Of a stretch of DNA of 64,000 nt, positions 1 through 64,000 are shown in pieces. Where the stretch lies: contig JAKCDU010000009.1 of the NCBI GenBank assembly GCA_021838445.1, positions 1 through 64,000 of the forward strand, written 5' to 3'. The position numbers and the translations under genes were made by a program. The DNA comes from Actinomycetes bacterium. GTDB taxonomy: Bacteria > Actinomycetota > Acidimicrobiia > Acidimicrobiales > Palsa-688. The first letter of the stretch is position 1. Each line of letters begins with the position of its first letter. Under the pieces are notes generated by a model, which had not been told where the DNA came from, made no database searches, and was given only the letters and a program-made list of their open reading frames with translations.

Positions 1-75
1 TCACTCGGGTCGGGGTCACTCGGGTCGGGGTCACTCGGGTCGGGGTCACTCGGGTCGGGGTCACTCGGGTCGTGG
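1..75. repeat. 15-bp tandem repeat, five copies
   Basis: Four perfect copies of tcactcgggtcgggg (1-15, 16-30, 31-45, 46-60) are followed by a fifth (61-75) that differs near its end. The array starts at the window edge and may continue to the left. Read on the minus strand each unit is five codons ending in TGA, and the stop of the enoyl-CoA hydratase at 61-861 lies in the last copy. Confidence 0.95.
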
Positions 76-861
76 CCGCTGGGCCTGCTTGGCTGCTTCG
101 AGGGCGTTTTCGGCGAAGCGGGCGGCCGACGCAGTGTGCGAAGCCAGGGCCTGCAACTCGGTGCCGGCCCGAATGGCGGCCCGCGCCCCCCAGACGTCGA
201 AGGCCCGGTGCACGGAGCGCTTGTTCAACTGGGTCAGGTCACTCGGTACCCCGGCCACCCGCTCGGCCACCCGGAGCACCTCCTCCTCGAGGCGGTCGGC
301 GGGAAAGGAGCGGTTGGCAAAGCCGATCCGGGCGGCTTCGATCCCGTCTATGGCATCTCCGGTGAGCATCAGCTCCATGGCCCGCCGCAGCCCGAGCAGC
401 ACGGTGTGGTACTGCCAGTCGGGGGGCGAGGCCACCCTCACTATGGGGTAGCTGATGCGGGCATCGTCGGCGACGTAGACCAGGTCGCAGGCCGACGCCA
501 TCTCGGTGGCCCCGGCGATGGCGTAGCCGTGTATCTGGGCGATGACCGGTTTGGCCAGGTCCCAGACGCTGAACCAGGTGTCGTTGGCCTGTCGGGCCCA
601 CACCCCCGGGCCCGGCGCCGAGTAGAACGGCGAGCCCTCCATCAGCGGGCCGCCCCCGAGGTCGTAGCCCGACGAGAAGCACGGGCCGGCGCCGCGCAGG
701 ATGGTGACCCGCACATCGGGGTCCCCGTCATGAGCCCGCAGCTGCTCGAGCAGGGCCACCCTCAACGGCGTCGAGATGGCGTTGCGCTTCTCCGGGCGGT
801 TGAGGGTGATGCGGGCCACGCCTTCGGCCGGCCGGTCGACGAGGATCAGTTCCTCGCTCAT
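61..861 (-). CDS. Enoyl-CoA hydratase/isomerase family protein
   Basis: A 266-aa crotonase-fold protein, the usual family length, expected to act on acyl-CoA thioesters in the cytoplasm. The N-terminal ITLNRPEKRNAIS signature, the oxyanion-loop segment GPCFSSGYDL and the IHGYAIAGATEMASACDL block are the classic crotonase motifs. The open frame runs further upstream, but the ATG at 861 overlaps the stop of the LLM oxidoreductase (ATGA, 858-861), so translation is probably coupled and this start was chosen. The stop falls inside the 15-bp tandem repeat. Substrate unknown; hydratase, isomerase and hydrolase activities cannot be separated from sequence alone. Confidence 0.9.
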   Translation of the reverse strand: MSEELILVDRPAEGVARITLNRPEKRNAISTPLRVALLEQLRAHDGDPDVRVTILRGAGPCFSSGYDLGGGPLMEGSPFYSAPGPGVWARQANDTWFSVWDLAKPVIAQIHGYAIAGATEMASACDLVYVADDARISYPIVRVASPPDWQYHTVLLGLRRAMELMLTGDAIDGIEAARIGFANRSFPADRLEEEVLRVAERVAGVPSDLTQLNKRSVHRAFDVWGARAAIRAGTELQALASHTASAARFAENALEAAKQAQRPRPE

Positions 862-1922
862 GACTCGGCCCCGACCTGGTCGCGCGTCCCGGCCAGATCG
901 GCCATCAGGTCGATTGCCTCGATCTGATCGGTGCCCACGATCATCCCGGTGACGCCGGGCGGGACCATCGAGTCCCAGCGTTGGCTTATGCGCTGCGGCG
1001 ACCCGAGCAGGGCACTCTGCTCCAGGTACTCGTCGGGTACCGCCCCCACCGCCTCGTCCTTGCGTCCGGCCCTCCAGAGCTCGCCGATGCGCGCCGCCTC
1101 CTCGGGAAAACCCCGCCGGGCCATGGCCTCGCGGTGGTAGTGATGGCTCTCGCTTCCCATCCCGCCGACGTACATGGCCGTCAAGGGCTTCATGGCGTCG
1201 AGCGCGCCGCGCACGTCGTCGGTGATGCGGACGGTGCAGCCACCGAACACCTCGAAGGGCCGGTCCGCTTCGTCGGGCGAACGCCTCGAGCGGCCCCGGT
1301 CGAGTATTTCGGCGTAGGGCGACACACCTTCGGGGCCCATGCCCATCGGGAGCCAGCCGTCGCACAGTTCGGCGCACAGCTCGGTGTTGCGCGGACCGAG
1401 CGACGCCAACCAGATCGGTACCCGGGCGGCTGGGTGGAGAATGGACTTCAAGGCCTTGCCCTGCCCGAGGGCGCCGGGGCCGGTGTACGGGAGCGAGATC
1501 TCCGACCCCTCGTGGGTGACGGGGGCCCGCCGGTCGAGCACCTTGCGGGTGATCTCGATGTAGTCCCGCAGCCGGGCGTTGGGTTTCCCCCAGGGTTGGC
1601 CGTACCAGCCCTCGACGATCTGGGGTCCCGAGACACCGATCCCGATGATGACCCGACCTCCGCCCGACAGCGCGTCCACGGTCATCGCCTGCATGGCCAG
1701 CGTGGCCGGCGGCCGGGCCGCGAGCTGGGCTATGGCCGTTCCGAGCTTGATCCGCCGGGTCAGGGCCCCCACGTGGGCGAGGGGGGAGATGGCGTCAGCG
1801 CCGTAGGCCTCGGCGCTCCACACCGAGTGGTAGCCGAGGTCCTCGGCCCGGCGGATGGCCTCCATCGGCACCTCCAGGTCGGCCGATCGGTAGAGATCCA
1901 GCCGGTAACCGAGTTTGACCAT
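858..1922 (-). CDS. LLM-class (luciferase-like) F420-dependent oxidoreductase
   Basis: A 354-aa bacterial-luciferase-like TIM barrel. Diagnostic segments are the N-terminal GYRLDLY, the WSAEAYGADAISPLAHVG block, TRRIKLGTAIAQLAARPPATLAMQ (in parts) and IIGIGVSGPQIVEGWYG, as in actinobacterial LLM enzymes that use F420 or flavin. It would oxidise or reduce an unidentified substrate in the cytoplasm. The start at 1922 follows a strong AGGAGGGG ribosome site. It is the first gene of a two-gene minus-strand unit with the downstream enoyl-CoA hydratase, so both may serve the same lipid or CoA pathway. F420 dependence is inferred from the family. Confidence 0.9.
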   Translation of the reverse strand: MVKLGYRLDLYRSADLEVPMEAIRRAEDLGYHSVWSAEAYGADAISPLAHVGALTRRIKLGTAIAQLAARPPATLAMQAMTVDALSGGGRVIIGIGVSGPQIVEGWYGQPWGKPNARLRDYIEITRKVLDRRAPVTHEGSEISLPYTGPGALGQGKALKSILHPAARVPIWLASLGPRNTELCAELCDGWLPMGMGPEGVSPYAEILDRGRSRRSPDEADRPFEVFGGCTVRITDDVRGALDAMKPLTAMYVGGMGSESHHYHREAMARRGFPEEAARIGELWRAGRKDEAVGAVPDEYLEQSALLGSPQRISQRWDSMVPPGVTGMIVGTDQIEAIDLMADLAGTRDQVGAES

Positions 1923-2013
1923 ACGTCCCCTCCTGCTCGACAGGGCGACCAGCGCGCTGGGCTGGCACCTTACGGCCAGACGCCGGACAAGTCGAGCGGG
2001 GCCGCGGTGGAGC

Positions 2014-2019
2014 TAACTT
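2014..2019 (+). promoter_or_regulatory. -10 box of a leaderless promoter
   Basis: TAACTT lies 6 nt before the ATG at 2026. At this distance the transcript would begin at or beside the start codon; no ribosome site precedes the gene. Confidence 0.6.
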
Positions 2020-2025
2020 GCCCGG

Positions 2026-2892
2026 ATGCCACAGGATTCCGACGGCTCCCTCCTCCTGGTCGAGGATGTGGGGCGGACCCGCACCCTCGTCCTCAACCGT
2101 CCGAGCTCCCTCAACGCCTTCAACGAGGAGCTCTACGGTCTGACCACCGCCGCTCTGCGCCAGGCCGCCGCCGCTCCCGACGTAGCCGTGGTCGTGCTGA
2201 CCGGTACCGGGCGGGCCTTTTCGGCCGGTACCGACGTGATCGAGATGGCGACGCGCACCACTGAGACCGGAGGACCGCCGTCGATGTTCCCGGCCATGAT
2301 CGACGAGCTCACCCGCTTCCCCAAGCCGCTCATCTGCGCCGTCAACGGCCTGGCCCTCGGTGTCGGGGTGACGATCCTCGGCTTCGCCGACCTGGTCGTC
2401 ATGTCGGAGTCGGCCCGCCTGCGCTGCCCGTTCACCGATCTGGCCGTGGCGCCCGAAGCCGGCAGCAGCTACCTGCTCCCGCTGCTGGTGGGCCGCCAGA
2501 ACGCCACGTGGCTGCTCATGAGCTCGGAGTGGCTCGACGCCGCCGAATGCCTGTCCATGGGCCTGGCCTGGAAGGTCTGTCCCCCCGAAGAGCTCATCAC
2601 CCAGACGATGGCGGTGGCGTCTCTGCTGGCGTCCAAGCCCATCGCCTCTCTCGTCGAGACCAAACGCACCATAACGGTGGGGCACCGCGACGCCATCCAC
2701 GCCGCCCGGGCCCGGGAGGACGAGGCCTTTCGGCGCCTGCTCGGGCGGCCGGCCAATCTCGAGGCGTTCGCCGCTCTCTCCGCTCGGCGACCGCCAGAGT
2801 TCGAGCGCGTCGACCGCGATCACCCGGTGGACGTGGCCCACCACGCCGCCGGGGGATCTACCGGCGGCGCGGTCGGTTCCCCCCAGCCGTGA
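2026..2892 (+). CDS. Enoyl-CoA hydratase/isomerase family protein
   Basis: A 288-aa crotonase-fold enzyme resembling the delta3,delta2-enoyl-CoA isomerase (PECI-like) branch. Motifs: TLVLNRPSSLNAFNEEL, the oxyanion segment GRAFSAGTDVIEM, and AVNGLALGVGVTILGFADL. It probably hydrates or isomerises an enoyl-CoA in beta-oxidation. It diverges from the LLM/hydratase pair and is followed 63 bp later by an SDR on the same strand, suggesting one fatty-acid-type module. The ATG is placed 6 nt after a -10 box, consistent with a leaderless message. The C-terminal 25 residues are Gly/Pro/Ala-rich and probably disordered. Confidence 0.9.
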   Translation: MPQDSDGSLLLVEDVGRTRTLVLNRPSSLNAFNEELYGLTTAALRQAAAAPDVAVVVLTGTGRAFSAGTDVIEMATRTTETGGPPSMFPAMIDELTRFPKPLICAVNGLALGVGVTILGFADLVVMSESARLRCPFTDLAVAPEAGSSYLLPLLVGRQNATWLLMSSEWLDAAECLSMGLAWKVCPPEELITQTMAVASLLASKPIASLVETKRTITVGHRDAIHAARAREDEAFRRLLGRPANLEAFAALSARRPPEFERVDRDHPVDVAHHAAGGSTGGAVGSPQP

Positions 2893-2955
2893 CCGCTGGT
2901 CGGGTCGCATCCCGGCCCCCTAGCCTGACCCCGAGCAGCTTCTGAGGAGGAGTGA

Positions 2956-3717
2956 GTGACGATCTTGGACCGGTTCCGCCTCGACGGCAAGGTGGCGATA
3001 GTGACAGGAGCCTCGTCGGGTCTTGGCGTCGCCCTCGCCGAGCACCTCGCCGCAGCCGGCGCGGACGTGGCCCTCGGGGCCCGGAGAGTGGATCGACTGG
3101 CCGACACGGCCCGGCTGGTGGAGAGCGAGGGCCGACGCAGTATCGCGGTGGCCACCGACGTCTCATCCCCGCAGGACTGCCAAGGCCTGGTGGACGCGAC
3201 CATGGCCGCGTTCGGCCGGGTCGACGTCCTGGTCAACAATGCCGGCGTGGGCACCGCCCGTCCGGCCACGCGCGAGACGCCCGAGGAGTTCCGCCAAGTC
3301 GTCGACGTCAACCTCAACGGCGCGTACTGGATGGCCCAGGCCTGCGGTCGGGTGATGCGACCGGGCTCGAGCATCATCAACATCGGGAGCGTCCTCGGCT
3401 TCACCACTGCCGGGTTGCCCCAGGCCGCCTACTCGGCCACCAAAGCCGGCCTGGTCGGCCTGACGCGGGACCTGGCCCAGCAGTGGACCGGACGCAAGGG
3501 GATCCGGGTCAACCTGGTAGCTCCCGGGTTCTTCGTCACAGAGATGACCGAGCAGTATCCCGAGGGTTACCTCGAGTCGCAGATGGGACGGGTCCTCGTC
3601 GGGCGCGCCGGCGACCCCGCCGAGTTGGCCGCGGCGGTGGTCTTCCTCGCCTCGGACGCCTCGTCGTATGTCACCGGAGTGTCCATCCCCGTGGACGGTG
3701 GCTTGCTCACGAGCTGA
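2956..3717 (+). CDS. SDR family NAD(P)-dependent oxidoreductase
   Basis: A 253-aa classical short-chain dehydrogenase. The cofactor motif TGASSGLG is near residue 17, NNAG follows, and the catalytic Ser with YSATK is in the second half; the C-terminal VDGG is also typical. It would interconvert a hydroxyl and a keto group with NAD(P)(H). The GTG start at 2956 has a GAGGAGG ribosome site at 2944-2950. It lies downstream of an enoyl-CoA hydratase on the same strand, so a 3-hydroxyacyl-CoA dehydrogenase role is plausible but unproven. It converges with the NCS1 permease, whose stop is 15 bp away. Confidence 0.92.
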   Translation: MTILDRFRLDGKVAIVTGASSGLGVALAEHLAAAGADVALGARRVDRLADTARLVESEGRRSIAVATDVSSPQDCQGLVDATMAAFGRVDVLVNNAGVGTARPATRETPEEFRQVVDVNLNGAYWMAQACGRVMRPGSSIINIGSVLGFTTAGLPQAAYSATKAGLVGLTRDLAQQWTGRKGIRVNLVAPGFFVTEMTEQYPEGYLESQMGRVLVGRAGDPAELAAAVVFLASDASSYVTGVSIPVDGGLLTS

Positions 3718-3732
3718 GCGGACCGCGGTGGC

Positions 3733-5190
3733 TCATCCCTGCGGACCGGCGGCGACCTCGGCCGGAACCGTCCGGCGGCACATGACCCAGTAGACGACTG
3801 ACGCCACGACGATACCGACCGCCCACGAGAAGTCGGCCCCCCCGGTCGCCGACGAGAGGGGGCTCAGGTAGGCCGGCTGATATCCGGTGCCGTTGATCCA
3901 CAAGGTGGCCGCCACCCCGCCCGCGACCAGAGCGATGACGGCCTTCCAGTGGACCCCGCCCTGGCGCCAGTAGGCGCCGCCGCGTTCGATTACGAGCGAC
4001 GGGGGGTGGTAGCGCCCCTTCCTCAGGGCCCAGTCGGTGATGACCACGCCGAACCACGGCGCCAGCCAGACGACGATGTAGCCGAGGAACCCCGACAGGT
4101 CGTTGAGGAAACTGCCCTTGAAGATGACCAGGGCGGTCACGCCGGCGGCCACGACGGTGTCGACTACCACTGCGCCCAGACGGTTGACCGGTACCCCCAT
4201 GGCTTGCAGGGTGACCCCCGACGAGTAGAGGTCGAGCGAGTTGATGGCGAACAGCTGGGGGAGGGTGAGGATCAGGAACGGCCAGAAGAACCAGCCGGCG
4301 AACGAGGAAGGGACGCCGGTGACCTGCGTGGCGTCGGGGCTCACGGCGTAGGCCGCGGCCCCCAGCAGCTCGAGGAGGATCGACGGGATGGCGGCGCCCA
4401 AGGTGGCCGCCCAGAAGGTGCTGGTGGAGCGCGTCGAGCGGGGGAGGTAACGGCTGTAGTCGTTGGCGTTCTCGGTCCAACCGAGGCCTCCGGCGGCGAT
4501 CACCAGCACCGCCGCCGTCGTCACCACCTGCCACGTGGCGGAGGCGGGACTGTGCTGCGCCCGCCGGGCGGCCGCCAGATGGTGCAGGTCGACGTGGGGT
4601 ATCACCAAGATGGCCATCACCACGAACACGGCGATGAAGACGACCGACAGGTAGTTGAGCAGCCGGGTGATCGTCGGGTGCCCGAGGAAGGGCACCACGA
4701 ACTGCAGGGCCACGGTGGCGGCGATGAAGACGATCTTCAGCCCGGTGCCGGACTGGATGCCGCCCCGGGCGAACATGGCCTCCAGCACGAACACTATGAG
4801 CACCAGGCCCTCCACCTCGAAGCCGACCTGGGTGAGCCAGTTGAACAGCGACGGCAGGCGGTTGCCGTTCGGACCGAACGGGGCCCGGCTCACCATGAAG
4901 GCCGTCGTGCCGGTGCGGGGACCCTGCAGGCTGGCCAGGCCGAGCAGCGTGTACGACAGGTTGCCCGCCACGATGGCGATCACGGCCTCGCCGAAGGAGA
5001 GCCCGAAGCTCATGATCAATGCCCCGTAGACGAGGAATTCGACGTTCCAGATCGCCCCGGCCCACAGCCAGAACAGGTTGGCCGGCCGCATCGGGCGCTC
5101 GTCCTCGGGGACCAGTGATATCCCCCGCTGCTCGACCTTGAAGGCCGAGTACTCGTCCTCCCCGCTCCCGTACGTCACTTGGCTGGTCAC
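3733..5190 (-). CDS. NCS1-family nucleobase/allantoin-type permease
   Basis: A 485-aa integral membrane protein with about 12 hydrophobic segments. The region around residues 35-100 contains FWLWAGAIWNVEFLVYGA, SFGEAVIAIVAGN and the PRTGTTAFMVSRAPFGPNGN block, which are typical of NCS1 (purine-cytosine permease/CodB-type) cation symporters. Members import cytosine, purines, allantoin, hydantoins or thiamine; substrate cannot be assigned here. The GTG start (5190) is 6 nt from TAACAT, so the transcript is probably leaderless. It diverges from the amidohydrolase/DapA-like pair, which could act on an imported cyclic compound, but this link is speculative. Confidence 0.88.
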   Translation of the reverse strand: MTSQVTYGSGEDEYSAFKVEQRGISLVPEDERPMRPANLFWLWAGAIWNVEFLVYGALIMSFGLSFGEAVIAIVAGNLSYTLLGLASLQGPRTGTTAFMVSRAPFGPNGNRLPSLFNWLTQVGFEVEGLVLIVFVLEAMFARGGIQSGTGLKIVFIAATVALQFVVPFLGHPTITRLLNYLSVVFIAVFVVMAILVIPHVDLHHLAAARRAQHSPASATWQVVTTAAVLVIAAGGLGWTENANDYSRYLPRSTRSTSTFWAATLGAAIPSILLELLGAAAYAVSPDATQVTGVPSSFAGWFFWPFLILTLPQLFAINSLDLYSSGVTLQAMGVPVNRLGAVVVDTVVAAGVTALVIFKGSFLNDLSGFLGYIVVWLAPWFGVVITDWALRKGRYHPPSLVIERGGAYWRQGGVHWKAVIALVAGGVAATLWINGTGYQPAYLSPLSSATGGADFSWAVGIVVASVVYWVMCRRTVPAEVAAGPQG

Positions 5191-5196
5191 CGCGCG

Positions 5197-5202
5197 ATGT
5201 TA
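5197..5202 (-). promoter_or_regulatory. -10 box of a leaderless promoter
   Basis: On the minus strand TAACAT ends 6 nt before the GTG start of the NCS1 permease (5190). Confidence 0.55.
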
Positions 5203-5277
5203 CGGTAAGGCTTCGACGGGCCCCCGGATACCGGCCTAACGTGGGCGATCGTAGTCACTTCACCGGTAGGGGGATAC

Positions 5278-6372
5278 ATGCGCGATTACCGACTCATATC
5301 GGCGGACAGCCACGTCAACGAGCCGGGTGACCTGTGGGCCGACAGGGTCCCATCGGCCATGCGCGACCGGGCGCCGCGCATCGAGCGCTTCGAGGAGGGC
5401 GACGCCTGGGTGATCGAAGGCGTCGATGACCCGATCAACTTCGGCATGAACGCCTGCGCCGGGCTCGAGCCCGAGCAGATGAAAGGCTGGATGCGCTTCG
5501 AGGACATGCGCCGCGGGGGCTGGGATCCGGCGGCCCGACTCGAGGAGATGGATCGCGACGGTGTCGACGCCGAGGTGATGTACCCCACGCCGCGGTTGTC
5601 GGGGGCGCTCGTGGCCCACCGCGACTCCGAGTACCACCTGGCCATGGTGCGGGCCTACAACGACTGGATCTCCGAGTTCGTCGGTCACGCCCCCGAGCGC
5701 TTCGGGGGCCTGGCCATGCTGCCCAACCGGGGGGTGGAACACGCCGTAGCCGAGATCGAACGGGTCATGGACCGGCCGGGGATGCGGGGCGTGGTGATGG
5801 GCTGTTACCCGCACGGCACCCTGACCCTCGAGCCCGACGACGACAAGGTCTGGGGGGTGCTGGCCGAACGGCGTATCCCCCTCGGTATCCATGTCAGCCT
5901 CACCCAGTCCATGCCCGCCGCCCACCGGGCCAAGCTGCCCGGCTACGGACGGTTCTTCGACGCCCCCAACCGGATGATCGAGATGGTCTTCTCGGGCATG
6001 TTCGACCGTTTCCCCGATCTCGACGTGGTCTTCGCCGAAGTGGACTTCGGGTGGGTGCCCTACGTCCGTGAGCAGATGGACAACAACTACCACCGCCTCG
6101 AGCCGGTGAGCCGGTTCGGGCTGTCGCAGACCCCGGGCGAGTACATCGAGCGGCACTTCCACTTCGGCTACATGACCGACACGTTCGGGTTGCGCAACCT
6201 CGGTTTCGTGGGTGCGGAGCGGGTGCTGTGGTCGAGCGACTATCCCCACATCAGCGCCGACTACCCCTACTCGTGGCGCACCATCCAGGCGTCGATGGCC
6301 GGCTTGTCCGCCGCCGACCGGGCGGCCATCCTGCACGGCAACGCCCAACGCCTCTACGGCTTCGGTGGCTGA
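5278..6372 (+). CDS. Amidohydrolase family protein (amidohydrolase_2, ACMSD-like)
   Basis: A 364-aa metal-dependent TIM-barrel protein of the amidohydrolase_2 group (hydrolases and decarboxylases related to ACMSD). The N-terminal ISADSHVNEP carries the metal-binding His/Glu strand; LGIHVSL and the C-terminal WSSDYPHISADYPYSW supply further His and the catalytic Asp. ATG at 5278 has AGGGGG just upstream. The gene overlaps the next by 8 bp, so the two are translated from one message. Two further paralogues occur in this window (18363 and 40026). Substrate unknown. Confidence 0.9.
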   Translation: MRDYRLISADSHVNEPGDLWADRVPSAMRDRAPRIERFEEGDAWVIEGVDDPINFGMNACAGLEPEQMKGWMRFEDMRRGGWDPAARLEEMDRDGVDAEVMYPTPRLSGALVAHRDSEYHLAMVRAYNDWISEFVGHAPERFGGLAMLPNRGVEHAVAEIERVMDRPGMRGVVMGCYPHGTLTLEPDDDKVWGVLAERRIPLGIHVSLTQSMPAAHRAKLPGYGRFFDAPNRMIEMVFSGMFDRFPDLDVVFAEVDFGWVPYVREQMDNNYHRLEPVSRFGLSQTPGEYIERHFHFGYMTDTFGLRNLGFVGAERVLWSSDYPHISADYPYSWRTIQASMAGLSAADRAAILHGNAQRLYGFGG

Positions 6373-7273
6373 CTCCCCCCGCTGCTTCGCCATCAGCATC
6401 ACGCCTTTCGACGAGTCGGGGGCGCTCGACGAGACTTCCTTGCGCAGCCACCTGCAGCGGCTGGTCGACGCCGGAGTCGGCGTCTACGTCGGGGGCGGCG
6501 GCAGCGGGGAGGGCTACACGCTGAGCGAAGCGGAGGTGCGCCGGATCCAGGAGATCGCCGCCGCGGAGTTCCCTCCCGGAGCCCCGGTGCGGGCCATGGG
6601 CGTCGAACCGCGCACCGCCTCGGAGATGTCGCGGTTCCTGGCCGGGGCCCGCTCGGCCGGTCTCGGCGCCGCGCAGGTGTACTCGCTGGACGTGGGCCAC
6701 GGTCACCGGCCGACGCCGGCGGAGTTGGAGCGCTACCTGAACGAGGTGCTCGACGCCGCCGAGATCGACTGCGTGGTGTCCACCCACCAGTCGGTCGGCT
6801 ACCGCCTGCCGGTGGACCTGCTGGTCTCCTGCGCGCAGCGCTTCCCGCACATGGTCGGCGTCAACTGCACCCAACCCGACCCGGCGTATCTCGATGACGT
6901 GATCGGCGCGCTGGCCGGACGCTGCGAGGTGCACGTGGGCGGCCCCGGCCAGGCCCTCGTGGCTCTGGCCCTCGGCGGGCGAGGGTTTCTGTCCTCCGAG
7001 GCCAACCTGGCCCCCCGACTGTGCGCCTCGGTGGGCGCCGCCCATGACGCCGGCGACGGGGGCCGGCTCCTCGATGCTGCGGCGCGGGTGCTGAGGCTGT
7101 CGCATCTGCTCTATGGGCACGGCGGGATCCGGGCCACCAAGGCCGTCCTGGGACGGCTCGGTCGCGGCGGCCCGGCGACCCGGCCGCCGCGCCTGTCCCT
7201 CGCCGACGACGCCCTGGACGGGCTCATGGCCCGCCTCGCCGAGCTGGAGATCGAGGAGTTACCGCCGATCTGA
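6365..7273 (+). CDS. DapA (dihydrodipicolinate synthase)-fold protein lacking the Schiff-base lysine
   Basis: A 302-aa DHDPS/NAL-type TIM barrel, the family length. The AISITPF start, the GVGVYVGGGGSGEGYTLS block and the C-terminal alpha-helical region match the family, whose members normally cleave or condense pyruvate-type substrates via a lysine imine. At the expected lysine (family GIK) the sequence reads VGVN, with Asn near residue 167, and the upstream Tyr motif is also altered. It may therefore use other chemistry or be non-catalytic. The GTG at 6365 was chosen because it overlaps the amidohydrolase stop by 8 bp and places the family N-terminus correctly. Confidence 0.82.
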   Translation: MADSPRCFAISITPFDESGALDETSLRSHLQRLVDAGVGVYVGGGGSGEGYTLSEAEVRRIQEIAAAEFPPGAPVRAMGVEPRTASEMSRFLAGARSAGLGAAQVYSLDVGHGHRPTPAELERYLNEVLDAAEIDCVVSTHQSVGYRLPVDLLVSCAQRFPHMVGVNCTQPDPAYLDDVIGALAGRCEVHVGGPGQALVALALGGRGFLSSEANLAPRLCASVGAAHDAGDGGRLLDAAARVLRLSHLLYGHGGIRATKAVLGRLGRGGPATRPPRLSLADDALDGLMARLAELEIEELPPI

Positions 7274-7419
7274 GGTCCCCGTGGCCGCCGGGGCGGTGCT
7301 CGCCTGGTCGTGCCCGCCCCTGGAGCCGTCCGGCGAGGCTGCGGTGGGCGGGGCCGGTTGGCGGTGAATACACTGCGTGGCGCCGGCACCAGCCGAGCGC
7401 TTCGATCGGGGGATCAGCA

Positions 7420-8493
7420 GTGGCCAAAGAGACCGAGGCGGCGTTCGCCGAGTTGGTCGACGAGTTGAAGTCGCTGCAGGCCCGGTTGGTCGGGGCGCTG
7501 AGCGGGCCCGACGACGAGGTGACGCTGCTCGAGGCCCACCGGTGGATCCTCTCCATCCTCCAGGTGGCCACCGACGTCTACGTCTGGTCCGACGCCGACC
7601 GCCCCCGCTTCGTGGACATCGTCGGGCCCTACAAGAAGTGGGGCGGAGACAACTCCGACGCCTTCTACTGCTTCGCCCCGATCGATCCGACCCGTTCGTA
7701 CCGGGTCCGCTGCCGTATCGGTGACGCCGTGTACCTGTCGCTCACCGTCTACGGGGGACCCGACGACGGGCGTTACTCGGAGCGCATCGTCGGCAGCCTC
7801 AACAGCCGGGAGGCTCCCCCCGACGCCGACGGGGTCATCGAGATGGTGCTTTCCGGCGAGGACCCCGGTGACGGGCGGCCGTGGATCAAGCTCGAGCCCG
7901 ACGCCGTGTGCGCCCTGACGAGGGACTACCTCGACGACCCCGCCCAGGGCCGGCGGGCCCGGTGGGAGATCGTCGCCGAGGGTGGGCCCGATATCCGCCG
8001 CGACAGCGACGCCGACCTGGCGCGGCGGTTCCGGGCCGCCCTCACCTGGGTTCGCGAGCAGTCCAAGATCGTGCCCCTGGCTCTTGGAGAGCCGAACACC
8101 ATCGATCCCCCCTACCCGGTGCCGACCACGACCTACGGGTGGGCCGCCGGCGACGCGGCCTACGCCATGGGCAGTTTCGATCTCGCCGAGGACCAGGCAC
8201 TGGTGCTGCGGGGCCGCTCGCCGGAATGCGTGTTCTGGAACATGTGCCTGTGGAACCCGTTCCTGCACACCTACAACTACGACTACGAGCGGGTCACCAT
8301 CAACGGTGCTCAGGTCACCTACGAGCCCGACGGCTCATGGGTGATAGTGATCTCACCCGGTGACCCCGCCCACCCCAACTGGGTTTCGACGGCCGGCCAC
8401 CGCAAGGGTCGCATATGGTTCCGCTGGTTCCTCCCCGACCAAACCCCGCCGCGGCCCGAGGTGCAGGTCGTGACCCTGGATTCCCTCAGGTGA
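7420..8493 (+). CDS. DUF1214 domain-containing protein
   Basis: A 357-aa soluble protein with no signal peptide. The C-terminal half (from about residue 225) fits DUF1214: a YGWAAGD segment, ECVFWNMCLWNPFLHTYNY, and a closing WFRWFLPDQTPPRPEVQ segment. The domain is common in actinobacteria and often sits beside lipid or sulfotransferase genes, but its biochemical role is not established. The GTG at 7420 follows a weak GGGGGATC stretch. The gene overlaps the sulfotransferase start by GTGA, so the two are coupled and probably work on the same process. The 146-bp gap upstream holds a possible TACACT -10 element at 7369-7374. Confidence 0.8.
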   Translation: MAKETEAAFAELVDELKSLQARLVGALSGPDDEVTLLEAHRWILSILQVATDVYVWSDADRPRFVDIVGPYKKWGGDNSDAFYCFAPIDPTRSYRVRCRIGDAVYLSLTVYGGPDDGRYSERIVGSLNSREAPPDADGVIEMVLSGEDPGDGRPWIKLEPDAVCALTRDYLDDPAQGRRARWEIVAEGGPDIRRDSDADLARRFRAALTWVREQSKIVPLALGEPNTIDPPYPVPTTTYGWAAGDAAYAMGSFDLAEDQALVLRGRSPECVFWNMCLWNPFLHTYNYDYERVTINGAQVTYEPDGSWVIVISPGDPAHPNWVSTAGHRKGRIWFRWFLPDQTPPRPEVQVVTLDSLR

Positions 8494-9749
8494 GCGACCG
8501 CCCCGCGCCCGTGGTCATCGACGACCTCGAGGAGCCCCGCTTCAGCGACGACGTCCGTGCCGTTCTGGCCATGATGGCCGACGCCGGGGCCGGGCTCGAG
8601 CTGGCGCCCGAACCGCTCATGGAGGCGGCCCGGGCCCAGACCGGTCTGGACGATTTCGGGGCCACCGACTTCGTGGCGCGCCTGGAGGTCCTCTGCCGGG
8701 CGCTCACCACCGAGGCGGGCCTCAGCCCGGCTGGGGTCATGGCCCAACACGCCCTCCTCACCGGTCTGCTGCGCAACCGCCTCCTGATCGAGGACCGGAT
8801 CAAGCGGGACCCGTCGATCCTCGACGAGAAGATCGAGGCGCCGATCATCATCTGCGGCCTACCCCGCACCGGCACCACCCATCTTCACAACCTGATGTCC
8901 GCCGACCCCGCGCTTCGGTGCCTGCCCTACTGGGAGAGCCTCGAGCCTCTCCTGGCCGAGTCCGAGCGCCCCGGCCCCGGCCAGCCCGACCCGCGCCGGG
9001 CCCGCACCGAGCAGGCCCTGTGGATGGTGGACCACGCCATGCCGTACTTCAAGCGCATGCACGAGATGACCGTGGACCACTCCCACGAGGAGATCCAGCT
9101 CCTCGCCATCGACTTTTCGACCATGCTCTTCGAGACCGTCGCTCCTATGCCCACTTGGCGGGACTACTACCTCTCCCACGACCAGCGGTCCAGCTACGCC
9201 TACCTGCTGCGGATCCTGAAGGTGCTGCAGGCCGAGCGGGGCGGCCGCCGCTGGGTCCTCAAGTCACCGCAGCACCTGGAGCAGTTCCCGGCGCTGGCGG
9301 CCACCTTCCCCGACGCCACCTTCGTGGTGACCCACCGTGACCCGGTGTCGGTCACCACGTCCATGGTCACCATGCTCGCCTACTCGGCTCGCCTGAGCCG
9401 GGACCGCGTCGACGCCTTGGCCATCGGTCGTTACTGGGCCGACCGGCTGGAGCGCATGCTGAGGTCGTGCGTGACCGACCGTGACGTCCTGCCCGCGGCG
9501 GCTTCCATCGACGTCCGTTTCCCGGAGTTCATGGCTGACGACATGGCCATGGTGGACCGCATCTACGCCCTGGCCGACCAGCCTGTGACCGACGAGGCCC
9601 GGGAGGCGATGGCCGCGTTCATGGCCGAGCACCCGAGGGGCCGGCACGGCTCGGTCGTCTACGAGATGGACCGGCTCGGTCTCGACCGCGACGGGCTCCG
9701 CCGGGCCCTGGCGTTCTACTCGCAGCGCTTCGGTCTCGACGAGGAGTAG
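8490..9749 (+). CDS. Sulfotransferase family protein
   Basis: A 419-aa PAPS-dependent sulfotransferase of the actinobacterial type (Sulfotransfer_3-like). The 5-prime-phosphosulfate loop is PIIICGLPRTGTTHLHNL near residue 127, and the 3-prime-phosphate motif is FVVTHRDPVSVTTS in the second half. It should transfer sulfate from PAPS to a hydroxyl or amine of a lipid or small molecule. The open frame extends upstream, but the GTG at 8490 overlaps the DUF1214 stop (GTGA) and fits the family N-terminus. Its stop is 1 bp from the convergent gabT stop. Confidence 0.9.
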   Translation: MSDRPAPVVIDDLEEPRFSDDVRAVLAMMADAGAGLELAPEPLMEAARAQTGLDDFGATDFVARLEVLCRALTTEAGLSPAGVMAQHALLTGLLRNRLLIEDRIKRDPSILDEKIEAPIIICGLPRTGTTHLHNLMSADPALRCLPYWESLEPLLAESERPGPGQPDPRRARTEQALWMVDHAMPYFKRMHEMTVDHSHEEIQLLAIDFSTMLFETVAPMPTWRDYYLSHDQRSSYAYLLRILKVLQAERGGRRWVLKSPQHLEQFPALAATFPDATFVVTHRDPVSVTTSMVTMLAYSARLSRDRVDALAIGRYWADRLERMLRSCVTDRDVLPAAASIDVRFPEFMADDMAMVDRIYALADQPVTDEAREAMAAFMAEHPRGRHGSVVYEMDRLGLDRDGLRRALAFYSQRFGLDEE

Positions 9750-9750
9750 A

Positions 9751-11103
9751 TCAGCCGAGGACCTCGTCGAGCGCTTCCACCAGCACCGACAGGCCCTCTT
9801 CGAGCAGGTCGTCGCCGATGGTCAGCGGTGGCAGGAGCCTGATCACGTTGCCCCACGTCCCGCAGGTCAGGACGATCACGCCTTGGCGGTGGCAGGCCGC
9901 GGCGACGGCCGCCGCGGCCTGCGGATCGGGCTCGATCGAGCCGGGCCGGACCAACTCGATGGCCTGCATGGCCCCCCGGCCCCGAACCTCGGCGACGCCG
10001 CTATGGCGGTCGGTCGCACCGCCGAGCGCCGACCGGAGAGATTCGCCCACCCGCCGGGCCCGGGCGACGAGGTCGCCGTCCTCCATCACCGAGATACCCG
10101 CCAGGGCGGCGGCGCAGGCCACGGGATTGCCGCCGTAGGTCCCGCCCAGGCCTCCTACGTGCACATGGGACATGATCTCGGCCCGGCCCGTGACCCCGGC
10201 CAGGGGCAGACCGGCGGCGATGCCCTTGGCCGTGGTGATCAGGTCGGGAACCACGCCCTCGTCCTCGCAGGCGAACCACGCCCCCGTCCGGCAGAAGCCG
10301 GTCTGGACCTCGTCGGCGATGAGCAGTACGTCGTTGGCCCGGCACCACTCCGAGATGGCGGCAAGGAAGCCCGGGGCGGGCACGACGAAGCCCCCTTCGC
10401 CCTGTATGGGCTCGATGAGCACAGCCGCAATGGTGGCCGCCCCGACCTGCTTCTCGGCCATCCCGAGGGCCCTGGCGGCGGCCTCGGTGCCGCTCATGCC
10501 GGCCGGATCGCGCAGCGGATAGGACATCGGGACCCGGTAAATCTCCGGGGCGAAAGGTCCGAATCCCTGCTTGTAGGGGTGCGACTTGGCGGTCAGGGCC
10601 ATCGTCAGGTTGGTCCGCCCGTGGTAGGCGTGGTCGAAGACGACCACGGCCTGGCGTCCAGTGGCGTGTCGGGCGATCTTCACCGCGTTCTCGACCGCCT
10701 CGGCTCCGGAGTTGAACAGCGCCGAGAGCTTGTCGTGGGTCCCGGGGGTGAGCCGGTTCAGGGCCTCGCAGACCTCCACATAGCCTTCGTAGGGTCCGAC
10801 CATGAAGCAGGTGTGGGTGAAACGGGAGGCCTGTCCGGAAACGGCGGCCACCACCTCCGGTACGGCGTGGCCCACGCTGGTGACCGCGATCCCCGAGCCG
10901 AGATCGATCAGGTGGTTGCCGTCGACGTCCACCAGGACGGCTCCGCCGGCTCGTTCCACATAGACCGGCAGAGTGGAAGAAACCCCCGGTGCCACCGCCG
11001 CGACCCGGCGGGCGGCCAGAGCCTGCGAGCGGGGGCCGGGTAGGGCGGTGATCAGGCGCCTCTCCTGGGGAACCAGATCGGCGGCGGGTGCGGTGGCGAC
11101 CAT
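9751..11103 (-). CDS. gabT: 4-aminobutyrate aminotransferase-type class III aminotransferase
   Basis: A 450-aa PLP enzyme of class III. Seen: NSGAEAVENAVK for PLP phosphate binding, FDHAYHGRTN, IADEVQTGF with the PLP-ring Asp (D264), and the Schiff-base lysine in TTAKGIAAGLP (K293). Overall similarity and length fit GabT, which converts GABA plus 2-oxoglutarate to succinate semialdehyde and glutamate; related omega-aminotransferases are an alternative. No succinate semialdehyde dehydrogenase is nearby. The ATG at 11103 is 6 nt from TAATCT on the minus strand, indicating a leaderless transcript back-to-back with the gamma-carbonic anhydrase promoter. Confidence 0.88.
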   Translation of the reverse strand: MVATAPAADLVPQERRLITALPGPRSQALAARRVAAVAPGVSSTLPVYVERAGGAVLVDVDGNHLIDLGSGIAVTSVGHAVPEVVAAVSGQASRFTHTCFMVGPYEGYVEVCEALNRLTPGTHDKLSALFNSGAEAVENAVKIARHATGRQAVVVFDHAYHGRTNLTMALTAKSHPYKQGFGPFAPEIYRVPMSYPLRDPAGMSGTEAAARALGMAEKQVGAATIAAVLIEPIQGEGGFVVPAPGFLAAISEWCRANDVLLIADEVQTGFCRTGAWFACEDEGVVPDLITTAKGIAAGLPLAGVTGRAEIMSHVHVGGLGGTYGGNPVACAAALAGISVMEDGDLVARARRVGESLRSALGGATDRHSGVAEVRGRGAMQAIELVRPGSIEPDPQAAAAVAAACHRQGVIVLTCGTWGNVIRLLPPLTIGDDLLEEGLSVLVEALDEVLG

Positions 11104-11109
11104 GGGCTC

Positions 11110-11115
11110 AGATTA
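11110..11115 (-). promoter_or_regulatory. -10 box of the gabT leaderless promoter
   Basis: TAATCT on the minus strand, 6 nt before the gabT ATG at 11103. It faces away from TAGCGT at 11150-11155, which serves the opposite gene. Confidence 0.6.
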
Positions 11116-11149
11116 GAGGTGAGCGCCGTGATCCCGTCGTCGGGACGAT

Positions 11150-11155
11150 TAGCGT
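11150..11155 (+). promoter_or_regulatory. -10 box of a leaderless promoter
   Basis: TAGCGT, 7 nt before the ATG at 11163. Only 59 bp separate the two divergent start codons, so both core promoters share the same DNA. Confidence 0.6.
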
Positions 11156-11162
11156 TGCCGGG

Positions 11163-11681
11163 ATGGCCGTCTACGCAATCGGAGAGCTGGTGCCCGAAAT
11201 CGACGGGACGGCCTACGTCCACCCCGATGCCACGGTGATCGGGCGGGTGGTGCTCGGGGCGGGGGCCAGCGTCTGGCCCCAGGCTGTCATCCGGGGTGAC
11301 TACGGGTCGATCACCGTCGGAGCGGGTAGCAACGTGCAGGACGGCGCCGTTCTGCACGCCACCGCCCAGCTCGACACCGTCGTCGGGGAGCGGGTCGTGA
11401 TCGGGCATCTGGCCCACCTCGAGGGCTGCACCGTCGAGGACCTGGCCCTCATCGGGGTGGGAGCAGCGGTCCTGCACCGGGCGGTCATCGGCCGCGGCGC
11501 CACGGTCGGCGCCGGGGCCGTAGTGACCAACGACATGGTCGTACCGGCTTCGGCCCTGGCCGTGGGTGTGCCCGCCGTCATCAAGCCCGACCGGTCGAGC
11601 TCAGAGACCATCGGTCTGATGGCTCAGGTCTACCTGGACAACTGCGGGCGTTACCGCTCCGGGCTACGCCGCCTGGACTGA
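11163..11681 (+). CDS. Gamma-carbonic anhydrase family hexapeptide-repeat protein
   Basis: A 172-aa left-handed beta-helix protein of the gamma-carbonic anhydrase/PaaY/YrdA group, which forms trimers with metal at subunit interfaces. Hexapeptide turns run through most of the chain (for example VIGRVVLGAGASVWPQAVIRG). Candidate zinc ligands are the His of GAVLHA and the two His of VIGHLAHLEGC. It may hydrate CO2, or act as a thioesterase or metal-dependent scaffold as in some relatives. The ATG at 11163 lies 7 nt after TAGCGT and begins the conserved MAVYAIGE stretch. The divergent partner is gabT. Confidence 0.88.
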   Translation: MAVYAIGELVPEIDGTAYVHPDATVIGRVVLGAGASVWPQAVIRGDYGSITVGAGSNVQDGAVLHATAQLDTVVGERVVIGHLAHLEGCTVEDLALIGVGAAVLHRAVIGRGATVGAGAVVTNDMVVPASALAVGVPAVIKPDRSSSETIGLMAQVYLDNCGRYRSGLRRLD

Positions 11682-11817
11682 CCGGCCCGCGCCGCCGCGG
11701 CGGTCGGGGCGGACGGCGAAATCCGAGAAAGGGACGGATGGGCGGCATGGGCGGTTGGCGACTTGCGGTCGCTTCCAGGCAGGGGAGGCATTTTGTGTCC
11801 CGTCTCTTGGGCTGTGA

Positions 11818-11837
11818 CCGGACATTTTTTTGTCCGG
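11818..11837. other. Hairpin with an all-T loop in the HDOD upstream region
   Basis: A perfect 7-bp inverted repeat CCGGACA/TGTCCGG encloses six T residues. It is the only T-rich spot in a G/C-rich 242-bp gap (11682-11923) between the carbonic anhydrase and HDOD genes. It could be a rho-independent-like terminator for the upstream gene or a protein-binding site; the sequence does not decide. Confidence 0.5.
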
Positions 11838-11908
11838 AAAGCGACGGTTCCGGGGATTTCCCGGGTCGGTGCGCCGGGCAATGCCTGTAGTCGGGCAGCC
11901 AGGTCACC

Positions 11909-11914
11909 GATAAT
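11909..11914 (+). promoter_or_regulatory. -10-like GATAAT before the HDOD gene
   Basis: GATAAT is 9 nt from the ATG at 11924, with no clear ribosome site between them; probably a very short leader or leaderless start. Confidence 0.45.
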
Positions 11915-11923
11915 CAGGCGGAC

Positions 11924-12733
11924 ATGATTCTGGATCGCATAGACGATCTGCTGCGTCAGATGCCGGTACGCCCGCTGGTGGCTCAGCGCGTCCTGGAGAG
12001 CGTCGAGGACCCCGAGGCCTCGGTGGCCGCCATCGCCACGGTGGTATCGCTCGACCCCGGCCTGTCCACCCGCATCCTGCGCCTGGCCAACTCGGCGGCC
12101 CACGCCGGGCGGGAGCCCGCGGTGTCGGTCGAGCGAGCCGTCATGCTGCTCGGCATCCACACCGTACGAGCCATCGTGGCGGCCGGAGCCTTCCCTTTGT
12201 TCCGTGACGACGTCGACCTCGGCCCCCACGACTTCTGGGGTCACGCCCTGTCGGTGGCGGCCGCTGCGTCGGCCGCCGCGCCCGCCCTCGGCGTCTCGCC
12301 CGACGAGGCGTTCACCGTGGGCATCCTCCACGACATCGGCCGCGCCGTCCAGCACTTCGGTGACCGGGAGGCCTTCGACGCGCTCGGCCGGCGTTGGGAG
12401 CCGTCGTCGCTGCTCCAGCGGGAGAGAGCGGCCTTCGGCTCCGATCACGCCCACATCGGCGCCGATGCGGCAGCCCGCTGGGGCTTCCCCGAGAGCCTCG
12501 TCGAGGCCATCCGGGACCATCATTCCCCGCCGCGCACGGTGGGACGGTTGACTCGAGTGGTGATGATCGGCGAGGCGGTGGCGGCGCGTCTCGACGACGT
12601 CGCACCGACCGAGCCCATCCCGCCGCTCGACGCCCTGATCGCCGAGCTGAAGGTTCCGCTGCGGCCGGACAAGCTGATCAGAGACACCGAGCGCCGCTAC
12701 GAGAGGCTGGCGGCCCTGGCTGAGACGGCGTGA
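11924..12733 (+). CDS. HDOD domain-containing signalling protein
   Basis: A 269-aa protein that is almost entirely one HDOD domain (a relative of HD hydrolases used in signal transduction). Seen: LDPGLSTRILRLANSAAH near residue 45, the AVMLLGIHTVRAIV helix, FTVGILHDIGRAV with an HD pair, and a later RDHHSPP His pair. HDOD proteins regulate motility, competence or c-di-GMP responses, usually as scaffolds. Its TGA overlaps the start of the GGDEF gene, so the two are made together and very likely act in the same c-di-GMP circuit. Catalytic activity is uncertain. Confidence 0.88.
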   Translation: MILDRIDDLLRQMPVRPLVAQRVLESVEDPEASVAAIATVVSLDPGLSTRILRLANSAAHAGREPAVSVERAVMLLGIHTVRAIVAAGAFPLFRDDVDLGPHDFWGHALSVAAAASAAAPALGVSPDEAFTVGILHDIGRAVQHFGDREAFDALGRRWEPSSLLQRERAAFGSDHAHIGADAAARWGFPESLVEAIRDHHSPPRTVGRLTRVVMIGEAVAARLDDVAPTEPIPPLDALIAELKVPLRPDKLIRDTERRYERLAALAETA

Positions 12734-14013
12734 TGAGCGCGCTGCGGGAGCTGGCCCAGCGCGAAGCCAACCAGCTCAAAGCCTTCCGGGAATCCGACCA
12801 GGCCGCCTTGATGATCCGCCTGGTCCACACCGAGTGCCTCCTCGAGCTGGCCCGCCTGTCGGGCACCGGAATGGACATGGCCAGCTACGCCGGTACGGTC
12901 GTCGAGGTCCTGGAGCAGTTCCTCCCGGTCAGCTCGTGCCGCGTGTGGTTCGAAGTGGAGGGGTTGCCGGCGGTGGAGGCCGTGCGGGTCGGGCCGGGCG
13001 AAGGTTCAGCCGTCGCCGCCCCGCTGGCGCTCGCCGACCACGGGTCCGGTGAGGTGGTGCTGACCCTGGACTCACCCGAGCTCGGCCCTCCCGAGTTCGT
13101 CGAGGCCGTCGCCGAGCAGGTCTCGACCGGCCTGCTAGCCGTAGTGGAGAGCGAGCGGCTCCGCCGTCAGGCGGCCCTGGCCGACACCGCCCGCCTGACC
13201 ACCGCCCTGGCCGACGACCCCAGCCCCGACACCCTGCAGGCGCTGGTCGAGGCGCTGGCCTATCTGCCCAACGTGGTCGGCGTCGCCCTGGAGATCGTCC
13301 ACACCGCCCTCGAGAGCCCATTCTCCCTCGCCGCCGGACTACGCCCTGAGGTCGAATGGGCGACGACGATCGTCGAGGGGGGAGTGATCCGGATCGCCGC
13401 CAGGTGGTCGGTCACCGCGCCGGCATCGGATCGGGGGGTCGTGACCGATGTGGTCGAGCAGATCGGCAAGGCGCTCGGCAAGGCCGAGGACCGCCGCCGT
13501 CTGCTCGAGGAGGCGCACACCGATCCGCTGACCGGGATCGCCAATCGCCGCCAGGCCATGCAGGCGCTCGACATGGCGGTGGCCCTGGCCAAGATCAACC
13601 AGGACGTGCTGACCATCGCCTGGTTCGACCTGGACCGGTTCAAGCAGGTCAACGACCAATTCGGCCATGCCGCCGGGGACCGGGTCCTGGTCCAGTTCGC
13701 CGCCCACCTGCGGGCGTCGGTCCGTAGGTCCGACACGGTGGCCAGGATCGGAGGGGAGGAGTTCCTCCTCATCTGCCCGGGCCTCGACCACCAAGCCGGC
13801 GAGGAGCTCGTCCAGGGCATCGTCGACTCCACCACCGAGGCGTGCCGCAACGATCTCATCGCCGACTGGGATCAGACGACCTCGGTCGGCCTGGCCGTGC
13901 ATCCCCATAGCGGGGTGGAGCCGGACCAATTGCTGCGGGCCGCCGACGTGGCGCTCTACGCCATCAAGAACGGAGGCGGGAACGCCGTGGGGTGCGCCGA
14001 GACCCGGGAATGA
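12730..14013 (+). CDS. GGDEF-domain diguanylate cyclase with a GAF-like sensor region
   Basis: A 427-aa protein. Residues 1-250 form an alpha/beta sensor-like region (helical start, then GAF-like strands); residues about 265-425 are a GGDEF domain with DPLTGIANRR, the FDLDRFKQVND metal strand and the active motif GGEEF. RRSD placed five residues ahead of GGEEF is a product-inhibition I-site (RxxD). It should make c-di-GMP from two GTP in the cytoplasm; no membrane segment is seen. GTG 12730 gives a GTGA overlap with the HDOD stop; ATG 12733 is an equally good start. Confidence 0.92.
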   Translation: MMSALRELAQREANQLKAFRESDQAALMIRLVHTECLLELARLSGTGMDMASYAGTVVEVLEQFLPVSSCRVWFEVEGLPAVEAVRVGPGEGSAVAAPLALADHGSGEVVLTLDSPELGPPEFVEAVAEQVSTGLLAVVESERLRRQAALADTARLTTALADDPSPDTLQALVEALAYLPNVVGVALEIVHTALESPFSLAAGLRPEVEWATTIVEGGVIRIAARWSVTAPASDRGVVTDVVEQIGKALGKAEDRRRLLEEAHTDPLTGIANRRQAMQALDMAVALAKINQDVLTIAWFDLDRFKQVNDQFGHAAGDRVLVQFAAHLRASVRRSDTVARIGGEEFLLICPGLDHQAGEELVQGIVDSTTEACRNDLIADWDQTTSVGLAVHPHSGVEPDQLLRAADVALYAIKNGGGNAVGCAETRE

Positions 14014-14027
14014 TCCCCTCCTCTGCT

Positions 14028-14033
14028 TAACTT
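14028..14033 (+). promoter_or_regulatory. -10 box of a leaderless promoter
   Basis: TAACTT ends 5 nt before the GTG at 14039. It follows the GGDEF stop by 14 bp, so the CrtC-like gene has its own promoter. Confidence 0.55.
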
Positions 14034-14038
14034 CTCGG

Positions 14039-15151
14039 GTGCTCACGCCCTACGACGACTACCCGATCCATCAGACGGCTGACCCCATCGCCCACCCGTC
14101 GAGCGGCGACCCCAACCACTACGACCGCTACTTCTTCAACGGCTTCAGCAGAGACGGCTCGACCTTCTTCGCGGCCGCCATGGGCCACTACCCCAACCGG
14201 GCCGTCGTAGACGCCGCCTTCAGTGTCATCTCCGGCGGGGTGCAGCGTTCGGTGTTCGCGTCCGGGCGCATGCCGCTCGACCGGGCCACTCGCGTCGGGC
14301 CGCTCGTGGTGGAGGTCGTCGAACCGCTGCGCACGGTCCGGCTGACGGTGGAACCAAACGATTTCGACCTGACTGCCGACCTGGTCTTCGAGGCCCGCAC
14401 GGTGGCTGTGGAGGAGCCGCGCAACACCATCACCTCGGGGACCCGCCGGGTCATGGACTCCACCCGACTCACCCAGTGGGGGCACTGGTCGGGGTCCATC
14501 GGGGTGGCCGGGCAGACCATCGCGGTGGATCAGGCCTATGGCGTGAGGGACCGGTCGTGGGGCCAGCGCGGCGTGGGCGCCCAGCTGGCCACCAACTTCG
14601 AGCCGCAGGTCCCGCAGGTCTTCTGGCTCTGGGCTCCCATCCACTTCGAGCACTTCTGCACCCACATGGCCATGTTCGAGTACGCCGACGGCCGCCGTTG
14701 GCTGGAGCAGGGCCTCAAGGTCCCGGTCCTCTCGGACGGCGCCCCGACATGGGGAGGGGCGCCCGACGTGGAACACCTGTCCGACATCGCCTACGAGATC
14801 GACTGGCAGCCCCGAACCCGGGTCGCCCGACGCTCCGCCTTCACCTTCAGCCCGGCGGGGGGAGCACGCCAACGGTTGGAACTGGAACCGCTCTACACCT
14901 TCCGGATGAGAGGTATCGGCTACACCCACCCGCAGTGGGGCCACGGCTCGCTGCACGGCGAGTTGGAGGTCGGCGGGGAGACCACCGCGCTGGAGGACTT
15001 CGACCCGCTCGAACCCTCCTCGATCCACGTGCAGTCGCTGTGCCGGGCCCGCCTCGGCGACCACGAGGGCATCGGCGTGCTGGAACAGCTGCACTTCGGG
15101 GCCCACGCCCCGACCGGCCTCACCGGTCTGGTCGACCCACCCCTTGGCTGA
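14039..15151 (+). CDS. CrtC/AttH lipocalin-like protein of unknown function
   Basis: A 370-aa beta-rich protein without signal peptide or membrane segments. The pattern of Trp-rich strands (TQWGHWSGS, VRDRSWGQRGVG, QVFWLWAPIHFEH, and the late GYTHPQWGHGSLHGE) resembles double-lipocalin proteins related to hydroxyneurosporene synthase (CrtC) and AttH. Such proteins bind hydrophobic molecules and some hydrate isoprenoids; the function here is not known. The start GTG 14039 was chosen over the long upstream open frame because that overlaps the GGDEF gene and because a -10 box is 5 nt away. It converges with an APH-type kinase, a pairing that suggests a shared hydrophobic substrate. Confidence 0.72.
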   Translation: MLTPYDDYPIHQTADPIAHPSSGDPNHYDRYFFNGFSRDGSTFFAAAMGHYPNRAVVDAAFSVISGGVQRSVFASGRMPLDRATRVGPLVVEVVEPLRTVRLTVEPNDFDLTADLVFEARTVAVEEPRNTITSGTRRVMDSTRLTQWGHWSGSIGVAGQTIAVDQAYGVRDRSWGQRGVGAQLATNFEPQVPQVFWLWAPIHFEHFCTHMAMFEYADGRRWLEQGLKVPVLSDGAPTWGGAPDVEHLSDIAYEIDWQPRTRVARRSAFTFSPAGGARQRLELEPLYTFRMRGIGYTHPQWGHGSLHGELEVGGETTALEDFDPLEPSSIHVQSLCRARLGDHEGIGVLEQLHFGAHAPTGLTGLVDPPLG

Positions 15152-15179
15152 AGGCCGGCCCGGGGCCGCACCTCTTCCT

Positions 15180-16244
15180 TCAGCGCAGGAGCTCGGTGGC
15201 GCCGAGGTCCACGGCCTGAGCGGCCGCGCCGTTGGCCATGGTCACGAACATCTGGTCCCCCCGCTCGGTGCGCTCCACCATCATGGAGGCCGCCACCGCC
15301 ATGAAGAAGCCGGAGAAGCTGTGCCGGCGGTAGTCCTGCCAGCAGCGTTCCAGGGGGTAGTCGCCGATGGCGTAGGCGCACAGCCGCTCGTGGTAGGTCC
15401 GCACCATGTCCTGTTCGACGCGACGACGATCGAGGGGGTTCAGCGCGCCCGACAGGAAGTACGACACGTCGGAGACCCCCGAGCCGAGGCGCACCGTCTG
15501 CCAATCGACGACGATGACGGGACGGCTTCCGGCCGGGTCGCCGAAGAGGAGGTTGTCCAGGCGGAAATCGCTGTGGCACAACGTGAGCGGCCCGGGGTCG
15601 TCGGACAGCCACGTCGAGGGCCGGGCCAGTCGCTCGCCGACCTCGACCGACTCCTCGGTCAACTGTGCCCGGTAGCGCTGACAGAACTCCGGCCAGAGGA
15701 GCGCCACGATGGCTCCGACGTCCGGCGGGTCGGCGGCTCTGGCGGCCAGCCACGGCAGGTCCAGCAACGTGGGATCGGCCCAACGCGGTCCGTGGAGCCG
15801 GGCCGCCTGCTCCATCACCGGCACCACCGCGTCGGGTGCGCAGCCGGCGAGCTGGTCGCCGGGGACCGCGTCGACGTCCTCGAGCACGAGGACCACGTTG
15901 GCCGTGCCGGGCTGGACATCAGCGAAGTAGCAGCGCGGGCGGCACACCTCGACGGTGGTGGCCAGATCGCGGTAGAAGGCGACCTCCGTCTCGTAGGTCA
16001 GGGTCTGCACCCCGGCCGCCCGGCTGGTCTGCGAACGCGACGCGAACTTGACGACCACCGATGGGGGGCCGCCGCCGGGCCGGTCGTAGGTGAGCCGGTA
16101 GCGGATGTTGCAGCCGACCTGGCCGGTCCCGATGGGTGTGCCCTCGATCTCGGTGACGCGACCTCCCCCGAGGCCGCCACCCGCGTCGAGCACCGCGGTC
16201 ATCCATTCGGGCCCGACCTGGTCGGGATCCCACACGCCTTCCAT
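15180..16244 (-). CDS. Aminoglycoside phosphotransferase-like kinase
   Basis: A 354-aa APH/choline-kinase-fold protein. The catalytic loop LCHSDFRLDNLLFGD contains the Brenner HxDxxxxN motif, followed by the metal-binding VIVVDWQ; an ATP-binding Lys occurs in PSVVVKFAS. Relatives in actinobacteria are annotated as phosphotransferases near lipid genes and rarely modify antibiotics. ATG 16244 is preferred over GTG 16250 because the GGGGAGG site then has normal spacing. It is the last gene of a minus-strand run CoA-transferase, MpaB-like oxygenase, kinase, with 18 bp to the gene before it. Substrate unknown. Confidence 0.87.
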   Translation of the reverse strand: MEGVWDPDQVGPEWMTAVLDAGGGLGGGRVTEIEGTPIGTGQVGCNIRYRLTYDRPGGGPPSVVVKFASRSQTSRAAGVQTLTYETEVAFYRDLATTVEVCRPRCYFADVQPGTANVVLVLEDVDAVPGDQLAGCAPDAVVPVMEQAARLHGPRWADPTLLDLPWLAARAADPPDVGAIVALLWPEFCQRYRAQLTEESVEVGERLARPSTWLSDDPGPLTLCHSDFRLDNLLFGDPAGSRPVIVVDWQTVRLGSGVSDVSYFLSGALNPLDRRRVEQDMVRTYHERLCAYAIGDYPLERCWQDYRRHSFSGFFMAVAASMMVERTERGDQMFVTMANGAAAQAVDLGATELLR

Positions 16245-16262
16245 GAGCACCTCCCCTACCGC

Positions 16263-17057
16263 TCAGACTATCGGTCGGGCCAGGAGGGAACGCACCCGGA
16301 AGTCCCAGAGGAACCAGTTGAGGGGGAACCGCCGAGCCGGTCCGGGGAGTAGGCGGCGGGTCAGGGCCACCGCGGCGATGGCGGAGTCGAAGCGAGCCTG
16401 GTCGCCAGCTGACCATTCGAGGCCCATGGCGAGGCGGAACTCCGGCGCCAGGAACCCGGTCGTCAGCCAGAGGTTCCACGGCCCGTGGACGGCGCCGGCG
16501 GGGGATGGCAGGAAGCCCGAGGTGATCACATCCCACAGGTAGCGGTGGACCTTCGGGTCGATAGATATTCGCTGCAGACCGCCTGACCAGTAGTCCTCGA
16601 AAGCGGCCCGGTCCGGCGGCCACATCCCGGGTCGCACTTGCAAGGTGGTGCCGAGAGCCGCCGCGTCCCGGTAGAAGGCGTCAGCGTCGGCGCCGGCCAT
16701 GGGCCCGAAGAAGCGCCTGGCCACGTCCTCAGCGCCCCGGTAGAGGCAGGCCGCGACCCACAGCTGCAGTTGCGGGTCGGACGCATCGTAACCCACCGGG
16801 TGGCCCGGCCCGGAACGGACCGACTGGTGGGCCCGGCCCACCTCCGACCTCATGTGTCGGCGCTCGTCGTCACCGCCGAGGGTGGCGACGGCGAGATAGG
16901 TGAAGGTGGTGCGGAAGCGTTTGAGCGGATGGTCGCCGAGCCGTCCCGACTCCACGGTGCTTTCGAGCACGCCGTAGGCGACGGGAGGCCAGCTGAGCTG
17001 CATGACCACGTTGGCCGGTCCGGCCAGTATCGCTCCAAGACCGTCCAGCCGCTCCAT
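16263..17057 (-). CDS. Oxygenase MpaB family protein (DUF2236)
   Basis: A 264-aa protein of the MpaB/latex-clearing (Lcp)-related DUF2236 family. The N-terminal GPANVVMQLSWPPVAYGV helix, FRTTFTYLAVATLGGDDE with the following HxxV-type motif (GRAHQSV), and DPQLQLWVAACLY match the family, in which His residues bind a b-type haem or metal and cleave C=C or oxidise prenyl chains. It is 6 bp after the CoA-transferase gene and 18 bp before the kinase gene. With a CrtC-like protein opposite, an isoprenoid or other lipid substrate is a reasonable guess. Confidence 0.82.
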   Translation of the reverse strand: MERLDGLGAILAGPANVVMQLSWPPVAYGVLESTVESGRLGDHPLKRFRTTFTYLAVATLGGDDERRHMRSEVGRAHQSVRSGPGHPVGYDASDPQLQLWVAACLYRGAEDVARRFFGPMAGADADAFYRDAAALGTTLQVRPGMWPPDRAAFEDYWSGGLQRISIDPKVHRYLWDVITSGFLPSPAGAVHGPWNLWLTTGFLAPEFRLAMGLEWSAGDQARFDSAIAAVALTRRLLPGPARRFPLNWFLWDFRVRSLLARPIV

Positions 17058-17063
17058 GCCCGA

Positions 17064-18308
17064 TCAGTCCGGCCCGCGCGCCGTCTGCTCTGTGAAGACG
17101 ACGCCGTCGGCGACCAGGTCGTCGATGCGGGAGCGGTCGTAGCCGAGATCGCCCAGCACCTCGACGGTGTGCTCGCCGAGGTTGGGGGCCCGGTAGCGGG
17201 GCCCGGCCGGGTGCTCCGTGAAGTCCGCCGGCGAAGCCACCATCGTCATGGTCCCAGATTCGTCGGGGACGTCCACCAGACCGCCGGCCCCGACGAACTG
17301 CGGGTCGGCGATGAGCTCGTCCACGGTCTGGACCGGGGCCCAGAAGAAGTCGGGCTCGGTGGCGAAAATATCCGCCCACTCCGACAGAGGGCGGGTGGCG
17401 AAGATGCGGTCCAGCTCGGCGATGAGCTCGGCCGCGTGGGCGGCCCGCTCGGCCGGCCCGGCAAAGCGCTCGTCGTCGATCCACTCCGGATGCCCGACCG
17501 CCCGGGCCAGGGGAGGCCAGTGTCGGGCTCCTTCGAGGCCCACTATCCAGAACTGCCGCCCGTCGCCGGCGGTGTAGTTGTTGATGGCCGGGTTCCCCAT
17601 GGTGGTCCGCGTCCCCACCCGCACCGGCAGCCCCCACATCAGGGCGATGTTCACATCGAAACCGATGGTGTAGGCGCCCTGGCGCAGCAGTGACGAGGTG
17701 ACCAGCTCGCCCTGGCCGGTGCGCTCCCGGGCGAAGAGCGCGGCGCTGACCGCCCCGGCCATGGTCACCCCGGCGGAGTGGTCGCCCATGCCCCCCCTCT
17801 GGAACGGCAGGTTGCCGCCCGGTGGGGTGAGCGACGCGGCGACGCCGCTGCGGGCCCAGAACGCGGCGATGTCGTAGGCCGGCCGACCGGCGTCGGGCCC
17901 CGTCAGCCCGTACCCGGTGAGGATGGCGTAGACGAGGCGCGGGTTGCGGGCCCGCAGGACCTCCGGGCCGAGCCCGGCCCGTTCCAGCGCGGCCATGCGG
18001 ATATTGGTCAGGAAGACGTCGGCCCCGTCGATCAGGTCGTAGGCGACCTGGCGCCCCACCTCGCTGGAAAGGTCGACCGAGACGCTGCGCTTGGAGCGGT
18101 TGTCCAGCTCGAACACCGGGTTCGACGGTAGATCCCCGCCCAGCATGCGGCGGAAGGTACGGGCCGGGTCACCCGTCGGAGGCTCGATCTTGATCACGTC
18201 GGCTCCCCAGTCGGCCATGACCCCGCCCGCCGCGGGGCCCGCCACCCAGACCCCCAGCTCGACGACCTTCACGCCGCGAAGCGGCCCTGTACCGGTAGTG
18301 ATCGGCAT
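17064..18308 (-). CDS. CaiB/BaiF-type (class III) CoA-transferase
   Basis: A 414-aa family III CoA-transferase. Seen: GVKVVELGVWVAGPAAG at the N-terminus, MADWGADVIKIE, FELDNRSKRSVSVDL, and the catalytic Asp in RPAYDIAAF (D146) that forms the aspartyl-CoA anhydride. Members move CoA between carboxylic acids or racemise 2-methylacyl-CoA; the donor and acceptor cannot be named. The ATG at 18308 is 9 nt from TAGAGT, and this promoter overlaps that of the divergent amidohydrolase. It heads a three-gene unit with the MpaB-like and kinase genes. Confidence 0.9.
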   Translation of the reverse strand: MPITTGTGPLRGVKVVELGVWVAGPAAGGVMADWGADVIKIEPPTGDPARTFRRMLGGDLPSNPVFELDNRSKRSVSVDLSSEVGRQVAYDLIDGADVFLTNIRMAALERAGLGPEVLRARNPRLVYAILTGYGLTGPDAGRPAYDIAAFWARSGVAASLTPPGGNLPFQRGGMGDHSAGVTMAGAVSAALFARERTGQGELVTSSLLRQGAYTIGFDVNIALMWGLPVRVGTRTTMGNPAINNYTAGDGRQFWIVGLEGARHWPPLARAVGHPEWIDDERFAGPAERAAHAAELIAELDRIFATRPLSEWADIFATEPDFFWAPVQTVDELIADPQFVGAGGLVDVPDESGTMTMVASPADFTEHPAGPRYRAPNLGEHTVEVLGDLGYDRSRIDDLVADGVVFTEQTARGPD

Positions 18309-18317
18309 TGGAACCGG

Positions 18318-18327
18318 ACTCTAATCT
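18318..18327. promoter_or_regulatory. Overlapping divergent -10 boxes
   Basis: Minus-strand TAGAGT (18318-18323) precedes the CoA-transferase ATG by 9 nt. Plus-strand TAATCT (18322-18327) lies upstream of the amidohydrolase at 18363. They share two bases, so polymerase cannot occupy both at once. Confidence 0.5.
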
Positions 18328-18362
18328 ACGGTGGAGCCGGAACCACTGGGAGGGAGCCGCAC

Positions 18363-19556
18363 ATGGCAGACATCGGGTTCGAGTTCTTCGACTGCGACAA
18401 CCATTACTACGAGGCGCGCGACGCCTTCACCCGCCACCTGGACCCCGAGTTTCGCAAGCGGGCCATGCAGTGGGCCGAGGTGGACGGGAAGACCAGGCTG
18501 CTGGTCGGAGGCCGGATCAATCGGTTCATCCCCAATCCCACCTGGGATCCGGTGTCCAAGCCGGGTGCTCTGGACGAGTACTTCAGGGGCCGGAACCCCA
18601 AAGGCGCCGACTCACCGGAGCTGTTCGGCGAGCTCGACGCCCTGGCCGACCATCCCGAGTACCAGGATCGCGATGCCCGTCTGGCCCTCATGGACCGTCA
18701 GGGCATGGAGGGGGCTATCTTCCTTCCCACCCTCGGGGTCGGGATGGAGCAGTCACTGCGTCACGACCCCCCGGCTGCGGTGGCCGCGTTCCGGGCGTTC
18801 AACCGGTGGATGGAGGAGGACTGGGGGTTCGCCTACCGGGAGCGCATCTTCGCCGCGCCGTACCTCACGCTCATCGACCCGGTGGCGGCCGAGGAGGAGG
18901 TGCGCTGGGCGGTCGAGCACGACGCCCGGTTCCTGGTCATGGTCGGGGGCCCCGTCGTGGCCAACGGGATGGGACGCTCGCCGGCCGATCCGACCTACGA
19001 CCGGTTCTGGTCGGTGGTGAACGATTCAGGGGTCACGGTCTGCTTGCACGGGGGGGACAGCTACTACTCCACCTACCTGGCCGACTGGGGCGAGGCCAGC
19101 GAGTCGCAGGCTTTCCGCCAGAATCCGTTCCGTTCCATCGTGTCGTCCGATCACCACCAGGACACCTTCGCCAGCTTCTTGGCCCATGGCCTGTTCCATC
19201 GCTTCCCCAATCTGCGCGTGGCGTCCATCGAGACCGGGTCGGCCTGGGTGTTCCACCTGTTCGAGAAGCTGAAGAAGTCCTTCGGCCAGACGCCCCGGGC
19301 CTACCCCGAGGACCCCCGCGAGACGTTCCGCCGCCACGTCTGGGTTTCCCCCTTCTACGAGGACGAGCTGGACCGCCTGCGGGACGTGATGGGCGCCGAG
19401 CGCATCCTGATGGGATCGGATTTCCCTCACGCCGAGGGACTGGCCGAGCCGGCGAGCTATGTCAAAGACCTGAAGAACTTCGCCTACAGCGACGAGGACT
19501 GCCGTCTCGTGATGCGGGAGAACGGTCTGGCTCTCGCTCGGCGCCGCCGCGCCTGA
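18363..19556 (+). CDS. Amidohydrolase family protein (amidohydrolase_2)
   Basis: A 397-aa metal-dependent hydrolase or decarboxylase. The metal strand FDCDNHYYEARDAFTRHL opens the protein, and the end of the barrel contains RILMGSDFPHAEG with the catalytic Asp and a His. It is closely related to the 391-aa protein at 40026 (same DxDNHYYEAxDAFTRHL start, WINPF/WVSPF and GSDxPH motifs). The ATG has GGGAGGG at 18348-18354. It diverges from the CoA-transferase unit. Such amidohydrolases are abundant in actinobacteria that degrade lipids and cyclic compounds; the substrate is unknown. Confidence 0.9.
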   Translation: MADIGFEFFDCDNHYYEARDAFTRHLDPEFRKRAMQWAEVDGKTRLLVGGRINRFIPNPTWDPVSKPGALDEYFRGRNPKGADSPELFGELDALADHPEYQDRDARLALMDRQGMEGAIFLPTLGVGMEQSLRHDPPAAVAAFRAFNRWMEEDWGFAYRERIFAAPYLTLIDPVAAEEEVRWAVEHDARFLVMVGGPVVANGMGRSPADPTYDRFWSVVNDSGVTVCLHGGDSYYSTYLADWGEASESQAFRQNPFRSIVSSDHHQDTFASFLAHGLFHRFPNLRVASIETGSAWVFHLFEKLKKSFGQTPRAYPEDPRETFRRHVWVSPFYEDELDRLRDVMGAERILMGSDFPHAEGLAEPASYVKDLKNFAYSDEDCRLVMRENGLALARRRRA

Positions 19557-19561
19557 CCGCT

Positions 19562-19589
19562 CCGGCGGCGGCCGTGGCGCCGCCGCCGG
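19562..19589. terminator. Strong hairpin between convergent genes
   Basis: An 11-bp perfect stem CCGGCGGCGGC/GCCGCCGCCGG with loop CGTGGC fills the 33-bp gap between the stops at 19556 and 19590. No T-run follows, as is usual for actinobacterial terminators; probably bidirectional. Confidence 0.6.
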
Positions 19590-20429
19590 TTACTCCCGAG
19601 CGAGGAGCTGATCGGGGCCGAGGCCGGTGAACGGCCTGAAATCGGGCCCCGAACGCAGGTTGTGGCCGCCGTCGACGGCGAGGTGCTGGCCGGTGATGCG
19701 GGCCGCGGCGGGCCCGAGCAGGAAGGTCACCGCCGAGGCGATGTCCTCAGGGGCGGACACCCCCCCGAGCGGAGTGTTGACCAGATAGCTCTCGTAGACC
19801 GCGCTGTCGCGGGGTATCCCCTCCATGATCTCAGTGGTGACGAAACCCGGCTGAACCGAGTTGAAGCGCACCCCGGCGGGCCCGTACTCGTCGGCCGCGT
19901 TGCGCATCATGGCGTCGACGGCGGCCTTGGCCACCGGGTAGGCACCGAACACCGGGTGGGTCGCGGTGGCTGCGATGGAGGACATCCCGACGAAGCTCCC
20001 CCCTCCGGCGGCGACCAGCCTGGGCACGGCGTGCTTGACGCAGAGCATCGTCCCGACCACGTTGAGGTCGAGCACCCTCCGGTACTCGGCCACGTCCTGG
20101 AGGTGGTAGGGCATCAGGCCGCCGCCCCCACCGGCGTTGGCCACCACCCCCCGGAGGTTGCCGGCGAAGGCGACGGTGGCCTCGACGGCCCCCGCCACGT
20201 CGTCCTCCACGGTAACGTCAGCGACGACCAGCTCCACGTGCAGCCCCTCGGCCCGCAGAGCCGAGGCGACTTCCTCGAGACGGCTCCTGGTCCGCCCACA
20301 GATCACCACCTGCGCTCCCTCCCGGGCGGCCGCCGCCGCGCACGCTTTACCGATACCGGTTCCTCCGCCGGTCACCAGGATGCCGCGACCGGCGAGACTT
20401 CCGCCGGATCGATCTTGCTGAGATGACAA
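19590..20429 (-). CDS. SDR family oxidoreductase
   Basis: A 279-aa classical SDR. The cofactor motif TGGGTGIG is near residue 20, ANAGGGGG replaces the usual NNAG, and the active-site Tyr/Lys are in YPVAK; the C-terminus has the usual VDGGHN. A dehydrogenase or reductase acting on a hydroxyl/keto group with NAD(P). The TTG at 20429 follows an AAGGGG site. It is the last gene of the minus-strand operon with the HAPMO-type monooxygenase, cupin and aminoacylase genes, so it may process the alcohol or ketone handled by the monooxygenase. Confidence 0.88.
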   Translation of the reverse strand: MSSQQDRSGGSLAGRGILVTGGGTGIGKACAAAAAREGAQVVICGRTRSRLEEVASALRAEGLHVELVVADVTVEDDVAGAVEATVAFAGNLRGVVANAGGGGGLMPYHLQDVAEYRRVLDLNVVGTMLCVKHAVPRLVAAGGGSFVGMSSIAATATHPVFGAYPVAKAAVDAMMRNAADEYGPAGVRFNSVQPGFVTTEIMEGIPRDSAVYESYLVNTPLGGVSAPEDIASAVTFLLGPAAARITGQHLAVDGGHNLRSGPDFRPFTGLGPDQLLARE

Positions 20430-20468
20430 ATCAAACCCCTTGTCGTGAAGTCGAGCAGTATCGCCGAG

Positions 20469-22403
20469 TCAGGCCATCGGCGTGAAATCGAAGTCGCCCA
20501 GGTCGGGCGCTTTGGTCCAGGACCAGTAGTCGACGAGGCGCCACGGGCTGAGCGTGTGGATCTCGCCGTGGGCGTTCTTGAAGTGCGAGTGGTGGATCGA
20601 AGGCTGGGCCCAGACGAGCGTCCGGATCTCCTCCTGGGTGCGGCGGTGCCAATCCTCGTAGACCTCCCGGCGCGGCTCCATGGCCTTGAAACCCCCGGAG
20701 ATGAGCACCTCCAGGCAGGCGCTGATGTAGCGCATCTGGCACTCAGAGTGGAATATCAGGCTGCCCCCATGCGCCAGGTTGGTCGCCGGCCCGTACATCA
20801 TGAACAGGTTGGGGAATCCGGGTACGGTGATCCCGAGGTGGGCGGCCGGCCGCTCACCCCACATCTCCCGCAGATCGACCCCGTCTCGTCCGACGATGTT
20901 CATCGGGTAGAGGAAGCGGTTCGAATGGAAGCCGGTGGCGTAGACGATGACATCGGCGGGGTGACGCTCACCGTCGACGGTGACGATGGCGTCCGCTTCG
21001 ATGCGCTCGACCGCGGTGCGGATCAGGTCCACGTCGTCCCGGCGCAGGGTCTGCAGCCAGCTCCCGTTGTCCTGGAGCGTGCGTTTGCCGGTGGCCGGGT
21101 AATCGGGCACGACCTTGGCCAGCAACTCGGGATCGTCGCCCACCTGGCTCTCTATCCACTGGGTGAAGTGTTGGCGGGTGAGCTCATTGAGCTCGGAGAC
21201 GGCGCGCTGCTGGTCGGGGTAGTCGGGGTCGACGCGGGCTCCCTGCAGGCCGCTGTCGCAGGCCGGCCAGAAGATCAAGAAGCGGTACCAGCGTCCGTAG
21301 AACGGAAGGTGGCGCAGCGCCCAGCGCACCCCGGGACCGACCAGGGCGTGGTAGTTGGGGTTGGGGAACATCCACTGCGCAGTGCGCTGGAAGATCGACA
21401 GGTGACCGACCTCTGCGGCAATGGCTGGAGCGATCTGGAACCCGGTGGCGCCGGCGCCGACCATGGCGACGCGCTTGCCGGAAAGCTCGACGCTGTGATC
21501 CCACCGGGCCGAGTGGAACGACGGGCCCGCGAAAGTGTCCCGGCCGGGGAAGTCGGGGATGTGCGGCCGGTTGAGTTGCCCCACGGCGCTGATCACGGCC
21601 CGGGCTTTCATCTCGGACAGCTCGCCGAGCGAGTTGCGCACGGTTACGGTCCACACGCCGGTGGCGTCGTCCCAGGCCATCGCCACCACTTCGGTCTGCC
21701 AGCGCACGTGGGGCTCGATGCGGTGCTTGGTCATGACCGAGGTGAAGTAGGCCTGCAGCTCGGGCTGGCGGGCGAAGTACTCGCTCCAGTGGTCGCTCGG
21801 TTCGAAGCTGTAGCAGTAGAAGTGGTTACCGACGTCGACACGGGCGCCGGGGTAGGTGTTCTCCCACCACGTTCCCCCCGGACCGGCGTTCTTCTCGACG
21901 ATGGTGAAGGGGATGCCGGCCTCTTTGAGTCGGATACCGGCCAGCAGCCCCGACTCTCCGCAGCCGACGACGACCACCGGGAACTGCTCGCGGTCATCGC
22001 CGGCCGCGGGCGGCGCCCGCCGGGCGTCGGTGCCGTCGAGCTCCATCTCCTCCATGAGCATCGGCACGTATTCGAGGGGTACGTCGGCGCACGCCAGCCA
22101 GGACATCATCTCCCGGAGCAGCTCCGCCGACACCGGCTCGGGCTCGGGGCAGCCGCGGTCGCGGTAGTCGGAGATGATGGGCAGGGCCAGCTGCCTCACC
22201 CGCTCCTTGTCCTCCTCGGACATGAAGCCCTGAACCTCGTTGAGGAACAGGCCGGCCGGCCGCAGGGGACCTCGGATCAGTTCGGGGTCGCCGGACATGT
22301 GCACGAGCGAGAGCATCAGAGTTGGGATGCTCACATCCCCAAGCGCGGCCGCGATCTCGTCGTCCGGGGTGTCGAAGGGCTCCCCGGCGTGTGGGTTACG
22401 CAA
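20469..22403 (-). CDS. HAPMO-type Baeyer-Villiger flavin monooxygenase
   Basis: A 644-aa FAD/NADPH enzyme. Residues 1-140 are a helical N-terminal extension as in 4-hydroxyacetophenone monooxygenase (about 640 aa). The FAD motif GCGESG is at 147-152, the BVMO fingerprint FAGPSFHSARWD at 291-302, and the NADPH motif VGAGATG at 315-321. It would insert oxygen beside a carbonyl to form an ester. The start is TTG at 22403; later starts would cut into the conserved extension. It follows the cupin gene by 16 bp. Whether acetophenones or other ketones (steroid, cyclic) are substrates cannot be read from sequence. Confidence 0.88.
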   Translation of the reverse strand: MRNPHAGEPFDTPDDEIAAALGDVSIPTLMLSLVHMSGDPELIRGPLRPAGLFLNEVQGFMSEEDKERVRQLALPIISDYRDRGCPEPEPVSAELLREMMSWLACADVPLEYVPMLMEEMELDGTDARRAPPAAGDDREQFPVVVVGCGESGLLAGIRLKEAGIPFTIVEKNAGPGGTWWENTYPGARVDVGNHFYCYSFEPSDHWSEYFARQPELQAYFTSVMTKHRIEPHVRWQTEVVAMAWDDATGVWTVTVRNSLGELSEMKARAVISAVGQLNRPHIPDFPGRDTFAGPSFHSARWDHSVELSGKRVAMVGAGATGFQIAPAIAAEVGHLSIFQRTAQWMFPNPNYHALVGPGVRWALRHLPFYGRWYRFLIFWPACDSGLQGARVDPDYPDQQRAVSELNELTRQHFTQWIESQVGDDPELLAKVVPDYPATGKRTLQDNGSWLQTLRRDDVDLIRTAVERIEADAIVTVDGERHPADVIVYATGFHSNRFLYPMNIVGRDGVDLREMWGERPAAHLGITVPGFPNLFMMYGPATNLAHGGSLIFHSECQMRYISACLEVLISGGFKAMEPRREVYEDWHRRTQEEIRTLVWAQPSIHHSHFKNAHGEIHTLSPWRLVDYWSWTKAPDLGDFDFTPMA

Positions 22404-22419
22404 CTCGGTCCGGGCGGGA

Positions 22420-22878
22420 TCAGTCGGTGAGCACGGATGGGCGACCCAGTCCCTGCTGCTCGCAGAGAGCCAGGTAGTGGGCCAGTGTCCCGGCGCCGTC
22501 GCTGACCGACTCGATATTGCCGTCGGAGTCGAGGTTGAGGTTCATGCCGAGCATGTGGAACCAGACCCGGGTGTCGTCCTCGATGCACTGGAGCGTGTGG
22601 ACCGAGTTGGCCGGTTCGTAGAGGAATGATCCGGCCCGGTTGACGTAGTCGTATTCCTTGTACTTCCAGCCACCTGAGCTCGTGTAACCCCAGACCGGAC
22701 CGGTGTGGCGGTGGGTCTGCACCTCGAAGCCGGCTTGGAACACGTTCTCGATGATCCAGAGGCTCTCCTTCTCCCGGACCTGCAGGACCCGGATGAGGTT
22801 GCCGCCCCCCAGGTCGGCGAAGGGGATCTCGTCCACTCCGAGGTGGACGGCGGTGGGGACGCCGGTGGCGATGCTCAT
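22420..22878 (-). CDS. Cupin, 2,4-prime-dihydroxyacetophenone dioxygenase family
   Basis: A 152-aa single-domain cupin. Metal-binding histidines are H56 and H58 in THRHTG and H94 in ANSVHTL; the usual cupin Glu is absent, giving a three-His site like that of 2,4-prime-dihydroxyacetophenone dioxygenase (DAD), which splits the side chain of hydroxyacetophenones. The GWKYKEYDYVNRAGSFLYEP stretch also fits that family. Its ATG overlaps the stop of the aminoacylase gene (ATGA), and the monooxygenase gene is 16 bp downstream. A dioxygenase role is inferred from family and neighbours. Confidence 0.78.
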   Translation of the reverse strand: MSIATGVPTAVHLGVDEIPFADLGGGNLIRVLQVREKESLWIIENVFQAGFEVQTHRHTGPVWGYTSSGGWKYKEYDYVNRAGSFLYEPANSVHTLQCIEDDTRVWFHMLGMNLNLDSDGNIESVSDGAGTLAHYLALCEQQGLGRPSVLTD

Positions 22879-24605
22879 TTGGCTCTGGCTCCTCTGATCA
22901 GGGCGCCGGGAACGGCGCCGGTGCTCTCTCCGTGGTCGAAGGTGACCTGGCCGGACTTGACGGTGTACTCGTAACCCTCGGCCCGCTGAATCAGGCGGCG
23001 GGCGCCTCCCGGCAGGTCGTGGACCAGTTCGGGGCGGTGCAGCCCGATGCGCTCGGCGTCTATGACGTTGATGTCACCGGTCAGGCCGGGCACCAGCCGG
23101 CCCCGGTCGCCGAGCCCGTAGAGGTCGGCGGTGACCGATGTGATCTGGCGTACCGCCTCCTCGATCGGTATGCGGCCGCTCCGGCGGTCGCGGGCCCAGT
23201 AGCTGAGCATGAACGTCGTGGTCGACGCGTCACACGTCTGACCGGCGTGGGCGCCGCCGTCGCCGAGGCCGAACACCGTGTCCGGGTGGACCAGCATGGC
23301 CCTGGTGGCCTCGAGGTCCCCGCTGCTGTAGTTCAGCACCGGCGCGTTCAACAGTTGGCGGCCGCCGTCCTCGAGGAGGGCGTCGAGGAAGGTCGTCCAC
23401 ACGTCGGCCCGGCGCGACGAGGCGATCCCGGCCACGCTGTCGGAGGGGGCCGGCTCGTAGTTGGGGGGGTCGCCGAGCAAATAGGTGCGGCCCGGCGACA
23501 TGAACCCCTGGATCATGGCGTCGGTTTCCACCGCGCGCGCCCCCTCGATCAGACGGCGGCGCAGGTCGTCGTCGGCCTGGATCCTCGCCACCTGCTCTTC
23601 CCAGGGGAGCAGCCCGAGCATGGCTTCGGTCCATACCGGTGTGAAGGAGAACGGGTGGAAGGTCTGGAAGCCGAGCAGCACCGATACGGTGCGGGCCGTG
23701 ACCTGCGGTCGCAGTGGAGCGCCCGCCGCGTTGGCCTCGGAGACCAGGTCCAAGAGCTTGCGCCACTGGTCGGGATCGGCGTTGTTCTGGTTGAGCACGA
23801 ACGACACCGGCCGGTGGGACTCGGCGGCGAGGCGGCGCATCCAGGCGATCTCCTTCTCGGGAGCGGCCAGGTCCTCGCCCAGCGCGCCCGCCGCGGCCAA
23901 CTCGAACACGCCGGTCCCGAGCTCACCGAGGACCCGGCCGATACCGAACAGCTCGTCCTCGGCGGCGAAGGTGCCGGGCACCGGCTCGCCGTCGATGGCT
24001 CGGTGGGCCAGGGTCCGGCTGGTCGAGAAGCCGAGGGCGCCGGCGGCGATGCCTTCCCGCACGAGGGCGGCCATCGCTTCGATGTCCTGGGCGGTGGCCG
24101 GCTCGTTGCGGGCGCCCCGCTCGCCCATGATGAAGGCCCGGATGGCGCCGTGGGGCACCTGGGTGCCTACGTCGAGCGCTTTGGGGGCCCGCTCGACGGC
24201 GTCGAGGTACTCCGGGAAGCTCTCCCACGCCCACTTGATGCCGCTGGCCAGGGCCGCTCCGGGGATGTCCTCCACCCCTTCCATCAAGCCGATCAGCCAC
24301 TCCCTGCGGGAGGGTTCGCAGGGCGCGAAGCCGACCCCGCAGTTGCCCATGACGACCGTGGTCACGCCGTGCCAGCCAGTCGGGCTGAGGCTCGGGTCCC
24401 AGGTGACCTGGCCGTCGAAGTGGGTGTGCACGTCGACGAAGCCGGGCGTGACCAGAGCCCCGTCGGCGTCGATCTCCCGACGGGCCGGACCGTCCACCCG
24501 GCCCACCTCGCGGATCAGACCGTCGGTCACCGCCACATCCGCGGCGCGCGCCGGGGCCCCGGTCCCGTCGACCACGGTGCCGCCTCGAATCACCAGATCG
24601 TGCAT
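22875..24605 (-). CDS. N-acyl-D-amino-acid deacylase-type amidohydrolase
   Basis: A 576-aa amidohydrolase of the D-aminoacylase branch. A beta-sandwich start MHDLVIRGGTVVDGTGAP leads to VTPGFVDVHTHFDGQ with the metal HxH pair; GLGDGGAHAGQTCDAS near the C-terminal part of the barrel carries the conserved Asp. The family removes acyl groups from D-amino acids, but many members hydrolyse other amides. ATG 24605 is chosen because AGGGGG precedes it and the upstream open frame is not homologous. First gene of the four-gene operon, with a TAGCAT element farther upstream. Confidence 0.88.
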   Translation of the reverse strand: MHDLVIRGGTVVDGTGAPARAADVAVTDGLIREVGRVDGPARREIDADGALVTPGFVDVHTHFDGQVTWDPSLSPTGWHGVTTVVMGNCGVGFAPCEPSRREWLIGLMEGVEDIPGAALASGIKWAWESFPEYLDAVERAPKALDVGTQVPHGAIRAFIMGERGARNEPATAQDIEAMAALVREGIAAGALGFSTSRTLAHRAIDGEPVPGTFAAEDELFGIGRVLGELGTGVFELAAAGALGEDLAAPEKEIAWMRRLAAESHRPVSFVLNQNNADPDQWRKLLDLVSEANAAGAPLRPQVTARTVSVLLGFQTFHPFSFTPVWTEAMLGLLPWEEQVARIQADDDLRRRLIEGARAVETDAMIQGFMSPGRTYLLGDPPNYEPAPSDSVAGIASSRRADVWTTFLDALLEDGGRQLLNAPVLNYSSGDLEATRAMLVHPDTVFGLGDGGAHAGQTCDASTTTFMLSYWARDRRSGRIPIEEAVRQITSVTADLYGLGDRGRLVPGLTGDINVIDAERIGLHRPELVHDLPGGARRLIQRAEGYEYTVKSGQVTFDHGESTGAVPGALIRGARAK

Positions 24606-24775
24606 CCGATCCCCCTGTCTCATCTGTCGGCCCGATGCTAAAGGCTCCCGGGCCGGTCGCTCCACGCCCCGGGACCCGCCGTGCCGCTGGGCAGGACTGC
24701 GGCCTGGGCCCGGGCCTTTCCGTCGGCGCCCAGTCCGGCGCCCCGGCTGCTTCCGCTGGGGCCGGTGCCGCTGCT

Positions 24776-24781
24776 TAGAGT
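24776..24781 (+). promoter_or_regulatory. -10 box of a leaderless promoter
   Basis: TAGAGT, 6 nt before the GTG of the aldo/keto reductase at 24788. Confidence 0.6.
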
Positions 24782-24787
24782 GGTCGG

Positions 24788-25765
<978 letters not shown>

Positions 25766-25812
25766 CCCGGCCCGACCGCCGGCGGGATGGCCTCTGAGAA
25801 GGAGCCCCGGTG

Positions 25813-27525
25813 CTAGCGGGGGACGGTGAGCAGCAGACACCCGGCGATGGGGCCGCCGCCCACCCCGACCACCGCGACCTCGGGAGCTCGGGGAACCTGC
25901 CTGTCGCCGGCTTGGCCGCGCATCTGCAGGCAGGCTTCGTGCAGCACCCAGTAGCCGTGCATACGACCGGCGGACAGCTGACCCCCGTAGGTGTTGAGGG
26001 GGAGCTCGCCGGTGAGGCATATACGGCTGGCCCCTTCGACGAAAGGACCCGATTCGCCCTCTCCGCACAGCCCTAGGGCTTCCAGCCAGGCCAGGGTCAA
26101 GAACGTGAACCCGTCGTAGAGCTGGGCCATCTGCACATCCCCGGGCCTCAACTCCGTGCGGTTCCACATGTCCGCGGCGGCGTCCCAGGACGCCATCCTC
26201 GGGTAGTCGGGACGGTGGAACCACCCGCCCGTGCCGGGCGAGACGCCGATGGCTTCGAGGCGCGGGGTGCGGTGGGGGGCGTCGGGCCCGTAGGCGGCGC
26301 TGGACAGCACGAAGGCGATGGAACCGTCGACCGGCACATCGCAGTCGAGCAGCCCGAACGGGCTCGACACCGGGCGTGCGGCCATGTAGTCGTCCATCGT
26401 CATGGGGTCCCGGTAGACGGCGGCGGGGTTCAGTCCGGCGTTTCGCCGGGAGTTGACGGCCAGCCACCCGAGCTGCTCTTTGGTGGTGCCGTAGAGGTCC
26501 ATGTGCCGGCGGGCGGTCAAGGCCAGCCAGTTGGCTGCCGAGAAGGCGTTGGCCGCCAGCAGCTCCCCGGCGTCGACCATCACCCGACCGAGCGCGGCCA
26601 GGGCGTCGCCGGCCGGCCGTTGTGCTCCGTCGGTCGGGGCCATGCCACCGCCGAGCATCTGCACCGTCCGGTAGACCACCACGTGGCGGGCCCGTTGCTC
26701 GCCGATGGCTGCGCCCGCCGCCATGACCGGGGCCAGCAGGCCTCCCTCCTCGACGCTGCCCCCGCTGAAGCGGGGCTCGATACCGAGAGCCCGGGCCACC
26801 TCGGCTGGCGGGGTGTCGCCGAGGGAGGCCAACCCGTCGATGTCGCCGGGTTCCAGCCCGGCGTCGGCGATGGCCTCCCTCACCGCCGCCATCGTCATCT
26901 CGGCGTGGGCCTGGCCGGTGCGCCGACCGATGCGGGACATCCCGATACCGGAGATGACCGCTCCCCGTTCCGGTGCCGTCGCCGGCCGCGCCGTCCCGGC
27001 GGCATTTCGGCCGGCTCCGACCGCCGCCCGGTCGGTCCCCGCCGTCGGGGTTGCTTCGACGGCCTCCGGCGGCCCGGGATTCCTCGCCGACCCCGTGCCC
27101 CCGTCAGCGCCATCGACCGGTCGGAAGACCGGGTAGAAGAGCTCGCCGTGGTTCTCGAAGGCGACGGCCAGCTCCATGCCCGGGCCCAAATCGGCCTCCG
27201 TGCAGTCGATCAGGTTGGTGGCCAGGCGCAGGTCGTCCTGCTCGACCAGGACGACGATGGCTATCAGGTAGGGGACGGGGAGGTCAGGGTGGTAGGGGTG
27301 ACTGTTGGTCGTCCAGGTGAGTAGGTGGGCCCGGCCGCTCGCCGCGACCGCCAGGAGCCCCTGCCGGCAGCCGGGGCACAGGGTCTGAGGGGGCAGCGCC
27401 CACCGCCCACACCCTGGACAACGCCCCACCATCAGACGCCCCTCCCGTCCCCCTTCGAGGAAGGCCCGGTTCTCGTCGGTGACGGGCGGGAGGTTACGGG
27501 CCGCTACGGGTTCCACTTCGGTCAT
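25813..27525 (-). CDS. DUF35 OB-fold/zinc-ribbon protein fused to a thiolase-like (lipid-transfer, Ltp2-type) domain
   Basis: A 570-aa fusion. Residues about 20-140 are a DUF35 module: rubredoxin-like zinc ribbon CPGCGRWALPPQTLCPGC, then an OB fold. A Pro/Ala/Gly-rich linker (about 140-190) leads to a thiolase-like domain starting AVISGIGMSRIG. The usual nucleophilic Cys block (CASG) is missing and a conserved YDGFT segment is present, as in steroid side-chain aldolases of the Ltp2 type, which work with a separate DUF35 partner (ChsH2). A retro-aldol or CoA-lipid role is inferred. ATG 27525 is preferred over 27534 because TAGGAT lies 7 nt ahead of it and overlaps the other ATG. Confidence 0.82.
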   Translation of the reverse strand: MTEVEPVAARNLPPVTDENRAFLEGGREGRLMVGRCPGCGRWALPPQTLCPGCRQGLLAVAASGRAHLLTWTTNSHPYHPDLPVPYLIAIVVLVEQDDLRLATNLIDCTEADLGPGMELAVAFENHGELFYPVFRPVDGADGGTGSARNPGPPEAVEATPTAGTDRAAVGAGRNAAGTARPATAPERGAVISGIGMSRIGRRTGQAHAEMTMAAVREAIADAGLEPGDIDGLASLGDTPPAEVARALGIEPRFSGGSVEEGGLLAPVMAAGAAIGEQRARHVVVYRTVQMLGGGMAPTDGAQRPAGDALAALGRVMVDAGELLAANAFSAANWLALTARRHMDLYGTTKEQLGWLAVNSRRNAGLNPAAVYRDPMTMDDYMAARPVSSPFGLLDCDVPVDGSIAFVLSSAAYGPDAPHRTPRLEAIGVSPGTGGWFHRPDYPRMASWDAAADMWNRTELRPGDVQMAQLYDGFTFLTLAWLEALGLCGEGESGPFVEGASRICLTGELPLNTYGGQLSAGRMHGYWVLHEACLQMRGQAGDRQVPRAPEVAVVGVGGGPIAGCLLLTVPR

Positions 27526-27532
27526 GGGCGGC

Positions 27533-27538
27533 ATCCTA
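27533..27538 (-). promoter_or_regulatory. -10 box of a leaderless promoter
   Basis: TAGGAT on the minus strand, 7 nt before the ATG at 27525; it overlaps the alternative ATG at 27534, which argues against that start. Confidence 0.6.
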
Positions 27539-27569
27539 AGGATCGCGCCCGTCGCGCCCGTCGCCGGTT

Positions 27570-29726
27570 TCAGTTGATCAGAGGGTCGCGGGGCAGTCCC
27601 AGAATGCGCTCACCGATCTGGTTGCGCTTGATCTCCGACGTCCCGCCGGCGATAGACAGGGCCCGACTGCCCAGGGTGGCCCGCGCACCGGGCATCCCCG
27701 GGCCGTCGAGGAAGGCGGAGTCGGCGCCGCCGACGGCGAAGAGGATCCGGGCTGCCTCCTGTACCAGTTCGGACAGCACCAGCTTGGTGATGGCTCCCTC
27801 CGGTCCCGGTTCGCCTCCGGCCACGGCCCGGTGAGCGCTGCGCATGTTGAGCAGTTCGGTGGCCTGCTGCTGGGCGATGTACCGGCCGAGGCGCTCGGCT
27901 CCCCCGGCCAGGCGTTCGGGGGCGGCGTCGTAGGGCTGGAGTAGGGCCCCGTGGGGGATGCTCAGACCCCCCCCTCCGCCACCGATGCTCACGCTCTCGT
28001 TGCCGAGAGTGGCCCGGGCCACGGTCCAACCGCCGTCCACCGGGCCGACCACGTCGTCGTCGGGGACGAACACGTCGTTGAAGAAGACCTCGTTGAAGTC
28101 CGAGTCGCCGGTGGCTTGGCGGAGCGGACGCACCGTGACCCCCGGACCGTGCATGTCGATCACCATCATGGTGATGCCCTTGTGCTTGGGCACGTCGGGG
28201 TCGGTGCGGATGGTCGCCAGCCCGTAGGAGGCCAGATGGGCTCCGCTCGTCCACACCTTCTGGCCGTTGACCAGCCAGCCGCCCTCTACCCGCTTACCGC
28301 GGGTCTTGATGCCCGCCGCGTCGGAGCCGGCGTCGGGCTCGCTGAAGAGCTGACACCAGATGACCTCCTGGGCCAGGGCGGGGGCCACCCAGCGGGCGAT
28401 CTGGTCCTCGGTGGCGTGCTGCACCAGAGTCAGGATCACCCAGCCGGTGATCCCGTACTGCGGCTTGTGTATCCCCGCCGCGGCGAACTCCTGCTCGATC
28501 ACCAGCTGCTCGACCGCCCCGGCGTTGCGGCCCCAGGGCCTGGGCCAGTGGGGGACGGCGTAGCCGCTGTCGAGCATGGCCGTCCGCCGGTCCTCGTGGC
28601 TCATGTCCTTGACCTGCTCGACGAAGCGCACCACCTCCTGGCGTATGGTCTCGGCCTCCGGGGGCAGGTCCACGGCTCGGCTGCGGACCACACCGGCGCG
28701 GGCCTGGTCGGTGACGTCACGGGCCGTCTGGTCGGTGTCGAGCAGGGCGGCGATGGCCGCCGCCCGGCGGAGGTAGAGATGGGCGTCGTGCTCCCAGGTG
28801 AACCCGATGCCTCCGTGCACCTGGATGTTGGTCTGGGCGTTCTCCAGCGCCGCCGGGACGGCCAGAGTGGCGGCGATAGCCGCGCTGTAGGCCCGCTCGG
28901 CGGGCCCGCTGCGCCCGGCGCGCGACGCGTCCCAGGTGGACGAGGTGGCCAGCTCGGCGGCGACGGCCATGTTGGCGCAGTGGTGCTTGACGGCCTGGTA
29001 AGTGCCGATCGGCCGCCCGAACTGGATCCGGTCACGGGCGTACTGGGCGGCCATCTCGGTGGTGGCGGAGGCCACCCCGGTGGCTTCGGCGGCCAGGAGG
29101 ACCCGGGCCGTGTCGATCAGTATCTGCCGACCGCCGGTGATGATCTGCGCCGGCGCGCCGCTGAAGGTGACATGCGCCGAGCGTCGGGCGGGGTCGAGGT
29201 TGGACAGCTCCTCGAGCTTCACGCCGTTCGCGGCGCGCTCCACCACCGCCACGTCGTCGCCGGCCACCACGACGAGCAGGTCGGCTGTCGGGGCTCCAAG
29301 CACGCCGGGAGCCCGCCCCGACACGGCGCCGCCCGACACGCTCAGGTCGCCCCGCAGGCCGATCGCCGCGGTTCGGGACCCGTCGGCCAGCCCGGGAAGC
29401 AGAGCACTCCGCAACCGGTCACTCCCGGCTTCGGCGATGGTGGCACTGGCGATGACGGTGGGCACGAACGGCCCGGGGCAGATGGCCCGGCCGAGCTGTT
29501 CCACCACGACGACGAGCTCGGGCAGGCCGAAGCCCGAGCCGCCCAGATCCTCGGGCAGGTGCAGGCCCAACCAGCCGAGGGATGCCATCTCGGCCCAGAA
29601 GGCCGGTAGGCCTTCCGAGTCGGCTTCGAGGAGGGCCCGGTTGGCGCTTCGAGCACCGCTCTTGGCCAGGAAGTCCCGGGCCGTTTCGGCTAGAGCCTGG
29701 TGGTCATCGGAAATGGCGATGGGCAT
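27570..29726 (-). CDS. Two-domain acyl-CoA dehydrogenase, FadE34-like
   Basis: A 718-aa protein made of two acyl-CoA dehydrogenase domains in tandem. Domain 1 (about 1-350) has GLHLPEDLGGSGFG and QVHGGIGFTWEHDAHLYLRR; domain 2 (about 370-718) has CQLFSEPDAGSD, GQKVWTSGAH and SIAGGTSEIKRNQIGERILGLPR. This layout and length match FadE34/CasC-type enzymes, which dehydrogenate the CoA-activated side chains of cholesterol or bile acids with FAD. The ATG at 29726 is 6 nt from TAGGTT. The DUF35-thiolase gene follows on the same strand with its own promoter. Confidence 0.88.
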   Translation of the reverse strand: MPIAISDDHQALAETARDFLAKSGARSANRALLEADSEGLPAFWAEMASLGWLGLHLPEDLGGSGFGLPELVVVVEQLGRAICPGPFVPTVIASATIAEAGSDRLRSALLPGLADGSRTAAIGLRGDLSVSGGAVSGRAPGVLGAPTADLLVVVAGDDVAVVERAANGVKLEELSNLDPARRSAHVTFSGAPAQIITGGRQILIDTARVLLAAEATGVASATTEMAAQYARDRIQFGRPIGTYQAVKHHCANMAVAAELATSSTWDASRAGRSGPAERAYSAAIAATLAVPAALENAQTNIQVHGGIGFTWEHDAHLYLRRAAAIAALLDTDQTARDVTDQARAGVVRSRAVDLPPEAETIRQEVVRFVEQVKDMSHEDRRTAMLDSGYAVPHWPRPWGRNAGAVEQLVIEQEFAAAGIHKPQYGITGWVILTLVQHATEDQIARWVAPALAQEVIWCQLFSEPDAGSDAAGIKTRGKRVEGGWLVNGQKVWTSGAHLASYGLATIRTDPDVPKHKGITMMVIDMHGPGVTVRPLRQATGDSDFNEVFFNDVFVPDDDVVGPVDGGWTVARATLGNESVSIGGGGGGLSIPHGALLQPYDAAPERLAGGAERLGRYIAQQQATELLNMRSAHRAVAGGEPGPEGAITKLVLSELVQEAARILFAVGGADSAFLDGPGMPGARATLGSRALSIAGGTSEIKRNQIGERILGLPRDPLIN

Positions 29727-29732
29727 ACGATC

Positions 29733-29738
29733 AACCTA
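29733..29738 (-). promoter_or_regulatory. -10 box of a leaderless promoter
   Basis: TAGGTT on the minus strand, 6 nt before the ATG of the tandem acyl-CoA dehydrogenase (29726). Confidence 0.6.
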
Positions 29739-29840
29739 TGTGGCCGGGCCGGCCAGCGCCACAGGCCCAACGGCAGCTCCCCGGGTGGTCGGGCGGGTGG
29801 GGGTAGCGTTGACGGGGACGACGGGGGACAGGAGGGGTCA

Positions 29841-30620
29841 GTGGACGAGACGGTTCTGGTAACCGAGCGGCGCGGCGCGGTGGAGGTGCTCCGACTCAAC
29901 CGCCCGGAGGCCCGCAACGCCCTCTCGCCGGAGTTGAGTGCGGCGCTGGGACGGGCGTTCGAAAGAGCCGAGGCCGACGCCGACATCCGCGCCATAGTGC
30001 TCACCGGCACCGGGGACCGGGCGTTCTGCGCCGGTATGGACCTGAGAGCGTTCTCCGAGGGTCGTGGCGGGGCGCCGGAGGAGGAAGCCGACCGCCGGAC
30101 GTTCTACCGCCTGCTGCGCGACGGGGGGGCGACGGTCCCCGTCATCGGGGCGGCTCAGGCCACGGCCGTGGCCGGCGGCTTCGAGCTGCTCCTGTCGTGT
30201 GATCTCGTCGTGGCCGCCGACACCGCCCGGTTCGGGATCCCGGAGGTGAAGCGGGGACTCATGGCCGCCGGCGGCGGGGTGCTGCTGGCCTCGCGGATCC
30301 CGGTGGCGGTGGCCATGGAGCTGGCGCTGACGGGCGAGCCGATCGACGCCGCCCGGGCCTACGAGTTGGGGCTGGTGAACCGGGTGGTGCCCGCCGAGAG
30401 GGTGGTGGACGAGGCGGTGGCTCTGGGCGAGGCCATAGCCCGCAACGGTCCGTTGGCGGTCGCCGCGAGCAAGAAGATCGTGCGGACGTCGGCCGAGGAC
30501 ATGGCCGACGCCCAGCGCCTTCTCGGGGAGTGGACGCCGACCATCTTCGGTAGCGAGGATGCCAAGGAGGGAGCCACCGCCTTCGTCGAAAAGCGCGACC
30601 CCGTCTGGAAGGGTCGCTGA
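29841..30620 (+). CDS. Enoyl-CoA hydratase/isomerase family protein
   Basis: A 259-aa crotonase enzyme. Seen: VLRLNRPEARNALSPEL, the oxyanion segment DRAFCAGMDLRAF, and AQATAVAGGFELLLSCDL with the conserved Glu that supports water addition. The GTG at 29841 has an AGGAGGGG site at 29830-29837. It diverges from the FadE34-like gene by 114 bp; dehydrogenation by that enzyme followed by hydration here would be two consecutive beta-oxidation steps. Substrate not determined. Confidence 0.92.
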   Translation: MDETVLVTERRGAVEVLRLNRPEARNALSPELSAALGRAFERAEADADIRAIVLTGTGDRAFCAGMDLRAFSEGRGGAPEEEADRRTFYRLLRDGGATVPVIGAAQATAVAGGFELLLSCDLVVAADTARFGIPEVKRGLMAAGGGVLLASRIPVAVAMELALTGEPIDAARAYELGLVNRVVPAERVVDEAVALGEAIARNGPLAVAASKKIVRTSAEDMADAQRLLGEWTPTIFGSEDAKEGATAFVEKRDPVWKGR

Positions 30621-30621
30621 G

Positions 30622-30647
30622 CCGGCCGGACAGAGGCGCCCGGCCGG
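30622..30647. terminator. Hairpin between convergent genes
   Basis: CCGGCCGG is repeated (30622-30629 and 30640-30647) around a 10-nt loop; being self-complementary, the arms form an 8-bp stem. It lies between the stops at 30620 and 30681. Confidence 0.5.
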
Positions 30648-30680
30648 TCCAGCCCGACCCGACGGTCGGCGACAGGTCGC

Positions 30681-31439
30681 TCAGCGGGGGGCGAAACGCT
30701 GGCCGGCGTCGAGGCGGATGGTGGAGGCGTTGAGCATCGGGTTCTCCACTATGGCGGCGACCAGGCGGCCGTACTCTTCGGGCCGGCCCATGCGCTTGGG
30801 GAAGGCTGCATCCTTGGTCAGCGCGTCAGCGAACTCATCGGGTATCCCGGCGGTGATACCGGTGCTGAACAGGCTGGGGGCGATGGCCAGCACCCGGATC
30901 CCCAGGTTGCCGAGGTCGCGGGCCATGGTGAAGACCATCCCGGCGATACCGGCCTTGGCCGCCGAGTAAGCGACCTGGCCGATCTGGCCCTCGAAGGCGG
31001 CGATCGAGGCAGTGTCGACGATCACGCCCCGCTCCCCGTCCTCGGGCTCGTTGGCCGACATGTACTCGGCCTGCAGGCGGTTGAGGTTGAAGGTGGCGAT
31101 CAGGTTCAGTTCGACCACCCGCCGGAAGTCGGCCAGGGGGTGGGGTCCCTCCTTGGTGAGGGTCCGCTTGGCGATCCCTCCGCCGGCGGTGTTGACCGCG
31201 ACGTGAAGTCCGCCGAGAGCGCCCACGGCGTCGGCCAGCGCCGCCGTGACCTGCTCCTCGTCGGTCACGTCGAGGGGGTGGAAGCTCCCACCGAGGCTCT
31301 CGGCCACTTCGGCGCCGGCCGAGGTCGGCAGGTCGAGGATGGCCACGGAGGCGCCTCTGCGCTTCAGGATCTCCGCCGAGGCCCGGGCCATGCCCGAAGC
31401 GCCCCCGACGATCACTGCTTTCTTGCCGTCTATCTCCAT
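30681..31439 (-). CDS. SDR, 3-hydroxyacyl-CoA dehydrogenase type-2 (HSD17B10)-like
   Basis: A 252-aa SDR with VGGASGMA as cofactor motif, NTAGGG, and YSAAKAGIAGMVFTMARDL as the catalytic helix. The overall pattern, including the insertion before the catalytic segment and the C-terminal IRLDAGQRF, matches type-2 3-hydroxyacyl-CoA dehydrogenases, which oxidise 3-hydroxyacyl-CoA or steroids with NAD. It would supply the third beta-oxidation step beside the dehydrogenase and hydratase genes. The ATG is 8 nt from TAGGTT. Confidence 0.88.
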   Translation of the reverse strand: MEIDGKKAVIVGGASGMARASAEILKRRGASVAILDLPTSAGAEVAESLGGSFHPLDVTDEEQVTAALADAVGALGGLHVAVNTAGGGIAKRTLTKEGPHPLADFRRVVELNLIATFNLNRLQAEYMSANEPEDGERGVIVDTASIAAFEGQIGQVAYSAAKAGIAGMVFTMARDLGNLGIRVLAIAPSLFSTGITAGIPDEFADALTKDAAFPKRMGRPEEYGRLVAAIVENPMLNASTIRLDAGQRFAPR

Positions 31440-31447
31440 GACCCCAG

Positions 31448-31453
31448 AACCTA
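31448..31453 (-). promoter_or_regulatory. -10 box of a leaderless promoter
   Basis: TAGGTT on the minus strand, 8 nt before the ATG at 31439. Confidence 0.5.
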
Positions 31454-31524
31454 CGGGAAAGCAGCCCCGCGCTCACGAGCGGGCGGGCAACGCCGCCCCG
31501 AGCGCCACTTTCCACGGCCGCTTC

Positions 31525-32403
31525 TCAGGAGGGCGACCCCGGCGGACGTCGGTGACGGTCGAGGAAACCCACCACGGCATCGTTGAAGAGGTCGTTGCGG
31601 TCGCCGGCCACCATGTGCCCGGCGCCGGCCACGCTCACCATCTCTCCGTGGGGGACCAGCTCGAGCAGCTCCCTGGCTCCCTCCTCGCTCAGCAGGTCGC
31701 TCATACGGCCCCGCACCACCAGGACCGGGACGTCGACCCGCCGGGCCGCGGCTTCGAGCTGGCGGGTGTCGATCATCGAGGTGCGAGTCTCGTCGGGGGC
31801 GCCGAGGCCGCCCCGCACGAACTGTGGGTCCCAGTGCCAGTACCAGCGACCGTCGCGCCGGCGCAGGTTCTTCTGTAGACCCGACAGATCCCGTGGGCGG
31901 GGCCGGTGGGGGTTGTAGCGGGCTATGGCGTCGGCCACCTCCTCCAGGGACGCGAAACCGTGGTCCATGTGCTCGGTCATGAAGGTGGCGATACGGTCGC
32001 GTCCCGCCGCCTCGATGCGGGGGGCCACGTCGACGAGGACGAGCGAGGTGGCCAGGCGTTCGGTGGCGCCCCCGGCGGCGGCCAGCGCCGCCAGGCCACC
32101 GAGAGAGGCGCCTACCAGCGCCGGGGGCCGGTCCAGGGCCTCGGCGACGGCGGCCACATCGCCGGCGAAGGCGTCGAGGGTGTAGTCGCCGTCGGGCGCC
32201 CACTCGCTCTCCCCGTGGCCGCGCAGGTCCAGCGAGTAGGCCCGCCACCCGGCGTCGGCCAGGGCCGTGAGGGTCGTGCCCCAGGAGTGGCGGGTCTGCC
32301 CACCCCCGTGGAGCAGGACCACTGGCGGCCCGTCCGCGGGGCCGGCCGCGTCGGCGGCCAGGCGGTTCCCGTCCCGGCCACCGAACCACGCGCCGGCGGT
32401 CAC
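31525..32403 (-). CDS. Alpha/beta hydrolase
   Basis: A 292-aa alpha/beta hydrolase without signal peptide. HGGG forms the oxyanion hole near residue 33, the nucleophile Ser is in LVGASLGG, the acid is probably the Asp of RGRMSD, and the base His is in VAGAGHMV. The cap region is helical. Expected to hydrolyse an ester, epoxide or C-C bond; the substrate is unknown. The start at 32403 faces the PadR regulator gene, which could control it. Confidence 0.88.
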   Translation of the reverse strand: MTAGAWFGGRDGNRLAADAAGPADGPPVVLLHGGGQTRHSWGTTLTALADAGWRAYSLDLRGHGESEWAPDGDYTLDAFAGDVAAVAEALDRPPALVGASLGGLAALAAAGGATERLATSLVLVDVAPRIEAAGRDRIATFMTEHMDHGFASLEEVADAIARYNPHRPRPRDLSGLQKNLRRRDGRWYWHWDPQFVRGGLGAPDETRTSMIDTRQLEAAARRVDVPVLVVRGRMSDLLSEEGARELLELVPHGEMVSVAGAGHMVAGDRNDLFNDAVVGFLDRHRRPPGSPS

Positions 32404-32534
32404 GACGGGCCAGCCGGGGCCGGGTCGTACCCGGCTCCGCCCGCCTCGGAAGCTCGAGCCTGCATGGCGTGCGTTACTACCAGATCGGGCGGTTGCTGTC
32501 GCCTCCGCGGCGGTCGGCGCGCCAGACTCTCGAT

Positions 32535-33059
32535 GTGACCACCGACCGCCTCCAAGGCCTCACCCCCGGGGACTGGGCGGTGCTGGGGGTCGTGGCCGAG
32601 GAACCAACGCACGGCTTCGCGGTCGCTCAGCGGCTCGGCCCGGAAGGCCAGCTCGGGCGGATCTGGACCCTGCCGCGGCCGGTCGTCTACCAGGTGGTGA
32701 AGAAGCTGGCCCAACTGGAGCTGATCGCCGAGCAGGGCACCGAGTCGGGGGCCCGCGGACCGGTGCGGACGGTGTTCTCCGCGACCCCGGCGGGGCGCCG
32801 GGCGCTGGACCGCTGGCTCGCCGAACCCGTGGACCACGTCCGCGATGTGCGCTCGTTGCTGTTGCTCAAGCTGGCCCTCCTGGACCGGGCCGGGGTCGAC
32901 CCGGGCCCGCTCGTGGCGGCCCAGCGGGAACGGGTCAACGCCCAGCTGGGTTCCCTGCGAGAGGAACGCAACCAGGCGGCGGGTTTCGACCGGGTGGTCC
33001 TCGACTGGCGTATTGCCAGCTCGGCGGCGACGGTGGACTTCCTCCGCCGTTACCGCTGA
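32535..33059 (+). CDS. PadR family transcriptional regulator
   Basis: A 174-aa regulator. Residues about 8-90 are a PadR winged helix (DWAVLGVVAEEPTHGFAVAQRL, then PRPVVYQVVKKLAQLELI and a wing with RTVFSATPAGRRAL); the rest is a C-terminal helical dimerisation part. PadR proteins repress efflux or detoxification genes and respond to small phenolics or lipophiles. GTG 32535 is chosen because the upstream frame adds a non-homologous basic stretch. Neighbours are a divergent alpha/beta hydrolase and a downstream ABC transporter; either could be the target. Confidence 0.85.
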   Translation: MTTDRLQGLTPGDWAVLGVVAEEPTHGFAVAQRLGPEGQLGRIWTLPRPVVYQVVKKLAQLELIAEQGTESGARGPVRTVFSATPAGRRALDRWLAEPVDHVRDVRSLLLLKLALLDRAGVDPGPLVAAQRERVNAQLGSLREERNQAAGFDRVVLDWRIASSAATVDFLRRYR

Positions 33060-33096
33060 ACCCCTCGGCGCCGTAGTCGTCTTCTGACTACCGCAC

Positions 33097-33102
33097 TAGG
33101 AT
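33097..33102 (+). promoter_or_regulatory. -10 box of a leaderless promoter
   Basis: TAGGAT, 7 nt before the ATG of the fused ABC transporter at 33110. Confidence 0.6.
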
Positions 33103-33109
33103 AGGCCCG

Positions 33110-34894
33110 ATGCGCCGAGGCCCGTTCGCCTGGCTGGGCGGGCTCTTGGTCGTCTACCTGGCCGTACCCCTGGTGGCCTTCGCGGTGCGGGTGTCCACGT
33201 CGTCGGAGCGGGGCTTCGCCGAGCCCGGCCTGTGGCCGGCGTTGCGGACATCGGTGGAGAGCGCCACCATCGCCACCGCGGTGATCGCCGTGCTCGGCCT
33301 TCCCCTGGCTTTCGCCCTGGCCCGCCGTCCTGGCCGTGGCTCGACGCTCGTCCAGGGGCTCATCGCCCTACCCCTGGGGCTGCCGCCGGTGATGAGCGGG
33401 ATCCTGATCGTCTACCTCGTCGGGCCCTACACCACCGTGGGCGGATGGTTCCACGGGCGGTTGACCTCCTCGGTGGCCGGTGTGGTCCTGTCGCAGATCT
33501 TCGTGGCGGCGCCGTTCCTCATTCTCTCGGCGCGGGCGTCTTTCGCCGCCGTGGACCGCTCCCTCGACGACCTGGCCGCCTCCCTCGGGCACCGGCCCCT
33601 GGCCCGGTTCTTCGCCGTCGACCTGGCGGTCGCCTCGTCCGGTATCCGGGTCGGGTTGCTGCTCACCTGGCTCCGGGCCATCGGCGAGTACGGCGCCAAC
33701 GTGGTCGTGGCCTACCACCCTTTCTCCTTGCCGGTCTACACCTACGTCCAGTTCTCGGCGTCGGGCATTCCCACCACCCAGGCCCCTACGATCCTGGTGC
33801 TCGGGGCGGCGGCGGTCGCCGTGGCCGTATCCCAGGTCCGCCTGAGACGGCCCAAGCCCCGCCTCGGTCGGCCCCGGCCGCCCGAGCCGGGTGCCGCCGT
33901 CCCGGTCGGATTCGACCTCGACGTCCGGGCCGGCACCTTCCACCTGAGGGTCGCCCACCAGGCCCGGGCCCACCGCCTGGCCATTCTCGGCCCTTCCGGT
34001 TCAGGCAAGTCCCTGACACTGCGGTCCATCGCCGGGCTCGTCCCGGGCGCCGGAGAGGTCACCTACGGAGGGCTCCCTCAGCTCCGGGTGGAGGACCGCC
34101 GGGTGGGCTATGTGCCTCAGGGGCAGTCCCTTTTTCCTCATCTCGAAGTCGGTCGCCAGGTGCTGTTCGGAGTCGACGCCGACGCCGCGCTGGCCGCCTA
34201 CTGGGTGGACGCCCTCGGCCTGGGCGGCCTCGAGGGACGCCGCCCGCACCAGCTGTCGGGAGGTCAACGCCAGCGGGTCAGCCTGGCCTCGGCGCTGGCC
34301 CGCCGGCCCCGGCTGCTCCTGCTCGACGAGCCGTTCTCGGCTCTCGACGCACCGGTGCGAGCCGAGATGCGAAGGGAGGTCCGCCGGCTCCAGATGGCCG
34401 GTCTGTCCACGGTGCTGGTCACCCACGACGCCGAGGAGGCGGCCATGCTCTCCGACGAGGTCGTCGTCCTCGCCGAGGGGTGTCTCCTCCAAGCCGGCCC
34501 GACGGCCGAGGTCTTCACCCGGCCGTCGCGCCCCGAGGTGGCCCGGCTGCTCGGATTCGACCTCCTGGAGGGGACCGCGGTCGAGGGCGGGGTGATGTGC
34601 GGCGACCAGCTCTTCGAGGCCGACGGCGCATCGGTGGCGCCCGGCCGGGCGGTGCTCTGGGGGGCCGGGCCCGAGACCGTCATCGTCGGCGAGCAGGGCC
34701 GCCACCAGGCCGAGGTCGTGGACCGGGCCAGCCTGGGCCGGGTCAGCGTCCTGACCCTCGGGTTGCCCGGGGGGGAACTGCGGGCCCGCACCACCGAGCC
34801 GGTCGGCGACCGCGTCCGCTTCGACGTGGGGCCGATCGTGGTCTGGCCGGTCGGTGCTGTTCACGAGGATGAAACCGCCCTGACCACCGGCTGA
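33110..34894 (+). CDS. Molybdate-type ABC transporter, permease-ATPase fusion (ModB-ModC)
   Basis: A 594-aa fusion. Residues 1-245 are a ModB-like permease with about five membrane segments and the EAA-type loop [15 protein letters not shown]; residues about 260-480 are an ABC ATPase with Walker A GPSGSGKS, signature LSGGQRQR, Walker [14 protein letters not shown] and the H-loop His in VTHDAEEA; the tail resembles a TOBE ligand domain. The ModB similarity suggests molybdate or tungstate import, with sulfate as an alternative. No ModA binding protein is in the window. It is followed closely by the urease operon but has its own promoter. Confidence 0.85.
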
Positions 34895-34928
34895 AACGCT
34901 GGGGGCGGGGGTCCACGGCGCCGGGGCC

Positions 34929-34934
34929 TAGAGT
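34929..34934 (+). promoter_or_regulatory. -10 box of the urease operon (leaderless)
   Basis: TAGAGT, 7 nt before the GTG of ureA at 34942. Confidence 0.6.
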
Positions 34935-34941
34935 CCAAACC

Positions 34942-35244
34942 GTGCAACTCTCGCCTCATGAGAGGGACAAGCTTCTGCTGAGCGTCGCCGCCATGGTGGC
35001 GCGCGATCGGCGGGCCCGAGGGGTGGTGCTCAACCACCCTGAAGCGGTAGCCATCATCTCGAGCTACGTGCTCGAAGGCGCCCGGGACGGCCGTTCGGTG
35101 GCCGAGCTCATGTCCAGCGCCCGCCACGTACTCACCCGGGACGAAGTGATGGAGGGGGTACCCGAGATGCTCGAACAGGTGCAGGTCGAGGCTACCTTCC
35201 CCGACGGGACCAAGCTGGTGACGGTCCACCAGCCCATACCGTGA
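34942..35244 (+). CDS. ureA: Urease gamma subunit
   Basis: A 100-aa protein of the exact family length, with [13 protein letters not shown] at the start, [21 protein letters not shown] in the middle and [20 protein letters not shown] at the end. It forms the UreABC trimeric enzyme that hydrolyses urea to ammonia and carbamate. First gene of ureABCFGD, from a leaderless-type promoter; its stop overlaps the ureB start (GTGA). Confidence 0.97.
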
Positions 35245-35501
35245 TACCCGGTGAGATCCGGGTCGGCTCCGAACCCGTGGTGATCGCCGAGGGGGTGGTG
35301 CTGACCGTCGTCAACACCGGGGACCGCCCCGTGCAGGTCGGCTCCCATTTCCCCTTCGCCGAGGCCAACGCCGCGCTCGAGTTCGACCGGGACGCGGCCG
35401 CCGGGTGCCACCTGGCGGTGCCGGCCGGGACGAGCGTCCGCTTCGAGCCCGGGGTGCACCGCGAGGTCGCCCTCGTCGCCTATGGAGGCACCCCTGTCTG
35501 A
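35241..35501 (+). CDS. ureB: Urease beta subunit, C-terminally shortened
   Basis: An 86-aa beta subunit; the usual length is about 100-106. MIPGEIRVG and [21 protein letters not shown] are clear, and the GTSVRFEPG strand is present, but the protein stops after [11 protein letters not shown], so the final segment of about 15 residues (the family GxRxVYGF region) is missing. The usual SHYHF reads SHFPF, losing one His. The stop lies inside the ureC coding sequence (20-bp overlap), so the loss may have arisen by a frameshift near the junction or a sequence error. Probably still folds. Confidence 0.9.
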
Positions 35502-37188
35502 GATCGACCGTCGCCGCTACGCCGCGCTTTACGGACCCACCGTCGGTGACCGCGTCCGTCTGGCCGACACCGACCTGTGGATCGAGGTCACCGAGGACCG
35601 CTGCGGGGGCCCGGGTCGGGCCGGCGACGAGGTGGTCTTCGGGGGCGGGAAGGTAATACGCGAGTCGATGGGCCAGGGTGTCACCACCCGCGCTGACGGG
35701 GCCGCCGACCTGGTGATCACCGGAGCGGTGGTCCTCGACCACTGGGGCGTGGTGAAAGGCGACGTCGGCGTGCGGGACGGGCGGATCGTGGCCATCGGCA
35801 AGGCCGGCAACCCGGCGACCATGGACGGCGTGACCCCCGGGTTGCACATCGGGCCGTCCACCGAGATCGTCGCCGGCAACGGAAAGATCCTGACCGCCGG
35901 GGTCATCGACTGCCACGTCCATCTGATCTGCCCGCAGATCGTCGAGGAGGGCCTGGCCGCGGGGGTCACCACCGTCATCGGTGGCGGCACCGGACCAGCG
36001 GAGGGCACCCGGGCGACCACGGTCTCGCCGGGAGACTGGTGGCTGGGAGCCATGATCGAGGCCCTCGACGACTGGCCGGTGAACGTCGTGCTGTTGGGCA
36101 AGGGCAACACCCGCTCGGAGGAGGGCCTCTGGGAGCAGTTGAGGGGAGGGGCGGGCGGTTTCAAGCTGCACGAGGACTGGGGCACCACCCCGGCGGCCAT
36201 CGACGCGTGCCTCCGGGTGTGTGACGCGGCCGGGGTCCAAGCGGCCATTCACACCGACACGCTCAACGAGGCGGGGTTCGTCGAGACGACGCTCGCCGCC
36301 ATCGCCGGGCGGACCATCCACACCTACCACACCGAAGGGGCCGGGGGCGGCCACGCCCCCGACATCATCAAGGTGGCGGCCGAGGCCAACGTGTTGCCGT
36401 CGTCGACCAACCCGACGCGGCCCCACACGGTGAACACCATCGAAGAGCACCTCGACATGCTCATGGTGTGCCACCATCTCAGCTCCTCGGTGCCCGAGGA
36501 CCTGGCGTTCGCCGAGTCCCGGATCCGCCCCTCGACCATCGCCGCCGAGGACCTGCTCCACGACCTCGGGGCCATCTCCATGATCGGCTCGGACTCCCAG
36601 GCCATGGGGCGCATCGGCGAGGTCGCCCTACGCACCTGGCAGACCGCCCACGTGGGCAAACGCCGTTTCGGAGGTCTGTCGGATAATGAGCGGGCCTGCC
36701 GGTACGTCGCCAAGTACACCATCTGCCCGGCTGTCGCCCACGGACTCGACCACGAGATCGGCTCGGTGGAGCCGGGCAAACTGGCCGACCTGGTGCTCTA
36801 CGAACCGGCCTTTTTCGGAGTACGGCCGGCCCTCGTCATCAAAGGCGGCGTGATCGCCTGGGCCCAGATGGGAGACGCCAACGCGTCCATCCCGACGCCT
36901 CAACCGGTGTGGGCTCGGCCCATGTTCGCGGGTGGACCCCGGACGTCGCTCACCTTCGTGGCCCCGGCCGCCCTCGAGGATGGTCTGGCCGGCAGGTTGC
37001 GCGCCGACAAGCCTCTCGTGGCGGTGACCGACACCCGACGCCTCACCAAGGACGACCTGCCCAACAACACCGCCCGCCCCCGCATCGACGTGGACCCCGA
37101 CAGCTTCGAGGTGCGCGTCGACGGCGTACTGGTCAGCGAGGACCCCGCTCCCGTGCTGCCCATGGCCCAGCGCTACTTCCTCTTCTGA
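35482..37188 (+). CDS. ureC: Urease alpha subunit (catalytic)
   Basis: A 568-aa catalytic subunit of normal length. Nickel ligands and active-site residues are all present: His145 and His147 in [12 protein letters not shown], the carbamylated Lys228 in [10 protein letters not shown], His257 in AIHTDTLNE, His283 in TIHTYHTEG, the flap pair His331/His332 in MVCHHL and Asp371 in [10 protein letters not shown]. It hydrolyses urea in the cytoplasm. ATG 35482 overlaps the end of ureB by 20 bp. Nothing suggests inactivation. Confidence 0.97.
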
Positions 37189-37192
37189 CACC

Positions 37193-37822
37193 ATGGACGC
37201 CGCTTTCCTTCTGTTGGCTGACAGCCGGCTGCCGACCGGCGGCTACGCCCACTCCGGTGGCCTGGAGGAGGCCGTGGCGCGCCGCGCCGTGGGGGACGTC
37301 GGCACCCTGGAGGGGTGGCTGGTAGGCCGCCTGCACACCACTGGGCGGGTGGACGCGGCCTTCGCCGCAGCATCCGCCGAGGAGGGTGCCGACCGGGCCC
37401 GGCTGGACGCCGAGGTGGCGGCCCGGACGCCTTCGCAAGCCCAGCGCCGGGCCAGCCGGGCCCAGGGTCGTGGCGTAGCGCGCGCCGCCCGCTCGGTCTG
37501 GCCTCAGGGCGCCGGTGTCCTCGCCGACCTACCCGACGCGCCGATGTGGCCGGTGGCGCTGGGGGCGGTGGCTCTCGCCGCCGGGCTGGGCGCCGGTGAC
37601 GCCGCCCTACTGGCGGCCTCGGCGTCGGTGACCGGACCGGCATGGGCGGCCACCCGCCTGCTCGGCCTGGACCCCTTCGCGGTGGCGTCGGTGCTGGGCC
37701 GCCTGGCCGATCAGATAGAGGCCGTCGCCGCCAGCAGGGGCTGCCCATCCGCCACCGCCCCGCTCCTCGAGATCGGCGCCGAGTCCCACGCACTATGGGA
37801 GGTTCGTCTCTTTGCCTCGTGA
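37193..37822 (+). CDS. ureF: Urease accessory protein UreF
   Basis: A 209-aa all-helical accessory protein. [22 protein letters not shown] is the conserved UreF start, and the C-terminal helix region ends in [12 protein letters not shown]. UreF works with UreD and UreG to load nickel and gate GTP hydrolysis during urease activation. It begins 4 bp after ureC and overlaps ureG by 11 bp. The middle is Ala/Arg-rich and less conserved, as is common in actinobacteria. Confidence 0.9.
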
Positions 37823-38408
37823 AACGCTACGGATAGGGATCGGAGGACCGGTGGGCAGCGGTAAGACGGCTCTCGTGGCGGCCCTGTGCCGGGGGCTGGC
37901 CGGACGATCGGTGGCCGCCGTCACCAACGACATCTACACCGCCGAGGACGCCGCCATCCTGCGCCGGGCGGCGGTCCTGCCCGACGAGCGGATCGTGGCC
38001 GTCGAAACCGGCTGCTGTCCCCACACCGCCATACGCGACGACATAAGCGCCAATCTGGAGGCCGTCGAGGGACTGGAGGGGCGATTCCCCGACCTCGAGG
38101 TCGTCCTCGTGGAGTCGGGCGGGGACAATTTGACGGCCACCTTCAGCTACGGACTGATCGACCACCAGATATTCGTCATCGACGTGGCCGGCGGTGACAA
38201 GGTCCCCCGCAAGGGCGGCCCCGGCATCACCTCGTCGGACCTTCTCGTCATCAACAAGACCGACCTCGCCCCCATGGTCGGTGCCGACCTGGAGGTCATG
38301 CGACGTGACAGCGCGGCCAAGCGCGGGGACCGCCCCTTCGTCATGATCAGCCTGGCCGAAGACCCCCTCGCCGCTCCCGTCCGCGGCTGGGTCGAGGGCC
38401 TGCTCTGA
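37812..38408 (+). CDS. ureG: Urease accessory GTPase UreG
   Basis: A 198-aa GTPase with P-loop [11 protein letters not shown], a [10 protein letters not shown] switch, [16 protein letters not shown] (the CPH nickel motif), [14 protein letters not shown] and the base-binding VINKTDLA. It delivers nickel to urease using GTP. No ureE gene is in the operon, as in mycobacteria, so UreG probably receives nickel another way. It overlaps ureF by 11 bp. Confidence 0.96.
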
Positions 38409-38446
38409 GATCCGAGGCCTCGGTCACCATCGGCCCCGGCGGGCGG

Positions 38447-39166
38447 ATGGAGCACATGAGGGAGGCGGCTCCGGTGGCGTTCCGAGCGGCGGCCGGAGCA
38501 GTGTGGCTGGTGGGCACCTCGGCTTCGCCGGTCGGTGACGACGGGCTGCTGCTCTCGGTCACCGTCCGGCCTGGGGCCGTGGCCACTATCCGTACTACCG
38601 CCGCCTCGGTGCTGTGGGCCGGCCGGGGCAGCCAGCAGGTCATCGACGTCGGGGTCGGTGCCGACGCCCGCTTGGAATGGCGCCCCGAGCCGGTAGTGGT
38701 GACCGGGCGCAGCGACCATCGTCAGACGGCCCGGGTCGACCTCGCCGCCACGGCGTCGCTGTTCTGGCGGGAGGTAGTGGTGCTCGGGCGGTCAGGGGAA
38801 CGGCCGGGCCGCTTCCACAGTGAGCTGTCGGTCTCAGCGGGCGGACGGCCGCTGTTCTGCCACTCGCTGGACACCCGGGACCCCGGCTGGGAGGGGCCGG
38901 CGTTGGTCGGCTCCCACCGGGTCGTGGCGTTCGCCCTGACCGCCGGCGACGGCCGCCCCCCGGCCGCCGCCGGTGAGCGTTGGAGCGTCAGCCCGCTCGA
39001 GGGTCCCGGCGGCTACGCCGTGGCTCTCGGGGACAGCAGCGTCGAAGCCGAGCGGGCCCTCGCCGAGGCGGTCTCTTACTTCCCCCCTCCGGGCCGGCGC
39101 CGGTCGGGCCACTCCACCGGCGAGCACAGCCACGAGCACCGCCGCCCCGAGGAGCGCCCCGATTAG
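38447..39166 (+). CDS. ureD: Urease accessory protein UreD (UreH)
   Basis: A 239-aa beta-rich scaffold that binds apo-urease with UreF/UreG. GDDGLLLSVTVRPGA, TTAASVLW and EWRPEPVVVTGRSDH are typical. Homology seems to begin about 12 codons before the ATG at 38447 (ASVTIGPGG), so translation may start at CTG 38405, which overlaps the ureG stop; the conventional ATG is listed. The last 25 residues are His/Arg-rich (HSHEH) and not conserved. The 3-prime end runs into the oppositely oriented CcdA-like gene. Confidence 0.85.
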   Translation: MEHMREAAPVAFRAAAGAVWLVGTSASPVGDDGLLLSVTVRPGAVATIRTTAASVLWAGRGSQQVIDVGVGADARLEWRPEPVVVTGRSDHRQTARVDLAATASLFWREVVVLGRSGERPGRFHSELSVSAGGRPLFCHSLDTRDPGWEGPALVGSHRVVAFALTAGDGRPPAAAGERWSVSPLEGPGGYAVALGDSSVEAERALAEAVSYFPPPGRRRSGHSTGEHSHEHRRPEERPD

Positions 39167-39964
39167 CTGGGCGTGGGCGTCGATGGGGTTGGCGACGTCC
39201 AGCTGGAGCCGCTCCACCAGCCTCTGGGGGGCGAAGGTCCGGCCCGGAGCGGCGATGTCGGCCACCCAGTACCAGGCCAGGTACGAACCGATGAGGATCA
39301 TCAGCACCCCGCCGGCCTGCGGCACCCAGCGCGACAGCCTTCTGAGCGGGCGCCCCGCGCCGCGTCCCGCGACGGCCATCCCCACGGCCAGGGCGGCCAG
39401 GATGGTGCCCATCCCCAGTCCGTAGGCGAGCAGGCCGGTCACCCCCCGGAAGGAGCCGTTCTGGCTGAAGCTGGCGGCCACCCCGCCGACGAAGAGGGGC
39501 AGGGCGCAGCCGATCGAGGCCACGCCGTAGGAGAAGCCGAACACCGCCAGGCCGGCGGGCCGCCTCAGCCCGGCGCCGGTGCCGAGCTCGGGGAGGGGAA
39601 GCTTGAATGACCGGCGCGTCAGAGTGAGCACCCCGATGGCGACCATGGCGACGCCGAAGGCGACCATCACGTAGCTGGCGACCGTCGCCGACCTTCCGAC
39701 GGCCGCTGACCAGCCTGCCTCGGTGAGCAGCCCGAGGACGCCGAAGAGCACCAGGAAGCCGACGGTGGTGTAGACCGCCCCCACTACGGCCCTCAACGAG
39801 CGCGCCGCCAGCCCGTCGTGCTCGCCGGCGGCGCCGACGAACAGCTCCGAGTAGGCGGGCAGCAGAGGGAAACCGCACGGGTTGACGGCGGCCATCATCC
39901 CCAGCGTGTAGGGGTAGAGCAGCGACGAGGAGGCCACGACCCCCTCGATGCTACGTAGGCCCAC
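38834..39964 (-). CDS. CcdA/DsbD-type transmembrane thiol transporter
   Basis: A 376-aa frame. Residues 1-290 form a six-segment CcdA-like membrane protein: AAVNPCGFPLLPAY carries the first redox Cys, and GFSYGVASIGCALPLF the second. It moves electrons across the membrane for cytochrome c maturation or other thiol reduction. The last 85 residues are Arg/Gly-rich, not family-like, and read antisense to ureD, so the functional part probably ends near 39100. No thioredoxin partner is adjacent. The start at 39964 faces the amidohydrolase gene at 40026. Confidence 0.82.
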   Translation of the reverse strand: MGLRSIEGVVASSSLLYPYTLGMMAAVNPCGFPLLPAYSELFVGAAGEHDGLAARSLRAVVGAVYTTVGFLVLFGVLGLLTEAGWSAAVGRSATVASYVMVAFGVAMVAIGVLTLTRRSFKLPLPELGTGAGLRRPAGLAVFGFSYGVASIGCALPLFVGGVAASFSQNGSFRGVTGLLAYGLGMGTILAALAVGMAVAGRGAGRPLRRLSRWVPQAGGVLMILIGSYLAWYWVADIAAPGRTFAPQRLVERLQLDVANPIDAHAQLIGALLGAAVLVAVLAGGVARPAPARRGEVRDRLGEGPLGFDAAVPESHGVAAGTLERADAPTLTGGGRGAAVAGGQGERHDPVGADQRRPLPAGVPGVQRVAEQRPSAR

Positions 39965-40002
39965 CCGCTTCGGCCAGACAGGCCCGCCTCTTCCCCAAAA
40001 GC

Positions 40003-40020
40003 AGAACGTGTTCTACAGTT
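40003..40020 (+). promoter_or_regulatory. KstR-like palindrome overlapping a leaderless -10 box
   Basis: CAGAACGTGTTCTA (40003-40016) matches the mycobacterial KstR operator pattern TnnAACnnGTTnnA except for the first base; its core is AGAAC-GT-GTTCT. TACAGT (40015-40020), 5 nt before the ATG at 40026, is the -10 box and shares two bases with the palindrome, so a bound repressor would block the promoter. The regulator itself is not in the window. Confidence 0.6.
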
Positions 40021-40025
40021 GTGGC

Positions 40026-41201
40026 ATGGACACGACGGGACCGGTGTGGGATGGCGACAACCACTACTACGAGGCGACCGACGCCTTCACCAGGCACCTG
40101 GCCAAGCAGGACGGGCCCCGCTGTGTGCAGTGGGCGACCATCGACGGCCGTCAGTACCACGTCATCGGCGGACGGGTCAGCCGGGCCGTGGCCAACGCCA
40201 CGTTCGACCCGGTGGCCAAGCCGGGCTGCCTGAGCGAGTACTTCCGCGGCAACCCCAACGGCCTCAACCCGCTGGAGATACTGAAAGACCACGAGCCGGT
40301 CCGCCCCGAGTACCACCGCCCCGACGCCCGGGTCGAGACGCTCGACCGTCAGGGCGTGGAGGGCTGCTTCATGTTCCCCACCCTCGGGATGATCTACGAG
40401 GAGCTGCTCAAGCACGACCCGGTGGCGGTCTGCAAGACCTTCCGGGCCTTCAACCGGTGGCTGGCCGAGGACTGGCCCTTCGACTACCAGGGGAGGATCA
40501 TCTCGGCGCCCTACCTGACGCTGGCCGACGTCGACTGGGCTGTCGAGGAGTTGGAGTGGGTGCTCGACCAGGGTGCCCGTCTCATCGTGATGCGCACCGC
40601 GGCGCCCACGACCGAGATCGGGCGGCGTAGCCCCTTCGACCCGATGTTCGACCCGTTCTGGGCCCGCCTCAACGAAGCCGGAGTCACCCTGGTCGTGCAC
40701 GCCGGCGACAGCGGACCCAGCTCCGACGGCTACGCAGTGGACGGTTTCGCCGCCACCTTCAAGGGTGGCTCGGTGCCGTCCGTCAAGAGCTTCGCCATCG
40801 AGAAGGCCGTCCACGACTACCTGCTGTCGATGGTGCTGGCCAATCACTTCACCCGCTTCCCCCGACTGCGGGTGGCCTCGGTGGAGAACGGCGCCGAGTT
40901 CCTCCCCGACCTGTTCCGCAAGCTGCGCTCCCAGGAGCGCAAGATGAAGGGCTACTTCGCCGACGACCCGGTGGAGATCTTCCGCCGGCACATCTGGATA
41001 AACCCGTTCTGGGAGGACGACCTGCAATCGGTGGTGGAGTGGATGGGCTCCGACCGGGTCATGTTCGGATCCGACTGGCCTCACATCGAGTCACTGCCCG
41101 AGCCGCTCGACTATCTGCCCGAGACCAAGGTGCTGTCCGACCGGGACCGCCGTCTGGTCCTCCACGACAACGCGCTGGAGTTGGCCCGACCGCTGGCCTG
41201 A
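40026..41201 (+). CDS. Amidohydrolase family protein (amidohydrolase_2)
   Basis: A 391-aa paralogue of the protein at 18363. It opens with VWDGDNHYYEATDAFTRHL (metal strand), contains TLVVHAGDSG, and ends the barrel with RVMFGSDWPHIES. Expected to be a metal-dependent hydrolase or decarboxylase; substrate unknown. ATG 40026 is chosen over the longer frame because a -10 box ends 5 nt before it and the homology starts there. A KstR-like operator suggests control together with sterol or lipid catabolism. It converges with an MFS gene. Confidence 0.9.
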   Translation: MDTTGPVWDGDNHYYEATDAFTRHLAKQDGPRCVQWATIDGRQYHVIGGRVSRAVANATFDPVAKPGCLSEYFRGNPNGLNPLEILKDHEPVRPEYHRPDARVETLDRQGVEGCFMFPTLGMIYEELLKHDPVAVCKTFRAFNRWLAEDWPFDYQGRIISAPYLTLADVDWAVEELEWVLDQGARLIVMRTAAPTTEIGRRSPFDPMFDPFWARLNEAGVTLVVHAGDSGPSSDGYAVDGFAATFKGGSVPSVKSFAIEKAVHDYLLSMVLANHFTRFPRLRVASVENGAEFLPDLFRKLRSQERKMKGYFADDPVEIFRRHIWINPFWEDDLQSVVEWMGSDRVMFGSDWPHIESLPEPLDYLPETKVLSDRDRRLVLHDNALELARPLA

Positions 41202-41228
41202 CACCGACAGCCCCGCCTCCCAGACGGG

Positions 41229-41245
41229 GCCCGGCCCCGCCGGGC
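41229..41245. terminator. Hairpin between convergent genes
   Basis: GCCCGGC/GCCGGGC, a 7-bp stem with loop CCC, directly before the MFS stop at 41246. A second potential stem (CCCCG ... CGGGG, 41211-41229) lies beside it. Confidence 0.45.
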
Positions 41246-42724
41246 TCAGACGGGATCGAAGCGGGCCAGCGCGTCGCCCCCGCCGGCGTGGGCCTCAGCA
41301 GTGTCTTCGGTCTCCGGGTGGGCGCGGGGAGCGCTCGGCACGGCGAAGGAGAACACGAACGCTGCCGCGGCTATCACACTGGCGATGATGAACGCCCGGC
41401 TGTAACCGTGGGTGAGAGCCGTCGCCGGGCTGCCCGCCGAGGAGTGCGTGGCCGAGGTGGCGATGGTGGCCAGCACGGCCAGACCCAGCGAACCGCCCAT
41501 CTGGCGGGAGGTGTTGAGCACCCCGGAGGCCAGGCCCGCCTCGCTGTAGTGCACGCCGTGGGTGGCGGCTGACGCCAGCGGCGTGAACAGCAGCCCGAGG
41601 GCCAGCGCCACCAGGCAGGCTGGACCGACGACGTGGACCCAGTACGAGCTGTGGGGCCCCAGAGCCGACAGCCAGGCGAAACCGGCGACCGCGACCAGCG
41701 TCCCCGCCTGCAGCAGAGGGCGGGCGCCGACCCGCACGATGAGCCGTGAGCTGGCCTGCGCCCCGACGATGATGAAGACCGCAAGGGGGAAGAAGGCGAA
41801 CCCGGCTCGCAGCGCGCTGTAGCCGAGCACGTTCTGCAGATAGAGCGAGAGGAAGTACCAGAACGAGAAGAAGGCCACCCCGACGAGGAACATGACCAGG
41901 TTGGCGCTCGTGACCGACCGGTTGGCGAACAGCCGGAAGGGGACCAGGGGAGCCTTGGCCAGGCGGGCCTCGATGAGGACGAAGGCTCCCAGCAGGGCGG
42001 CCGCCACCAACAGGAACGCAATGGTCTGGGTGGACCCCCACGAGTGAGTATTGGTCCCCACGATGGCGTAGATCAAGGCGCCGAGGCCACCGGTCACGGC
42101 GAAGGCGCCGGCGACGTCGAGGCGGGGCCGGTCGCCGCCCGCCCGGCGGCTCTCGGTCAGGTAGGCGGCGGCCGCCACCATGCCGGCCGCGCCGATGGGG
42201 ATGTTGACGAAGAGCACCCAACGCCACGAGATCTCCGCCGTGAGAACCCCCCCGAGCAGCGACCCCGCGGCTCCCCCGGCCCCCGCCACGGCACTCCACA
42301 CCCCGAGGGCACGGGCCAGGCGAGGACCCGAGAAGGTGGTGACGATGATGGTCAGGGTGGCGGGGGAGAGGATGGCTCCGCCGACGCCCTGCACGGTGCG
42401 GGCGGCCGTCAGCCAGCCGGAGTTCTGGGCCAGTCCCCCGGCCAGACTGGCGAGGGTGAAGACGGCGAGACCGAGCAGGTAGACCCGCCGCCGCCCGAAG
42501 ATGTCGGCGGCTCGGCCCCCGAGGAGCAAGAAGCCGGCGAAGGTGAGGACGTAGGCGTTGACCACCCACTGCAGGCCAGTGGCGCTGTAGTGCAGGTCCC
42601 GGCCGATCGAAGGCAGGGCCACGTTGACGATGGACACATCGAGCACGACCATGAACTGGGCGACACAAGCGATGGCCAGCACGATCCAATCGGGGACGCG
42701 CGGCTTCTGCGGCATTTCCGTCAT
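41246..42724 (-). CDS. MFS transporter, DHA2 (EmrB/QacA) drug-exporter type
   Basis: A 492-aa transporter with about 14 membrane segments. VVLDVSIVNVALPSIGRDL is the DHA2 signature of segment 1, GRRRVYLLG follows in the 2-3 loop, and segment 5 contains the antiporter motif region around GVLTAEISWRWVLFVNIP. Expected to export drugs, lipids or metabolites with protons; the substrate is unknown. An AGGGG site precedes the ATG. The C-terminal 25 residues are acidic and cytoplasmic. Its promoter region contains the 17-bp repeats shared with the ClC gene. Confidence 0.9.
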   Translation of the reverse strand: MTEMPQKPRVPDWIVLAIACVAQFMVVLDVSIVNVALPSIGRDLHYSATGLQWVVNAYVLTFAGFLLLGGRAADIFGRRRVYLLGLAVFTLASLAGGLAQNSGWLTAARTVQGVGGAILSPATLTIIVTTFSGPRLARALGVWSAVAGAGGAAGSLLGGVLTAEISWRWVLFVNIPIGAAGMVAAAAYLTESRRAGGDRPRLDVAGAFAVTGGLGALIYAIVGTNTHSWGSTQTIAFLLVAAALLGAFVLIEARLAKAPLVPFRLFANRSVTSANLVMFLVGVAFFSFWYFLSLYLQNVLGYSALRAGFAFFPLAVFIIVGAQASSRLIVRVGARPLLQAGTLVAVAGFAWLSALGPHSSYWVHVVGPACLVALALGLLFTPLASAATHGVHYSEAGLASGVLNTSRQMGGSLGLAVLATIATSATHSSAGSPATALTHGYSRAFIIASVIAAAAFVFSFAVPSAPRAHPETEDTAEAHAGGGDALARFDPV

Positions 42725-42774
42725 ATCCCCTGGTCGAACACCACCCGGTCATCGGGTGTTCCCGCCGGTCCGCT

Positions 42775-42817
42775 GTTCGGGTCGGTCCGGTGTTCGGGTC
42801 GGCCCGGTGTTCGGGTA
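42775..42817. repeat. 17-bp tandem repeat
   Basis: Two near-identical 17-bp units (42775-42791 and 42792-42808, gttcgggtcgg(t/c)ccggt) and a partial third (42809-42817) lie between the divergent MFS and ClC genes. The core TCGGGTCGG also occurs in the 15-bp array at the window start. Confidence 0.8.
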
Positions 42818-42859
42818 GGTGAGGCCTCCGGTGGTACCGTCGCCGGGTGCCATGACCCG

Positions 42860-44272
42860 GTGCCCGCCCGGACCACGACCTTGAGGTTCACCCGCCGTTC
42901 CGTTCCCGGCGACGACGAGTTGCTGCGACGGGTTCGGGTCCCTCCGCCCCTCATCAGCCGGCGCCTCCCCTCCGGACGGGGGGCCACCGAGCAACCCAAC
43001 GTGACCGGCGACGGCGACACCCCCTACAGCGCCCGCTTCTGGGTGGCGCTGATCCTGACCGGGGTGGCCACCGGTCTGTTCGGGGACCTGATGATGCTCA
43101 TACTGTTCAGCTTCCAGCACCTGGCCTTCGGAACCGGGCCGGGAGACTTCGAGACCCGGGTCACGGCGGCGAGCGGACTGCGCAGGGTGGTGTCCCTGCT
43201 CGTCGCCGGCGCCTTCGGCGGACCCGCCTGGTACCTGCTGCGGCGCTGGACGGCCGGCGAACGCTCCGACGTCGACGAGATCGTATGGACCGGTCGGGGA
43301 CGGCTCTCGTTCCGGCGGACCCTTCTGTCGGGTGCCATCTCCGAGGTGGTGATCGGGATGGGTGCCTCCATCGGCCGCGAAGCCGCCCCCAAGGCCATGG
43401 GCGGGGTGTCGGGCGAGCTGGCCAGCGGCCTGTTCCGGATGAGCCCGGCCCACCGGCGGCTCCTGGTGGCGTGCGGGGCCGGCGCCGGGCTGGCGTGCGT
43501 CTACAACGTCCCGCTCGGAGGCGCGCTGTTCGCTTCGGAGGTCATGCTCGGCACCGTCGCCCTACCCGTCGTCCTCCCGGCCCTGGCCTGCAGCGCAGTG
43601 GCTACCGCAGTGTCGTGGCTCTATCTTCCTCATCATCCGGCCTACGTGAACATCCCCGACTTCCGCTTCAGCGCCACGATGCTGGGCTTCTCGTTGGTCG
43701 CCGGACCCGTGATCGGGGTTCTGGCCAGCTTCTACATCCGCTTCATCGGTTGGGTCTCGCACCATCGGGTGGAGGGTCGGGCGACCATCGTCGCCCCGAT
43801 GGTGGCCTTCGGTCTGCTCGGCGTCGCCGGTCTGGCTCTCCCCGGGCTGTTCGGGAACGGCAAGGACATGGCCGACCGGGCCTTCCTCGGTATCGGCTCG
43901 GCCGGGGTGCTGCTCGGGCTGTGGGCCCTCAAGCCTCTCGTCACGGCACTGTGCCTGGGCAGCGGAGCCCAGGGCGGGCTGTTCACACCGTTCATGAGCA
44001 CCGGCGCGGTGTTCGGTGCCCTCGCCGGGCTGGGCTGGACCTGGATGTGGCCGGGGTCGCCGATCGGGGCGTTCGCCCTCGTCGGGTCGGCCGCCATGCT
44101 CGGCGCCGCCCTGCAGGCACCTCTCGCCGGTCTGGTGCTGGTGGTCGAGTTGACCAGCAGTGGGCTGTCTTTGATGGTCCCGGTCGTGATCGCCACCTTC
44201 CTGGCGACCGCCGTCGCCCGCCACGTGGACGGATATTCCATCTATTCGGCCCGCCTGCCTCGCCACCCCTGA
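42860..44272 (+). CDS. ClC-family chloride channel or transporter
   Basis: A ClC protein of up to 470 aa with about 10-12 membrane helices. The gating region reads SIGREAAPKAMGG, where families usually have GREGP, keeping the gating Glu; the later GSGAQGGLFTPFMSTGA is the second anion-binding motif. It exchanges or conducts chloride. GTG 42860 is listed; GTG 43001 is a possible shorter start, and the Pro-rich residues between them are probably disordered. A TACCGT -10-like box is at about 42835. No CBS domains follow. Confidence 0.85.
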   Translation: MPARTTTLRFTRRSVPGDDELLRRVRVPPPLISRRLPSGRGATEQPNVTGDGDTPYSARFWVALILTGVATGLFGDLMMLILFSFQHLAFGTGPGDFETRVTAASGLRRVVSLLVAGAFGGPAWYLLRRWTAGERSDVDEIVWTGRGRLSFRRTLLSGAISEVVIGMGASIGREAAPKAMGGVSGELASGLFRMSPAHRRLLVACGAGAGLACVYNVPLGGALFASEVMLGTVALPVVLPALACSAVATAVSWLYLPHHPAYVNIPDFRFSATMLGFSLVAGPVIGVLASFYIRFIGWVSHHRVEGRATIVAPMVAFGLLGVAGLALPGLFGNGKDMADRAFLGIGSAGVLLGLWALKPLVTALCLGSGAQGGLFTPFMSTGAVFGALAGLGWTWMWPGSPIGAFALVGSAAMLGAALQAPLAGLVLVVELTSSGLSLMVPVVIATFLATAVARHVDGYSIYSARLPRHP

Positions 44273-44284
44273 GGCCGGCACCAC

Positions 44285-44290
44285 TAACCT
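44285..44290 (+). promoter_or_regulatory. -10 box before the acyl-CoA ligase
   Basis: TAACCT, 9 nt before the ATG at 44300; leaderless or very short leader. Confidence 0.5.
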
Positions 44291-44299
44291 CGGGGCGTC

Positions 44300-45790
44300 A
44301 TGAACTTAGCCATGCTCCTGGAAATGGTCGCTGACGGCGCCGGCGACCGCATTGTTCTCGGCTCACAGGCGGGCGGTTTCACCGGGGCCGGGCTGCTGCA
44401 GCGGGCCCGAGTGGTGGCCGAACGGTTCAGCCAGTCGAACGCCCAGTACGTCGTGTTACTCGACCTCAACTCCGAGGCCGTGCCCATCTCACTGTTCGCC
44501 GCAGCGCTGGCCGGCCTGCCGTTCGTACCGGTCAACTACCGGCTCACCGACGACCAGTTGGCGTCGATCCTGGCCCGGGTGGAGCCCGGTGTGGTGGTGG
44601 CCGGCGAGGACACCGCCTCCCGGGTGTCGGCGGCGGGACTCACCGTCATCCCCCGCGCCGAGGTCCTCGATCCTGCTGGCAGAGGGGCTGGCGACGCCGA
44701 TCTGCCCTGGGTGGAGCCCGACGAGATCGCCGTGCTGCTCTTCACCTCGGGGACCACCGGGGAACCCAAGGCCGCCGTTCTGCGCCACCGCCACCTGGTG
44801 TCGTACATCATCGGGAGTGTGGAGTTCCTCGCGGCAGGCGAGGACGAGGCCCAGCTGATCAGCGTTCCGCCGTATCACATCGCGGGAATCTCATCCATCC
44901 TGTCCTCGCTCTACAGCGGCCGACGCATGCTCTACATGCCCGGGTTCGACCCCGAGGGTTGGGTGGGCACCGTCAGGAGCGAGCGGGTCACCCAGGCCAT
45001 GGTGGTCCCCACGATGCTCGGCCGTATCCTCGACCGGGTGGAGGACACCGGCTGCGACATGTCCTCCCTACGCCATCTCTCCTACGGAGGCGGGAGGATG
45101 CCCGTCGAGACCATCGAGCGGGCCATGAAGGTCCTGCCCGACGTCAACTTCGTCAACGCCTACGGCCTCACCGAGACCAGCTCCACGGTGTCGGTTCTGA
45201 CCCCCGACGACCATCGCCAGGCCATGGCCAGTGCCGACCCGGCGGTGCGTTCGCGTCTGGGCTCGGTGGGCCGTCCGCTCCCGACGGTGGAGGTGGGCAT
45301 CCACGACCCCGACGGTGTGGCCCTCCCGCAGGGCGAGCGCGGCGAGGTCTGGGTCAGGGGCGAGCAGGTCGCCGGTGAGTACCTCGGGCGCAGCGCCTTG
45401 ACCGAGGACGGCTGGTTCCGTACCCGCGACGCCGGCTATCTCGACGAGGCCGGGTTCTTGTACCTCGACGGGCGACTCGACGACGTCATCGTCCGGGGAG
45501 GAGAGAACCTGTCTCCCGGTGAGATCGAGGACACGTTGATGCGCCATCCGGCGGTGGCCGAGGCGGCCGTGGTGGGGGTCCCCGACTCCGAGTGGGGAGA
45601 GGCGGTCGCGGCTGCGGTCGTGCTCGAGTCGGGGGCGTCGTGCAGCGCCGAGGAGCTCCAGCAGTGGGTCCGGGACCATCTGCGCTCCACCAAGGCTCCC
45701 AAGCTGGTCCAGTTCCGCGAGGAGATGCCCTACAACGAGACCGGCAAGCTGCTCCGCCGGGTGATCCGCCAGGAGCTCGCTTCCGACTGA
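44300..45790 (+). CDS. Class I adenylate-forming enzyme (acyl-CoA ligase)
   Basis: A 496-aa acid-CoA ligase. The P-loop is LLFTSGTTGEPKA, the A5 motif AYGLTET, A7 is in DGWFRTRDAGYLDEAG, the hinge DGRLDDVIVRGGEN, and the catalytic Lys in NETGKLLRR. It activates a carboxylic acid as acyl-AMP and then acyl-CoA in the cytoplasm. The adenylation domain is shorter at the N-terminus than typical FadD. Substrate unknown; the general context of CoA catabolism suggests fatty, aromatic or steroid acids. Confidence 0.92.
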   Translation: MNLAMLLEMVADGAGDRIVLGSQAGGFTGAGLLQRARVVAERFSQSNAQYVVLLDLNSEAVPISLFAAALAGLPFVPVNYRLTDDQLASILARVEPGVVVAGEDTASRVSAAGLTVIPRAEVLDPAGRGAGDADLPWVEPDEIAVLLFTSGTTGEPKAAVLRHRHLVSYIIGSVEFLAAGEDEAQLISVPPYHIAGISSILSSLYSGRRMLYMPGFDPEGWVGTVRSERVTQAMVVPTMLGRILDRVEDTGCDMSSLRHLSYGGGRMPVETIERAMKVLPDVNFVNAYGLTETSSTVSVLTPDDHRQAMASADPAVRSRLGSVGRPLPTVEVGIHDPDGVALPQGERGEVWVRGEQVAGEYLGRSALTEDGWFRTRDAGYLDEAGFLYLDGRLDDVIVRGGENLSPGEIEDTLMRHPAVAEAAVVGVPDSEWGEAVAAAVVLESGASCSAEELQQWVRDHLRSTKAPKLVQFREEMPYNETGKLLRRVIRQELASD

Positions 45791-45813
45791 ACCGGCCCGG
45801 TCCTCCGGTCCGG

Positions 45814-47781
45814 TCAGGCCCCGGCGGGGGGACCTATCAGGGCCTTCTCGATCACGCGGGTGTAGACCGCCGCTCCGGCCGGGTCGGGGTGGACACCGTC
45901 GGCATACAGCAGGGGAGGGGCGGCCACGGCGTTCCAGTCGGCCAGGGTCATCTGGCCGGGGTGGGCGGCCACCCCCTGCTGGATGGTGGCGTTGCTGGGC
46001 GGGATCCACGACCGGTCGGCGTGCACGTCGACCACCACCACGTGGGGGATCCCGGCCACTAGTCCGGCCAGCTGCGAGAACTCCGACGGGGTGAACAGGC
46101 CGTTGGTCCCGAGGTCGATGACGACGGTGCGGTACTGGGCCAGCGCGCCGCTCTGGCGGTACGAGGCCAGGCGGGCTATCCCTGTCTCAACTTGGCGCCC
46201 GACCTGGGCGTCCACGGTGACCGCCGACCCGAACGTCGAGCTCAGGGTGGGGCTGGCCGCCAGCAGCACCGAGTCGCCGATGGCGAGAGCCGGCGCGTCA
46301 GCGGCCGGCAGGGGGCCCAGCGGGGGCAGGGTGTCGACCGGCGGGACGGTGGTCGTGGGAGCAACGGTGGTGGGGGCGACGGTCGTGGTGGGGGCCACCA
46401 GTGTGGTGGCCGGGGCGGCGTGGTGCGGGGAGTGCCCACCCCCGGCGTAATCCAAGGGCCCGAACGGGCCTACGGCCACGGTCGAGACCGGCTGCGGCGC
46501 TGGACGAGGTATCGCCGTCCGGGCGGCAGCGGTGGATCCACGGGCCAGGATGGCCGGTTCGGTGGAACCCGGCCCAGTGGCGAGGAGGAGGATGACCGCC
46601 AGTGGGAGCGCGCCGGCAGCGACCCCCACCCGTAGACGCGACGAGCTCGCCGCTCTCATCCTCAGCACGAACTCCGCCCGCCCGTTGCGCCACGGCTGTT
46701 CCACGTACCTGTAGGTGAGCTCAGCGGCGGCCACGGTCAGGGTCAGGCGCAGGACGGTGGCGGGGAAGGTCGGCCAGGCCAGATCGGGCCCGGGCCGGGT
46801 CATCTGGAATATGGGCCAGTGCCAGAGGTACAGCGAGTAGGAGCGAAGCCCGAGCCATCGAAGAGGTTGGCGCGACAGGAGCTCCCCGAGGCGGCTGGCG
46901 GGGTGGGCCACGGTGGCCACCACCACCGCAGTGGCCAGGTCGACGGCGATCATGCCACCCCTATATGTGACCGACGAGTCGAAGCCGAGCACCGCCAACC
47001 CGGCGGCGACCGCCACCAGGGCCACCACGCCGGAGCACTCCAGCACCTTGCGGGCGGCCGGGGCGACGGCGGCGTGCATCCTCCACGGTGGAACGGCGGC
47101 AGCCAGGGTGCAGCCGATGAGCAGGCCCTGGGCATGGGTGTCGGTGCCGAAGTAGACCCCCGAGGGATGGCCCGGCTGGTACAGCAGGGCCATCAGCAAT
47201 GAGGACACCAGGGCGCCGCCCAGGGCGATCCCGGCGATACGGGAGCGGCTCACCCGGCGCCTCAGCAGCACCAGGAGAACGGGCGGCCAGATCAGATAGA
47301 ACTGCTCCTCCACCGACAGTGACCACAGGTGCAGGAGCAGTGGCGGCCGGCCGAACGAGGCAGCGTAACTGTCGTGAGCAAACAGGAGCCGCCAGTTGAG
47401 CACGTAGAACACTGCGGCCGGCACGTCGTAGCGCATGGGTGGTAGGGCGTCGCGGGCCAGCAGGGCGGCGGCGATGGTGACCAGGACGAGGGCCAGACCG
47501 AGGGCCGGGAGCAGTCGCCGGGCCCGGCGGGCCCAGAAACGCCGCAGCGAAACGGTCGCGGTCCGCTGGTACTCGCCCAGGACCAGGGCGGTGATCAGGT
47601 AGCCGGATATGACGAAGAAGAGGTCCACCCCCAGGTAGCCCCCGGGGAGCCAGTGGGGGTCGAGGTGGTAGATGATGACGGCCACCACGGCTATGGCCCG
47701 CAGGCCGTCGAGCCCCGGTAGCTTCCGGAGCTTGGGAGGCTGGGTGGGTGTGACCCGGGTCGCTCCCGCAGTGAGGATCAC
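45814..47781 (-). CDS. Acyltransferase 3 (OafA/YrhL type) with C-terminal SGNH domain
   Basis: A 655-aa membrane enzyme. Residues about 15-370 are an acyltransferase-3 domain with about ten membrane helices (PGLDGLRAIAVVAVIIYHL start with the catalytic His, FFVISGYLI). A Thr/Pro/Val-rich linker (about 440-485) leads to an extracytoplasmic SGNH domain: LAIGDSVL with the nucleophile Ser, VIDLGTNG and ADGVHPDPAG. It acetylates or acylates a cell-surface glycan or lipid. The GTG start at 47781 is 6 nt from a TACTCT box. Confidence 0.92.
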   Translation of the reverse strand: MILTAGATRVTPTQPPKLRKLPGLDGLRAIAVVAVIIYHLDPHWLPGGYLGVDLFFVISGYLITALVLGEYQRTATVSLRRFWARRARRLLPALGLALVLVTIAAALLARDALPPMRYDVPAAVFYVLNWRLLFAHDSYAASFGRPPLLLHLWSLSVEEQFYLIWPPVLLVLLRRRVSRSRIAGIALGGALVSSLLMALLYQPGHPSGVYFGTDTHAQGLLIGCTLAAAVPPWRMHAAVAPAARKVLECSGVVALVAVAAGLAVLGFDSSVTYRGGMIAVDLATAVVVATVAHPASRLGELLSRQPLRWLGLRSYSLYLWHWPIFQMTRPGPDLAWPTFPATVLRLTLTVAAAELTYRYVEQPWRNGRAEFVLRMRAASSSRLRVGVAAGALPLAVILLLATGPGSTEPAILARGSTAAARTAIPRPAPQPVSTVAVGPFGPLDYAGGGHSPHHAAPATTLVAPTTTVAPTTVAPTTTVPPVDTLPPLGPLPAADAPALAIGDSVLLAASPTLSSTFGSAVTVDAQVGRQVETGIARLASYRQSGALAQYRTVVIDLGTNGLFTPSEFSQLAGLVAGIPHVVVVDVHADRSWIPPSNATIQQGVAAHPGQMTLADWNAVAAPPLLYADGVHPDPAGAAVYTRVIEKALIGPPAGA

Positions 47782-47787
47782 AGATGC

Positions 47788-47793
47788 AGAGTA
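47788..47793 (-). promoter_or_regulatory. -10 box of a leaderless promoter
   Basis: TACTCT on the minus strand, 6 nt before the GTG at 47781. Confidence 0.5.
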
Positions 47794-47848
47794 GATAGTG
47801 GCTCTAGCCTTCTGCCGCCGCGCTGCGCTGATCCGAGCGGGTTTCTCG

Positions 47849-47916
47849 GCCTGCGGTGGCGCCGCAGGCGCGCTCCACAGCCGCCCGGTCGCGGCGGCTG
47901 AGCCGCTGACCGGGCG
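47849..47916. terminator. Two hairpins between the acyltransferase and dienelactone hydrolase genes
   Basis: GCCTGCGG/CCGCAGGC (47849-47856 and 47862-47869) forms an 8-bp stem. CGCCCGGTC/GACCGGGCG (47882-47890 and 47908-47916) forms a 9-bp stem enclosing a further GCGGC/GCCGC stem. They sit in the 215-bp gap downstream of the dienelactone hydrolase on the minus strand; probably termination. Confidence 0.45.
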
Positions 47917-47996
47917 CGTCGAACCAGACAGATACTGCGTCCACCCGCGCCATCGGCGGTCAGGTTAACCAAACGAGGCGGCGGTAGACCACGCGG

Positions 47997-48704
47997 TCAT
48001 GACAGGTGCCGGGCCAGCCAGGTGAGGGTCCTCTGCCAGGAGTCGGCGGCGGCGCCGGCGTTGTAGGAGCTGCGGGCGTCACAGTGGAAGCCGTGCTCGG
48101 CGTCGTCGTAGCGGACGATCTCGGTGGCCACCGAGGCGTCGGCCACCGCGGCCCGCAGCCGTTCCACGTCGTCGGTGGGGATACCCCGGTCGAGGTCGCC
48201 GTAGAGGCCGAGCCACGGGGTCACCAGGCCGGCGGCCACGGCCGTCTGGGGTTCGAAACCGAACCGGCCTTCGGCGACCCCGCCTCCGTAGAAGGTGACG
48301 GCCGCGCCGAGGTGGTAGCGCACGGCGGCGTGGAACACGACCGTTCCGCCCATGCAGAAACCGACGGCTGCGACCCGCCCGGGGGGGAAGCCGGTGGCGG
48401 CCAGGTAGTCGAGGCTGGCATCGAGGTCGGCGTAGATCCCGGTGGCACTCAGTGCCTCCATGTGGGGCCGGACCAGACCGATGTCGTCGTAGCCGAGATG
48501 GGGGTCGCCGCTGCGGTGGAAGAGGTGGGGCGCTACCGCCCGGTAACCGGCCGCGGCGAAGCGCCGGGTCACGTCCTCGATATGGTCGTTTACGCCGAAC
48601 GCCTCTTGGATGACCAGCACGGCCGCCTCGGGCGAACCTTCGGGCTGGACGTCGTAGAGGCCCATGGGGCCGTCGGCGGTGGGGACGGTGATGGTCTCTG
48701 GCAT
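47997..48704 (-). CDS. Dienelactone hydrolase family protein
   Basis: A 235-aa alpha/beta hydrolase of the dienelactone hydrolase family. The nucleophile is Cys117 in VGFCMGG, with the supporting Glu34 in IQEAFG, the acid Asp in LYGDLD and the base His in AEHGFHCD. It opens dienelactones in chlorocatechol-type pathways or hydrolyses other esters. No catechol pathway genes are nearby, so a more general esterase is possible. The ATG at 48704 has only a weak -10 (TAAGCA). Confidence 0.9.
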   Translation of the reverse strand: MPETITVPTADGPMGLYDVQPEGSPEAAVLVIQEAFGVNDHIEDVTRRFAAAGYRAVAPHLFHRSGDPHLGYDDIGLVRPHMEALSATGIYADLDASLDYLAATGFPPGRVAAVGFCMGGTVVFHAAVRYHLGAAVTFYGGGVAEGRFGFEPQTAVAAGLVTPWLGLYGDLDRGIPTDDVERLRAAVADASVATEIVRYDDAEHGFHCDARSSYNAGAAADSWQRTLTWLARHLS

Positions 48705-48825
48705 GGTCAGTGCTTACCAACTGAACGTCGTGGGTGGCGAGCGCGACCCGGGTTGGCCCGCCGCGGCCGGCCAGGCGGATATACCCTCGACGGATGCCGA
48801 AGGGTCGCACGAAAGGGACACCGGG

Positions 48826-49665
48826 ATGACGTCAGGGCCGGGTCGGGGCATCCTGTCGGGCCCCGTCGACGGGGAGTGGCGCCGGGGTCGCGAGTACCGG
48901 AAGGTGGCCGCTGAGACCGGGTTGCTGGTGACCCATCTGGGGTCGCGCTTCACCGGTCGCGTGGTTGGATTCGACCAGGCGGCGGTGGTACTGCGGTCCC
49001 CCAACACCGGATTGGAGCGCCTGTTCTCGCTGCACCGGGGGGCGTTCGCCGTGGGCCGGGAGACGGTGACCCTGGTCCGGCCCGCCCCCACCCCGGCCTC
49101 AGCCCCGGCCCGCACGGCGTCGGGATCGGTCGCCCCGGGTGCGGCCCGGGCCCGGGTGGCCCGGGCCGGTCGGATCCTCGTCGAGGGGGTGCATGACGCC
49201 GAACTGGTGGAGAAGGTCTGGGGGGACGACCTGCGGGTGGAGGGAGTGGTAGTCGAGCGCCTCGACGGCATCGACCACCTCGAGTCGGCCATCGCCGAGT
49301 TCGCTCCCGGCGCCGACGCCCGGCTCGGCGTCCTGGTGGACCATCTCGTGCCGGGGAGCAAAGAGTCCCGGGTGGCCGGCCGGCTGGGGGGCCCCCACGT
49401 ACGCATCGAGGGAACGCCCTACGTGGACGTGTGGCAGGCCATAAGACCGGGGGTGATCGGGATCGGGGGGTGGCCGGTGATACCCCGGGGGCGACCCTGG
49501 AAGGAGGGCATCTGCGAGCACCTCGGCGAACCCGACCCGGGTCGGCTGTGGAAGCGGCTGCTCGGGTCCGTTCGCTCCTACGCCGACCTGGAGCCACCGC
49601 TGGTCGGTGCCGTGGAATCGCTCATCGACTTCGTCACCGAGGTACCCGAGCCCGAGTCCCGCTGA
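48826..49665 (+). CDS. DUF3097 family protein
   Basis: A 279-aa protein of the actinobacterial DUF3097 family. The second half is most conserved: ARVARAGRILVEGVHDAELVEKVWGDDL, LGVLVDHLVPGSKESRV and PYVDVWQAIRPGVIG, a Toprim-like alpha/beta core with acidic residues (EG, DH) that may bind metal. Function unknown; a nucleic-acid role is only suggested by the fold. ATG 48826 is chosen because homology begins with GILSGP and the upstream frame overlaps the divergent gene. It is followed by an SDR gene. Confidence 0.85.
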   Translation: MTSGPGRGILSGPVDGEWRRGREYRKVAAETGLLVTHLGSRFTGRVVGFDQAAVVLRSPNTGLERLFSLHRGAFAVGRETVTLVRPAPTPASAPARTASGSVAPGAARARVARAGRILVEGVHDAELVEKVWGDDLRVEGVVVERLDGIDHLESAIAEFAPGADARLGVLVDHLVPGSKESRVAGRLGGPHVRIEGTPYVDVWQAIRPGVIGIGGWPVIPRGRPWKEGICEHLGEPDPGRLWKRLLGSVRSYADLEPPLVGAVESLIDFVTEVPEPESR

Positions 49666-49693
49666 GGGCTGGTCGGCCCACCAGTGCTCGCCC

Positions 49694-49699
49694 TACGCT
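49694..49699 (+). promoter_or_regulatory. -10 box before the SDR gene
   Basis: TACGCT, 8 nt before the GTG at 49708; it supports that start over GTG 49684. Confidence 0.45.
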
Positions 49700-49707
49700 T
49701 GGACGGC

Positions 49708-50466
49708 GTGGCTCCCACCGACCCCCTGTTCGACCTGACCGGAAAGATCGCCCTCGTAACCGGCGGGAGTCGGGGTCTCGGCCGCGAAATGGTGCTGGCG
49801 TTCGCCGATCGGGGCGCCGACGTGGTGGTGGCGTCCCGCAAGATCGACAGATGCCGGGCCGTCGTCGACCAGGTCGAGGCCATGGGCCGGCGAGGGCTGG
49901 CGGTGGCGGTGCACGCCGCCCGTTGGGACTCCCTCGACGACCTGGTAGAGGCGGCCTACGGGGAGTTCGGCCGGGTGGACATCCTGGTCAACAACGCCGG
50001 GATGAGCCCCCCGATGCCCAGCCATCAAGTCACCGAGCAGCTCTTCGACAGTGTCGTGGGGTTGAACTTCAAGGGGCCGTTCCGACTGGCCAGTCAGGTG
50101 GCCCACCGCATGAGCCAGGGGGACGGCGGCTCCATAATCAACGTCTCGTCGTCGGGCGCCCTCATGCCGCTGCCCGGGGTCGTGCCCTACGGCAGCGCCA
50201 AAGCGGCGCTGAACGCCATGACCCGGTCCCTCGCCGCTGAGTACGGCCCGAAAGTCCGGGTCAACACCCTGTCGCCGGGGCCGTTCCTCACAGATATCGC
50301 CAAGGGGTGGACCGAAGAGGCCCGGGCGTCCACACCCAGTGCCCTCGGCCGTCCCGGCCAGCCGCCCGAGATCGTCAGCGCCGCGGTCTTCCTCGCCAGT
50401 CCCGCCTCGAGCTTCGTCACCGGGACGCTGGTCCGCGTCGACGGCGGGCTTCCCCTCGGCCAGTAG
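49708..50466 (+). CDS. SDR family oxidoreductase
   Basis: A 252-aa classical SDR: cofactor motif TGGSRGLG, NNAGMSPP, catalytic Ser in NVSSSGA and YGSAKAAL, and a C-terminal RVDGGLPLG. An NAD(P)-dependent dehydrogenase or reductase; it resembles gluconate 5-dehydrogenase/FabG-like enzymes. GTG 49708 is favoured by a -10 box 8 nt upstream; GTG 49684 is possible. An amidohydrolase gene begins 10 bp after its stop, so the two are probably cotranscribed. Confidence 0.88.
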   Translation: MAPTDPLFDLTGKIALVTGGSRGLGREMVLAFADRGADVVVASRKIDRCRAVVDQVEAMGRRGLAVAVHAARWDSLDDLVEAAYGEFGRVDILVNNAGMSPPMPSHQVTEQLFDSVVGLNFKGPFRLASQVAHRMSQGDGGSIINVSSSGALMPLPGVVPYGSAKAALNAMTRSLAAEYGPKVRVNTLSPGPFLTDIAKGWTEEARASTPSALGRPGQPPEIVSAAVFLASPASSFVTGTLVRVDGGLPLGQ

Positions 50467-50476
50467 CACGTCGGAC

Positions 50477-51580
50477 GTGTCCGGCGGCCTGACCGACCAC
50501 CACGTGCACTTCATGGCGGCTGCCGCCACCCTGCTCTCGGTTGACGTGAGCGCGGCGGCCGACCTGGCCTCTCTCGTCGCGACCATCGCCGGCGGAGCCC
50601 CGCCGCAGGGTTGGGTCCGGGCCTGGGGCTACGAGGAGTGGCGGCTGGCCGAGAAGCGCCATCCCCACCGCGATGATCTGGACCGGGCCGTGCCCGGGCG
50701 GCCTGTGGTCCTGCACCACCGCAGCGGCCACGCCGCCGTGCTGAACACCCCGGCGCTGGCCGAGGCGGGGATCCCCCATCATCCCGACGGCCTGCTCGTC
50801 GATCGCCACGACCTGCTCGAACGGGTACCGAGGCTACCGGCGCGAGCTCTGCGCCAGGCCGCGGCGGCCACATCGGCCCGCTGGGAGTCGGCCGGAGTGT
50901 CGGCATTCGTCGACGCCACCCACACCAACGGTCGGCCAGAGATCGAGTTGCTCGCCGAATGGGTGGCTTCGGGGGTGATCCGCCAGGTCGTGACGGCCAT
51001 GGTCGGCGCCGCCCACATCGCCGACCTACCCGGTCACGGCGCTTCGGTCGGGCGGGTCGGCGTGGGCCACGCCAAGATCATGCCGGCCCCCGACGACCCC
51101 GACCGGGTGGCCCGTCAGGTGGGCCAAGCCCACCGCCTCGGCTTCCCCGTCGCCGTCCACGTGGTCGACATCGACGTCCTTGATTCGCTGCTCGGGGCCC
51201 TCGAGGCGTCGCCCGCTCCGCCGGGCAGCACCGACCGTATCGAGCACAACTCGCTGTGCCTCCCCGAGCAGGTCGAGCGCATCGCCGCGTCCGGTGCCCT
51301 GGTAGTGGTGAACCCCTCGTTCCTGGTGCACCGCCAGGCCAAGTACCGGGCCGAGCTGACCGAGGTCGAGCGCGCCTGGCTGATCCGCATGGGCTCGCTG
51401 CGCCGGGCGGGCATCGGTCTGCGGGCCGGGTCGGACGCCCCGGTGGTCGATTGCCACCCCCAGGAGATGATCCGGGCGGCTCGGGCCCATCCCTTCGCTC
51501 CGGCCGAGTCCCTGAGCGCCGCTGAAGCCGAGTCGCTCCTCGCCCCGGCACCGGCGCCGGGTCCGGCCCGGCGCCGGTAG
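50477..51580 (+). CDS. Reduced amidohydrolase (TIM barrel only)
   Basis: A 367-aa protein related to YtcJ/imidazolonepropionase-type amidohydrolases. It begins almost at the metal strand: GLTDHHVHF holds the HxH pair, followed by a VLHHRSGHAAVLN segment, AVHVVD, the RIEHNSL motif and the catalytic Asp in RAGSDAPV. The N-terminal and C-terminal beta-sandwich strands normally flanking the barrel are absent. The start GTG 50477 is 10 bp after the SDR stop; the upstream frame is only the SDR shadow. Substrate unknown. Confidence 0.82.
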   Translation: MSGGLTDHHVHFMAAAATLLSVDVSAAADLASLVATIAGGAPPQGWVRAWGYEEWRLAEKRHPHRDDLDRAVPGRPVVLHHRSGHAAVLNTPALAEAGIPHHPDGLLVDRHDLLERVPRLPARALRQAAAATSARWESAGVSAFVDATHTNGRPEIELLAEWVASGVIRQVVTAMVGAAHIADLPGHGASVGRVGVGHAKIMPAPDDPDRVARQVGQAHRLGFPVAVHVVDIDVLDSLLGALEASPAPPGSTDRIEHNSLCLPEQVERIAASGALVVVNPSFLVHRQAKYRAELTEVERAWLIRMGSLRRAGIGLRAGSDAPVVDCHPQEMIRAARAHPFAPAESLSAAEAESLLAPAPAPGPARRR

Positions 51581-51596
51581 TCCCGGGTCCGGCCCG

Positions 51597-51989
51597 TCAG
51601 GCGGCCGTAAACCCCATCGCCGGGTTGAGGCCGAGCAGCGACAGCTTGTGGGTGAGCGTCTCGGCGGTGAAGGGCTTGATCAGGTACTCGGTGGCCCCCG
51701 CAGCGAGGGCGTGGACGATCTCGTCGTGTTCGTTCTCGGTGGTCATCATCATGATCGTCATACGCCGCCACGACACCCGTTCGCGGACCGTGCAGACGAA
51801 CTGGAAGCCGTTCATGACCGGCATGTGCCAGTCGACGAGGGCGACATCGGGCAGCTCGCCCTCCTCGAGCAGTTCCAGAGCGGAACGGGCATTGTCGGCC
51901 TCGGCGATCTCATCCATCCCGAGGGAGTCGAGGATCCGCGCCACGATGGTGCGCGCTGATCCGGAGTCGTCTACAACGAGGGCTTTCAT
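51597..51989 (-). CDS. CheY-like single-domain response regulator
   Basis: A 130-aa receiver domain without output domain. The acidic pair is in VVDDSG, the phospho-accepting Asp is in VALVDWHMPVMNGF (near residue 53), the switch Thr in MMMTTEN and the Lys in YLIKPF. It relays phosphorylation from an unknown histidine kinase, perhaps to the motility or c-di-GMP circuitry indicated by the HDOD-GGDEF pair. No kinase is in the window. The ATG faces the MFS gene region. Confidence 0.93.
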   Translation of the reverse strand: MKALVVDDSGSARTIVARILDSLGMDEIAEADNARSALELLEEGELPDVALVDWHMPVMNGFQFVCTVRERVSWRRMTIMMMTTENEHDEIVHALAAGATEYLIKPFTAETLTHKLSLLGLNPAMGFTAA

Positions 51990-52143
51990 GGGGTTCGTCA
52001 GTCGTCGGGCCGGGCGGGGCGGCGGGGTCTCGCCAACGACATCGGCGTCGTGGACGTCCGGTTGAGGGCATTTCCCGGTTGGGCGCGTCCTCGGCCCTTC
52101 CTCGAGCGGCCCGAAGCGGTGCGCACAACGGACCCTTCGGTCT

Positions 52144-52181
52144 TTGCCGAACTTTCCGGGTCACCCGCTAGAATATTTAGC
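52144..52181 (+). promoter_or_regulatory. Promoter and imperfect palindrome of the MFS gene
   Basis: TTGCCG (52144-52149) and TAGAAT (52169-52174) are a -35/-10 pair with a 19-bp spacer. The -10 is embedded in GCTAgaatattTAGC (52167-52181), an imperfect inverted repeat that could be an operator. Confidence 0.5.
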
Positions 52182-52236
52182 GAGACAAACCACCGCGCTC
52201 CGGCGGTGCCGGCGTCGGCCACAGGAGGAGGGTCCC

Positions 52237-54006
52237 ATAGCAGTCGACCAGCATCCCCTTCGTTCCCCTGCCCGCGGCGAGGGCGACCCCTCCGATCGTT
52301 ACAAGTGGGTGGCGCTGTTCAACGTGACACTGGGCGTGCTCATGGCCACGATCGACTCGTCGATCATGCTCATCGCCATGCCCGACATCTTCCGAGGCAT
52401 CGGCCTCGACCCGCTGGTACCGGGCAACAGCTTCTACCTGCTGTGGATGATCCTCGGCTTCCTGATCGTGAGCAGCGTCCTGGTGGTCAGTCTGGGGCGC
52501 CTCGGGGACATCTACGGGCGGGTCCGGATGTACAACCTGGGCTTCCTCGTCTACACCGTCGCCTCCCTGCTACTGACCATCGACTGGATGCGGGGCTCCT
52601 CGGGCGCCCTGTGGCTGATCGTGATGCGCATCGTCCAAGGGGTCGGCGCCGCTTTCATCATCGCCAACTCGGCCGCCATCCTGACCGACGCCTTTCCCTC
52701 CCACCAGAGAGGCCTGGCCCTCGGGATCAACAACGTGGCCGGCATCAGCGGCTCGTTCATCGGCCTCGTGCTGGGCGGCATCCTCGGTCCGATCGACTGG
52801 CGCCTGGTGTTCCTCATCTCGGTTCCCATCGGGGCTCTGGGTACCATCTGGGCCTACCGCAAGCTCCGGGACAACGGGCTGCGCCACCCCTCGCCCATCG
52901 ACTGGTGGGGGAATTTCACCTTTGCGGTCGGCCTCATCCTGGTCATGATCGGTATCACCTACGGCATCGAGCCGCACGGGAGGCAGACGATGGGCTGGAC
53001 CAGCCCGGTGGTGCTCGCCGAGCTCGGCTCGGGCGTGGCGCTGCTCACCGTGTTCGCGGTGATCGAGACCCACGTCGAGAACCCGATGTTCAAGCTGCCG
53101 CTGTTCAAGATCAAGGCATTCACGTTCGGGACGCTCTCGACGTTCCTCTCCGCGGTGGCGCGCGGCGGGCTGATGTTCATGCTGATCATCTGGCTCCAGG
53201 GCATCTGGCTGCCCCAGCACGGCTACAGCTTCACCTCGACGCCTCTTTGGGCGGGGATTTACATGCTTCCCCTCACCGCCGGGTTCCTGATCGCCGGGCC
53301 GCTGTCGGGCTTCCTGTCAGACCGCTACGGGGCCCGACCGTTCGCGACCGGTGGGATGGTGGCCACCGCCGCCAGTTTCGTGCTGCTCGAATTCCTCCCC
53401 ATCGACTTCTCCTACGTTCCCTTCGCCCTCCTCCTGCTGCTGAGCGGGCTGGGCATGGGGGCCTTCGCGTCGCCCAACCGGGCCGGGGTGATGAACAGCC
53501 TCCCGGCCGGCGACCGGGGCGCAGGGGGAGGGATGAACTCGACGTTTCAGAACTCGGCTCAGGTTCTGTCCATCGGCATCTTCTTCACGTTGATGATCCT
53601 CGGCCTGTCGGCATCGCTTCCCGCCGCCCTGCAGCACGGTCTCACCTCTCACGGGGTGGGTGGGGCGACCGCCACCCGGGTATCCCACCTCCCCCCGGTG
53701 TCGGTGCTCTTCGCTGCGTTTCTCGGCTACAACCCCATCCAGCACCTCGTACCGGCCGCCGCGCTGAACGCTCTGCCCCGGCCGGACTACACGGTGCTCA
53801 CCGGGCGTTCGTTCTTCTCGCAGCTGATCTCCGGGCCGTTTCGCTCCGGTCTGCACGAAGCCTTTCTGTTCGCCATCGTCGCGTCGCTCGTGGCCGCGGT
53901 GGCGTCGTGGTCGAGGGGCTCGCGCTACGTGGACGACGAAATCGGGGGCGCAGCGGCACCGGCCCGGGTAGGAACGGGCACTGTCGGGGTATTCGATCGA
54001 GCATGA
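52237..54006 (+). CDS. MFS transporter, DHA2 type; probable ATA start
   Basis: A 589-aa transporter with about 14 membrane segments, a paralogue of the one at 59203. Segment 1 includes TLGVLMATIDSSIMLIAMPDIF; SLGRLGDIYGRVRMYNLGF is the 2-3 loop; a large loop before the last segment ends in TGRSFFSQLI. Likely a proton-driven exporter. The frame opens at TTG 52144, but that is in the -35 box; the only start-like codon with a good AGGAGG site (52223-52228) is ATA 52237. It overlaps the next small gene by ATGA. Confidence 0.85.
   Translation: MAVDQHPLRSPARGEGDPSDRYKWVALFNVTLGVLMATIDSSIMLIAMPDIFRGIGLDPLVPGNSFYLLWMILGFLIVSSVLVVSLGRLGDIYGRVRMYNLGFLVYTVASLLLTIDWMRGSSGALWLIVMRIVQGVGAAFIIANSAAILTDAFPSHQRGLALGINNVAGISGSFIGLVLGGILGPIDWRLVFLISVPIGALGTIWAYRKLRDNGLRHPSPIDWWGNFTFAVGLILVMIGITYGIEPHGRQTMGWTSPVVLAELGSGVALLTVFAVIETHVENPMFKLPLFKIKAFTFGTLSTFLSAVARGGLMFMLIIWLQGIWLPQHGYSFTSTPLWAGIYMLPLTAGFLIAGPLSGFLSDRYGARPFATGGMVATAASFVLLEFLPIDFSYVPFALLLLLSGLGMGAFASPNRAGVMNSLPAGDRGAGGGMNSTFQNSAQVLSIGIFFTLMILGLSASLPAALQHGLTSHGVGGATATRVSHLPPVSVLFAAFLGYNPIQHLVPAAALNALPRPDYTVLTGRSFFSQLISGPFRSGLHEAFLFAIVASLVAAVASWSRGSRYVDDEIGGAAAPARVGTGTVGVFDRA
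53175..53233. repeat. 59-bp segment identical in both DHA2 paralogues
   Basis: This stretch is identical to 60138-60196, within otherwise diverged paralogous genes; it encodes the IIWLQGIWLPQHGYSF segment. It may reflect gene conversion or strong constraint. Confidence 0.85.
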
Positions 54007-54239
54007 CCAACTTCTGCCCGGCCGATCACGCCATGGGCCTCGAGTTGCAGCTCGAGGAGCTCTTGGAGCAGCAGCAGCGGGCCCTGATCCAAGGGCGCGG
54101 GCACGACGCCGAACAGCTGCAGACCGAGATCGAGCAGCTCCAGTACGAGCTGGCGGCGACGGCTGAGTTGGTGGGATCTGTGCTTCCCCCGCCTCCATCA
54201 CCGGAACTGCACGACGCCGAGCGCCTCACCGGAGGCTGA
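54003..54239 (+). CDS. Small coiled-coil protein coupled to an MFS gene
   Basis: A 78-aa protein of unknown function. After MTNFCPADHAMG, residues about 13-55 form an amphipathic heptad-rich helix full of Leu, Glu and Gln (LEEL, QQQRAL, EQLQTEIEQLQ), then a Pro-rich tail. The ATG overlaps the MFS stop (ATGA, 54003-54006), and the codon pattern is coding-like, so it is probably translated with the transporter and may be a partner of it. No homologue recognised. Confidence 0.65.
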   Translation: MTNFCPADHAMGLELQLEELLEQQQRALIQGRGHDAEQLQTEIEQLQYELAATAELVGSVLPPPPSPELHDAERLTGG

Positions 54240-54319
54240 ACCACCCCGGCGCCGCCTCACCGTGCACTGATCCCGGCCGCGCCCTCGCCCCTCCCATCCG
54301 AGATGACGCGTCGCGCGGT

Positions 54320-54349
54320 TTGACAGTTGTCGGCCGCCTCGATGAGGAT
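54320..54349 (+). promoter_or_regulatory. Promoter of the SDR gene at 54382
   Basis: TTGACA (54320-54325) and GAGGAT (54344-54349) with an 18-bp spacer, followed by an AGGAGGGG ribosome site. One of the few conventional leadered promoters here. Confidence 0.5.
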
Positions 54350-54381
54350 CCGCCCCCGTCTTGTTCATGTGAGGAGGGGCC

Positions 54382-55311
54382 GTGGGTCTGCTCGAAGGGA
54401 AAGTAGCCATCGTCACCGGGGCAGGCCGGGGCATCGGCCGGGAGCACGCCCTGCTCCTGGCCCGGGAAGGTGCCGCGGTGATGGTCAATGACCTCGGAGG
54501 TGACGGCCGGGGTGAGGGGGCCGATCTGACCCCGGCCCAGCAGGTGGCCGAGGAGATCAGACAGGCCGGTGGCCGAGCCGAGGTCAACGGAGCGGACGTG
54601 GCGGACTGGTCGGCGGCCGAGGGACTGGTCAAGCAGACCGTGGAGATCTTCGGGCGACTGGATATCCTGGTGAACAACGCCGGGATCCTGCGTGACCGGA
54701 TGGCGTTCAACATGTCCGAAGAGGAGTGGGACGTCGTCGTCAACGTGGTGCTGAAAGGCTGCTTCGCGCCCTCCCGCTTCGCCGCCGCCTACTGGCGTGA
54801 GCAGTTCAAGAAGACCGAGGAGCGGGTGGATGGGGCCATCGTCAACACCGCCTCGGAGTCGGGCCTCTACGGCAACTCCGGCCAGGCCAACTACGGGGCG
54901 GCCAAGGCGGGCATAGCCGCATTGTCGACTGTCCTCGCCCGGGACCTCGACCGCATCGGGGTGCGGGTCAACACCATCGCCCCGACGGCCGCGACCCGCC
55001 TTCTCGGCACCGTGCTGTCAGGCCGGGAGGAGCCCGCCGAAGGCGCCTACGACCCGCTGGCGCCCTCGGCCATCGCCCCTCTCGTGGTGTGGCTGTGCTC
55101 GGACCTGGCCCGCGACGTCAACGCCCAGGTGTTCGCCGTCAGCGGGGCACGTATCCAGCTGGTGCGCGGCTATCACCCGGTCACGCAGATCGACTCGGCC
55201 GAGCAGGCCTGGTCGCCTGACCGCATCGAGGATCTCAAGGAACAGTTGCTCGGCGGGGGGCGCTTCGACACCGGGATACCCCCGTTCATGCCCCCGCTCG
55301 GTTGGGAGTGA
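54382..55311 (+). CDS. SDR of the MFE-2/HSD17B4-like type
   Basis: A 309-aa SDR resembling the dehydrogenase part of peroxisomal multifunctional enzyme 2 and actinobacterial 3-hydroxyacyl-CoA dehydrogenases. TGAGRGIGREHALLLAREGA is the cofactor motif, VNDLGGD follows, then NNAGILRDRMAFNMSEEEWD, a catalytic SESG/NYGAAKAG pair and a C-terminal extension of about 50 residues. Expected to oxidise a 3-hydroxyacyl-CoA. The GTG start has AGGAGGGG. It stands alone between an exporter unit and a strong terminator. Confidence 0.9.
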   Translation: MGLLEGKVAIVTGAGRGIGREHALLLAREGAAVMVNDLGGDGRGEGADLTPAQQVAEEIRQAGGRAEVNGADVADWSAAEGLVKQTVEIFGRLDILVNNAGILRDRMAFNMSEEEWDVVVNVVLKGCFAPSRFAAAYWREQFKKTEERVDGAIVNTASESGLYGNSGQANYGAAKAGIAALSTVLARDLDRIGVRVNTIAPTAATRLLGTVLSGREEPAEGAYDPLAPSAIAPLVVWLCSDLARDVNAQVFAVSGARIQLVRGYHPVTQIDSAEQAWSPDRIEDLKEQLLGGGRFDTGIPPFMPPLGWE

Positions 55312-55349
55312 GGTGCCCCCCGCCCGCCTCTCGGCGGGCGGGGGACACC
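55312..55349. terminator. Strong bidirectional hairpin terminator
   Basis: A 12-bp G/C stem (55317-55328 with 55333-55344, loop TCTC) is extended by GGTG/CACC across single mismatches. It lies between the convergent stops at 55311 and 55383. Confidence 0.75.
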
Positions 55350-55382
55350 GCTCCCACAGGCCTTTCAGGCTTTTCGGGCCCT

Positions 55383-57047
55383 TCAGGCCCGGCCTCCGAG
55401 TCGGGCCAGTTCGGCGGCCACGAGCTCCTCGTGGGCTTCCTCGTCCTGCTTGGCCCGCCGGGGGCTCCACCGGCCCTTCATCAACAGCACCGCAGGTAGG
55501 AACACGACGGCGCCACCGAAGCAGATCCAGTAGTAGTCGCGCCACTGACCTGGCGATTCGGCTTGGGCTTGGAGCACGGCCGGTCCGTGTGCGGCCATGT
55601 AGGTCTTCACATCGGCCGGGGCCTTCTCCAGGGCGATCAGGTCCTTCAGGTAGTTGGCTCCGAGCACGCTGCGGGCCTGGGCCAGGGCGGCCGCGTCGGT
55701 TGGGTTCTTCTGCAGCGCGGCGAGGGCCGAAGCCGGCACCTGGAAGCCCGGGTACTGGGCGGCGTAGGCCTGGACCTGGCCGCCGTAGTCGACCAGGGGG
55801 TTAACCGTGGTGACGATGTGGGGCAGTATCAGGTAGGCGACGAAGACGATCACCCGGATGATCCATCCCCAGATGGCCAGGCCGGTCGCGGTGAGCGCCG
55901 GGTTGTGGCCCTCCACGGTCTCGGTGAAGCTGGCCATCCACGGGCAGTAGGCGACGGCCAGGAAGGCCGAGAGCAGCGAGATGATGGCGGCCAGCGTGTA
56001 ATAGCTGGGGTGGTGCCCGGCCTGCTCGAGGTACACCACGATCATGGCGGCCGTCCCGACCCCACCCACGATCATGAACGGTTTGCGCACCCGGAGCCGG
56101 TCCGACGCCACCCCCGCGACTATGACCATGACGGCGTTGACCGCCCAGTTCCAGTTTCCCAGGCCGTTGGCGTCACGCAGCGAGAAGCCGAAGACGGTGG
56201 CCAGGTAGGTCTGTCCGAACCCGACGGCGACGTAGTAGATGAGCAGCAGTAGCCCCACTCCGGTCGCCGAGGCGAGCACGTCGAGGCGGAGCAGCTGACC
56301 GAAAGGGTTGCGCAGGGACGCCTCGATGTCGAGGCCTTTGGCCCGGGCCTCGATCAGGGCTCGGTCTCTCAACGACACCATCAGCTGATCGCGAAGCGCC
56401 GGCGACAGCTCCCGCAGCCCGACCAGGGCGACGCCGAAGACCACCAGGCCGGCGACCCCGGCGATCACGTACTCGTGGCCCCAGGTGGTGGATGTGTGGA
56501 GGGTGTTGCTGGCCACCACGGCCACCACCAGGCTCCCGAGAACCGGTCCCATGGTCCAAAAGCCCATGGCCGTGGCCCGCCCCACCTGAGGCGAGAAGTC
56601 CCTGATCAAAGCCGGGGTCGCCACCAGGCAGATGCCCTCGACCAGTCCCACTGCGGCGGTGGCGATGGCGAAAGGCCACTTGGTGGTCAGATGGGGGATG
56701 ACCAGCGCCACGAGCAGGCCGGTGACGAGGAGGCCCCCGACCACGAGGTTGCAGCGCCCGATGCGGTCGGTGAGCCCGGCGAACAGAGAGCCGAAGGCCC
56801 CCACCAGGTTGGCCACGGCCAGCAGATTCACCAAGAAGGCGAACGACATGTGCAGGGCCGGCAGCTGCCTCGGGGCCACCGAAGCGTTGACGTACAACTC
56901 GTAGTAGAGCGAGATGGTCACCAGGACGGTTATGGCCAGATAGGTGAAGCGGGCCCCGGTCTCGGGGTAACGGTCGAGCTGGCGGTTCCAGAGGCGGCGG
57001 ACTCCATCGGGGGAGGAGCGGCCGGCGGAGGCGGGGCTGGTTTGCAC
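55383..57047 (-). CDS. MFS transporter (metabolite:H+ symporter type)
   Basis: A 554-aa transporter with about 12 membrane segments. The segment 2-3 region has GSLFAGLTDRIGRCNLVVGG, the classic MFS A motif. Between the last segments is a soluble stretch of about 80 residues (after HIVTTVNPLVDYGG to SPGQWRDYYW) probably outside the cell. Relatives import carboxylates or sugars; the substrate here is unknown. GTG 57047 is used because the frame further upstream overlaps the divergent CYTH gene and lacks homology. Confidence 0.83.
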   Translation of the reverse strand: MQTSPASAGRSSPDGVRRLWNRQLDRYPETGARFTYLAITVLVTISLYYELYVNASVAPRQLPALHMSFAFLVNLLAVANLVGAFGSLFAGLTDRIGRCNLVVGGLLVTGLLVALVIPHLTTKWPFAIATAAVGLVEGICLVATPALIRDFSPQVGRATAMGFWTMGPVLGSLVVAVVASNTLHTSTTWGHEYVIAGVAGLVVFGVALVGLRELSPALRDQLMVSLRDRALIEARAKGLDIEASLRNPFGQLLRLDVLASATGVGLLLLIYYVAVGFGQTYLATVFGFSLRDANGLGNWNWAVNAVMVIVAGVASDRLRVRKPFMIVGGVGTAAMIVVYLEQAGHHPSYYTLAAIISLLSAFLAVAYCPWMASFTETVEGHNPALTATGLAIWGWIIRVIVFVAYLILPHIVTTVNPLVDYGGQVQAYAAQYPGFQVPASALAALQKNPTDAAALAQARSVLGANYLKDLIALEKAPADVKTYMAAHGPAVLQAQAESPGQWRDYYWICFGGAVVFLPAVLLMKGRWSPRRAKQDEEAHEELVAAELARLGGRA

Positions 57048-57129
57048 CCTTCCACTCTCGGCGGTCGGGTGCCGCCAGCGCCAGTCGAGCGGAGCGCGCC
57101 CCGCCCCCGGGGTGGGGTAGACATGGACG

Positions 57130-58704
57130 ATGGTCGTGGAGAGCAACCTCGAACGCGAGTTCAAGTTCGACGTGGACCCACAGTTCCGCTCCCCCGACCT
57201 GGAGAAGGTCGCCGGCGGCGTGCACGCCCTGCCCGAGCAGCGGTTGGTGACGACCTACTACGACACCCCCACGTTGCGGCTGTGGGCGCTCGGCATCACC
57301 CTGCGCTTCAGGGAGGAAGGCTCCCCGATACCGGCGGGCGGTGCCCGGGGGTCGGCGCGCCGCAGGGGAGCGGCCGCCGGTAAATGGACTCTCAAGCTCC
57401 CCACCCTCACGACCACCGCGCCGACCTCCGACGCCGGCTCGGCGGATCGCTGGGAGCTGACGTGGAAGGCCGACGGGGGGCGGGTCCCCGACGGTGCCAC
57501 GGCGGTGATCCGAGGGATCACCCGGGAGGAGATTCTGGCCCCCGTGGCGGTCCTGGCCGCGGCCCGGAGGCGCTGGCTGTTGCAGGAAGCCGACCAGCCA
57601 CCCTGGGCCGAGATCGACGACGACCTCGTCGAGGTCACGTCGGGCAAGAGGCGGGGCCTGACCTTCCGGCAGCTGGAGGTCGAGCTGCTGGCGGCGGGGT
57701 CCGACCCGCCGCCGCCGCGGGTGGAAGCCGTGCTGGAGCGGTTGCGCCGGGCCGGCGCCCGGGAGGGGGGTGGCTCCAAGTTCGCGCTGGCCGCCGGGCT
57801 CGACGGGCGAGCTCCGACCCGATCGGCGCCCGCTGGGACCCTGGGCGCGACGCTGGGCCACATCTTGGCGGCCGACGCCGAACGGTGGTTCGAAGCCGAC
57901 TTCCGTCTGCGGGTCCCCGGGGCCGACGGCGACCCGGGGCGGCCCCCACCCGAGGTGGTCGGGCTGGCCTTCGAAGCGGTCGCCCGATGGCGGGCCCACC
58001 TGGCGGCGTTCCGGCCGGCTCTGGACCGGCGCTGGGTCGAACCCATGCGAGCCGATCTCCGCCATCTGGCCGGCATCCTGGGTCGGCTGCGCGCCGAGGA
58101 CGCCGTCGTCGTTCGGGTCGAGGCCCGCCCGGACGCCCGGGGCGCCGAGGAGTCGGCCGAGCTGCTCGCCCTGCTCACCGCCGAACGGCACATGAGTGCC
58201 CTCGACCTGATGGAGACGCTCGCGTCGGACGCCTATCTGGCCATGCTCGAGCGCATGGACCGCCCGGGGGACGCGCTGGCGACGGGGACCGGAGCCGACG
58301 ACCCGGCCCGGCGCTTGCTGAGATCGGCGCTCAGGAGGTCCTGGCGGCGGAGTCGGCGGGCGATCCGCCGTCTCGGCCCGGTCGCCCCAGGCCAGGCTGC
58401 CGCCCGAGCTCTCCGGGTGGCCTACACCGCCGAGGCCTGCTCGCCGGTCCTCGGCCGAAGGGCTGACCGCTTGGCGGTGGTGGCCCAGGCCGCGGCCGCC
58501 ACCCTCACCGATCTGGACGACACCCGTTCCGCCATCGACGAGCTGCACCAGTTGGCGAGCCATCCGTCGATGACCCCGGGCGTGGCGTTCGTGGCCGGCC
58601 GCGTGACCGGGCGGCTGGAAGCCGAGTCGATCGACCTCGGCCGGAGGGCGAAGCGCAACGCCGACCGCCTGGCCCGGCACCGCTCGGCGGACTGGCTGCG
58701 CTGA
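57130..58704 (+). CDS. CYTH-CHAD domain protein (CHAD degenerate)
   Basis: A 524-aa protein. Residues 1-215 are a CYTH triphosphate tunnel domain with the LEREFKFDVD ExExK motif, KWTLKLPT, and the WAEIDDDLVEV and RQLEVEL strands; residues about 240-520 are a helical CHAD domain, a polyphosphate-binding fold. The conserved CHAD histidines of the RxxxRRxR-type motifs are not seen (FEAVARWRAHLAAFRP and ARALRVAYTAE lack the His). CYTH activity on triphosphates or polyphosphate is likely; CHAD binding may be altered. ATG 57130 is 6 nt after a weak TAGACA box. Confidence 0.87.
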   Translation: MVVESNLEREFKFDVDPQFRSPDLEKVAGGVHALPEQRLVTTYYDTPTLRLWALGITLRFREEGSPIPAGGARGSARRRGAAAGKWTLKLPTLTTTAPTSDAGSADRWELTWKADGGRVPDGATAVIRGITREEILAPVAVLAAARRRWLLQEADQPPWAEIDDDLVEVTSGKRRGLTFRQLEVELLAAGSDPPPPRVEAVLERLRRAGAREGGGSKFALAAGLDGRAPTRSAPAGTLGATLGHILAADAERWFEADFRLRVPGADGDPGRPPPEVVGLAFEAVARWRAHLAAFRPALDRRWVEPMRADLRHLAGILGRLRAEDAVVVRVEARPDARGAEESAELLALLTAERHMSALDLMETLASDAYLAMLERMDRPGDALATGTGADDPARRLLRSALRRSWRRSRRAIRRLGPVAPGQAAARALRVAYTAEACSPVLGRRADRLAVVAQAAAATLTDLDDTRSAIDELHQLASHPSMTPGVAFVAGRVTGRLEAESIDLGRRAKRNADRLARHRSADWLR

Positions 58705-58726
58705 GCTCGGCCCGGCCGGGCAGGTA

Positions 58727-58732
58727 TAGGGT
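58727..58732 (+). promoter_or_regulatory. -10 box of a leaderless promoter
   Basis: TAGGGT, 6 nt before the ATG of the STAS gene at 58739. Confidence 0.5.
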
Positions 58733-58738
58733 TTGGCC

Positions 58739-59089
58739 ATGGCTGACGAGGTGGTGCTGGAGGTGGCCGAGGGCCCGACTCACACGGTGATCTCGGCGTC
58801 GGGTTACCTCGACGTCTCCACCGCGCCGCGATTGCGGGAGAAGCTCCTCGAGGTGGTGGAAGCCGGACCGGCCCACGTGATCGTCGACCTGGGCCCCATC
58901 GACTTCATCGATTCGAGCGCCCTCGGGGTGATCCTGCACGGCTGGAAAGTGCTCCAGGCCCAGGGTTCGACCCTGGCTGTGGTGTCCCCGCAGGAGCGCA
59001 TCACCAAGCTGTTCGAGATCACCGCGCTCAACCTGAGCATCAACCTCTACCCCTCGATCGAGGAGGCCTTGGCCGACCTGGAGGGCTGA
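58739..59089 (+). CDS. STAS domain anti-sigma factor antagonist
   Basis: A 116-aa STAS protein like SpoIIAA/RsbV. The phosphorylatable Ser lies in IDFIDSSALGVI (near residue 60), and the SASGYLDVSTAPRL strand opens the fold. It would bind and be phosphorylated by an anti-sigma kinase to release a stress sigma factor. No partner kinase or sigma factor is nearby. ATG 58739 is preferred over TTG 58733 because a -10 box is 6 nt upstream. Confidence 0.9.
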   Translation: MADEVVLEVAEGPTHTVISASGYLDVSTAPRLREKLLEVVEAGPAHVIVDLGPIDFIDSSALGVILHGWKVLQAQGSTLAVVSPQERITKLFEITALNLSINLYPSIEEALADLEG

Positions 59090-59143
59090 GCGACCGGGGA
59101 CGGATCGGGGAGGGGCCGGCGTCTGCCGCTGACAAATCTTCCG

Positions 59144-59166
59144 TTGACGTCAGGGTCTGGTATCTT
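59144..59166 (+). promoter_or_regulatory. TGACGTCA palindrome in the MFS-MerR promoter
   Basis: TGACGTCA (59145-59152) is a perfect 8-bp palindrome, and TATCTT (59161-59166) a plausible -10. An operator between -35 and -10 is typical of MerR control, and the MerR gene is the last gene of this unit. Confidence 0.5.
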
Positions 59167-59202
59167 GGGGGCGAACCGGACCGGCAGGCGAAGGAGCCGT
59201 TC

Positions 59203-61026
59203 TTGACCACCACCCCCGTACGTCAGGCCACCCCCACCGAATCCGGTGAGGGCCGCGTCGCCTACAAGTGGATCGCTGTGTCGAACACCACTCTCGGCAT
59301 CCTGATGGTCTCCATCAACCAGTCCATCCTGCTCATCGCCCTGCCCGACATCTTCCGCGGCATCAAGCTCAACCCGCTCACCCCATCCAACACGTCCTAC
59401 TTCCTGTGGACCTTCATGGGCTTCATGATCGTCACCGCGGTGCTGGTGGTGAGCCTGGGGCGGGTGGGGGACATGTACGGGCGGGTGAAGATGTACAACC
59501 TGGGCTTCGCGGTCTTCACCGTCTTCTCCATACTCCTGTCGGTCACCTGGATGACCGGGCCGGCCGGAGCGCTTTGGATCGTCATCATGCGGGTCTTCCA
59601 GGGGGTCGGCGGGGCCTTTCTCTTCGCCAACTCGCAGGCCATCATCACCGACGCCTTCCCCGAGGACGAACGGGGCAAGGCCATGGGCATCAACGGGGTG
59701 GCCCTGGTGGGAGGTTCTTTCATCGGCCTGATCCTTGGTGGCGTCCTCGCCCCCGTCGAATGGAGGCTGGTGTTCCTTGTATCGGTCCCCTTCGGGCTGT
59801 TCGGGACGGTGTGGGCCTACCTCAAGCTGCGCGACACCGGGGCACGTATCCAGTCGAGAATCGACTGGCTGGGCAATGCCACGTTCGCCGTCGGCCTGAT
59901 CTCGGTGCTCACCGGGATCGTGTACTCCCTGCTCCCCTACGGCGGTCACAGCATGGGCTGGACCAACCCGTGGGTCCTGGCGGCCATATTCGGCGGTCTC
60001 GCCGTGCTCGTACTGTTCGGCTGGATCGAACGGCGCGTTCCCGACCCGATGTTCCGCCTCGACCTGTTCAGTATCCGACCCTTCACCGCCGGCGCGGTAT
60101 CCGGTCTCCTGGCCGGACTGGGACGGGGCGGACTGCAGTTCATGCTGATCATCTGGCTCCAGGGCATCTGGCTGCCCCAGCACGGCTACAGCTTCAGCCA
60201 GACGCCTCTGTGGGCCGGGATCTACATGCTTCCCCTCAGTGCCGGCTTCCTCGTCGTCGGACCACTGTCGGGCATCCTGTCCGACCGGTGGGGAGCCCGG
60301 GCTCTGGCGTCGGTCGGCCTCGGGGTGTCGATGGTCACCTTCCTGCTGTTGAACCTGTTGCCCATGAACTTCACCTATCTGCCGTTCGCGCTGCTGCTCG
60401 TCCTGTTCGCGATCGGGATGGGCCTGTTCTTCACTCCCAACGCGGCGTCGGTCATGAACAGCCTTCCGCCCAACCAGCGCGGCGCCGGAGCGGGCATGCT
60501 GAACACCTTCCAGAACTCGGCCCAGGTTCTGTCGATGGGCATCTTCTTCACCATCGTCACCCTGGGTCTGGCCGCCTCACTGCCCGGCCACCTCTACCGG
60601 GGTCTGACGGCCGCGGGGGTAGACCCGATATCCGCCCACCGGGTGGCCAGCGAGCCCCCCATCGGCAGTCTCTTTTCCGCCTTCCTCGGCTTCAACCCGA
60701 TCCAGCAGTTGCTGGGACCGACCGGGTTGGCGCACCTCAGTGCCAGCCAGCAGACCTACGTCACGGGCCGGTCGTTCTTTCCCAAGCTGATCGAGCAGGC
60801 GTTCGCCAACGGCCTGCACATGGCGTTCTACTTCGCTGCGGCCGCTACCTTCGTGGCCATGCTCGCCTCGCTTCTCCGGGGTCGCCGGTACGTGCACTCG
60901 GCGGCGGCCGTGGCCACCGAACACGGCTCGCTGCTCGACGAACTGGCCGCCGGGGCGGCCTCGTCGGCCCAGGCCGGCGGTCTTGACGAGCTCGGTGCCG
61001 ACTCTCCCGCCGGCGCCGGGGGATGA
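59203..61026 (+). CDS. MFS transporter, DHA2 type
   Basis: A 607-aa exporter with about 14 membrane segments, paralogous to the one at 52237: segment 1 TLGILMVSINQSILLIALPDIF, SLGRVGDMYGRVKMYNLGF and TGRSFFPKLI. A proton-linked exporter of unknown substrate. The TTG start at 59203 follows AAGGAG. Its stop overlaps the ATG of the MerR gene (ATGA), so the regulator is made with the pump and probably senses its substrate. The C-terminal 50 residues are Ala/Gly-rich and cytoplasmic. Confidence 0.9.
   Translation: MTTTPVRQATPTESGEGRVAYKWIAVSNTTLGILMVSINQSILLIALPDIFRGIKLNPLTPSNTSYFLWTFMGFMIVTAVLVVSLGRVGDMYGRVKMYNLGFAVFTVFSILLSVTWMTGPAGALWIVIMRVFQGVGGAFLFANSQAIITDAFPEDERGKAMGINGVALVGGSFIGLILGGVLAPVEWRLVFLVSVPFGLFGTVWAYLKLRDTGARIQSRIDWLGNATFAVGLISVLTGIVYSLLPYGGHSMGWTNPWVLAAIFGGLAVLVLFGWIERRVPDPMFRLDLFSIRPFTAGAVSGLLAGLGRGGLQFMLIIWLQGIWLPQHGYSFSQTPLWAGIYMLPLSAGFLVVGPLSGILSDRWGARALASVGLGVSMVTFLLLNLLPMNFTYLPFALLLVLFAIGMGLFFTPNAASVMNSLPPNQRGAGAGMLNTFQNSAQVLSMGIFFTIVTLGLAASLPGHLYRGLTAAGVDPISAHRVASEPPIGSLFSAFLGFNPIQQLLGPTGLAHLSASQQTYVTGRSFFPKLIEQAFANGLHMAFYFAAAATFVAMLASLLRGRRYVHSAAAVATEHGSLLDELAAGAASSAQAGGLDELGADSPAGAGG
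60138..60196. repeat. 59-bp segment identical in both DHA2 paralogues
   Basis: Partner of 53175-53233; see that entry. Confidence 0.85.
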
Positions 61027-61619
61027 CCGGTCCAACGGTGACCCGGGCCCGCGGTCGTGACCTGTCCCCCTCAGGGACGCAGCCGATGGGAGCAGAGCCG
61101 ACCGCGGCGGAGCTGACGGGGGAGGGGCCGCCGGGGGAAGGGCCGCCGGGCGCCGAGGCAGGGGAGGACGCCGCCGCTTCCCCGGGTGAGCGGCTGCTCA
61201 GTATCGGCGCGGCGGCGGCGCGCGCCGGAGTGACCGAGCGGGCTCTCAGGTATTACCAGGAGATCGGCATCCTGAGCCCGAGCTCCCACACCAAGGGCGG
61301 CATGCGCCGTTACTCGGAGGCCGACCTCGAACGCGTCGCCCGCATCCGCGAGCTGCAGCAGCTGCTCGGCTACAACCTCGACGAGATCGCTGACGTGCTG
61401 CGCAACGAGGACCGCTCGGCGGCTATCCGGGCGGCTTACTTCGAAGCCACGGAGGACCCCGCCGAGCGCCGCCGCCTGCTGCGCGAGTCGCTGGGTCTGG
61501 CCACGGAGCTGAGGACCACCGTGGAAGCCAAGCGGGCCGCACTCGACGCCTTTCTCACCGACCTCGACCGCCGCATTGGGCGTATCCGCGCCGCAATCGA
61601 CGAGCTCGGTCCCGAATAG
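61023..61619 (+). CDS. MerR family transcriptional regulator
   Basis: A 198-aa regulator. After about 58 Gly/Pro/Glu-rich, probably disordered residues comes the winged helix LLSIGAAAARAGVTERALRYYQEIGIL (in parts) with GGMRRYSEADLERVARI, then a dimerisation helix. No effector Cys set for metals is seen, so an organic ligand is likely, as in drug-sensing MerR proteins. It is translationally coupled to the MFS exporter and may act on the TGACGTCA site upstream. Confidence 0.88.
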   Translation: MTGPTVTRARGRDLSPSGTQPMGAEPTAAELTGEGPPGEGPPGAEAGEDAAASPGERLLSIGAAAARAGVTERALRYYQEIGILSPSSHTKGGMRRYSEADLERVARIRELQQLLGYNLDEIADVLRNEDRSAAIRAAYFEATEDPAERRRLLRESLGLATELRTTVEAKRAALDAFLTDLDRRIGRIRAAIDELGPE

Positions 61620-62083
61620 GTTGAGCTCCGGGTACTGGTAGCCGAGGAAGTCCACGTGGCGGCTCCCTCAATCCTGACAGGTAGGGGTACGACCGCCGTT
61701 CGGGCATCGAGCCGGCCCCGCCGGCGGAGGGTGCAGCGGTTGGCGCCCTGATCGGTCCAGACCTCCTGGTGGCGACGGGCCCCGAGTACCCCGTCGACGG
61801 CCCCGGCAAACCGGGCCGTCCCCGGCTCGTCGCAGCGGAGGGGGTAATCTCGGAGGCCGGTGGGCGACCCGTGCCCGTCGCTTTTGCCCAGATGGAACCT
61901 TCCTTGCCTCCCGATCCACGCGACTCGCTCGTCGCCGCGCCGGGAGCGGGGGGTCTGGTCGTACCTCCGCCACCCCCTCCGCCTCCCCATGACGCCTCCG
62001 CCCACCCCCCGCCTGCGGAGGGTCCCGGTCGGCCGTCCCCGAGTGACCTGCATCCAGCCTCCGGGGGCCCGGAGAGTGCGGAT
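61620..62083. other. 464-bp region without a confident gene
   Basis: The prenyltransferase frame stays open back to GTG 61769, but the part before 62084 has a much weaker third-position G/C bias, Pro/Gly/Ser-rich low-complexity translation (a run of eight prolines) and no ribosome site. It may be leader DNA or a disordered N-terminus. No RNA gene or promoter was recognised. Confidence 0.5.
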
Positions 62084-63082
62084 GTGACCGGCGGTCACCG
62101 CTCGGATGCCGGACCGCCTGGGGGTCCGCCCCTCGCAGAAGCGGTCGCCGTCGGCCTGTCACCGGCGCCGGGCCGGGCACCGGGGGAGAGGGGAAGCGAT
62201 CCCCACCTGGCTCGTTCCCTGCTGCGGGCCATGCGCCCCAAGCAGTGGACCAAGAACGTGCTGGTGTTCGCCGCTCCGGGCGCCGCCGGGGTGCTGTTCC
62301 ACGCCCAGCCGTTCTGGCACGCCGCCGTTACCTTCGTCCTGTTCTGCGTGGTGTCGTCGGGGACCTACCTGCTGAACGACGCTCTCGACGCTCCAGCCGA
62401 CCGCCAACATCCGGTGAAGAAGCACCGTCCGGTGGCGGCCGGTCTGATCAGCGTGAGGACGGCGCTGGTGCTGGCCGCTGTTCTCATGGTCGGAGGGGCA
62501 GCCCTGGGCACCCTGCTGCGGGCCCAGCTGACCCTGGTCCTCGGCGTCTACGCCGTGCTCCAGATCGCCTACAGCAGCTACTTGAAGCACCTCCCCATCT
62601 ACGATCTCACCAGCGTGGCCGGGGGATTCCTGTTGCGCGCCATCGCCGGCGCGGTCGCCATACCGGTGTCGGTCTCCGAGTGGTTCCTCATAGTCACCAC
62701 CTTCGGGAGCCTGCTCATGGTCACCGGGAAGCGGCTGGCCGAGCACGCCGAGCTGGGTGAGGGGCGCGGCGGCCACCGGGCCACGCTGGACGCCTACAGC
62801 ATCAGTTTCCTACGCATCGTGGTGGCTCTGTCGGCCACCGGAGCGGTGGTGGGCTACGCCCTCTGGGCCTTCGGCCTGGCCGCGGCGGTGACCATCCAGC
62901 ACCACGACGGCATCTTCTTCCAGCTGTCGATCGTTCCGGTGCTGCTGGCGCTACTGCATTTCACGCTCCTCATCGAGCAGGGGCGGGGGGCCCGTCCCGA
63001 GGAACTGGTGCTCGGGGATCGCCAGCTGCAGCTGCTCGGCGCGGTGTGGCTGCTGCTGTTCACGCTCGGCGTGTATGCCTGA
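62084..63082 (+). CDS. ubiA: Decaprenyl-phosphate phosphoribosyltransferase (UbiA family)
   Basis: A 332-aa UbiA-type membrane prenyltransferase, similar to Rv3806c (302 aa). The active-site motif NDALDAPADRQHPVKKHRP fits the NDxxDxxxDxxHP pattern of this enzyme, which joins 5-phosphoribosyl-pyrophosphate to decaprenyl phosphate, the first step towards decaprenyl-phosphoryl-arabinose. About eight membrane segments follow MRPKQWTKNVLVF. GTG 62084 is chosen because GGAG lies 9 nt upstream and coding bias starts there. It overlaps the dprE1-like gene by 8 bp, strengthening the assignment. Confidence 0.87.
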   Translation: MTGGHRSDAGPPGGPPLAEAVAVGLSPAPGRAPGERGSDPHLARSLLRAMRPKQWTKNVLVFAAPGAAGVLFHAQPFWHAAVTFVLFCVVSSGTYLLNDALDAPADRQHPVKKHRPVAAGLISVRTALVLAAVLMVGGAALGTLLRAQLTLVLGVYAVLQIAYSSYLKHLPIYDLTSVAGGFLLRAIAGAVAIPVSVSEWFLIVTTFGSLLMVTGKRLAEHAELGEGRGGHRATLDAYSISFLRIVVALSATGAVVGYALWAFGLAAAVTIQHHDGIFFQLSIVPVLLALLHFTLLIEQGRGARPEELVLGDRQLQLLGAVWLLLFTLGVYA

Positions 63083-64000
63083 GCCGCGCACCCTGACGGG
63101 GTGGGGGCGGACGTCGCCCACCGCCGCCCGCGTGGCCGACGCCCCGGCCACCGGCGACGCCGCGGCGGCCGTCGAGGCGTTCGTCGCCGCGGCTGGGGAG
63201 CGGGGGGTGCTGGCCCGCGGGTTGGGGCGCAGCTACGGCGACGCCGCCCAGAACTCGGGCGGCGACGTGCTGGACATGACCACCCTGGACCGGATCGTCG
63301 ACATCGACCTGCAGCGCCACGAAGCGGTCGTCGAAGCCGGCGTCGACCTGGACCGTATAATGCGGGCGGTAGTCCCGCTCGGCCTGTGGCCGATGGTCAC
63401 CCCCGGCACCCGGTACGTGACCGTGGGCGGGGCCATAGGGTCCGACGTGCACGGCAAGAACCACCACCGCGACGGCACCTTCGGCGCTCACGTCCGCTCC
63501 ATCGAGATGGTTACGCCGGCCCTGGGCCGGCTGGTCCTGACCCCCGAGTCGCACCCCGATGAGTTCTGGGCCACCACCGGAGGTATGGGCCTGACCGGGA
63601 TCGTGCACCGAGCCACCATCGAGCTGATGCCGATCGAGACGTCGGCCATCCGGGTCGACGGCTGGCGTACCGACGACCTCGATCAGACCATGAGCCTGAT
63701 GGCCGAGCGCGACCACGAGTACCGCTACTCAGTGGCGTGGATCGACTGCCTGGCCCGCGGCGCTTCGCTCGGCCGGTCCATCGTCGAGTTCGGTGAGCAC
63801 GCCCGGCGCGACGAACTGCCGCCGGGGAAGCGCAGCGCCAGCCGGGCCCTGCGCTTCAACCCCCGGGATCACATGCCGGCTCCGCCGTGGGTACCGTCGG
63901 GCCTGCTCAACCGCTTCACCGTGGCCGCCTTCAACGAGCTCTGGTACCGCAAGGCCCGGCGCCGCCGCGAAGGGCATCTGGTGGCCGCCCCCGCCTACTT
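63075..64000 (+). CDS. dprE1: Decaprenylphosphoryl-beta-D-ribose oxidase DprE1, partial at window end
   Basis: The first 308 residues of a VAO-type FAD oxidase; the gene has no stop before the window ends. ARGLGRSYGDAAQNSGG binds FAD, TVGGAIGSDVHGKNHH is the covalent-type or Tyr/His loop of the family, and the ELWYRKARR segment is also conserved. DprE1 oxidises the ribose of decaprenyl-phosphoryl-ribose, the step before DprE2. The active-site Cys targeted by benzothiazinones would lie beyond the window. ATG 63075 overlaps the ubiA stop by 8 bp. Confidence 0.9.
   Translation, partial: MPEPRTLTGWGRTSPTAARVADAPATGDAAAAVEAFVAAAGERGVLARGLGRSYGDAAQNSGGDVLDMTTLDRIVDIDLQRHEAVVEAGVDLDRIMRAVVPLGLWPMVTPGTRYVTVGGAIGSDVHGKNHHRDGTFGAHVRSIEMVTPALGRLVLTPESHPDEFWATTGGMGLTGIVHRATIELMPIETSAIRVDGWRTDDLDQTMSLMAERDHEYRYSVAWIDCLARGASLGRSIVEFGEHARRDELPPGKRSASRALRFNPRDHMPAPPWVPSGLLNRFTVAAFNELWYRKARRRREGHLVAAPAY

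Follow-up and report, generated by a model that had tools for sequence, protein, structure and literature searches.

The 2,4'-dihydroxyacetophenone dioxygenase of Alcaligenes sp. 4HAP (DAD; PDB 4p9g/5bpx) combines a cupin fold with an iron site formed by His76, His78 and His114. Roles in the surroundings of the iron or in recognition of the hydroxyphenyl group have been assigned to several of its residues; Asp63 holds the phenolic hydroxyl group and Phe43 stacks on the ring (PMC4219425). A DAD-like gene is induced by lignin ketones (PMC10866074). The second described enzyme with relevance here, 4-hydroxyacetophenone monooxygenase (HAPMO), carries an N-terminal extension (reported in PMC10028610). 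In PMC10879549, the single cupin that adjoins a P450 is named Cupin type-1 and belongs to a flaviolin cluster. In the steroid side-chain aldolase formed by Ltp2 and the DUF35 protein ChsH2 (PDB 6ok1), the Tyr of the YDHF motif serves as base and Tyr344 as acid (PMC12329534).

We analysed a window of 64,000 nucleotides from an Actinomycetes bacterium of the Acidimicrobiales, for which a preliminary description had proposed an operon pairing a DAD-like cupin with a HAPMO-type Baeyer-Villiger monooxygenase (BVMO). All four ORFs of this operon were recovered on the minus strand (Table 1) and are transcribed in the order Amidohydro_3 hydrolase, cupin, BVMO and SDR. The hydrolase and cupin genes overlap by 4 nt, and 16 nt and 39 nt separate cupin from BVMO and BVMO from SDR, respectively. 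The operon is flanked by a divergent aldo-keto reductase gene (24788-25765, plus strand) and a convergent Amidohydro_2 gene (18363-19556, plus strand); its predicted promoter must lie in the intervening divergent region.

Table 1. Positions of the operon genes and neighbouring features in the window.
Feature	Position	Strand	Basis or remark
Amidohydro_3 metallohydrolase, 576 aa, operon gene 1	22875..24605	-	ORF, Pfam Amidohydro_3
DAD-type three-His cupin, 152 aa	22420..22878	-	ORF, Pfam Cupin_7
Type I Baeyer-Villiger monooxygenase (BVMO) with HAPMO-type N-terminal extension, 644 aa	20469..22403	-	Pfam FMO-like
BVMO N-terminal extension domain, residues 1-135	21999..22403	-	Matches in 97/298 genomes of the order
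SDR dehydrogenase, 279 aa	19590..20429	-	ORF, Pfam adh_short_C2
Divergent region between operon and aldo-keto reductase gene, 182 bp	24606..24787		Must hold the operon promoter (predicted)
ChsH2-type DUF35 + Ltp2-like fusion gene, outside the operon	25813..27534	-	Best solved matches 6ok1 chains B, A

The likeness of the cupin's three-His site to that of DAD was confirmed. H56, H58 and H94 align with the three iron ligands of DAD and are invariant in 43/43 aligned relatives; residues were mapped between DAD and the cupin by hand from the sequence alignment, position 53 of the 5bpx chain corresponding to His76. The counterparts of Tyr93, Phe129 and Glu108 (Y73, F107 and E88) are likewise kept in all 43 sequences, and that of Val82 (V62) in 42. 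In contrast, the residues by which DAD recognizes the hydroxyphenyl group are absent. Asp63 is replaced by I43 in the window cupin and by V (25), I (17) or L (1) among the 43 aligned sequences, and Phe43 by L23 in the window cupin and by I (35), L (7) or V (1). The hydrophobic pocket residues Leu65, Leu135 and Trp137 are not kept either, as their positions are occupied by Asn45 (41/43), Asn113 and Asn115 (both 43/43). Because of these replacements an acetophenone substrate is not indicated for the cupin, and the ketone substrate is probably not a hydroxyacetophenone.

The aryl-ketone substrate put forward in the preliminary description was therefore not borne out. In the corresponding route, (hydroxy)acetophenones would be converted to phenyl acetates by the BVMO and to 4-hydroxybenzoate and formate by the DAD-like cupin. 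We consider this improbable, even though the family names and the kept catalytic residues speak for it, as do a block of protocatechuate genes (pcaH, pcaG, pcaB and pcaDC-like) in the window genome (G000) and a PobA-like gene beside pca genes in the near relative G298 (447 bits, under the curated cut-off of 538.7). Apart from the replaced residues, neither G000 nor G299 gave a PobA hit in profile searches, HAP-type downstream genes were not seen beside the operon, and the constant partner of the cupin is a CYP125-like P450 (see below). The family name itself is weak evidence, because proteins that are only distantly related are also called '2,4'-dihydroxyacetophenone dioxygenase family protein' by NCBI.

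A predicted structure of the cupin (model pLDDT 94.6) was used for fold comparison. Its nearest folds were 3cjx and 3ebr, two uncharacterised cupins of Ralstonia eutropha JMP134 that are also the top sequence matches (about 28-31% identical), followed by DAD and acetylacetone dioxygenase (Dke1; 3bal/2o1q). The latter two were tied (Z 18.2 for 3bal and 18.1 for 2o1q against 18.0 for DAD), which is consistent with a beta-diketone dioxygenase like Dke1 cleaving a 1,3-diketone that P450 and SDR would provide, as is an SDR gene located 3' of the cupin both here and in L089, a sister genome. However, identity to the window cupin in the same alignments is 17-19% for the Dke1 structures compared to 28% for DAD, and a Dke1-like function appears rather improbable. 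A role as metal-binding regulator or P450 chaperone instead of a pathway enzyme is suggested by the Pfam family, Cupin_7, which is named 'ChrR Cupin-like domain' and includes the ChrR anti-sigma domain, and by the position of the cupin next to one P450 family across many otherwise unrelated settings. We regard such a role as very improbable, as the DAD catalytic residues are invariant or nearly so in the 43 sequences and in the ranking of folds ChrR structures come well behind DAD.

To describe the gene surroundings of the cupin, the best 80 of 247 matches were analysed; the codon-model gene caller missed the cupin in two of these loci (L108 and L142), leaving 78. One P450 family was found nearby in 62 of the 78 loci, adjoining the cupin in 44 and directly downstream on the same strand in 39; in 35 of these 39 pairs no more than 30 nt separate the two genes. 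No P450 was found in 16/78 loci, some of which end at contig edges, and most of the more divergent cupins inspected lack an adjoining P450. Cupin and P450 distances correlate (rho 0.59, 35 pairs; highest value in 2000 permutations 0.196), and the two-gene unit ranges from Acidimicrobiia and Frankia to Halieaceae, with Parahaliea, Zhongshania and Embleya among its carriers. Among plasmid relatives of the cupin, that of Prescottella equi occurs without a P450 in the surrounding stretch and that of Mycobacterium branderi is located between two P450s. Thus, this cupin subfamily is the partner of a CYP125-like P450, and its usual partner is the P450 and not the BVMO. No description of the pair was found in the literature searched, a search outside which most subscription papers fall.

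Among solved structures, the P450 linked to the cupin is nearest to the steroid and branched-lipid P450s CYP125 and CYP124 (8vxi and 5dqn, then 2wm4) and to CYP268. It is distinct from CYP125 and CYP124 as a subfamily of its own that is partnered by a cupin. G047 and G069, whose cupins are closest to the window cupin outside its own lineage, both have the cupin-P450 pair. In the window genome the P450 is encoded outside the window on another contig, C106, and is 77% identical to that of G069; it may have acquired a different function since its separation from the cupin.

For the BVMO, the assignment as a 644-aa flavoenzyme with HAPMO-type extension and fingerprint was upheld. The two dinucleotide-binding motifs, GxGxxG-type stretches, are located at 147 and 316, GGTWWENTYPGARVD at 176 and the fingerprint FAGPSFHSARWD, which fits FxGxxxHxxxW[PD], at 291. 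The Asp in TYPGARVD and the Arg in RRDDV, which we take to be the catalytic pair, are the same letters in the alignment with the Thermocrispum CHMO (5m0z). The reading frame starts with TTG, and the orthologue in L068 has ATG at the same position. The extension precedes the FAD domain as a separate conserved domain, with which no solved structure aligned in the structure search. The likeness to HAPMO concerns extension and fingerprint, and relatives of the same length on Rhodococcus, Rhizobium and Sphingobium plasmids (37-42% identity) indicate a broad family. In the stretches surrounding four of the plasmid relatives (H1, H3, H7 and H18), no cupin was found, and a P450 occurred in two.

Across the 298 genomes of the order, the three oxygenase subfamilies share genomes, as assessed with cut-offs that were set after the lists were seen and with shared ancestry handled by genus counts only. 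Irrespective of position, the P450 occurred in 31/35 genomes and 20/20 genera with a close cupin, compared to 44/298 genomes and 26/172 genera overall. Genomes with a close BVMO N-domain possessed the P450 in 22/24 and the cupin in 17/24 cases, the latter being present in 35/298 overall; among the next 20 genomes, which served as a weak N-domain control, P450 and cupin occurred in 2 and 1, respectively. Cupin and BVMO lie at most 20 kb apart in only 3/298 genomes, G000, G210 and G219 (17 kb, N-domain 37%). In G210, which belongs to another genus and family, cupin, P450 and BVMO form a single operon with 4-nt overlaps, and in G002 of the same genus P450 and BVMO are adjacent. The pairing of cupin and BVMO, for which the preliminary description had asked whether the two ever co-occur elsewhere, thus recurs beyond the window.

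The four-gene order was sought in the same best 80 of 247 genome-contig cupin matches and in an additional 20 loci from the class, one of which (L217) has no called cupin. It was found in the window genome and in L088 only, so that the order is not widespread. The sister genome L089 has cupin and SDR at the same place, a PrmC-like gene where the hydrolase sits and no BVMO; the SDR is the sole operon gene still 3' of the cupin, and no remnants of BVMO or hydrolase were found there. The window and its relative L088 versus L089 provide a natural with/without comparison for BVMO and hydrolase. In the window lineage, the Amidohydro_3 gene and the HAPMO-type BVMO flank the cupin where the P450 sits elsewhere.

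The composition of L089 is also what might be seen if the genes were chance neighbours, cupin, BVMO and hydrolase having been shuffled together within a catabolic island with no common compound. In the same direction, the nearest BVMO and hydrolase relatives elsewhere stand away from any cupin; in the tree, the closest hydrolase relative, in G069, does not adjoin one. Nevertheless, the same BVMO subfamily shares one operon with cupin and P450 in the second lineage, G210, and co-occurrence of all three in one genome is far commoner than in the weak-BVMO control, which renders chance neighbourhood unlikely. We tentatively favour, at nearly even confidence, that the operon is specific to this lineage and was assembled around a P450-partner cupin, and that this cupin, the P450 and the BVMO act on the same ketone. 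In favour of this reading, an Amidohydro_3 gene came to adjoin the cupin more than once. The joint ketone route therefore gains support from co-occurrence insofar as the oxygenases belong together, but its aryl part does not, and neither a widespread four-gene order nor the BVMO as the cupin's usual partner was retained.

The SDR has the classical motifs TGxxxGxG and YxxxK, with YPVAK at 164. In the hydrolase, the N-terminal metal motifs of amidohydrolases, H60 and H62 (HxH) and C89 (the GNCG cysteine), are invariant in 14 sequences and align with D-aminoacylase; nothing on D-aminoacylase residues was found in the literature searched. As the D-aminoacylase profile aligns with residues 2-200 and 469-575 only, its designation as D-aminoacylase-type applies to these parts and not to the middle, which does not align and would have to contain the central barrel with the second metal site.

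Our best reading is that the oxygenase set attacks a non-aromatic or larger cyclic ketone, substrate and reactions being predicted. A ketone would be made or recycled from an alcohol by the SDR, and the P450 would hydroxylate the carbon adjoining the carbonyl (the methyl group in case of a methyl ketone). The cupin, as an Fe(II) DAD-type enzyme, would then cleave the alpha-hydroxyketone to a carboxylic acid and formate. Alternatively, without prior hydroxylation, the ketone would be cleaved by the BVMO; hydrolysis of the resulting ester or lactone by the Amidohydro_3 enzyme is a guess. That these enzymes constitute an undescribed three-oxygenase module, in which P450 and cupin remove one carbon as formate and the BVMO provides an alternative cut, is possible but doubtful. 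If true, many genes named after acetophenone would belong to a route in which P450 and cupin shorten non-aromatic ketones oxidatively, a one-carbon removal parallel to beta-oxidation and Baeyer-Villiger cleavage, and many orphan CYP125-like P450s of environmental Actinobacteria and marine Gammaproteobacteria would have a testable partner.

A terpenoid- or steroid-like ketone fits better as substrate and would perhaps be supplied by the nearby DUF35-Ltp2-like protein. The fusion gene encodes a ChsH2-type DUF35 domain (16-140) and an Ltp2-like thiolase-fold domain (191-568), and both halves match the aldolase 6ok1. Unlike in 6ok1, the halves are fused in one chain, and in the alignment YDGF keeps the base Tyr of the YDHF motif whereas TcLtp2 His296 is replaced by G and the acid Tyr344 by R. 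Because of these two replacements, ketone release by the Ltp2-like domain is uncertain. Unfused counterparts of the fusion are located 3' of the cupin in freshwater Acidimicrobiia.

The four genes, described preliminarily as an operon, follow each other on the minus strand from 24605 to 19590 on contig C29 of the 4.0-Mb draft genome G000, with junctions of a 4-nt overlap, a 16-nt gap and a 39-nt gap. As they are bordered by a divergent aldo-keto reductase gene on one side and a convergent Amidohydro_2 gene on the other, the operon comprises exactly four genes, and its existence is borne out by coordinates, spacing, Pfam-type families and bounding genes.

Features of the operon and neighboring genes in the window
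Feature	Position	Strand	Remark
Operon gene 1, Amidohydro_3 hydrolase	22875-24605	minus	
Operon gene 2, Cupin_7 protein	22420-22878	minus	
Operon gene 3, flavin monooxygenase	20469-22403	minus	644 aa
Operon gene 4, SDR	19590-20429	minus	
DUF35-Ltp2-like fusion	25813-27534	minus	both domains resemble halves of 6ok1
Double acyl-CoA dehydrogenase	27570-29726	minus	718 aa; two halves in a single chain
Ecdysteroid-kinase-like phosphotransferase and MPAB/Lcp-type oxygenase domain gene	15180-17057	minus	near operon; syntenic in sister-genome locus L089
Protein without Pfam match	14039-15151	plus	370 aa; recurs near cupin or P450 in loci L191, L204, L257
Amidohydro_2 gene	18363-19556	plus	67% DNA similarity in part to the related gene below
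Amidohydro_2 gene	39948-41201	plus	

A cupin profile scan of named genomes yielded 247 loci, and the best 80 of these were examined for gene order. Among these 80, the search for the four-gene order, as proposed earlier, found the complete cluster elsewhere only in L088, a relative with 94.9% identical DNA across 20 kb. The public MAG titles Acidobacteriota, Acidobacteria and Bifidobacterium breve are ill-suited to L088, L096, L103, L107, L111 and L132, which cluster with Acidimicrobiia-like sequences. The sister-genome locus L089 has the same flanks as the window and 87-93% protein identity in the shared operon region; here, the SDR adjoins the cupin and a PrmC-like gene occupies the hydrolase slot. 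No remnants of the monooxygenase or hydrolase were found at this locus, and the best matches in its genome reach only 52% and 58%, respectively, so that orthologs are absent; both genes are thus lineage-specific.

Among solved structures, the cupin is closest in sequence to 3ebr and 3cjx, neither of which has a known function, and next to 2,4'-dihydroxyacetophenone dioxygenase (DAD; 5bpx and 4p9g). The top folds for a structure model from 43 relatives (mean pLDDT 94.6) were 3cjx, 3ebr, acetylacetone dioxygenase (3bal and 2o1q) and DAD (Z 18.0 to 20.4), the next fold reaching only 13.1. According to PMC4219425, DAD binds iron by His76, His78 and His114, and Tyr93, Val82, Phe129 and Glu108 are invariant. 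By sequence alignment, the counterparts are H56, H58 and H94 and Y73, V62, F107 and E88, so the C-C cleaving center of DAD is retained. The same paper has the phenolic hydroxyl group held by Asp63 with Trp61, and the ring stacked by Phe43 and Phe129. Whereas Trp61 (W41) and Phe129 are kept in the alignment, the window cupin lacks equivalents of Asp63 (I43) and Phe43 (L23), and Leu65, Leu135 and Trp137 become N45, N113 and N115, the latter two invariant in 43/43 aligned sequences. As residues 40-47 and 113-116 form strands in the model, side chains 41/43/45 and 113/115 are predicted to face the same way, as in DAD. The cupin is predicted to be DAD-like at the iron, which does not imply that it is a DAD.

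The preliminary description had paired this cupin with a HAPMO-type monooxygenase in a possible aryl-ketone or related degradation route. In terms of downstream genes, an aryl-ketone substrate is possible, since G000 carries genes interpreted as pcaH, pcaG, pcaB and fused pcaDC, located where a contig ends; however, the lost Asp63 and Phe43 equivalents and the three asparagines speak against an aryl ketone, and with a pocket unlike the ring-binding site of DAD the proposed substrate is wrong or unproven. PobA had no match in G000 or the sister genome G299 and one of 447 bits, below the cut-off, in G298. A PobA-like gene lies beside the pca genes of G298 and is absent at the corresponding place in G000 (L237 vs L238).

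The constant partner of the cupin, and the member missing from the operon and from the preliminary description, is a P450. A single P450 family was present within the stretch at 62 of 78 loci where a cupin was called, adjoining it in 44; in 39 it lies directly downstream on the same strand (gap at most 30 nt in 35 of the 39), and it was not seen in 16, some of them interrupted by contig ends. Among the carriers are Frankia, Mycobacterium, Embleya, Streptomyces, Halieaceae and Spongiibacteraceae. Cupin and P450 distances correlated with a rho of 0.59 (35 pairs; maximum 0.196 in 2000 permutations), to which common descent of the hosts contributes. The cupin tree places G047 and G069 together (support 100/94) as the sister group of the window, L088 and L089, with a support of 100/96 for all five. 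As both of these genomes carry the pair and G000 retains an orthologous P450 on contig C106, 77% identical to that of G069, the pair was split in the window lineage. Neighbors on C106, named from sequence, include a gluconolactonase-like gene, a regulator and a CaiB-type gene. The nearest solved structures to this P450 are CYP125, CYP124 and CYP268. On a Mycobacterium branderi plasmid (L206, 6645-9421), a cupin of the same superfamily (39%) is flanked by two P450 genes.

The monooxygenase has a Baeyer-Villiger monooxygenase (BVMO) fingerprint and an N-terminal extension of about 135 residues (N-domain); alignment with solved relatives (cyclohexanone, phenylacetone and steroid monooxygenases) begins at about residue 126. 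Full-length relatives carrying the extension are frequent, with the N-domain matched in 97/298 genomes of the order. On plasmids, the protein is matched in part by 957 records and over at least 80% of its length by 70 (best 37-42% identity). In G210 (L063), cupin, P450 and a 57% identical BVMO each overlap by 4 nt; in the congeneric G002 (L239) the P450 adjoins a BVMO of 59% identity, and in G113 (L204) an extension-less BVMO (35%) and P450 lie two genes away from the cupin. Close BVMO relatives in L068-L071 have no adjacent cupin or P450. The sister genome G299 combines the operon's gene types in a different arrangement, with BVMO (49%), Amidohydro_3 (44%) and another P450 consecutive (L189, contig C358, 7026-11765).

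In the same 298 genomes, with maximum E values set after the lists were seen (cupin 1.5e-50, 35 genomes; P450 1e-120, 44; N-domain 1e-39, 24; hydrolase 1e-210, 20), the P450 was present in 31 of the 35 cupin genomes or, by genus and with genera not being independent units, in 20/20 genera with a close cupin vs 26/172 overall. Genomes with a close N-domain had the P450 in 22/24 and the cupin in 17/24, versus 2 and 1 in the next 20 genomes, taken as a control (best N-domain match only 3e-18 to 3e-10); those with a close hydrolase had them in 11/20 and 9/20. All of cupin, P450 and BVMO occurred in 16/298 genomes. These three subfamilies share genomes and form a single operon in G210, and the enzymes of the window operon may act together, as proposed earlier.

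In freshwater Acidimicrobiia, the gene immediately upstream of the cupin belongs to a different Amidohydro_3 branch, from which the window enzyme is separate in the hydrolase tree, nested among copies not adjoining a cupin. Hydrolase and cupin genes were therefore brought together on at least two occasions, suggesting that they share a task. The designation as D-aminoacylase-type holds for both ends of the hydrolase, but as D-aminoacylase aligns with the ends only, deacylation is not indicated.

Catalytic motifs are intact in the cupin, BVMO and SDR sequences, and we infer a ketone as the compound common to the enzyme set. DAD chemistry requires an alpha-hydroxyketone. P450s of the CYP125 kind hydroxylate terminal methyl groups; such an enzyme could turn a methyl ketone into an alpha-hydroxyketone, which the cupin would convert to an acid plus formate. 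Cleavage of the same ketone by the BVMO would give an ester for the hydrolase to open. The nearby natural fusion joins a ChsH2-type DUF35 domain to a thiolase-fold domain resembling Ltp2, an enzyme type that releases a steroid ketone; in freshwater loci, unfused counterparts directly follow the cupin. Compared with the Ltp2 residue roles in PMC12329534, the fusion has the motif YDGF, with Arg at the position of the acid Tyr344 and Gly at that of the His, so that the link to ketone release, and the fusion as ketone source for the operon, is weak.

Follow-up and report, generated by a model that had tools for sequence, protein, structure and literature searches.

The window analysed here, a stretch of 64,000 nucleotides, contains a gene (40026-41201, + strand) encoding a 391-residue PF04909 'amidohydrolase', as assigned by its Pfam family (Amidohydro_2), its oxygenase relatives and a structure model. 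It is preceded by a KstR-type operator palindrome, CAGAACGTGTTCTA (40002-40015, + strand), recognised by motif match and by its occurrence at the same position in orthologues. The inner 12-mer, AGAACGTGTTCT, was located at 40003-40014 on the + strand by a motif scan of the window; CAGAACGTGTTCTA agrees with the published motif TnnAACnnGTTnnA at 7 of its 8 fixed bases and with the extended palindrome TAGAACnnGTTCTA at 11 of 12 positions. The last TA of the operator provides the first two bases of a -10 box, TACAGT (40014-40019, + strand; TANNNT type), so that the operator and the box, as recognised by sequence, overlap. The ATG at 40026 lies six bases past the box; at this spacing transcription probably starts at the initiation codon itself, which would make the promoter leaderless. 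The preliminary description had placed a KstR-like operator at 40003-40020; the operator is real, but its position was off by one. The overlap with a leaderless -10 box, also described there, is borne out, both the overlap and the start spacing being conserved in relatives.

An upstream start at 39948, given in the open reading frame list, was rejected as an over-extension; since relatives align from approximately residue 1 of the protein starting at 40026, the latter is most likely the gene start. On its other side the operator adjoins a divergent gene for a DsbD-like membrane protein (38834-39964, - strand). No -10 box was seen on inspection of the sequence on that side, and the DsbD-like gene is probably not a target of the operator. 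The other neighbour of the enzyme gene encodes a 492-residue protein that reads as an MFS transporter.

The assignment of the gene as an amidohydrolase holds with respect to its Pfam family; it is, however, a hydrolase by family name only, and it has the ligand set of the dinuclear oxygenases. The nearest relatives with solved structures are MAP2389c (4dzi), PtmU3, AibH2, Geobacillus ARO (8sm7) and DitZ, of which PtmU3 and AibH2 are dinuclear hydroxylases, PtmU3 being a diiron enzyme (PMC7782822, PMC10127204, PMC10401708, PMC10811679). The six metal ligands of AibH2/PtmU3, plus a seventh acidic residue, are all present, and are invariant in the relatives that cover the sites. The predicted ligands comprise the D-x-H motif (D11-N12-H13, codons at 40056-40064; D and H in 87/87 relatives covering the site), H225 (40698-40700; 89/89), E287 (40884-40886; 88/88) and the D..H.E motif (D350-W-P-H353-I-E355, 41073-41090; 86/86), all encoded on the + strand. 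The last of these aligns with GSDYPHLE of PtmU3, with the Glu at E355 being the same as in that enzyme. The structure model has a pLDDT of 90.6 and, when used in a fold search, ranked 4dzi first, followed by PtmU3, DitZ and SfbO, and then the mononuclear ACMSD decarboxylases.

Because the ligand set is invariant and the fold search ranks PtmU3 and its like before ACMSD, the enzyme is read as a dinuclear oxygenase rather than a hydrolase; on sequence and model the oxygenase assignment is likely and the 'hydrolase' label probably wrong. The alternative, which concerns the enzyme and not the operator, is that the protein is a mononuclear metal hydrolase or decarboxylase with a superficial likeness to the oxygenase ligand set. 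PF04909 does include decarboxylases, hydratases and hydrolases (PMC10811679), and ACMSD structures also match the model; the alignment of the invariant D-x-H, H, E and D..H.E residues with those of the diiron enzyme PtmU3, and the placing of PtmU3, DitZ and SfbO above ACMSD, make this alternative unlikely. The family has 31 PF04909 matches in this genome. Two further PF04909 genes are present in the window (5278-6372 and 18363-19556, both + strand), the second with the full dinuclear-oxygenase ligand set; the operator is absent from both. A small Rieske partner gene adjoins 90% of AibH2-like genes (PMC10401708); the genes flanking the enzyme gene here are the DsbD-like and MFS-type ones named above.

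The extent to which the palindrome can be distinguished from background depends on how strictly it is defined. The loose published motif, with one mismatch allowed, has 10 matches in the window against 2.7 expected and is uninformative alone; with two mismatches, the whole genome gives 1175 matches against 1488 for the control, i.e. no signal. By contrast, a search of the whole genome (3.99 Mb) for the near-perfect palindrome AGAAYNNGTTCTA gave 5 strand hits, and the reversed control gave none; as one site is read on both strands, the hits correspond to 4 places, and all of them are at gene starts. Hits to AGAAYRYGTTCTR with one mismatch are almost all intragenic, the best-scoring sites being at gene starts. 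The signal is confined to the near-perfect palindrome at gene starts, and the loose counts carry none. The controls in these and the following comparisons were simple shuffles, reversed versions of the patterns and random windows, and the related genomes compared are not independent of one another. Within the 64,000-nucleotide window, no other intergenic site matching at least 10 of 12 positions was found; a site at 22736 was discarded as an operator, as it lies inside a cupin gene.

The KstR switch controls lipid-degradation genes in cholesterol-degrading mycobacteria. When a KstR homologue was sought in the genome studied here (G000), two KstR-like TetR proteins were found, on contigs C80 and C75. 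The homologue on C80 (C80:112541-113146) is 33% identical to M. tuberculosis KstR overall and 57% identical in the helix-turn-helix (HTH) region, and has the motif on its own promoter, GAGAATGTGTTCTA lying directly before its start. It scores 132.8 bits, below the 280-bit cut-off of the NCBIfam equivalog model (NF033703), and is therefore termed 'KstR-type' rather than KstR proper. Scanning of promoters, by a pattern search of the genome and in the retrieved sequence stretches, revealed that the motif is shared by kstR and lipid-catabolism promoters. Other sites in G000 are those of kstR itself, a divergent pair of Rv3520c-like and Rv3521/ltp4-like genes, an operon on C75 with an acyl-CoA dehydrogenase gene, and an acyl-CoA ligase gene; in addition, AGAACAGGTTCCA, some 60 bp ahead of the gene for an NDMA-dependent alcohol dehydrogenase on C87, is a plausible site. 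The divergent site adjoins the C80 kstR gene, between genes for a TIGR03559 (Rv3520c-type) oxidoreductase and for ChsH2-OB/PRK07937 proteins, with the PRK07937 gene being ltp4-like on our own reading of the gene order. By analogy, this site can be regarded as the counterpart of the M. tuberculosis Rv3520c/Rv3521 site, which binds KstR in vitro in electrophoretic mobility shift assays (PMC1995591).

The operator is conserved with the enzyme gene. All 8 distinct orthologues of at least 74% identity, i.e. those from the sister genome, G016, G034, one Acidimicrobiales MAG and four Frankia/Pseudofrankia genomes, have the palindrome (at least 11 of 12 positions) 24-29 bp before the aligned start. 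In the wider set of relatives, a palindrome of at least 10 of 12 is present in 14 of 92 rows, among which are the window's own row, a duplicate and a locus selected for its motif, compared with 0.5% of random windows. The more distant relatives bearing the palindrome are L062, L067 and L084, and it is present in 3 of the 21 loci of the class that were retrieved later (L245, L251, L253). The final TA of the operator opens a TANNNT box in 14/14 enzyme-gene sites ending in TTCTA, these having been found by position, and in 12 of those sites an ATG or GTG follows 6-8 nucleotides past the box. On the enzyme tree the palindrome is clustered, requiring 7 changes against 12.3 in shuffles; the members of the main clade without it are L037, L039, L040 and a Microthrix-type group, and there are separate occurrences outside the main clade.

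Some close orthologues of the Microthrix type (72-74% identity) are without the palindrome although their genomes have both a KstR homologue and the motif elsewhere, which speaks against the operator reading. Microthrix-type orthologues of 58-61% identity share a different conserved promoter, containing TACTACATAAGGTTGTC and GCCCGTTGTGTCGTAGATTG (loci L048, L050-L054, L056-L059, L061, L064-L066, L082, L085 and L094), the sequence of which suggests control by another regulator. The motif is likewise carried by a crotonase gene that lies ~1.6 kb upstream of the enzyme gene in Frankia and Pseudofrankia. The sister contig (L029, JAGWSF010000062.1) is titled Acidobacteriota; this title looks wrong, in that the same gene is present in G001, which belongs to the genus of the window and the relatives of which are Acidimicrobiia by name.

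The distribution of the motif among genomes largely follows that of the regulator. Summed over the 20 genomes in which a KstR homologue scores at least 110 bits, the motif has 211 occurrences and the control 19; the totals for the four genomes without a clear homologue are 9 and 8, with seven of the nine in a single genome, G069. Enrichment of the motif goes with the presence of a KstR homologue, the one exception being G069. In that genome, from which the enzyme locus L039 comes, there are 7 occurrences against 0 for the control, and the search for KstR homologues gave nothing above 40 bits. The motif lies upstream of the genome's own kstR in G000 and G001, five Frankia-type genomes, G036, G049 and G074. 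TAGAACAGGATCTA, which departs from the palindrome by the same single base each time, is present in all five of the Frankia/Pseudofrankia kstR promoters (L178-L182).

The sequence comparisons lend good support to a KstR-type regulon of which the enzyme gene is a conserved member; we assign a probability of roughly 0.8 to the palindrome being a KstR-type operator through which the gene is regulated. A dimer of the C80 KstR homologue would bind the palindrome and, as the operator extends into the -10 box of the leaderless promoter, would keep RNA polymerase off, with repressor and polymerase competing for the same bases. The model follows mycobacteria, where the KstR motif partly overlaps the -10 region and is proposed to obstruct polymerase (PMC1995591). 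The repressor may then be released by a ligand derived from lipid, which, as with the mycobacterial protein, is probably an acyl-CoA, so enabling transcription from the start codon of the PF04909 gene. The enzyme, which is likelier to be a dinuclear iron or manganese/iron oxygenase, would probably hydroxylate an acyl-CoA of the same catabolic programme.

It may instead be that a KstR-family paralogue, e.g. the C75 TetR protein, or another TetR protein recognising the same half-site, binds the palindrome, in which case a parallel regulon with a different inducer would be involved. The gene for the C75 protein is ~6 kb away from the acyl-CoA dehydrogenase operon that bears the motif, two KstR-like proteins are encoded in several genomes, and in G069 the motif is present and KstR was not detected. 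The promoter of the C75 paralogue is, however, without the motif, and its HTH region is less KstR-like (45%, compared with 57% for C80), making binding by a paralogue or other TetR protein improbable. That the palindrome arose by chance within an AT-rich -10 region is scarcely credible, despite the AT-richness of such regions and the frequency of the loose published motif, given that both its place and its sequence are kept across Acidimicrobiia and Frankiaceae, with 0.5% expected per stretch, and that the motif is enriched where a KstR homologue is present but not, with the one exception, where none is.

The interpretation given in the preliminary description is partly supported overall: KstR-type regulation is borne out, and a sterol as inducer or substrate is conjectural. 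The context cited there, FadE34-like and Ltp2-like genes elsewhere in the window, does not contribute, in that neither gene has the operator. A steroid-ring pathway under KstR control was sought and not established: the sole KshA-type match in the genome is marginal, and no site of at least 10 of 12 was found in the neighbourhood of the gene for an HsaC-like dioxygenase. The best match of that dioxygenase is 2zi8/2zyq, which we take to be M. tuberculosis HsaC. The window also contains a catabolic-looking cluster without an operator (15180-29726); its genes encode ecdysteroid-kinase-like, MpaB/Lcp-type oxygenase, CoA transferase, flavin monooxygenase, cupin, Amidohydro_3, thiolase-ChsH2 fusion and two-domain acyl-CoA dehydrogenase proteins. 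The proposed inducer is modelled on mycobacterial KstR, which has 3-oxo-cholestenoic acid and CoA esters as its ligands (PMC9782250). To the conjecture that the enzyme acts on an acyl-CoA derived from a sterol or isoprenoid we give somewhat less than even odds. More tentative still is the wider proposal that an entire actinobacterial subfamily of PF04909 'amidohydrolases' comprises dinuclear-metal oxygenases of sterol-/isoprenoid-CoA catabolism, which would produce hydroxylated acyl-CoA under KstR-type control far beyond the mycobacteria.

The results extend the KstR motif, together with a KstR homologue bearing a site on its own gene, to the Acidimicrobiia and Frankiaceae. The type of regulon was already known, and it is the link to an orphan oxygenase family that is the interesting part: the presence of the same switch at the same place in KstR-bearing relatives ties a family of probable oxygen-using enzymes to a KstR-type circuit. 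The PF04909 probable-oxygenase family thereby acquires a regulatory context and, with it, a class of candidate substrates that can be tested. Were the enzyme gene controlled by KstR, its expression should rise during growth on a sterol or a related isoprenoid, and the acyl-CoA esters of that compound would be the first candidate substrates.

The closest known regulatory system is the KstR (Rv3574) regulon of M. tuberculosis and M. smegmatis (PMC1995591), with which the system described here shares a TetR regulator of the same family, the palindrome TAGAACnnGTTCTA, an operator lying partly over the -10 region, a self-site on kstR and the Rv3520c/Rv3521 target pair. It differs from the mycobacterial regulon in its host, a soil actinobacterium of the Acidimicrobiia, in having a regulator of 33% identity and few sites, and in having a PF04909 oxygenase-like gene as a target. 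No amidohydrolase is named as a KstR target in the main text of PMC1995591, and none is stated to belong to a KstR regulon in the part of the literature that was searched. With regard to the enzyme, PtmU3 (PDB 6omp; PMC10127204, PMC7782822) is similar in fold (TM-score 0.72 on the query) and shares all of the metal ligands, including the Glu that replaces an Asp of AibH2, but is only ~21% identical. PtmU3 is a biosynthetic diiron hydroxylase of a diterpenoid-CoA, whereas the gene in the window appears to belong to a catabolic regulon. MAP2389c from Mycobacterium avium subsp. paratuberculosis (PDB 4dzi) belongs to the same subfamily, with 42% identity and the same aligned ligands.
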